Virus record (IMG/VR): IMGVR_UViG_3300000929_000292
Coordinates: 1-22,254 of that record
Source: a virus
Strand: one strand, 5' to 3'
DNA: 22,254 nt
Both the position numbers and the translations under genes were made by a program. The notes under the pieces are model-generated. The model saw only the letters and a program-made list of their open reading frames with translations, was not told the DNA's origin and made no database searches. Below, in pieces: positions 1 to 22,254 of the stretch (the first letter of the stretch is position 1; each line of letters begins with the position of its first letter).

Positions 1-128
1 GGTTTATAACCATCCTTTTTACTAAGATCAAGAAATAGCTTTTCAACATCAGACCAGCTATCAAACTTCATCTTTCGATGAGTCTTGTTATCAAATATCG
101 ATTTGAATATTGTTAGGCTATACTCCAT
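1..128 (-). CDS. Partial N-terminus of unknown phage protein (3' end outside window)
   Basis: An open frame starts with ATG at 126-128 and stays open to the left edge, giving about 42 residues that begin MEYSLTIFKSIFDNKTHRK. It starts 3 bases after the stop of the 57-aa gene upstream, so it belongs to the same transcript as the glycosyltransferase cluster. The pattern IFDNKT...F.SW.....L..LS...GYKP reminds me, from memory only, of the N-termini of phage primase/helicase-type replication proteins, in which a short leader of this form precedes the catalytic part. No catalytic motif is inside the window, so the function stays open. No strong Shine-Dalgarno sequence is seen. The reading frame itself is likely real because of the tight spacing and the absence of stops. 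Confidence 0.55.
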   Translation of the reverse strand, partial: MEYSLTIFKSIFDNKTHRKMKFDSWSDVEKLFLDLSKKDGYK

Positions 129-131
129 ATC

Positions 132-305
132 TTATTGGTCACTATCTGGTTCTGAGAAAAAGCTAGAAAAGGGATCTTCTGGTTTCTTGTAAACAATTCG
201 CTTAGTCTTCTTGGTTAGATGTTTGATACCCAAAAGTTTACCAAACTCAACCATCTTCTCAGCATCTTCAAATCTAACGTTAATTCTTTTTTTAATTTTC
301 ATCAT
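132..305 (-). CDS. 57-aa conserved small phage protein, paralogue of the upstream gene's C-terminal half
   Basis: ATGATG at 300-305 opens a 57-codon frame ending in TAA at 132-134. The start overlaps the last codons of the 94-aa gene in another frame, and the next gene begins 3 bases after the stop, which is the tight packing of a real phage gene. The product is basic at the N-terminus (MMKIKKRINVRFED) and acidic at the end. The core KINVRFED-(x)n-F-x-x-LLG-(x)n-TKKTK-x-x-x-Y aligns with residues 45-77 of the 94-aa neighbour (KLEIVFES...F..ATG......CFWYP). This suggests a duplicated small beta-alpha-beta domain. I know of similar short proteins in many phages as conserved hypotheticals, and no function is established to my knowledge. 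Confidence 0.7.
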   Translation of the reverse strand: MMKIKKRINVRFEDAEKMVEFGKLLGIKHLTKKTKRIVYKKPEDPFSSFFSEPDSDQ

Positions 306-576
306 TCATCCATCTCCAATTGTGATCGTGCTCATATGCAAATTCTGGATACCAAAAGCACGTTGATGCTTCTTTAACAGATAACCCAGTTGCTTCAACA
401 AAATGTTTTATATCATCTTCACTCTCAAATACAATCTCTAATTTAGCATGGCAATACTCATTGTGTTTATATTCAGGCATACCCCACCAGCCATGCATTA
501 CATCTTCTACACCATCAGCTCTAAGAAAGATGTTATTATCAACAGTGTTTACGTTTCTTACTTGCTTCTTACTCAT
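292..576 (-). CDS. 94-aa conserved hypothetical phage protein
   Basis: The start codon overlaps the stop of the glycosyltransferase gene by ATGA (573-576), indicating translational coupling. The protein has an N-terminal basic stretch, then a central WWGMPEY motif (residues 30-36). After that comes a segment KLEIVFESEDDIKHF followed by a Trp/Tyr-rich end (CFWYPEF). The order MPEY / K-x-x-V-x-F-x-x-x-x-D-x-x-x-F / WYP is one I associate with short conserved hypotheticals in diverse phages. No enzymatic motif or membrane segment is visible. The location directly after a DNA-sugar-transferase candidate could mean an accessory role in base modification, but that rests on context only. Confidence 0.75.
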   Translation of the reverse strand: MSKKQVRNVNTVDNNIFLRADGVEDVMHGWWGMPEYKHNEYCHAKLEIVFESEDDIKHFVEATGLSVKEASTCFWYPEFAYEHDHNWRWMNDEN

Positions 577-1517
577 TTCTTCTTCCAGTATGATTCTTCT
601 TTTTTCTTTTCTTCTTCAGTTGGTTCTCTGAAAACCATTCCATATTCATTGTTTTCGTATACAGGAACGATTCCTTCTTTGTATATAGGCTTTTGCTTGA
701 AAGAAGTGTAATCAACAAGGTGGTGTGTTCTTTGAAATCTCTTAGTTATTTCTACAACATCTGGGTGTTGGTCTTTCAGTGACTTGGCAAATGTATATCG
801 ATCATCGTATTCTTGATCAGCACCAGCATTGTATATGTCTTCAGTGTTACCGCCTTTCATTGTCATCGTTGTGATTTTTCCACATAGGAATGTATTGAAT
901 AACATCGTACACCAACCCTGCTTGAGAACTCTTAAAGATAAGTCAGTATCTTCATTATACTTACCTCTCCATCGAACATCAAGATCATTGGAAATTAAAA
1001 TGCAACTGTAGATTCTTGAGTTGAGATAATATGGAGTTTCCAGTAAGCTTATCTTAGTCGGTATAACAAACATACAGTAGTTCAATCCCGCCAACTTAAC
1101 ATTCTGATATCTGTCAGTGAAGTCTTCAGCAGCTCTAAAAATAGCACCAGTTGTTACTCTCCTCCTTCGATTATTATTAAATCTAAAAAAGTATCTGAGG
1201 TTGTCATCTAGCACCCAGTGTTTAGCGTGACCCTCACTCTTCGAATGCTCCCAAACCCAATTTCGAACTGGAATAGATCCACCGAGATAACCAGTAACTT
1301 CACATCTCTTTGCATATCGAGGATCTTCTCTGAATCCTTTAGGGAGTGTGAGTATCTTCTTAGGGTCAATAACCGCGGCGTAATCATCATACTCAGATTC
1401 TTCAATTACTATTCTGTATGGTGTATTCATAGCCTCTAGTGACCTTGAAGTAAATCTAGTATCAGCTCTACCTTTAGATATTATATAAATCGGGTATTTG
1501 TTAACTGTGTAATCCAT
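573..1517 (-). CDS. TET-associated-type glycosyltransferase (TAGT), putative DNA base sugar transferase
   Basis: This 314-aa protein matches the pattern I know for phage TET-associated glycosyltransferases, a GT-A-like family. The N-terminal strand-loop is PIYIISKGRADTRFTSR (residues 9-25), followed by IVIEE..YDDYAAV (36-49). IPVRNWVWEH occupies 82-91, and the metal/nucleotide-site-like WVLDDN 101-106. GAIFRAAEDF lies at 124-133 and RGKYNEDTDLSLR at 184-196, with a final TMTMKGGNT at 217-225. In the family these enzymes are thought to transfer sugars onto oxidised cytosines made by TET/JBP dioxygenases. No TET gene lies in this window. A lysine/glutamate-rich tail (EEEKKKEESYWKKK) ends the protein. 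The gene follows gp43 by 57 bases but has its own consensus-like promoter, and it overlaps the next gene by 4 bases. Other GT-A activities cannot be excluded; I am fairly sure of the family, less of the substrate. Confidence 0.85.
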   Translation of the reverse strand: MDYTVNKYPIYIISKGRADTRFTSRSLEAMNTPYRIVIEESEYDDYAAVIDPKKILTLPKGFREDPRYAKRCEVTGYLGGSIPVRNWVWEHSKSEGHAKHWVLDDNLRYFFRFNNNRRRRVTTGAIFRAAEDFTDRYQNVKLAGLNYCMFVIPTKISLLETPYYLNSRIYSCILISNDLDVRWRGKYNEDTDLSLRVLKQGWCTMLFNTFLCGKITTMTMKGGNTEDIYNAGADQEYDDRYTFAKSLKDQHPDVVEITKRFQRTHHLVDYTSFKQKPIYKEGIVPVYENNEYGMVFREPTEEEKKKEESYWKKK

Positions 1518-1538
1518 GATGTATTTTCTGTTTTTTGA

Positions 1539-1567
1539 ATTGTATATTAATTAAGAATGAATGTCAA
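1539..1567 (-). promoter_or_regulatory. sigma70-type promoter for the glycosyltransferase operon
   Basis: On the minus strand TTGACA (1562-1567) is followed, after exactly 17 bases, by TACAAT (1539-1544). Transcription would start near 1532, giving a leader of about 15 bases before the ATG at 1517. It sits in the gap between the gp43 stop and the glycosyltransferase start, so it is correctly placed for an early promoter read by host RNA polymerase. Confidence 0.8.
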
Positions 1568-1574
1568 ATACTTT

Positions 1575-4133
1575 TTAAGAGAAAAAGTCATCTAGTGAGG
1601 CTCTTTCCTCTGCTGACCAGTTTATAGCATTAAGTATTAAACTTATCGGATCTAAGAAAGCTTTTTGGAATTGCATTTCATAATCGATGTAAGAGTTTAG
1701 TTCCAATTCATCGGGTAACTCCTCAAGAAAAGCTATTACGTTTTCTCCAGTAGGATTCTCCTTTTTGAGAAAAACGAATTTTATCTTATCTCCATTCTGG
1801 ATTGATTTATACTTGTTCTCCAATCCAAGCATTTCAAGTCTCTTATTATAAACCAAACTAGCTCGACAGTGCATTGGAGTTCCCTTAACATATGTAGTTT
1901 GTGAATCGTAATACTTTGTAACACTCGTTACTCCCCGTGGTGAACCAACAGTGTGTGCTGGTAATGTCTTAAAGTGATCTTTGAATAAGCCAATTGCAGT
2001 TTGAGTTTTCTTCTCGTCTCCACTCAGTATTATTTTAAACATCTCTTTCATTGCAGATCTACATGCTTTGGGAGTTGAACTTTTAATAGCTTCAATACCC
2101 ATCATTTTAATTTGAGGTTCATTATATTGAACTCCTTCGTTATTGTGGACATTCAAAATGTATCTTTTCTTAGCAGTCCATATTGCTCTATCTGCGATAG
2201 CTTCCCTAGACATTACCATAGTATTCTTATATGCACATGTCAAATCAGCTAGTTTTTCATAAATACTTTCCAACATGGGTTCTAGAGCCTTGCTACCAAA
2301 TTCATCGAGAAATGAAATTGGATTTTTCGGGTTGAACTTGTCAATAACATCTTTAACATGCAAATAAACTGAGTCAGTATCGATAGCAATAACTCTGTCC
2401 TTAACCTTGTCTTCTTTAAGGAAATCTTTTGACAGCCATTCGTTAACATGCTTTTCAGCCCATCTAATAATAAGTTGACCAGTGAGTGTTATTCCTTCAG
2501 CGATGTTTATGTCAAAGTATCTAAAATATTGATTACCTAAAGCACCATAAAGTGAGTTCATGAGAATCTTTACCGCCATCTGTTCAGTGTCCAAAAGTGA
2601 TACTTCTTTCTCAAGTGACTCCAAATCACTGTAGTTGTCTTTGTTCTTTTCTGCTTTAAGCAATTCGATTTCACTCTTTTTACTGAGCATACTTCCTTTT
2701 ATTTTCTTTCGATTGTTATACAGTTCCTCAATAATCTCTGGAAGAAATCCCTTCTTGTTTTTGGTAAATACAGCACCATTAGCTGCAACTGCCAAATTCT
2801 CATCTTCTGTCAGTTTACATTGATCGTTTAATACTCTATCTGGGTTAATTCCAGGTATGGCAGAATGTCTCATCAGAGTTTCGGGACTCATGTTATATTG
2901 AATAATGATATTTGGATAGAGACTATTCAAGTCAAAACTCATTACCCAATCATACATTCCAGGTCTAACTTCTTTAACGAAACCACCTGGATAAGATTGC
3001 TTCTCACTCCTCTTTGATGGTGGAACTGCTATCTTCTTCTTTGCTAGTTTTCTGAAAATGATACTATCCCAAATCGATACAGTTCCAAGAGTATCGACAT
3101 AGTTAACACCACCGAGGTATGCTAGTGTGAATACCAACTCAATAAGTCCAAGTTTTTGCTCAAACCTTTCAATAAGTTCAACATCAACTATGTTATAATC
3201 AACAAACCTTTGGAAATCTTTCTCGTATAATTCTTTCAGACCACCAACATCTGAGTAGTCAATTTTATTTTGACCTAGAACAACTTCACCTATATTGTCT
3301 AACTTGTATGATTCTTGTTGTCCATACGTGTTAAGTGTAAATTTCTTAAATAAGTCCAAGTAATCAAGTGATTGAATTCCAGATAAGGTATAACTAATTT
3401 GCTCTCTTCCAAACATCATAACTTTTCTAGATGATATATCCTTCCAAGGGCTAAGATTTCTAACTTGGGTTTCACCCAGAACACGGGTTATCCTATTGAC
3501 GATATAGGGAATATCGAAGAAAGTTGTATTCCAACCAGTCACTACATCGGGTGTATTCTCTGGATCACTCCACCAATCCACAAAATTTTCGAGCATTTCT
3601 GACTCAGATTCGAATTGTCGATACTCCTTTTTGATATGAGGAACACTACTTGCAGAAGAGTCGTATTCTTTTAAACCCCAAATAATGTAAGTGTCACATC
3701 TGGAACTTTTAATAGCTATTGTTAGAATTTGCTCAGAAGCAACTTCTGGGTCAGAGAACCCCGCAGTCTCAGAAATTTCAGTTTCAATATCGATATAGAG
3801 AATGTCTATCATTCTCTTGTCATAATCCACTTTATCGGGGAACTGACTCTGAATGAATGCTGGTATATGCCTTTCGTTTCCGTATACGTGAAAAGATGGA
3901 ATGTCTTCGTATTGCTTGATGAACTTGGTGCATTCACTCATAGAGTCGAATCGAATGCTCTCAAGAGGTTTTCCACTAAGTGACTTCCACTCAGCATCTT
4001 GATCTTTACTCTCTAAGAATAATTCAGGACGATATCTATACGAATTGTATATCTTTTTACCATCATGATCGTAACCCCTATATTTTAGGTTATTCTTATG
4101 TCTGTCTACACTAGTATAAAATCCACTTATCAT
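1575..4133 (-). CDS. 43: DNA polymerase, family B, T4 gp43-like
   Basis: This replicative polymerase with 3'-5' proofreading has 852 residues, against about 898 for T4 gp43. The exonuclease motifs are Exo I YIDIETE (113-119, acidic D115/E117), Exo II GWNTTFFDIPYI (200-211, D207) and Exo III YNIVDVELI (313-321, D317). The polymerase motifs are A SFDLNSLYPNI (399-409), B KILMNSLYGALGN (522-534) and C AIDTDSVY (583-590), followed by a KKRY element. The C-terminus SLDDFFS is a clamp-binding tail like the end of T4 and RB69 polymerases. The N-terminus MISGFYTSVD lines up with T4 MKEFYISIE, which fixes the start. The gene stands apart from gp45/44/62/regA, from which it is separated by an adhesin block. 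A promoter lies immediately against the start codon, and no Shine-Dalgarno sequence is visible. Confidence 0.98.
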   Translation of the reverse strand: MISGFYTSVDRHKNNLKYRGYDHDGKKIYNSYRYRPELFLESKDQDAEWKSLSGKPLESIRFDSMSECTKFIKQYEDIPSFHVYGNERHIPAFIQSQFPDKVDYDKRMIDILYIDIETEISETAGFSDPEVASEQILTIAIKSSRCDTYIIWGLKEYDSSASSVPHIKKEYRQFESESEMLENFVDWWSDPENTPDVVTGWNTTFFDIPYIVNRITRVLGETQVRNLSPWKDISSRKVMMFGREQISYTLSGIQSLDYLDLFKKFTLNTYGQQESYKLDNIGEVVLGQNKIDYSDVGGLKELYEKDFQRFVDYNIVDVELIERFEQKLGLIELVFTLAYLGGVNYVDTLGTVSIWDSIIFRKLAKKKIAVPPSKRSEKQSYPGGFVKEVRPGMYDWVMSFDLNSLYPNIIIQYNMSPETLMRHSAIPGINPDRVLNDQCKLTEDENLAVAANGAVFTKNKKGFLPEIIEELYNNRKKIKGSMLSKKSEIELLKAEKNKDNYSDLESLEKEVSLLDTEQMAVKILMNSLYGALGNQYFRYFDINIAEGITLTGQLIIRWAEKHVNEWLSKDFLKEDKVKDRVIAIDTDSVYLHVKDVIDKFNPKNPISFLDEFGSKALEPMLESIYEKLADLTCAYKNTMVMSREAIADRAIWTAKKRYILNVHNNEGVQYNEPQIKMMGIEAIKSSTPKACRSAMKEMFKIILSGDEKKTQTAIGLFKDHFKTLPAHTVGSPRGVTSVTKYYDSQTTYVKGTPMHCRASLVYNKRLEMLGLENKYKSIQNGDKIKFVFLKKENPTGENVIAFLEELPDELELNSYIDYEMQFQKAFLDPISLILNAINWSAEERASLDDFFS

Positions 4134-4141
4134 TAAGAGTA

Positions 4142-4170
4142 ATTATAAACCATGTTACATGATTTGTAAA
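4142..4170 (-). promoter_or_regulatory. sigma70-type promoter abutting the gp43 start codon
   Basis: TTTACA (4165-4170), 17 bases, then TATAAT (4142-4147) on the minus strand. Only 8 bases separate the -10 box from the ATG at 4133, so the expected start of transcription is at or one base before the A of the start codon. The 17-base spacer is almost filled by an imperfect inverted repeat (4149-4163, arms around CATG-TAA-CATG), a possible operator. Confidence 0.7.
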
Positions 4171-4187
4171 TACAAAAGTTGATATTT

Positions 4188-5768
4188 CTAATCTTCGACC
4201 CAAACAGCAGATACGGAAACTCTCACAAGTTTTTCAGTTGATCTTGCTACAAACGATAATGAACTGTTGGGTGGGATTGCTATTCTAAGGTTACTCACAT
4301 CTACAGAGGAACTTCCACCACCTGGAACTTCAAATATGTAAATAGGAACGTTGTTTGCAGCTGCTATTGTAACATCTTGTGGATCTGAAGAAAAATAAGT
4401 GCTTGACTTCTCCTCGTTTATAGCCTCATAACTCAAATTAACTAAACCTTCAAAATTAGCATAAACGAATACTGAAACAGGTGTTCCACTCGGGTTAGTT
4501 AAGAATGACCCGTTGATTCTTTTTAGTAGAAGTTCTCTAGTGTTTACTTTGTTTTTATAAACCAATCTATTGTGGATCGTCAAAACGTGATGATCATCAT
4601 CAGCTGTTAAGTTAGGGACGGGATCAAGACCAACTCCAATTGAAGAAGGATATTTGGTATTTAGAATTAAACCTTCAATTGCACCCATCATTGATGCACC
4701 TGATACTGAAACTTCTGACCCAGAACCGCCAATAGAAGCTGCTACATATCCAACTTTTAGTGAGGGGTTGTCAAGATGAACATCATCATTTTTATTAGCA
4801 TATCTGATTTTATGGAAGATAATCATATCTCCATTGGTGGGGTTCTCTATTGCGAATCTGAGTTCACCTGCACCTAACCATCTGAAGTTTATCTGATAAA
4901 CATTAAGTTTAGTTGGATCAATTACTGAACCACTCGTTCCAGTTCCATCTAATTTATCTTCATTGAAATCTTCTTGGTAAGTCCAACTTTCTATATGATC
5001 TGCACCTTCTTGAGCAAGAGAAAGAGTTGAAGTTATTCCAGTAGAGCCAGTGTCTACGAATGAAAAAGAACCACTTTTAGATCCAACTGATTTTGAAAGG
5101 AAACAAACTTTATTACTAGAATACTCTGTGACCCAAGGGGAAGATAAAAACTGTTCATTTATTTTTGCACAAATTGCTCCAATAGTATCACCACTTAAGA
5201 CGGATACTACGTAGTCAGTGTCATCTAAGGTTAGTGTAATGTCTCCAGAAGAAGTTGCTTCAGTATCTATTTGGAAAGAATGAATGTGAGCTTTACCTCC
5301 GTTCTGAAGTAATACTCCAAACTTATCACCATCATAACCAACTTGAAGTGCTTGCTCTTGGGTAAAGAATCCCGCTCTTTGAGTATACCCAGGTATACCA
5401 GATGTAAATTGAGAAGTGAATCTTGTCATTGCACCTTGACCTGGGCGATATCTTACTGCTCTCTTTGATCTTATGACTCCGTATCCACCAAGTGAAGTTC
5501 CACTCTTACACTCCATTAAAGTTCCTGTGCTGTGCACTAATCCACCGTTCTCTGAGTAAGTTTCGAATGATGGATTATCTATTCCATATAAACCATCAAG
5601 TTGAAATACTGGTGTTATTTGAACACTGACATTTTCACCAAAAGCACTAACACTAGCTGCAGCTTGAGTTTTTACGGGGTTTCCATATTCATCAACCTGC
5701 ATACTAGCTTCAAACAATGTATCATTGTTGAAAATCCATTCTTGATCTTCTGTATTCCACTGAGCCAT
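4188..5768 (-). CDS. Virion structural / fibre-like protein, 526 aa
   Basis: A beta-rich protein with no signal peptide or membrane segment. Recognisable blocks are RYRPGQGAMTRFTS (residues 106-119), FFTQEQALQVGYDG followed by FGVLLQNGG (about 134-158), and a repeat-like LTLDDTDYVV segment. Then come DKLDGTGTSG...DPTKLNVYQINFRWLGAGELRFAIENP (about 272-310) and IFHKIRYANKN. I know this set (PGQ, DKLDGTG, LNVYQI.F.WLG.G...F.IE.P, VH.I.YAN.N) from uncharacterised virion-associated proteins of large phages and some large eukaryotic DNA viruses; that is recollection, not a search result. It is the last gene of the adhesin block before gp43. The start follows the previous stop by 12 bases with no Shine-Dalgarno sequence. 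A GATAAATA box lies only 5 bases upstream of the ATG. Exact role (capsid fibre, decoration or tail component) is not determinable here. Confidence 0.75.
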   Translation of the reverse strand: MAQWNTEDQEWIFNNDTLFEASMQVDEYGNPVKTQAAASVSAFGENVSVQITPVFQLDGLYGIDNPSFETYSENGGLVHSTGTLMECKSGTSLGGYGVIRSKRAVRYRPGQGAMTRFTSQFTSGIPGYTQRAGFFTQEQALQVGYDGDKFGVLLQNGGKAHIHSFQIDTEATSSGDITLTLDDTDYVVSVLSGDTIGAICAKINEQFLSSPWVTEYSSNKVCFLSKSVGSKSGSFSFVDTGSTGITSTLSLAQEGADHIESWTYQEDFNEDKLDGTGTSGSVIDPTKLNVYQINFRWLGAGELRFAIENPTNGDMIIFHKIRYANKNDDVHLDNPSLKVGYVAASIGGSGSEVSVSGASMMGAIEGLILNTKYPSSIGVGLDPVPNLTADDDHHVLTIHNRLVYKNKVNTRELLLKRINGSFLTNPSGTPVSVFVYANFEGLVNLSYEAINEEKSSTYFSSDPQDVTIAAANNVPIYIFEVPGGGSSSVDVSNLRIAIPPNSSLSFVARSTEKLVRVSVSAVWVED

Positions 5769-5773
5769 AGATA

Positions 5774-5781
5774 TATTTATC
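5774..5781 (-). promoter_or_regulatory. Late-promoter-like GATAAATA box at the start of the 526-aa gene
   Basis: The minus strand reads GATAAATA then TATCT then ATG. It matches 7 of 8 bases of the T4 late box TATAAATA. With the usual spacing, transcription would begin at the start codon itself. In such AT-rich DNA one mismatched box can be chance, so confidence is low. Confidence 0.35.
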
Positions 5782-5960
5782 TAAAATGTTTGTTCCAGAT
5801 AATCATCTGGAAATTGCAGTATATGAGCATCTATAGCTTCAGCTTCAGTTTCAAATTCTTGGACACTAGTTTCTGAGTTGTAGGATAAAATATTACCTTC
5901 GTTCAAAATAAACAAGCCTCTGTTGACTATGAAATATCCTTCTGTTTTTGTAATTATCAT
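5781..5960 (-). CDS. 59-aa hypothetical protein
   Basis: A short frame between the 304-aa and 526-aa genes. I take the ATG at 5958-5960, 11 bases after the previous stop, rather than an upstream TTG inside the preceding gene. The product begins MIITKTEGYFIVNRGLFILNEGN and continues as a compact beta-strand pattern ending in an acidic helix (FETEAEAIDAHILQF). There are no cysteines, no membrane segment and no catalytic motif. Position suggests a small tail- or fibre-associated protein. The frame is supported mainly by packing and codon continuity; the function is unknown. Confidence 0.6.
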   Translation of the reverse strand: MIITKTEGYFIVNRGLFILNEGNILSYNSETSVQEFETEAEAIDAHILQFPDDYLEQTF

Positions 5961-5971
5961 TTTATTAGTTG

Positions 5972-6886
5972 TTAAGCTGGGCCTCCATCTGAGATAGCCC
6001 AATTTTTAACGTTGAGTAAATAATCTCTTGCGACTGATGCGGGGCTATTCGGAGTGTATCTACTACTACCAAAATGCACACCCAATCCCGAATTAACGTT
6101 CTGATTAGAAATGCTTATAAGGAGTTTATCATAACTGCTAGTTGGGAGCTGTGAGTTCTTCATAAAATTACCCATGTTTGTTGCACTTTCAAAGTTGAGA
6201 TTTTCCAATCCAATTAAATCTCTAGCTCCTCTATTGGCGAACATTCCTGGCATCCAAGCTACACTTGATGTATCTAAATTTGATACGTCAATATCAGCTG
6301 AATTAACTCCGTTGAACATTCCCGCCATCCTAATCGCACTAGAAGTGTCCATAGTTGAGATATCAATGCTTGTCATATTGTTGCATTTAATAAACATATA
6401 ATCGAACGAAGTAATATTGGATGTATCTGTATTACCAGATACAAAGGATTCCAACGACCTACCTGCGAATGCAAACTCTAAGCTTTCATATCCAACTTTT
6501 CCAAGGTTAGATACACTTGGTATCGCATCCCAAATTGGAGGTGAAGAAGGAGGGGGCCACGCACCAGGTGATGGGAACACTCCACTTATGTTGACTTCAT
6601 ATAAATTTGTAGCTGGAAAAGTGTGTGTTAAATTGGGATCGTTATACGATGTTACAGATTGTGGTGGTGTTCCATCACCCCAATCGATTGTTGCATCATA
6701 AGTTCCAACGTTTCTTGCATAGTAAGCAAATGGTTGACCAGCTTCAGCATCTACAGTGAATGTCAGGTTTTCATTTACCTCTGGTGGTTGTGAGATGCCA
6801 TACTGAACAACAGGTGAATAAACGACTTTACCCACTGGTGATTTTAAAGGAACTTTATCTAGACTATTTCTTCTGTTGTTTGACAT
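5972..6886 (-). CDS. PKD + BspA/DUF285-type LRR adhesin-like protein, 304 aa
   Basis: A likely virion surface or receptor-recognition protein. After a basic N-terminal 30 residues comes a PKD-like beta-sandwich at about 41-105 (NVGTYDATIDWGDGT...LTHTF...YEVNISGVFP). A proline-rich linker (GAWPPPSSPP) follows. Residues about 128-295 carry a DUF285/BspA-type leucine-rich repeat region with units such as DTSNITSFDYMF and DTSSVAWMPGMF, ending in NWAISDGG. The WxISDGG ending closes each such module in this window. A clear Shine-Dalgarno sequence (AGGAG, about 9 bases before ATG) supports the start. The PKD part is nearly identical at DNA level to a stretch of the 1549-aa gene, so it is a duplicated or recombining module. 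No signal peptide, consistent with a phage structural protein. Confidence 0.85.
   Translation of the reverse strand: MSNNRRNSLDKVPLKSPVGKVVYSPVVQYGISQPPEVNENLTFTVDAEAGQPFAYYARNVGTYDATIDWGDGTPPQSVTSYNDPNLTHTFPATNLYEVNISGVFPSPGAWPPPSSPPIWDAIPSVSNLGKVGYESLEFAFAGRSLESFVSGNTDTSNITSFDYMFIKCNNMTSIDISTMDTSSAIRMAGMFNGVNSADIDVSNLDTSSVAWMPGMFANRGARDLIGLENLNFESATNMGNFMKNSQLPTSSYDKLLISISNQNVNSGLGVHFGSSRYTPNSPASVARDYLLNVKNWAISDGGPA
6669..6713 (-). repeat. 45-bp repeat, copy 1 (PKD module)
   Basis: This 45-base stretch in the 304-aa gene matches 10974-11018 in the 1549-aa gene with a single mismatch. It encodes the core NVGTYDATI(D/E)WGDGT of the PKD-like domain. A second, less exact match lies just downstream in the genes (around 6629-6655 and 10930-10962). 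Confidence 0.9.
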
Positions 6887-6914
6887 GATTACACTCTCCT
6901 ATAGTTTACTTATA

Positions 6915-7424
6915 CTATGCGTTAGGGTTTATTCCTTCACCAACATCTGAAAATGGATCTAAAATATCGGAAAACTGTTGCTCCGTAATTTGAAGATATT
7001 GGATAATACCAGCTCTGTTGTCGATAACAATGGAGTTACTAGACTTGACCTCTTGTGTTAGATTCCAAGCATCGTAACTATCTTCGTCAAGAGTTTGAAG
7101 AACTTCTTTGAAGCTTACCCATTTTCCAATAAATTGAAGTCTCTTCATCAGTGTCAATTTAGAAATGCCATCTTCTTCTGTGCTTTCATTCGTAATTGTT
7201 TCTAAAGAGGATTCGATCCAATTAACTTCAGTATCAGTTAGATTAGTAACCCACTGATTACCACTAGCTGGTTCTTCTGTTGGCATAGGTAATAATGGTA
7301 TATACTTGTAACCTGATGGACTAGACCAAGTTGAAGGATCACCAACTTCTCTCGTTAAAGGATACCCTTTAATATTATCTATTACGATCTCTAGTGGATC
7401 AATTTGAATTAATACGTGTTTCAT
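6915..7424 (-). CDS. Hypothetical protein, possible fibre-assembly accessory, 169 aa
   Basis: A protein of 169 residues starting two bases after the stop of the giant adhesin gene. The N-terminus is MKHVLIQIDPLEIV. A middle region is rich in Pro, Thr and Trp. A helical part KLTLMKRLQFIGKWVSFKEVLQTL (about 90-113) is followed by AWNLTQEV and an ITEQQFSDIL element. The pattern L.RL..IGKW..FK..L........W.L.Q resembles small proteins I associate with phage tail or adhesin genes. An adhesin-specific chaperone or assembly role would fit its position between two PKD/LRR genes, but nothing in the sequence proves it. No catalytic motif, signal or membrane segment is present. Confidence 0.7.
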   Translation of the reverse strand: MKHVLIQIDPLEIVIDNIKGYPLTREVGDPSTWSSPSGYKYIPLLPMPTEEPASGNQWVTNLTDTEVNWIESSLETITNESTEEDGISKLTLMKRLQFIGKWVSFKEVLQTLDEDSYDAWNLTQEVKSSNSIVIDNRAGIIQYLQITEQQFSDILDPFSDVGEGINPNA

Positions 7425-7426
7425 TT

Positions 7427-10400
7427 TTATAAGTTTTGATATTTACCTTCACTGCTGGCTAACCACTTAATCTCTTGAATATTCAGTGCTTTGTCAAATA
7501 CGCAGGCGTCATCAATGATTCCACTAGCATTCGAGGTAGCATAACCATTATTCCAAGTTCCTATTTCTAAGTAATTGCTTGTTACATCTAGCGTGCTTGG
7601 AGCTGGTTGACTCGCAACTAACTCTCCGTTTATATAAAGTTTATGTTTTAAGTTTACAGGATCATAAACACCAGCTAAGTGATACCACGTTTGCGGTGTC
7701 AAGTATTGACTACTCGTTTCTGCAAAAGGTGATACTGCACCTGCACCGTTACCAGATACTATAAATCTAGCGCGACCTGAACCTTCAAGATATAGGAGAC
7801 TTTTTCTTTGGTTTCCGTCACCAACCCAGTTTCCAACCAAACCATAACCAGAACCACTGGGGTCACTTGCATTTGGTTTGAACCAACATGCTAAAGTGTG
7901 TTCACCAGTAGGGAATGAGGCTGTGCCTTTAATGCTAGAGTTGCTTGATGTGAATACTGCACCATTACCACCATTCCTACTAGCACCATAAGATATACCC
8001 GTACTTGTCAAATTGTATCCACCAGAGTGTGAGTCTGTAGAGTCTTGCTCAAATTCATACCAAGATTTTAGATTTTCAATTGGGGGTTTTGGTAGAAGTT
8101 CAGCACTCTTCCTTCCTGCACCCGAATTATACAACCAGCTTATATTTGAGGTATTTAATGGTGTATTCCACATACCATTCCCAAACAGGCTTCCCGCGAA
8201 TTTAGTTTCGTCAAAACTGAAACTCCAAGCTGCAACTCCGAGTGTAAGGTTTAGATTTGAATTTGGAAAAGTTGAATTGACAGGAGTTCCTGTTCCTTGA
8301 AGAACACCATCTACGTAAAATTTACTTTCATTTTCAGAAGAATCTTGTGTGAGAGTGAGCATATACCATCTATCAGCCTCAACTTGAATATCGTCAGCTG
8401 AAATGACGTTTGCAAATTCATTATCACCTCCATATAAACTCTCAGTCGGGCCGTCATTATTTGCACTAGAGTATATGATTTGAGCGAATTTAGGAGTTGC
8501 TGAAGACCCTCTCCAATTCATAACCCAGTTCCCCCATAAACCAGTTCTCAAAGAGTCAAATTTAGCCCATATATTGAAAGTGTATGCATCTGAGTAACCA
8601 AGTGAAGTTGGATTTGCACTCAAGTTCATGTATCCATTATGCCCCATACTAAGACAGTTACTTGATCCATCGGGCGACCCGTATTGTGTGACATAGCAAT
8701 TAGATACTGTTGTGAAATCTAAGCTTCCTATTCCATCCTTTCCACTAGTGTTTACCAGATCGTGGTAAGCTACTGGAACTGGTAGTTCTACTTTATATTC
8801 AAATGTAGTAGAACTTGTATAGAGTGATGAAATTTCTGAAGGTGTTAGTGTCGTGTCATAAATGGTAACGTTCTGAAGACCACCTTCTAGTGTATCCAAT
8901 TGACTTGTATGAGTGAAGTCTGCGAGGCTTAATGGTGAAGTTATGTCACTTGTAGCAAGACTGCCTATAGACTCACTGCCATTAGATTCAACACCATCAA
9001 TGTAAAATTTAACGTTAGTTCCATCACCAGTGACTACTACGTGATGCCAATCATTATCCCATACAAATCCAGATGTATCGAAACTGTTATAACTAGCTGT
9101 ACCACTACCATTAGTTACATATAATCTAAGTGCAGAAGGTGAACCGCTTGCAACTAAATTATCAAACATAAACCCGAAGCCAACTTGGGAGGTTAATATG
9201 TTTGTGCCTAAAATCCTCCACACATAATCACTACTTAAATTGCCGTCAAGTCTAACAAGAGATTCAATTGTGAATACTCCTGTCTTTGGTATAAATGAGA
9301 ATTCTCCAGCCTGTCCGCAATTAACGACTCTTCCATTACCAGTTGGATTGAATGTTGGTGATATAGTGCCAGTAAGTGCACTATCGTAATCCCTAGAACC
9401 ACTAGATGAGGCCCACTCTTGACCATCTACATTCGCATAGTCACCGTTGTTCGATGATATATCATCAATTGCAACTGAACCAGAATCTTCATCTAACTTC
9501 CATCTAGATACTGGTTGTAAAAATGTCTGCTCTGTGATGTAATCTGAAGTGGAAGCATCAAAGCCTCCATCTGAGATATTCCATCCTTTAGTATCTGTTA
9601 AGTTAGAGTAACTAGTTCTGGAAGATGAATCGTATAGACTTGAACCACCATCAAAAGTGACGTTAGTATTTGTATTGATGGAGTCTAACTTTTTGATAAA
9701 ATCCGAATAAGACAGAGTAGTTGCAGCTACACCTGTAAACATCCCAGTTCCATCGTTCATGTTTGTGGGTGATAAGTCAGTTCCTATATTCACTAGGCTA
9801 GAGCAATCGAAAAATGTATTAGTAAAATCTGATAAATTACTTAAAATCAAACCTGCGGTTGATTGAATGAATTTACAACCAGAGAACATATCAGTTCCAG
9901 TTGTAACTGAATCCAAGGTCAAGTCTGTTGGCAGAGATTTTAGATTTTTACAACCATTAAATATGCTGTTAGCTGTTAATGCGTTACTGAGTGTTAATGA
10001 TGATGGAAGTGACTCTACCATAGAACCAGAAAATAAATTTGAAACATCTGTTGACGACTCCAGGTCGAACCCATCTTTAATTGCTATTCTTTCATCACTG
10101 ACTGGAATTGGATATGTTTTCCATTCTTTGACTGTTATACCCTCTTGTGCATGTGTTGATCTCCATGCACTATCATACTCAGCAAGATAGTCTGGGTGAA
10201 CATAAATTGTGCATATTTGGTGGAATCTCATTGATTGAGAACCAGTGAATATGCTAGCTGGTGAGTTAACGTAATATCTACGTTCAACTGTATTTCCGTT
10301 TAATGCTGAAAATGCATTAGTGCCTATACTAGTTAGAGTTGTTGGTAAAATAATATCACCACCATACTGACCGCTTTGAAATGCACTGTTGCTAATAGTT

Positions 10401-12076
10401 TCTAACCCCTCACTGAAGTTCAGTGTTATACCAATCTGTGATGCTTGGAAGAAAGCGTCATTGCTGATATAGGTTACGTTACTTGGTATATTAATCTCAT
10501 TACAATCATGTTGCCTAAATGCAGCTGAACCTATCGATGTTACATTTGACCCGAATGATATACCCCGAACATCAGCATCATACCTCGCCCAGTTACCTGG
10601 TATAGTACCTGATACTGATCTTACAGCACTACCTGAGCTATCGTAAACAGTTGTATCTGTTGTTTGTGGTGTAGTATCTACATTATTGATAGCACCACAA
10701 CCCTTAAACATTGAATCTGTATTGGTGCATAATGGGAATGAACTATCACCCGCTACAAATATCAAGTTTGAACATCCCTCAAAAGAGTTACTACTGTCGG
10801 TGTTACTTTCACCATAAGAACCCCAGTTAGCTATAGCAACAAGTCTATCTTTATAATTTGAATTTGAAAAATTTAACTTTGGAAAATCACCAGAAACACT
10901 TATTATGTATTCACCAAATGAGGGGTATGTGTGACTTAAGTTAGGATCATTATACGATGTTATCGAGGATGATGTTCCATCACCCCACTCGATTGTTGCA
11001 TCATAAGTTCCAACGTTTTCAGCTGGTAGAGTGAAGCTGTTTTGATTCGTGACATTAACAACTAATTCTAAACTTGTGAACTCTTCTTGTGGTCCTGCAT
11101 CTGTTATAGTTCTAGTTAATTTTAACTTCTCCCTTGCCCATATTGCATCCTTTCTGAATTTACAAGAGCCGTTTCCAGGTGATCTGATTCCTACAATTTT
11201 AGTGAAGTTCAATGTTGCCCAGTAAATCAAAGCATCAGACCAGATATCATCATCTCTGAGAGTATCAGAGAGAAATCCTAAATTATCAGCGCGGAATATG
11301 TTCCAATTTCTATAGTCAATTTTTACATTGTAGCAACCGCTGAATGCATTACTCCAGTATCTAAGATTACCAGTACTCCAGTTGGCAGTTCCAAATTCTT
11401 CCAGCCTAGAACAACCTCTAGCCATTTGATCAATACGATTCGTACTTCCAAGTATCCAGTTGTCGGCACCCAATACTCTTTCTAGTTTTGAATCACTATT
11501 GAATGCAATATACAATGCACTACTTGAACTAAAATGACAATTAACACCTCTAGTATCAACCTCTACGAGTTGATAGTTTCTTCTAAAGCAATAGTAAAAG
11601 CTGGTTATCTTATCAACCATATCCTTGAGAGGAGGGATTGAGGTTATTCCATAAGCACTAATAAGGAATTTTTCAAAACTGCTACTAGCCACATTGGGTA
11701 AACCAGGAGTTCTGTATATGCTAGTTAATAGAGTACAATTTCCAAATGCATGAAACCAATTAGTCCATCCAACATCACCAAGATCCAAAACTTTTCTCAG
11801 GTTACCTCTAGTAGAACCATTTCTCAACATGTATATTCTAGGGAATTTACCAGTAATGGATACCGTGTAAGTTCCAGCAGTGGTGTAAACATGTTCAATG
11901 AAAGAAGGTGAACCACGAAACGTTTCCTTGTTTCCATCACCCCAATCGATTCTACAATCGTAAGTTCCAGCGACACCAATTTTTATGTTGAAGTTATCAG
12001 AGGTTGTTACCCATTCTGATATGAAAGGAAATTCCTTTCCTGGCTTTTTGCCTTGAGCTATATTTAATCCACTCAT
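7427..12076 (-). CDS. Giant multidomain adhesin: PKD, DUF285/BspA LRR and LamG-like domains, 1549 aa
   Basis: Domain order from the sequence: PKD-like 1 (about 30-80, VAGTYDCRIDWGDGN); DUF285-type LRR 1 (about 95-328, closing with RTITDAG); PKD-like 2 (about 335-400, NVGTYDATIEWGDGT). A short LRR segment follows at 425-465. A BspA LRR_5 segment lies at about 495-635, with repeats such as GSNVTSIGSAAF and LETISNSAF and a VHPDYLAEY unit typical of its end. DUF285-type LRR 2 spans about 660-840, closing with GWNISDGG. Three concanavalin/LamG-like jelly rolls follow at about 856-1080, 1085-1330 and 1340-1549, each with WYHLAGVYD- or WYMLTLTQD-like cores. Such domains bind glycans or protein receptors, so I infer a tail-tip or capsid adhesin. 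It starts one base after the tail-fibre-repeat gene stop. No signal peptide. The exact virion location is unknown. Confidence 0.9.
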   Translation of the reverse strand: MSGLNIAQGKKPGKEFPFISEWVTTSDNFNIKIGVAGTYDCRIDWGDGNKETFRGSPSFIEHVYTTAGTYTVSITGKFPRIYMLRNGSTRGNLRKVLDLGDVGWTNWFHAFGNCTLLTSIYRTPGLPNVASSSFEKFLISAYGITSIPPLKDMVDKITSFYYCFRRNYQLVEVDTRGVNCHFSSSSALYIAFNSDSKLERVLGADNWILGSTNRIDQMARGCSRLEEFGTANWSTGNLRYWSNAFSGCYNVKIDYRNWNIFRADNLGFLSDTLRDDDIWSDALIYWATLNFTKIVGIRSPGNGSCKFRKDAIWAREKLKLTRTITDAGPQEEFTSLELVVNVTNQNSFTLPAENVGTYDATIEWGDGTSSSITSYNDPNLSHTYPSFGEYIISVSGDFPKLNFSNSNYKDRLVAIANWGSYGESNTDSSNSFEGCSNLIFVAGDSSFPLCTNTDSMFKGCGAINNVDTTPQTTDTTVYDSSGSAVRSVSGTIPGNWARYDADVRGISFGSNVTSIGSAAFRQHDCNEINIPSNVTYISNDAFFQASQIGITLNFSEGLETISNSAFQSGQYGGDIILPTTLTSIGTNAFSALNGNTVERRYYVNSPASIFTGSQSMRFHQICTIYVHPDYLAEYDSAWRSTHAQEGITVKEWKTYPIPVSDERIAIKDGFDLESSTDVSNLFSGSMVESLPSSLTLSNALTANSIFNGCKNLKSLPTDLTLDSVTTGTDMFSGCKFIQSTAGLILSNLSDFTNTFFDCSSLVNIGTDLSPTNMNDGTGMFTGVAATTLSYSDFIKKLDSINTNTNVTFDGGSSLYDSSSRTSYSNLTDTKGWNISDGGFDASTSDYITEQTFLQPVSRWKLDEDSGSVAIDDISSNNGDYANVDGQEWASSSGSRDYDSALTGTISPTFNPTGNGRVVNCGQAGEFSFIPKTGVFTIESLVRLDGNLSSDYVWRILGTNILTSQVGFGFMFDNLVASGSPSALRLYVTNGSGTASYNSFDTSGFVWDNDWHHVVVTGDGTNVKFYIDGVESNGSESIGSLATSDITSPLSLADFTHTSQLDTLEGGLQNVTIYDTTLTPSEISSLYTSSTTFEYKVELPVPVAYHDLVNTSGKDGIGSLDFTTVSNCYVTQYGSPDGSSNCLSMGHNGYMNLSANPTSLGYSDAYTFNIWAKFDSLRTGLWGNWVMNWRGSSATPKFAQIIYSSANNDGPTESLYGGDNEFANVISADDIQVEADRWYMLTLTQDSSENESKFYVDGVLQGTGTPVNSTFPNSNLNLTLGVAAWSFSFDETKFAGSLFGNGMWNTPLNTSNISWLYNSGAGRKSAELLPKPPIENLKSWYEFEQDSTDSHSGGYNLTSTGISYGASRNGGNGAVFTSSNSSIKGTASFPTGEHTLACWFKPNASDPSGSGYGLVGNWVGDGNQRKSLLYLEGSGRARFIVSGNGAGAVSPFAETSSQYLTPQTWYHLAGVYDPVNLKHKLYINGELVASQPAPSTLDVTSNYLEIGTWNNGYATSNASGIIDDACVFDKALNIQEIKWLASSEGKYQNL
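10974..11018 (-). repeat. 45-bp repeat, copy 2 (PKD module)
   Basis: This is the partner of 6669-6713, with 44 of 45 bases identical, inside the second PKD-like domain of the 1549-aa gene. The first PKD domain of the same gene (about 11930-11965) shares only the CCATCACCCCAATCGATT part, so copies 1 and 2 are the closer pair. Confidence 0.9.
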
Positions 12077-12077
12077 C

Positions 12078-12788
12078 TTAAGTTGTCACCCAAAGGAAGA
12101 AGTTAACACCATCGTGTGTATCCCAAGAGATTTTACCTATGGTATTTGGCAACATACCTGAAGTGTAAACAGTATCTCCATTCATTATAGTGTAATTCGA
12201 ATCCAGTGTTAGCAGGTGACCACCAACTGAATCTTGCACAATTGATAATGTTCCATTTAAACCTGCAGTTGCATTCGTTATATTTTCCAGAAGACAATCT
12301 GAAGTTAAAGTAAGAATAGCATTAACTCCATTACTACAATCATAAGAAACTGTTGGGCCAGAAACTAGTGTTTGTGGAGAGAGATAATCATTAACTCTAG
12401 CTGTGAAACTAGAGATATCAACTTTCAAATCTAAAGCAGCTGTGTTAGCTGCAATTGAGTTCGTTACAGTGGAAGAGAAATTCTCATCATCACCAAGAGC
12501 TGCAGCTAGTTCATTGAGTGTGTTTAAAGCTTCGGGTGCAGAGTCAACTAAACTTTCGACACTACTTGCAACATTAGTTGAGATCTCAGAGTCGATTTCA
12601 GCTTTAGTATACGTATCTGATTTGTCAGCTTTTAAATCTAACTGTGCTTGTGATGCACTACTAACTGGCTTATCCAGGTCTGAAGTATTGTCAACATTAC
12701 CCAAGTCAAGTGAGGTACATGCCTCAACTTTATCAATACTCTGCAAGAATATATCTATATCCTCTTTTATTATCACATGTTCTGGCAT
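12078..12788 (-). CDS. Tail-fibre-repeat protein, 236 aa
   Basis: The N-terminal half carries classic phage tail-fibre repeat text: LDLGNVDNTSDLDKPVSSA (28-46), LDLKADKSDTYTKAEID (50-66), and APEALNTLNELAAALGDDENF (84-104) followed by VTNSIAANTAAL. These segments form the elongated trimeric shaft of many fibres. The C-terminal half (about 130-236) is beta-rich (LTLTSDCLLENI, GTLSIVQDSVGGHLLTL, GKISWDTHDGVNFFLWVTT), probably a compact tip or a joint to the next fibre piece. It precedes the giant adhesin by one base, suggesting both belong to one fibre or adhesin assembly. A perfect TATAAATA late box lies 40 bases upstream. Confidence 0.88.
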   Translation of the reverse strand: MPEHVIIKEDIDIFLQSIDKVEACTSLDLGNVDNTSDLDKPVSSASQAQLDLKADKSDTYTKAEIDSEISTNVASSVESLVDSAPEALNTLNELAAALGDDENFSSTVTNSIAANTAALDLKVDISSFTARVNDYLSPQTLVSGPTVSYDCSNGVNAILTLTSDCLLENITNATAGLNGTLSIVQDSVGGHLLTLDSNYTIMNGDTVYTSGMLPNTIGKISWDTHDGVNFFLWVTT

Positions 12789-12827
12789 TTTATTCTTTCT
12801 AGGTTATTGATTTTTCGTTATAATAAT

Positions 12828-12835
12828 TATTTATA
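12828..12835 (-). promoter_or_regulatory. T4-type late promoter box TATAAATA
   Basis: A perfect 8-base TATAAATA on the minus strand lies immediately after the stop of the 534-aa gene and 40 bases before the start of the tail-fibre-repeat gene. Transcription would begin near 12822, leaving a leader of about 34 bases. It is correctly oriented and placed for late expression of the adhesin genes. Confidence 0.7.
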
Positions 12836-12836
12836 T

Positions 12837-14441
12837 TTATGATAATCTCACAGAAAGTGATTCATTATCACTATTGTAGTATGAAGGATATTCTGAGAAA
12901 ACACTATCTAGAGTATCATAGTTATAATCACTGGTTACATCATTTGTCATTAAAGCAAAACCAAGTAAATTGATTTCTTTTACTGATCCATCATAAAACT
13001 TTGTTGTTCCAGATGTATAAGGATTCCATGTCACGAATCGTGTTCCATCTGTTTTTACCATCTCAAACAATGGCATACCCTTATTAATAAGCTGTTCATA
13101 AAGATAGAAATCTGGACTATCACTTTTTTCAATAGTAAGATCACCACCAGTTAAGCTAAGTTTGTATCCAATCAAAGAGCTTTCTGACTCTAGATTATCC
13201 ATTTCTTCAAATGTAGTCTGATTGACGAGATCTCTATTTAACGTTTTTTGTCTTACATCATCACGATCATCACCAAATACTAAGTAGCACCTTACCCATA
13301 TACCTCTTCTTGTGGATAGATTATATCTTCTTACACACGTAGAGACGAGGTAATTTCTAAAGTCGCCTTCACTAACATTTGGATCTAATGTTAAAGGTTG
13401 TGTGTATCCCATTCGTATGAAGTTTGGACTGCTACTATATGAATCGGGTAATCCACCATCTTGACCATAAACCCAACCCATTGAATGCCCATCACCATTT
13501 TCTTCAGAACTAAATACGAACCATCCACCAGTATCTTCTGTTTTTCTTATTGGTTCTGCCCAATGACCAGTTAAAGGATCGTAAGTCTGCTGATCACTCT
13601 GTGTATAAAATCCATGATCCATCGAAGTTCTTCTTACTCCACCCCACGGCATGTTGTGCCAATCATAGGTATCGGGACCGAAATTATAATGACCTAGAGT
13701 TACTTCAATTACTCCATCACCTAAATCTTTATACTTCGTTAAATTTAATAAATACGATTTGCGATCTAATTGATAAGAGCCTCCATCATTACTCGGTTGA
13801 CTCCAGTTTATAGAATAAAAGCTTTTATCATTTTCATCTATTTGTGTAGCGAGTCTAGGGGTGTAATAAGGCTCATTTAATTCAGGGTTAGCTAGATAAA
13901 CCCCCGAACTATGGTTATATGGTGTAGGAGTTGCTGTTTGGTCTACTGCTACTGTTTGCCATACTTCATCGACCCAAGGTGCAACATCACCTTGAGTTTT
14001 TTGCGGAGGTACAGTTTCACCTAATTCGTCAGTAATCAAAGAGTAAATCTGACCACCCTTTCCAACTCTCAACTCCCAATCTTGACTTGAAATAAGTGTA
14101 TCAGCAACCAGATCTTCACTATATGCAGTACCCCATACTGAACCAGAAGAATCATATTCACCTCTTGTAATGCTTACTGGTGTTGAACTGTTACTAGATA
14201 CTGTGCTAGAAGGGAATGAAGACTTAAAGTCAGTTAGACCCAATATGAGGTATTTGTAATCTTGGATAGTTTCTTCGTAAACAACGTAAGATGATTTAAG
14301 ATCTGGTCTTTTATACATGGATGAACCATCAGGCCTCTTGTAGAAAAAGGTGATTTCACCTTCATCTATCACTGCTGGTTTCACTACATCTTTTACAGCC
14401 GAAGCAAAAGAAGTAGCGGAAATCGATGGTCTGCCGTTCAC
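12837..14441 (-). CDS. Uncharacterised 534-aa protein in the adhesin block, enzyme-like
   Basis: GTG is the likely start (14439-14441), preceded by AAGGA about 11 bases upstream and 6 bases after the stop of the 97-aa gene; the next Met is at residue 42. I do not recognise a named family with certainty. The protein has dense runs of Trp, Gly and Asp that look conserved: ELRVGKGGQIYSL (about 123-135), APWVDEVWQTVAV (153-165), LGHYNFGPDTYDWHNMPWGG (253-272), then GGWFVFSSEENGDGHSMGW (about 310-328) and VRRYNLSTRRGIWVRCYLVFG (354-374). Such motif density is more like a carbohydrate-active or other hydrolytic beta-sandwich enzyme than a fibre shaft. No signal peptide or transmembrane helix. Position between a small Ig-like protein and a fibre protein suggests a virion-borne enzyme (for example, acting on host surface glycans), which is inference only. 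Confidence 0.8.
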   Translation of the reverse strand: MNGRPSISATSFASAVKDVVKPAVIDEGEITFFYKRPDGSSMYKRPDLKSSYVVYEETIQDYKYLILGLTDFKSSFPSSTVSSNSSTPVSITRGEYDSSGSVWGTAYSEDLVADTLISSQDWELRVGKGGQIYSLITDELGETVPPQKTQGDVAPWVDEVWQTVAVDQTATPTPYNHSSGVYLANPELNEPYYTPRLATQIDENDKSFYSINWSQPSNDGGSYQLDRKSYLLNLTKYKDLGDGVIEVTLGHYNFGPDTYDWHNMPWGGVRRTSMDHGFYTQSDQQTYDPLTGHWAEPIRKTEDTGGWFVFSSEENGDGHSMGWVYGQDGGLPDSYSSSPNFIRMGYTQPLTLDPNVSEGDFRNYLVSTCVRRYNLSTRRGIWVRCYLVFGDDRDDVRQKTLNRDLVNQTTFEEMDNLESESSLIGYKLSLTGGDLTIEKSDSPDFYLYEQLINKGMPLFEMVKTDGTRFVTWNPYTSGTTKFYDGSVKEINLLGFALMTNDVTSDYNYDTLDSVFSEYPSYYNSDNESLSVRLS

Positions 14442-14447
14442 TTGTTA

Positions 14448-14741
14448 TTAGTCCTTAATAGTCACATTAACAGCGGGTGCTGATGTAGCACCAGTGATAG
14501 TGTATCTAATTAAGCATCTTCCAAGTGCAATAGTGTGGATTTCATCCTCTGTTATTTCCAAAAGATCACCACTTGATTTCTTTAGAGTAATGAATGTAAC
14601 ACCACTATCGAATGAAGCTTCAACTGTTAATGTTCCACCACCAAAGTCACCATAAAAGGCAAAAGTTGATTCTGAAGAATTATATTTAAGAGGTTCTGAA
14701 GTAACATCTGGAGCTGGTCCGCTGATTATTTGAGTTGCCAT
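14448..14741 (-). CDS. Small beta-sandwich protein of the structural block, 97 aa
   Basis: A 97-residue all-beta protein beginning MATQIISGPAPDVTSEPL. The central GDFGGGTLTVEASFDSGVTFITL (about 31-53) is a strand-turn-strand pattern common in small phage virion proteins with an Ig-like or jelly-roll fold. The end is RYTITGATSAPAVNVTIKD. No cysteine, signal or membrane segment. It lies 63 bases after the 117-aa gene; the A-rich stretch before its ATG has no Shine-Dalgarno sequence. An ACTAAATA element around 14774-14783 is a weak late-box resemblance. Probably a virion component; its exact place is unknown. Confidence 0.72.
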   Translation of the reverse strand: MATQIISGPAPDVTSEPLKYNSSESTFAFYGDFGGGTLTVEASFDSGVTFITLKKSSGDLLEITEDEIHTIALGRCLIRYTITGATSAPAVNVTIKD

Positions 14742-14804
14742 ATTTTTGTTTGTTTTTTAATTTGCTATGTTAAGGTATTTAGTATATAATAATACTTAAA
14801 AAAT

Positions 14805-15158
14805 TTACTTTAAAAGATCTGTTACAGTTTTGCTCTTCTCCCAAAACTTACAAGACCAATAACGAGCTTTCCATTTTGGTCCTGGATCTGTATCGCATTT
14901 ATGTCTAGCTCTGAAACTTTTCAATCTTGCGGGGTTGTCACGTTTTATATCAGTGTTGGGGTCTCCAAAACCTAACTTTATTATGTTGCCCTTTTCATTC
15001 TTAACATAAACATAAAACTTCTTCTTGTCGTCATCAGAACGAAATGGATCATTGAGTTTAACTTTGCGACCCTTATACTCAACCTCTTCGATCTTACTGG
15101 CATTTAAAACTTTTTGAGCAGCTTCTTCTAGGCTACCTTTTTTGAACTCCCTCGACAT
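14805..15158 (-). CDS. Conserved phage protein with ARYWSCKFW ending, 117 aa
   Basis: A basic protein whose second half reads KFYVYVKNEKGNIIKLGFGDPN (47-68), then IKRDNPARLKSFRARHKCD (71-89) and KARYWSCKFW (97-106). I recognise this arrangement (VKN..GN..K..FGDP....RD.P.....FRARH.CD........ARYWSC..W) from conserved proteins of many tailed phages, where it occurs alone or attached to head-assembly proteins; the function is not firmly known. The two cysteines and the histidine (H86, C88, C102) could bind a metal. It is the first gene after the hsp20 terminator, and a perfect TATAAATA box sits just 6 bases before the ATG, so its mRNA may have no leader. The assignment to virion assembly is inference. 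Confidence 0.82.
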   Translation of the reverse strand: MSREFKKGSLEEAAQKVLNASKIEEVEYKGRKVKLNDPFRSDDDKKKFYVYVKNEKGNIIKLGFGDPNTDIKRDNPARLKSFRARHKCDTDPGPKWKARYWSCKFWEKSKTVTDLLK

Positions 15159-15164
15159 ATCTTT

Positions 15165-15172
15165 TATTTATA
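15165..15172 (-). promoter_or_regulatory. T4-type late promoter box TATAAATA abutting a start codon
   Basis: A perfect TATAAATA on the minus strand, followed by AAAGAT and the ATG of the 117-aa gene. It lies just past the hsp20 terminator, so it would start a new late transcript. The predicted start is within one or two bases of the ATG. Confidence 0.65.
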
Positions 15173-15186
15173 TGTAAAATAAGTTC

Positions 15187-15224
15187 ATAAAAGATAAAGG
15201 GCTTCCCGTAAATGAGAAGCCCTT
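15187..15224 (-). terminator. Rho-independent terminator after hsp20
   Basis: On the minus strand the 9-bp stem AAGGGCTTC / GAAGCCCTT (arms 15216-15224 and 15197-15205, 10-base loop) is followed by TATCTTTTAT. It lies 25 bases past the hsp20 stop codon, in the right place to end that transcript before the late box at 15165. Confidence 0.88.
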
Positions 15225-15249
15225 GCTTTGGTTATTATCCTTTGTTTAT

Positions 15250-15687
15250 TTAAGAGTCGGAATCTTGAAGAATTGTAAAGGTTTTAGGCTTCATTTCTTC
15301 GGGAACTTCCAAGTTTAAATAGATTGAAAGAATCCCATCAGTTATTCTCACTTCACTAACTCTAATGTGTTCAGCAAGTGTGAAGGTTTTAACGAAACTG
15401 CGAGTTCCAATTCCTTTATGAAGGTATTCTTTATCTCCGTTTAAATCAACTCCATCTGATGAAACGATAAGCTGATCTTTATCTTGTTTTACTGATAAAT
15501 CTTTATCACTAAATCCTGCAACTGCAAGAGAGATTTCAAATTCACTATCACTATGTTTAACTACATTGTGAGGTGGATAAGATGTTTTTTCATTTACTGA
15601 AAGTGATTCAAGTCTATCAATGATTGAATCGAACCCAACTGCGAATGCACGAGGCACCACACCATTTATTCTGTTTGTTATTGTCAT
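15250..15687 (-). CDS. hsp20: Small heat-shock protein, Hsp20/IbpA-like
   Basis: A 145-residue alpha-crystallin-type holdase chaperone that binds unfolding proteins without ATP. The short N-terminal arm (VPRAFAVGFDSIIDRLESL, about 11-29) is like that of IbpA. The alpha-crystallin domain runs from SYPPHNVVKHSDSEFEISLAVAGF (36-59) to GILSIYLNLEVPEEMKPKTF (about 118-137). Inside it are LSVKQDKDQLIVSS and YLHKGIGTRSFVKTFTLAEHIRV. The GILSIYL segment is the usual signature near the end of the domain. Hsp20 genes are known in T4-like marine phages, where a role in virion assembly or stress survival has been suggested. It has the strongest Shine-Dalgarno sequence in the window (AAAGGAG), a long leader with possible hairpins, a late-type promoter, and its own terminator, so it is a separate unit. 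Confidence 0.96.
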   Translation of the reverse strand: MTITNRINGVVPRAFAVGFDSIIDRLESLSVNEKTSYPPHNVVKHSDSEFEISLAVAGFSDKDLSVKQDKDQLIVSSDGVDLNGDKEYLHKGIGTRSFVKTFTLAEHIRVSEVRITDGILSIYLNLEVPEEMKPKTFTILQDSDS

Positions 15688-15691
15688 TTTT

Positions 15692-15741
15692 TAACTCCTT
15701 TTAAGCAAGTTGTATGTAAATTGAGACCCCGTAGGCATCTC
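15692..15741 (-). promoter_or_regulatory. Structured hsp20 leader (candidate regulatory RNA element)
   Basis: The leader downstream of the late box holds a stem GAGAU-G-CC / GG-G-GUCUC with a three-base loop (15723-15741). A weaker second pairing, AACUU with GAGUU, would partly cover the Shine-Dalgarno bases. Such an arrangement before an Hsp20 gene resembles a temperature-sensitive leader, but the second stem is only five pairs and this is speculative. Confidence 0.3.
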
Positions 15742-15772
15742 TTGAATATAAAAACTTATTATACTCAGATTT

Positions 15773-15780
15773 TATTTATA
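15773..15780 (-). promoter_or_regulatory. T4-type late promoter box TATAAATA for hsp20
   Basis: A perfect TATAAATA on the minus strand in the regA-hsp20 gap. Start near 15767 would give an approximately 80-base leader. A TATAAT at 15759-15764 could alternatively serve a sigma70 promoter, but no good -35 lies 16-18 bases upstream of it. Confidence 0.7.
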
Positions 15781-15807
15781 AGAAAAACAACTGGGTTTTT
15801 ATCATAT

Positions 15808-16194
15808 TTAATATGGCTTCTTAACGTTACCAATATTATACTTACTCTTCAGTTGCCATTCACTCTTCTCCCTAAAAGATATAATTTTAATTTGCTTTAG
15901 GTTTGAGCAATCTTTACATGACTCTTTGTCAACAATACTAAGTAAGTTCCAATCACTCAGCAGAGTTGCAATTGTGTTCCTCCTTTGGAGATCATCAAGT
16001 GTAAATGTAGATGGTTTTCCATCTAGCATAAAAAGTTCTTTAAAGTGAAGTATAAAGTATTTACCTTGCTTGTGCAGTATGTGGCAACTCTGATACAGAA
16101 CATTCGTATCTCTATTTGAAGAAACACCAATCCTTGTTAAAGTTTCTTTTACTTTGAGAAAGTCGTCTGGTTCATTGAGATATATTTCAAGCAT
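15808..16194 (-). CDS. regA: RegA translational repressor
   Basis: This RNA-binding protein represses translation of early T4 mRNAs by occupying their initiation sites. The sequence aligns throughout with T4 RegA as I know it: LEIYLNEPDDFLKVKETLTRIGV, then VLYQSCHILHKQGKYFILHFKELFMLDGK, then RRNTIATLLSDW and KIISFREKSEWQLKSKYNIGN at the end. I chose the ATG at 16192-16194 because MLEIYLNEP matches the T4 start MIEITLKKP and because GGGAG lies 9 bases upstream. An in-frame ATG at 16239 would add 15 residues (MNELENENIDWEPRD) without a Shine-Dalgarno sequence. The protein from 16194 is 128 residues, close to the 122 of T4 RegA. It follows gp62, as in T4, but hsp20 and virion genes then replace gp43. 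Confidence 0.95.
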   Translation of the reverse strand: MLEIYLNEPDDFLKVKETLTRIGVSSNRDTNVLYQSCHILHKQGKYFILHFKELFMLDGKPSTFTLDDLQRRNTIATLLSDWNLLSIVDKESCKDCSNLKQIKIISFREKSEWQLKSKYNIGNVKKPY

Positions 16195-16250
16195 ATCTCG
16201 AGGCTCCCAATCAATGTTTTCATTTTCTAGTTCATTCATAACTAGTTTAT

Positions 16251-16691
16251 TTATTCTTTTCCACCACTCTGATATAGGTCCCTTAACTCTTTTAATTGAT
16301 CTTCATTGAACAGGGGATAAACTTCTCTAGCCCTAACACTGCTATAATCGTAATGCTTTTTAATCAACTCGATATCATCATCATCAGTCATTGCTTTAAA
16401 CCACTTGCTGAATCTTTTCCTAGGTCTAATAGTGTTCTTTAGGAAATCGTATTGCATTCTAGGTGGTAAATGATGCCTCATATTCATTTCATTTGCCAGG
16501 CAAACTGTATCATTAAAGTATGAGAATCCTCGATTTATCATATAAGAAGCATATACCTTTTCTGGATTTGAGGGGTCTAGTGAGGTTTCATCATTATATG
16601 CACACACCCCCTTTAAGATATCTTTTGATTTCTTACCCCCGTTTATATTGGATATGATATCAAATAGATTTAGTTTTTCTGTAGTCTTCAT
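16251..16691 (-). CDS. 62: Clamp-loader small subunit, gp62-like
   Basis: Non-ATPase subunit that joins four gp44 to load the gp45 clamp. It has 146 residues against about 187 in T4, a shortened form I associate with marine T4-like phages. Helical text includes YASYMINRGFSYFNDTVCLANEMNMRHHLPP (48-78), FLKNTIRPRKRFSKWFKAMTDDDDIELIKKHYDYSSVRARE (84-124) and FNEDQLKELRDLYQSGG. The RPRKR(F/Y)xKWxK block corresponds to PRGKRYGKWAK of T4 gp62. The start lies inside the last 11 codons of the HNH gene (32-base overlap), without a clear Shine-Dalgarno sequence, so translation probably depends on reading through that gene. In T4 it directly follows gene 44; here the endonuclease gene intervenes. Confidence 0.93.
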   Translation of the reverse strand: MKTTEKLNLFDIISNINGGKKSKDILKGVCAYNDETSLDPSNPEKVYASYMINRGFSYFNDTVCLANEMNMRHHLPPRMQYDFLKNTIRPRKRFSKWFKAMTDDDDIELIKKHYDYSSVRAREVYPLFNEDQLKELRDLYQSGGKE

Positions 16692-17025
16692 TTATATATG
16701 TTTTGTAGGAGTGGCAGTTATGACAAAGTGTTTGCAGGTTCTTCTCATCATTATTTGAGTTGTTACCATCTATATGATCTACCCCAAGTTGACCTTCGTA
16801 TCGTATTTTATACCTGCATTTAAAACCAAGTCTACCATCGCAATTCTCACAATAAGTCTTTCTGAATACAACGTGCCATCCTTTTGTTTTATATTTCGCT
16901 TTGCAATGTATGGTGCAAAACTTACCCCTGCATGGAGTTCCATCTTTAAGTTTATAACCAGTTTTTTGACCTAGTCGGTGGCAATCCCTTACCTCGCATT
17001 TTCTATTGTTGTGGTCAATTGGCAT
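16660..17025 (-). CDS. Free-standing HNH endonuclease
   Basis: A 121-residue nuclease of the HNH/zinc type. The catalytic core is LGVDHIDGNNSNNDEKNLQTLCHNCHSYKT (80-109), with D83-H84, N89/N96 and H102/H105, and the CHNC cysteines that bind zinc with another pair (CENC, 59-62). Further cysteine and histidine pairs lie in the N-terminal half (C10, C15, C32, C37, H40, C41), suggesting DNA-binding zinc knuckles. Such genes act as homing endonucleases in T4-like phages, nicking rival genomes near their own insertion site. The start (TAA-T-ATG) follows the gp44 stop by one base with GGAG from the gp44 end as Shine-Dalgarno sequence, and its 3' end overlaps gp62 by 32 bases. It is therefore fully embedded in the clamp-loader operon. 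Confidence 0.93.
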   Translation of the reverse strand: MPIDHNNRKCEVRDCHRLGQKTGYKLKDGTPCRGKFCTIHCKAKYKTKGWHVVFRKTYCENCDGRLGFKCRYKIRYEGQLGVDHIDGNNSNNDEKNLQTLCHNCHSYKTYINEDYRKTKSI

Positions 17026-17026
17026 A

Positions 17027-17962
17027 TTAACTCCACTTTATGTTAGCCATCAACTCAACAAAACATGCACATAAATTTAACTCTTTATCAGCTACCATAG
17101 CATCTTTGTATGAATAGTCAGCTAAGATTAGAACTGCAGCTGGAATACTTTCAGGTTCAGCACTTTCAGAAATTTTATCGTATATCTTTCTGTAGATAAC
17201 AGAACTATCAAGTGATACATTATTAGCAACCCAGATCCTCATCTTTTTGAAGTTCTTATCTTTACAATAATCGATGACTTCTTTTATGTTATCATCAGAA
17301 CTACCAACAAGTATGCTAGTAGGAATTTCACCTAAACTAGCATACCGCTGGCATTCACTCAACACTCTTCTCCAATCTGGGGCGTGCCTAATGATTAGTT
17401 CTGCGATAGTCTTTTTATCATATGAAACATTTTCTTCAGTCAGAATATACTCAACTCTATTCATGAATTGACCTGCTAATCCAGCAAGCTGTTTCTTTGT
17501 AGTGTTGAATTCGATAACAGAACATCTTGAATGTAGTGGATCGATTATTCTATTCTTGAAGTTGCAGGTCAAGATAAACCTACAGTTACTACTAAACTCT
17601 TCGATAAAACCACGTAGAGCTGGTTGTGTACTTTGAGCTTGCAAGTAATCTGCCTCATCCAAGATGACAACTTTTATACCTCCAGTGAGGCTGACAGTTG
17701 ATGCGAATTGCTTTATCTTATTCCTAAGTGTATCAATACCACTCTCTTCAGATCCATTGATGATTATCCAATCCAATTTCAATTGATTACATAATGCTTT
17801 AGCTACTGTAGTTTTACCTAATCCAGCAGATCCAGCTAGTATCATATTCGGGACATCACCACTCTTAACGAAGCCATTAAAGACTCCCTTGAGATCTTTC
17901 GGTAAGATGCAATCATCGATGTTTTTTGGTCTATACTTTTCGACCCACAATGTTTCAATCAT
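17027..17962 (-). CDS. 44: Clamp-loader ATPase large subunit, gp44-like
   Basis: AAA+ ATPase of the sliding-clamp loader, 311 residues against 319 in T4. LWVEKYRPKNIDDCILP (5-21) is the conserved RFC-family N-terminus. Walker A is GSAGLGKTT (44-52), Walker B VVILDEAD (98-105), sensor 1 LTCN (131-134), and LHSRCSVIEF (143-152) holds the SRC arginine finger R146. A sensor-2-like DWRRVLSECQRY follows at about 206-217, then a helical collar domain. It acts with gp62 to open gp45 and place it on primed DNA. It follows a DsbA-like gene by 15 bases. The initiation site AAATATATTATG has no Shine-Dalgarno sequence but resembles RegA target sites of T4 gene 44. Confidence 0.97.
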   Translation of the reverse strand: MIETLWVEKYRPKNIDDCILPKDLKGVFNGFVKSGDVPNMILAGSAGLGKTTVAKALCNQLKLDWIIINGSEESGIDTLRNKIKQFASTVSLTGGIKVVILDEADYLQAQSTQPALRGFIEEFSSNCRFILTCNFKNRIIDPLHSRCSVIEFNTTKKQLAGLAGQFMNRVEYILTEENVSYDKKTIAELIIRHAPDWRRVLSECQRYASLGEIPTSILVGSSDDNIKEVIDYCKDKNFKKMRIWVANNVSLDSSVIYRKIYDKISESAEPESIPAAVLILADYSYKDAMVADKELNLCACFVELMANIKWS

Positions 17963-17977
17963 AATATATTTTGTTTT

Positions 17978-18229
17978 TTATTTTACTGAAATAGAACTAT
18001 AGAGTTCCTCAATAAAATCATTTTCACTTTTAATTTCAGCTGCATTTTTCTTGTGATAGATCTTTGCAACTTTTCTAATTATAGGTTTAGGAATATCAAG
18101 GGAGTCAGAAACTTCCTTAATAATCTCATTGGCTTGCAATCGAGAATCTGAAATCAAATCGTATTCTTTGCACAGCTCCTTCATTGCGTTAACAAAGGTG
18201 TTGTGGTCTTCTTCTTTTTCGAATTCCAT
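17978..18229 (-). CDS. DsbA-like double-strand-DNA-binding protein, 83 aa
   Basis: A small charged, helical protein whose middle and end (ISDSRLQANEIIKEVSDSL, KPIIRKVAKIYHKKNAAEIK, then ENDFIEELY) follow the pattern I know for T4 DsbA (about 89 residues). That pattern is a helix with I...Y...I...R, then a V/A-x-x-L/I-Y-H-K element and an E-rich ELY ending. T4 DsbA binds double-stranded DNA and has been linked to late promoters. In T4 it is encoded elsewhere (next to rnh and 33), so the position between clamp and clamp-loader genes is different. The start is TAA-T-ATG after the previous stop. The family call rests on pattern similarity only; an unrelated small helical DNA-binding protein is the alternative. 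Confidence 0.65.
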   Translation of the reverse strand: MEFEKEEDHNTFVNAMKELCKEYDLISDSRLQANEIIKEVSDSLDIPKPIIRKVAKIYHKKNAAEIKSENDFIEELYSSISVK

Positions 18230-18230
18230 A

Positions 18231-18539
18231 TTACAGATCTAATTCTTCTTGACCATCCTCAGACTCTTCACTCTCAGTAGTAGCAGGTGCAGGTGCAGGT
18301 GCAGGTGGAAGATGCTTCTTCAACTCAGTGTATAGACTACCGATAGTGCTAAACTCATTAGGTTGAAATGCACCACGGAGTGATGCAAGATCAATAATCT
18401 CACACATTAACTTTACTCCTACGAGTGAAACTACAATCGAAGGCTGATTCTCAGCGGGTGTTTCTGCATCTTGATCCAGTTGCATTTCTGCACCTTCTTG
18501 AATTTCTTCAGCTTCAATTACTTCTTTTTCTTTTTTCAT
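18231..18539 (-). CDS. Acidic conserved hypothetical protein with PA-repeat linker, 102 aa
   Basis: I start at the ATG 18537-18539; a TTG at 18560 overlapping the gp45 end would add 7 residues. The N-terminus (MKKEKEVIEAEEIQEGAEMQ) is charged and likely disordered. The core VSLVGVKLMCEIIDLASLRGAFQPNEFSTIGSLYTELKKHL (about 37-77) is one helical domain. A PPAPAPAPATT linker and an acidic tail (SEESEDGQEELDL) follow. The core EIIDLAS.RGAF...E...IG.LY is familiar to me from small proteins encoded near replication genes in T4-like marine phages; no function is established that I know of. The acidic tail may mimic nucleic acid or bind a partner. The linker is encoded by four tandem hexamers. Confidence 0.78.
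   Translation of the reverse strand: MKKEKEVIEAEEIQEGAEMQLDQDAETPAENQPSIVVSLVGVKLMCEIIDLASLRGAFQPNEFSTIGSLYTELKKHLPPAPAPAPATTESEESEDGQEELDL
18283..18306 (-). repeat. Hexanucleotide microsatellite (GCAGGT)x4
   Basis: Four perfect tandem copies of GCAGGT on the plus strand, that is ACCTGC on the coding strand, encode the Pro-Ala linker of the acidic protein. Copy-number change by slippage would lengthen or shorten the linker in steps of two residues without a frameshift. Confidence 0.9.
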
Positions 18540-18552
18540 ATTTTTATTTTGT

Positions 18553-19227
18553 TTATCCAAATGTTGATGTTTTTTCTAGGGCGATGTAGTATTCGATTTC
18601 ACTATCTGACACTTTAGACCAGTTTGAAATCAACTTAGAGCTGATCTTAACTTTGTAGTCACCTCCAATGAGCTTGAAGTTTGAAATCAAGAATTGGAAA
18701 TCGAAATCTTGCTTGCAATCATTATCCTCATCAAGGGTAATGTTGTAAGTATTTGCAGTTGGGTTGTTAGGGTCATTTACAACTAGTTCTACTTTACCAC
18801 CTGAGCCTTTGAGACTTACAATGGAATGGTTCAATACACTAGATGCTTTCCTAATTTGATTTATAACTTCTCCACTGATCAATACTTCAACATCAGCATC
18901 AGGCATGTTAAGCTTTTGGGTTGGAGATGTTAGGATACTCTCATCAGCGAATCTATAAACTGCATTACAGTTTGCACCCTTTAAGGTTACACTGTTTTCA
19001 CTGAAATCCAAGTCAGGTTCGTCAACTAAGTTTAGAACATTAATGAATTCATTGAGATCGTAAATGCCAAAGTCTGATTCGAATGTCTCTTCCACTTTAG
19101 CAATAGCTAGAATATTCTTAGCTTCTGAAATAGTATTGATCACATTCCCTTTCTTAACGACTAGGTTCGGGTTGATAGTTGAGAAGTTACTGAGAACTTC
19201 AATTGTTTCTTTTGATAATTTCGACAT
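18553..19227 (-). CDS. 45: Sliding clamp, gp45-like
   Basis: DNA polymerase processivity clamp, 224 residues against 228 in T4; it also serves as mobile activator of late transcription in T4. The start MSKLSKETIEVLSNFSTINPNLVVKKGN aligns with T4 MKLSKDTTALLKNFATINSGIMLKSG. DFGIYDLNEFINVLNLV (52-68) matches DVAIYDLNGFLGILSLV of T4, and the C-terminus IEYYIALEKTSTFG corresponds to NYVVALEADSTHDF. The end is close to the next gene. A consensus-like promoter abuts the ATG, and there is no Shine-Dalgarno sequence. The site AAATTATG is like that of T4 genes 44 and 45. A perfect terminator separates it from the genes upstream. Confidence 0.96.
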   Translation of the reverse strand: MSKLSKETIEVLSNFSTINPNLVVKKGNVINTISEAKNILAIAKVEETFESDFGIYDLNEFINVLNLVDEPDLDFSENSVTLKGANCNAVYRFADESILTSPTQKLNMPDADVEVLISGEVINQIRKASSVLNHSIVSLKGSGGKVELVVNDPNNPTANTYNITLDEDNDCKQDFDFQFLISNFKLIGGDYKVKISSKLISNWSKVSDSEIEYYIALEKTSTFG

Positions 19228-19232
19228 AATTT

Positions 19233-19261
19233 ATTATACTATATATGTGATGTTTTGTAAA
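19233..19261 (-). promoter_or_regulatory. sigma70-type promoter abutting the gp45 start codon
   Basis: TTTACA (19256-19261), 17 bases, TATAAT (19233-19238) on the minus strand, just after the terminator's T-run. Only AAATT separates the -10 box from the ATG at 19227, so the transcript would begin at about the start codon. The same hexamers and spacing occur before gp43. Confidence 0.72.
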
Positions 19262-19303
19262 TAAAAATAGTGGGGGTGTGAACACCACGAACACACCCCC
19301 ACT
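19261..19303 (-). terminator. Strong rho-independent terminator before gp45
   Basis: A perfect 12-bp stem on the minus strand, AGTGGGGGTGTG pairing with CACACCCCCACT (arms 19292-19303 and 19269-19280, 11-base loop), is followed by ATTTTTAT. It ends the AAA-ATPase / winged-helix operon and insulates gp45. Confidence 0.95.
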
Positions 19304-19311
19304 TCACTTTG

Positions 19312-19566
19312 TTAGCGAGTCTTCTTAGAAGACAGAGAGTAACGCTTAACAGTTTTTCCACCACGAACCTCATAGAGATCTTGAGTGATAGGAAGTTTAT
19401 GTTGCTGACGAAGTCGGTTCACTACTCGGCGTGGGTCAGCAATCCCTGCTTGCATTGCATCATCAACTGAGAATTGATATCCAGCTGAAAGCATATTAGT
19501 AATTGCAAGTGGTTGGCTGTTGCGCTTAACTTGAGTTCGGAACTTTGCGATTTCTTTTTTAGTCAT
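19312..19566 (-). CDS. Small basic winged-helix-like DNA-binding protein, 84 aa
   Basis: The ATG at 19564-19566 is preferred over a GTG at 19665, which would run 56 bases into the ATPase gene. The 84-residue product is strongly basic. After KKEIAKFRTQVKRNSQPLAI comes a helix-turn-helix pattern TNMLSAGYQFSVDDAMQAGIADPRRVVNRLRQQHKLPI (22-59), then a hairpin DLYEVRGGKTVKRYSL as the wing. Phage proteins of this shape (ITN.L..G...S..DA...GI.DPRRVVN.LR) are usually taken as HTH domain proteins of unknown target. It is the last gene of the ATPase operon before a strong terminator, and could regulate that operon or neighbouring promoters; this is inference. Confidence 0.82.
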   Translation of the reverse strand: MTKKEIAKFRTQVKRNSQPLAITNMLSAGYQFSVDDAMQAGIADPRRVVNRLRQQHKLPITQDLYEVRGGKTVKRYSLSSKKTR

Positions 19567-19609
19567 AATATTTACTTTATTTTTTATTATTGTTTTGATA
19601 TCTGTTTTT

Positions 19610-20776
19610 TTAGTGGGCAACAGATGAACCACCTTGTTCAGTGTGAACCCCATCACTGGAGTCACTTAAATCGTTTGAAACTTCACCATCGAGCTTGGTA
19701 TAAAGATCAAGAAATGCTTCTCGGGTTTCGTCTTCGAATCGAGTGATGCACATTTTAATTGCAGTGAGCCTATCACCGAAGATTCCATAGGCTTTTACGA
19801 TGTGGCATAGACGACGGGTGCTTACAACTTCATCAACACCATCAGCATCGTATGTCTTTCTGATGATAGAACTCCATCCTACGAGCTTCTCAACAAACTC
19901 ATCATCTTTGATTTCGAGGCTTTCCATTACTTTAGTAATGATCTTTTTCTCGACATTGAAATCTGGGTAAGGCTGGTCAATTGAAGCAACAAACCTTTCA
20001 ATGAATGCATCATCGATAATTTGAGCTGCTGAATATCTTCCATCCTCAGAACCCCGACCCTTGCTATTTGCAGTAGCAATTACATTGAATCCAGGTGCAG
20101 GGAATGAAGTCTCTCCAGTCTTCTTGATTAGAACTGGCTTTCCTTCTAGAACTCCTTGCAGGCACATAATCTTATTAGTCCCACGATCTAGCTCATCAAT
20201 AAGGAGGATACATCCTTCTTCCATTGCAGTGATAACTGGGCCCTTGTGGAAAATAGTCTCTCCATTTACGAGTCGAAAACCACCGATCAAATCATCTTCA
20301 TCAGTCTCAGGTGTAATCTGTACACGGACGTATTCACGCTTGGCGTTAGCGCAAGCTTGCTCGACCATCATAGTCTTACCGTTACCAGACAAGCCAGCTA
20401 CAAACATCGGGAAGAACATACGTGATTCGATGATCTTCTTAACGTCAGAGAAGTAACCCCACTTGACAAACTCGGCTTCTTTCTGCGGAATGAAAACTTC
20501 GCTATTCACTGTTGATTGGACCTGCTTAGTTGCTTGCTGTACTACGTTAGCAATAGGGTTAGGCTGTGACATGGGAATAATTTTTGCAGTGCCTAGAGAC
20601 ATCTTATAGACGCCGTAGCCACCCTTCTCACACTTCTTCATGAGACCTGTCGCAGTACCACGCTTGGCACCGACTGTCTCAGCAAAAGCATACATGTCTT
20701 GGCGATTAAAGCTTTCTACACCAGGGTTGGCATTAGCGAAAGCGGTGAAAAGTTCTGTTTGATTCATTGTATTCAT
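19610..20776 (-). CDS. cobS: CobS/MoxR-type AAA+ ATPase, 388 aa
   Basis: The N-terminal 60 residues form a small helical, winged-helix-like domain (NRQDMYAFAETVGAKRGTATG). The AAA+ core follows: Walker A AGLSGNGKTMM (127-137), a DEDDLIGGFRL pore-side motif (159-169), Walker B GCILLIDELDRG (188-199), sensor 1 FNVIATANS (230-238), DDAFIERF with arginine finger R261 (255-262), and sensor 2 VSTRRL. The tail is Ser/Gly-rich. CobS is the ATPase of the aerobic cobaltochelatase, and genes called cobS are widespread in T4-like marine phages; their true role there is unsettled. Its neighbour upstream is a VWA protein, the typical partner of MoxR/CobS ATPases. GAGAGA lies about 9 bases before the ATG and a strong promoter lies further upstream. 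Confidence 0.9.
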   Translation of the reverse strand: MNTMNQTELFTAFANANPGVESFNRQDMYAFAETVGAKRGTATGLMKKCEKGGYGVYKMSLGTAKIIPMSQPNPIANVVQQATKQVQSTVNSEVFIPQKEAEFVKWGYFSDVKKIIESRMFFPMFVAGLSGNGKTMMVEQACANAKREYVRVQITPETDEDDLIGGFRLVNGETIFHKGPVITAMEEGCILLIDELDRGTNKIMCLQGVLEGKPVLIKKTGETSFPAPGFNVIATANSKGRGSEDGRYSAAQIIDDAFIERFVASIDQPYPDFNVEKKIITKVMESLEIKDDEFVEKLVGWSSIIRKTYDADGVDEVVSTRRLCHIVKAYGIFGDRLTAIKMCITRFEDETREAFLDLYTKLDGEVSNDLSDSSDGVHTEQGGSSVAH

Positions 20777-20812
20777 AATATATATCTCTCTCTTTTTTGA
20801 ACTTACTTGTAC

Positions 20813-20841
20813 ATTCTAAACGAATCACAAGGGATTGTCAA
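20813..20841 (-). promoter_or_regulatory. sigma70-type promoter for the AAA ATPase gene
   Basis: Perfect -35 TTGACA (20836-20841), 17 bases, TAGAAT (20813-20818) on the minus strand, starting 4 bases after the VWA gene's stop. The start point near 20806 leaves a leader of about 30 bases containing the AGAGAGAGA Shine-Dalgarno region. It is the best -35 match in the window together with that at 1562. Confidence 0.85.
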
Positions 20842-20845
20842 GGGT

Positions 20846-22254
20846 TTATGCAACTATTTCTGCAAATTTTTGGGTAATTACCCGACTTTTTTTCTTTGAC
20901 CCATTAGACTGCCCAAACGCTTTTGCGATTTTCTTTGCAGTCATATCACTTGATACTGTTAATTCATCGATCTCACCTTGCATATTTGCGTCATCTGAAC
21001 GCAGAATGAAGCGGCGATCATAGCCCAAGTTGTTATCAAAGATAGCACAACCTTTCTGACGGAGATCACGCTTTGCGGCGCTAGTCTCTTTTTTGTAGTT
21101 ATCGTTCCAACCGTTTGTAGTCACTGCTTGGCGAACTGCACCGTTTACCTCACGACCACTTTCACAAACAAAGTAGTTGAGTGTTTTACAGCCCATATTA
21201 CCAATCTCTTTCACAAGAGTAGCGGTCTCATTACGACCATTCATCTTAACGATCTTGCCGTTGATCTCAACACTATAAGAACGAGTGTATGAGCGTCTAG
21301 CGGTATAATCATCACCACGGTTAACGTGGAACCAATTGCTATCACCATCAGTCAGAGAAACAAAGTTCATCTTCTGGAATGAATGCTTTTGACGGAATGC
21401 TTTAATCTTGTATTGCATTGCCATCAGAGCGGCGTTCAAAGGTGTGTTACCCAGAGCCTCATACTCAGAACGAGCCATACCGTAAGGACCATTTGCTTGC
21501 CAGAACATCATTTTGAAAGCTTCTTCATAATCACGCTTTGGCATAGTAGAACTAAACAGTTCAATCAGACCAAGTTCATGGCTATCAAAGTTTGTCATAG
21601 TTGGCTTCACTGCTAACTTGGCTTCTTCAATAGCTTTCCAACCATCGCCGCCACCAGTTGAGGTGAAGGCATAAACTTCGAAAGGAATACCAACTCGCTT
21701 GCAAAACATTAACAAGGCAAGTAGCTGACGGATAACAGCAGGCAATGCACGATGCATCGACCCAGAGTAATCAATCAACATCATCATACCATGCGATTGA
21801 GCATCGGCTAATTGTTGAACTTGCTTAAACAGGTGATCATCGTACTTGAAGCGGTGAAGCTTATTAACGTCAAGTGTACCTTTAGTAGAAGTACGGGCAC
21901 GGGCAGAACGATAAGCCGCTTTACGCATCTCAAACTCTTTGACCATCAAGTTTACAACTTGCTTAGTCTCACGAAGGAAGTTAGCGTAATCTTGCTCTTT
22001 AAAATGGTAGGAGCTGTCATCTAGACCACGATCTTTCATTTCTTTAAGAACACGCTCTACAACATCACGGCGACCTTGCGCAATGAGATTGTAAGGCACT
22101 GTAGAGGCATCTGACTGCTCTTTAGTCAAACCTTTTACATAAACAGTGTCACTAGTATCAAGTAGCTCAGACTGCTTAGAGTTGAAGTTGACATCGGTCA
22201 TTGCTTCATCAGTGCTAGAACCAGCTTCAGGCTGAGGTGCTGACTCTTCAGAAG
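20846..22254 (-). CDS. cobT: CobT-like VWA-domain protein, 5' end outside window
   Basis: The frame is open to the right edge, so the N-terminus is missing. An ATG at 22199-22201 exists but has no Shine-Dalgarno sequence, and the codons before it read in frame (SEESAPQPEAGSSTDEA). That is the acidic Pro/Ser/Glu linker expected between the N-terminal part and the VWA domain of CobT-like proteins. Counting from that Met, the MIDAS metal site is MMLIDYSGSMH (140-150, DxSxS), with the second element GNTPLNAAL (251-259) and the third VSLTDGDSN (281-289). The VWA domain probably works with the adjacent AAA ATPase as a chelatase-like or MoxR/VWA remodelling machine. About 200 residues follow the MIDAS Asp/Ser motif, ending AEIVA. 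Function in the phage is unknown. Confidence 0.88.
   Translation of the reverse strand, partial: SEESAPQPEAGSSTDEAMTDVNFNSKQSELLDTSDTVYVKGLTKEQSDASTVPYNLIAQGRRDVVERVLKEMKDRGLDDSSYHFKEQDYANFLRETKQVVNLMVKEFEMRKAAYRSARARTSTKGTLDVNKLHRFKYDDHLFKQVQQLADAQSHGMMMLIDYSGSMHRALPAVIRQLLALLMFCKRVGIPFEVYAFTSTGGGDGWKAIEEAKLAVKPTMTNFDSHELGLIELFSSTMPKRDYEEAFKMMFWQANGPYGMARSEYEALGNTPLNAALMAMQYKIKAFRQKHSFQKMNFVSLTDGDSNWFHVNRGDDYTARRSYTRSYSVEINGKIVKMNGRNETATLVKEIGNMGCKTLNYFVCESGREVNGAVRQAVTTNGWNDNYKKETSAAKRDLRQKGCAIFDNNLGYDRRFILRSDDANMQGEIDELTVSSDMTAKKIAKAFGQSNGSKKKSRVITQKFAEIVA

Follow-up and report, generated by a model that had tools for sequence, protein, structure and literature searches.

A TET-associated-type glycosyltransferase and its small partner protein, a probable DNA-directed pair in phage replication modules

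The window, which is the whole stretch of DNA analysed here (22,254 nucleotides), is a 22-kb virus fragment from an incomplete genome, and it carries a TET-associated-type glycosyltransferase (TAGT) together with a small overlapping gene, S94, which is an obligate TAGT partner, adjacent or fused, among the loci searched. The two genes probably encode an early two-part glycosyltransferase, which is most likely DNA-directed and protective; both the DNA acceptor and the protection are what we infer. TAGT and S94, possibly with a third small S94-like ORF, would act as an early-expressed unit of the phage replication module, in which TAGT would be the catalytic GT-A domain and S94 a dedicated accessory domain, probably for substrate binding or presentation. 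The pair would most likely glycosylate phage DNA while it is being replicated or afterwards, and thereby block host nucleases. The S94-TAGT pairing is the new contribution of this study; an earlier note on this DNA, made from its letters and ORFs, did not mention ORF 292-576. The features are collected in Table 1.

Table 1. Features of the TAGT-S94 locus in the window and of the genes inserted between S94 and TAGT in relatives
Feature	Position	Strand	Remarks
Primase-like gene (by position), start only	1..128	(-)	cut by the window end
57-aa ORF, short S94-like module (KRINVRFEDAEKMVEFGKLL...TKKTKRIVY)	132..305	(-)	overlaps the end of S94; tentative
S94 partner, 94 aa	292..576	(-)	ATGA overlap of its start with the TAGT stop; TAGT neighbour or fusion
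TAGT glycosyltransferase, 314 aa, predicted GT-A type	573..1517	(-)	PF20691; DDN metal/NDP-sugar motif and NED motif
Sigma-70-type promoter TTGACA-17-TACAAT before TAGT	1539..1567	(-)	conserved here in relatives
gp43 family-B DNA polymerase	1575..4133	(-)	phrog_262, E 4.6e-296; 5' neighbour of TAGT
Inserts between S94 and TAGT	L191 5240-5944; L198 5192-6043; L228 6274-7356

The TAGT gene and its surroundings

The ORF at 573-1517 matches Pfam PF20691 over the full profile (residues 8-223 against positions 1-205 of 205, E 1.3e-38, 133.5 bits, with a curated cut-off of 27.5 bits), which bears out the earlier note's identification of this ORF as a TAGT. It also matches phrog_842, 'beta-glucosyl-HMC-alpha-glucosyltransferase' (E 4.7e-43). 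Of 200 distinct full-length relatives, 194 retain the DDN metal-site motif. A sequence search for solved structures found none. In an AlphaFold2 model of a fused homologue, L197, the TAGT domain has a pLDDT mostly above 90, and Foldseek with this model returned GT-A glycosyltransferases, the best being the collagen galactosyltransferase COLGALT1 (E 5.6e-6), with low TM-scores. Judged from the model, the TAGT domain is predicted to be of GT-A type fold with a D-x-D-like metal-binding motif.

The TAGT gene lies directly downstream of gp43, beside which the earlier note had placed it. The nearest match of the window polymerase is that of Phage C48C1, a Kyanoviridae genome, at 47% identity. The closest relative, L002 / G001, possesses a TAGT that is 96% identical to that of the window; G001 spans 65.5 kb, and the primase-like gene is intact in it (37290-38228).

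Several other features of this region were observed. Between gp43 and a 117-aa ORF, the window has about 10.6 kb (4189-14814) of genes that look virion-structural or adhesin-like, with one phrog_1645 match; the matching ends are only about 40 bases apart in G001, so that a cassette was either gained by insertion or lost. The clamp-loader genes gp44 and gp62 are separated by an HNH-endonuclease-like ORF (16663-17025, PHROG matches with E to 1.9e-7), which overlaps the gp62 start. In L002 / G001 (40227-42869), the interval between the TAGT operon and uvsX holds six small paralogous genes in tandem, built from repeats of the type WYQNGKRHRLDGPA. In many relatives (L003-L081), moreover, TAGT is preceded immediately or closely by a gene for a MazG-like nucleotide pyrophosphatase, of which at least three types occur, and a link to dNTP-pool control is possible.

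The early promoter

The early-type promoter described by the earlier note is present before TAGT, with TTGACA at 1567-1562, TACAAT at 1544-1539 and a 17-base spacer, and it is also seen in relatives. The (-) strand of the window has four sites with a score of at least 11/12, where a first-order Markov model predicts 0.4. Each of the four closely precedes a replication-module gene, the genes being those for a CobS-like ATPase, the clamp, gp43 and TAGT. In L002, the TAGT promoter reads TTGACA-17-TATAAT, a 12/12 consensus, and both hexamers are retained there despite a diverged spacer sequence, which points to conservation of the hexamers. Such a site precedes TAGT in 42%, gp43 in 48% and the clamp gene in 72% of cases among polymerase-linked relatives, compared with 13% for other genes.

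S94, an obligate partner of TAGT

S94 is characterized by the pattern W-x-x-MPE(F/Y), followed by F..ED...F and then by (W/Y)-x-P or WYP, and no matching family was found in Pfam, PHROGs or NCBIfam. The S94 profile also matches the orthologues of the 57-aa ORF in L149, L151 and L152.

The pairing was examined from both sides. Starting from TAGT (80 viral loci plus the window), S94 is adjacent or fused in 78 of 81 loci, 74 by ORF calling and four by tblastn, and in the other three the TAGT ORF runs off the contig. Starting from S94, TAGT is present in 173 of 176 loci (79, plus 21 in bacterial or archaeal assemblies, plus 76), a figure in which S94 far from TAGT is possibly under-sampled because similarity to S94 seeds linked to TAGT decided the ranking of the matches; the three exceptions stop shortly after S94 at contig ends. 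The two sets have some contigs in common. Apparent cases of S94 without TAGT, or of TAGT without S94, were rejected, as they were either ORF-caller artefacts that tblastn resolved or contig ends.

Where the two genes are separate, they overlap in 139 of 142 distinct pairs, of which 99 have the order S94 then TAGT and 43 the order TAGT then S94. In addition to these pairs, 14 fused S94-TAGT proteins were found; S94 is the N-terminal domain of the TAGT proteins of Aeh1, phiAS5, Kuja, PTm1, POP12 and Vibrio phage 1.124, and many metagenomic fusions contain two S94-like modules. The overlap in both gene orders and the fusions are strong evidence that TAGT and S94 form one functional unit. A mirror-tree comparison of the two proteins gave r 0.50, which none of 1000 permutations reached, and r dropped to 0.19 among pairs more than 35% diverged, so that this correlation lends the pairing modest support only.

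At 29 loci, a ParB-like domain at the N-terminus is followed by S94 at the C-terminus of the same protein. At some loci, an FkbM-type methyltransferase, a GT4-like gene or a second TAGT-like glycosyltransferase is inserted between S94 and TAGT, which hints that the sugar, once attached, might be elaborated further.

Modelled alone, the window S94 reached a pLDDT of 62.7, which is low confidence. In the L197 model, residues 121-130 (about 90 pLDDT) hold the start of the MPE motif, and the two S94 modules are otherwise weak. As both proteins modelled weakly in this part, no fold is claimed for S94. The S94 alignment has invariant columns M, P and P, and no invariant Ser, Thr, Asn or Cys.

Search for acceptor-making genes

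The earlier note proposed that the TAGT acts on a base of the 5-hydroxymethylcytosine (5hmC) type. The genes that could make such a base were searched for in 69 virus records with the window's TAGT branch, which are mostly fragments and of which 63 are metagenomic. Tet_JBP (PF12851) was found in none of the 69 carriers at E <= 1e-3, while the controls (C48C1 and three TET contigs) were positive. DNA_methylase (PF00145) was found in just two, one being a fragment in Vibrio phage 1.124 and the other lying at a contig end. Thymidylat_synt (PF00303), whose profile detected gp42 in the positive controls T4, T6 and RB69, occurs in five of the 69, all of them cultured phages, and in none of the 63 metagenomic carriers, which include G001 and seven contigs of more than 120 kb.

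By sequence, Aeh1, phiAS5 and POP12 have ordinary thymidylate synthases as their PF00303 enzymes. That of Kuja is a divergent dUMP-type enzyme of the thymidylate synthase family, encoded 7 kb away from the two TAGTs of this phage. In PTm1, an ordinary-looking thymidylate synthase occurs together with a second, divergent protein of the TS superfamily. Seven carrier contigs of 121-334 kb had no match to PF12851, PF00145 or PF00303, and no TET/JBP, C5-methyltransferase or T4-type dCMP hydroxymethylase was found in G001. A source of 5hmC via gp42, TET or a C5-methyltransferase was thus generally missing from the 69 carrier records searched, and this route was rejected as the rule.

An acceptor of the 5hmC type is accordingly not borne out. 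The earlier note had suggested searching for a hydroxymethyl source and had held that its absence from the genome would speak against this acceptor; run in relatives, the search found none in G001 or in the seven contigs above 120 kb. Since most records are fragments and the window genome is incomplete, the classical route could still operate in this particular phage.

A common but unrecognised acceptor-making enzyme was considered as well, and it was rejected: when nine carrier genomes (eight of them large) were compared with two relatives that bear TET, TAGT and S94 were all that remained. Among the eight large carriers, which include two cultured phages, the sole non-core family that is present in all and absent from the two TET-bearing relatives is TAGT, in a screen that is blind to families also present in both controls and to likeness at the level of fold only. 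The 2OG-Fe oxygenases (PF13640) were likewise rejected as a general acceptor source, being found in only 4 of the 17 carrier records tested.

Conversely, none of 15 loci with a C48C1-type TET had TAGT or S94 within the fetched flanks. With TET absent from the carriers and TAGT and S94 absent near TET, 'TET-associated' is merely a family name here. Two loci with a TET homologue have features of their own. In C48C1 (OQ984149.1 49583-53030, equal to locus L134 10584-14031), the TET/JBP homologue (PF12851, E 3.3e-19) is followed by a glycosyltransferase-like and then a UDP-galactopyranose-mutase-like ORF, both recognised by eye, in a genome without TAGT, which suggests a galactofuranose-type TET hypermodification. 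The T4-like contig L339 (2006-8702) carries gp43, a MazG-like gene, a primase-like gene and then a TET homologue, which occupies the module where relatives have TAGT-S94; TET and TAGT-S94 were never seen together.

Comparison with known systems

One close precedent is the ggt gene of T2 and T6, which encodes beta-glucosyl-HMC-alpha-glucosyltransferase and, like the window TAGT, belongs to PF20691 and lies in the gp43-uvsX interval of a T-even phage. T6 ggt adds a second glucose onto alpha-glucosyl-5hmC. Unlike the window TAGT, it has no S94 and adjoins gp42, the dCMP hydroxymethylase, and it is too distant for the profile of the window's TAGT branch to detect. The companion gp42 of the T2/T6 type, sought as PF00303, was not found in G001 or in the 62 other metagenomic carriers. 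Because T6 ggt is itself a TAGT, with gp42 beside it in the same interval, T-even phages were already known to include a TAGT.

The alpha- and beta-glucosyltransferases of T4 (GT63/GT72) resemble the proposal for the window in that they glucosylate phage DNA and are encoded near replisome genes, but they have a GT-B fold, TAGT being GT-A, and are unrelated to it (PMC13216743). The earlier note was thus right to set the T4 enzymes apart from TAGT; its further point, that TAGT would be a different route in a T4-like phage, loses its novelty for T-even phages to T6 ggt.

The fusions of Aeromonas phages Aeh1 and phiAS5, Vibrio phage Kuja, Tenacibaculum phage PTm1 and Pectobacterium phage POP12 belong to the same TAGT branch (42-46% identity) and include an S94 domain, which is N-terminal in one protein, whereas in the window S94 is a separate overlapping gene downstream. 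According to a previous study, a glucosyltransferase of Aeh1, which is not necessarily the S94-TAGT fusion, 'presumably modifies DNA, unknown base' (PMC8056088, citing Iyer et al. 2013). The systems that combine TET/JBP with TAGT have the family name in common with the present pair, while TET is found in 0 of 69 S94-TAGT records. In the ParBc-associated DNA methyltransferase and CmoX systems, a ParB-like domain is linked to a DNA-modifying enzyme (PMC12783734); in the S94 loci, by contrast, the enzyme is a glycosyltransferase and is joined to the ParB-like domain through S94. The S94 of the window has no ParB-like part, unlike the ParB-fused loci.

Probable target of the pair

Several observations point to DNA. 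The TAGT gene lies between gp43 and primase/uvsX, similar to T6 ggt, which lies between gp43/gp42 and uvsX, and in the prophage-like assemblies L235, L237 and L240 the pair is found just 5' of terminase-like genes. The characterised members of PF20691, those of T2 and T6, act on DNA (PMC13216743), and ParBc domains accompany DNA methyltransferases and the CmoX hypermodification enzyme (PMC12783734). A DNA-modifying role, which the earlier note had put forward, is therefore still the best reading, given the replication-module position, the early promoter and the family; what did not stand is the specific route through 5hmC.

The eight large carriers have no acceptor-making enzyme in common, so DNA would be the acceptor without the usual supporting gene. 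We tentatively suggest, as one possibility among several, that S94-TAGT glycosylates DNA without a prior 5-hydroxymethylpyrimidine, using either an ordinary base or a handle from an unrecognised enzyme, with S94 and its ParB-like fusions serving as a targeting subunit. Such a route would be distinct from those of T4, T6, RB69 and TET, and would be widespread in aquatic phages and some prophages.

It is rather unlikely that TAGT glycosylates 5hmC or 5hmU supplied by an enzyme whose gene lies beyond the fragment, or by a divergent one that the profiles missed. T6 ggt, next to gp42, acts in this way, both PTm1, with its second TS-superfamily protein, and Kuja, with its divergent enzyme near two TAGTs, offer candidates, and the MazG-like NTP pyrophosphatase genes that often precede TAGT in relatives are reminiscent of dNTP-pool control. 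However, PF00303 is missing from all 63 metagenomic carriers, including the seven above 120 kb, Aeh1, phiAS5 and POP12 have canonical thymidylate synthases only, and TET (0/69) and PF00145 (2/69) are absent or nearly so.

A target other than DNA is also unlikely. The pair might glycosylate a surface polysaccharide, a virion or host protein, or RNA, with S94 recruiting the substrate, and the failure to find a hydroxymethyl source in the carriers would agree with this. Genes for a nucleotide-sugar epimerase, UDP-glucose dehydrogenase, cytidylyltransferase and GT4 enzymes are often located near TAGT in relatives, which counts against a DNA target, and in cyanophages such sugar-nucleotide genes have been interpreted as clusters for surface polysaccharides (PMC7824862). 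The FkbM methyltransferase, GT4 or second TAGT gene between S94 and TAGT (L191, L228, L198) is likewise reminiscent of glycan-building operons, and the structural matches are to GT-A enzymes of a general kind, collagen galactosyltransferase among them. Against this stand the ParB-like fusions of S94, the replication-module and terminase-adjacent positions, the early promoter in common with gp43 and the clamp, and the activity of the T2/T6 family members on DNA.

That S94 itself is the acceptor or payload of TAGT, so that the pair would serve as an anti-host effector and not to modify DNA, is very improbable: a small obligate partner, translationally coupled in either gene order, would fit, but at many loci S94 forms one protein with TAGT or with a ParB-like domain, and it is duplicated in fusions, which suits a binding module, and its alignment offers no invariant Ser, Thr, Asn or Cys.

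Significance

A previous survey counted 288 of 753 phage genomes that have a TAGT and no alpha- or beta-glucosyltransferase, and proposed these TAGTs as possible novel transferases (PMC13216743). For a large branch of such TAGTs, the present results supply a partner protein and a coupling rule, and the search for the usual acceptor-making genes came out negative. Cultured carriers in which mass spectrometry could read the acceptor are Aeh1, phiAS5, 65, POP12, PTm1 and Kuja. Should the acceptor be something other than a hydroxymethylated base, S94-TAGT would represent a new kind of DNA modification, which base-specific type IV defences may miss.
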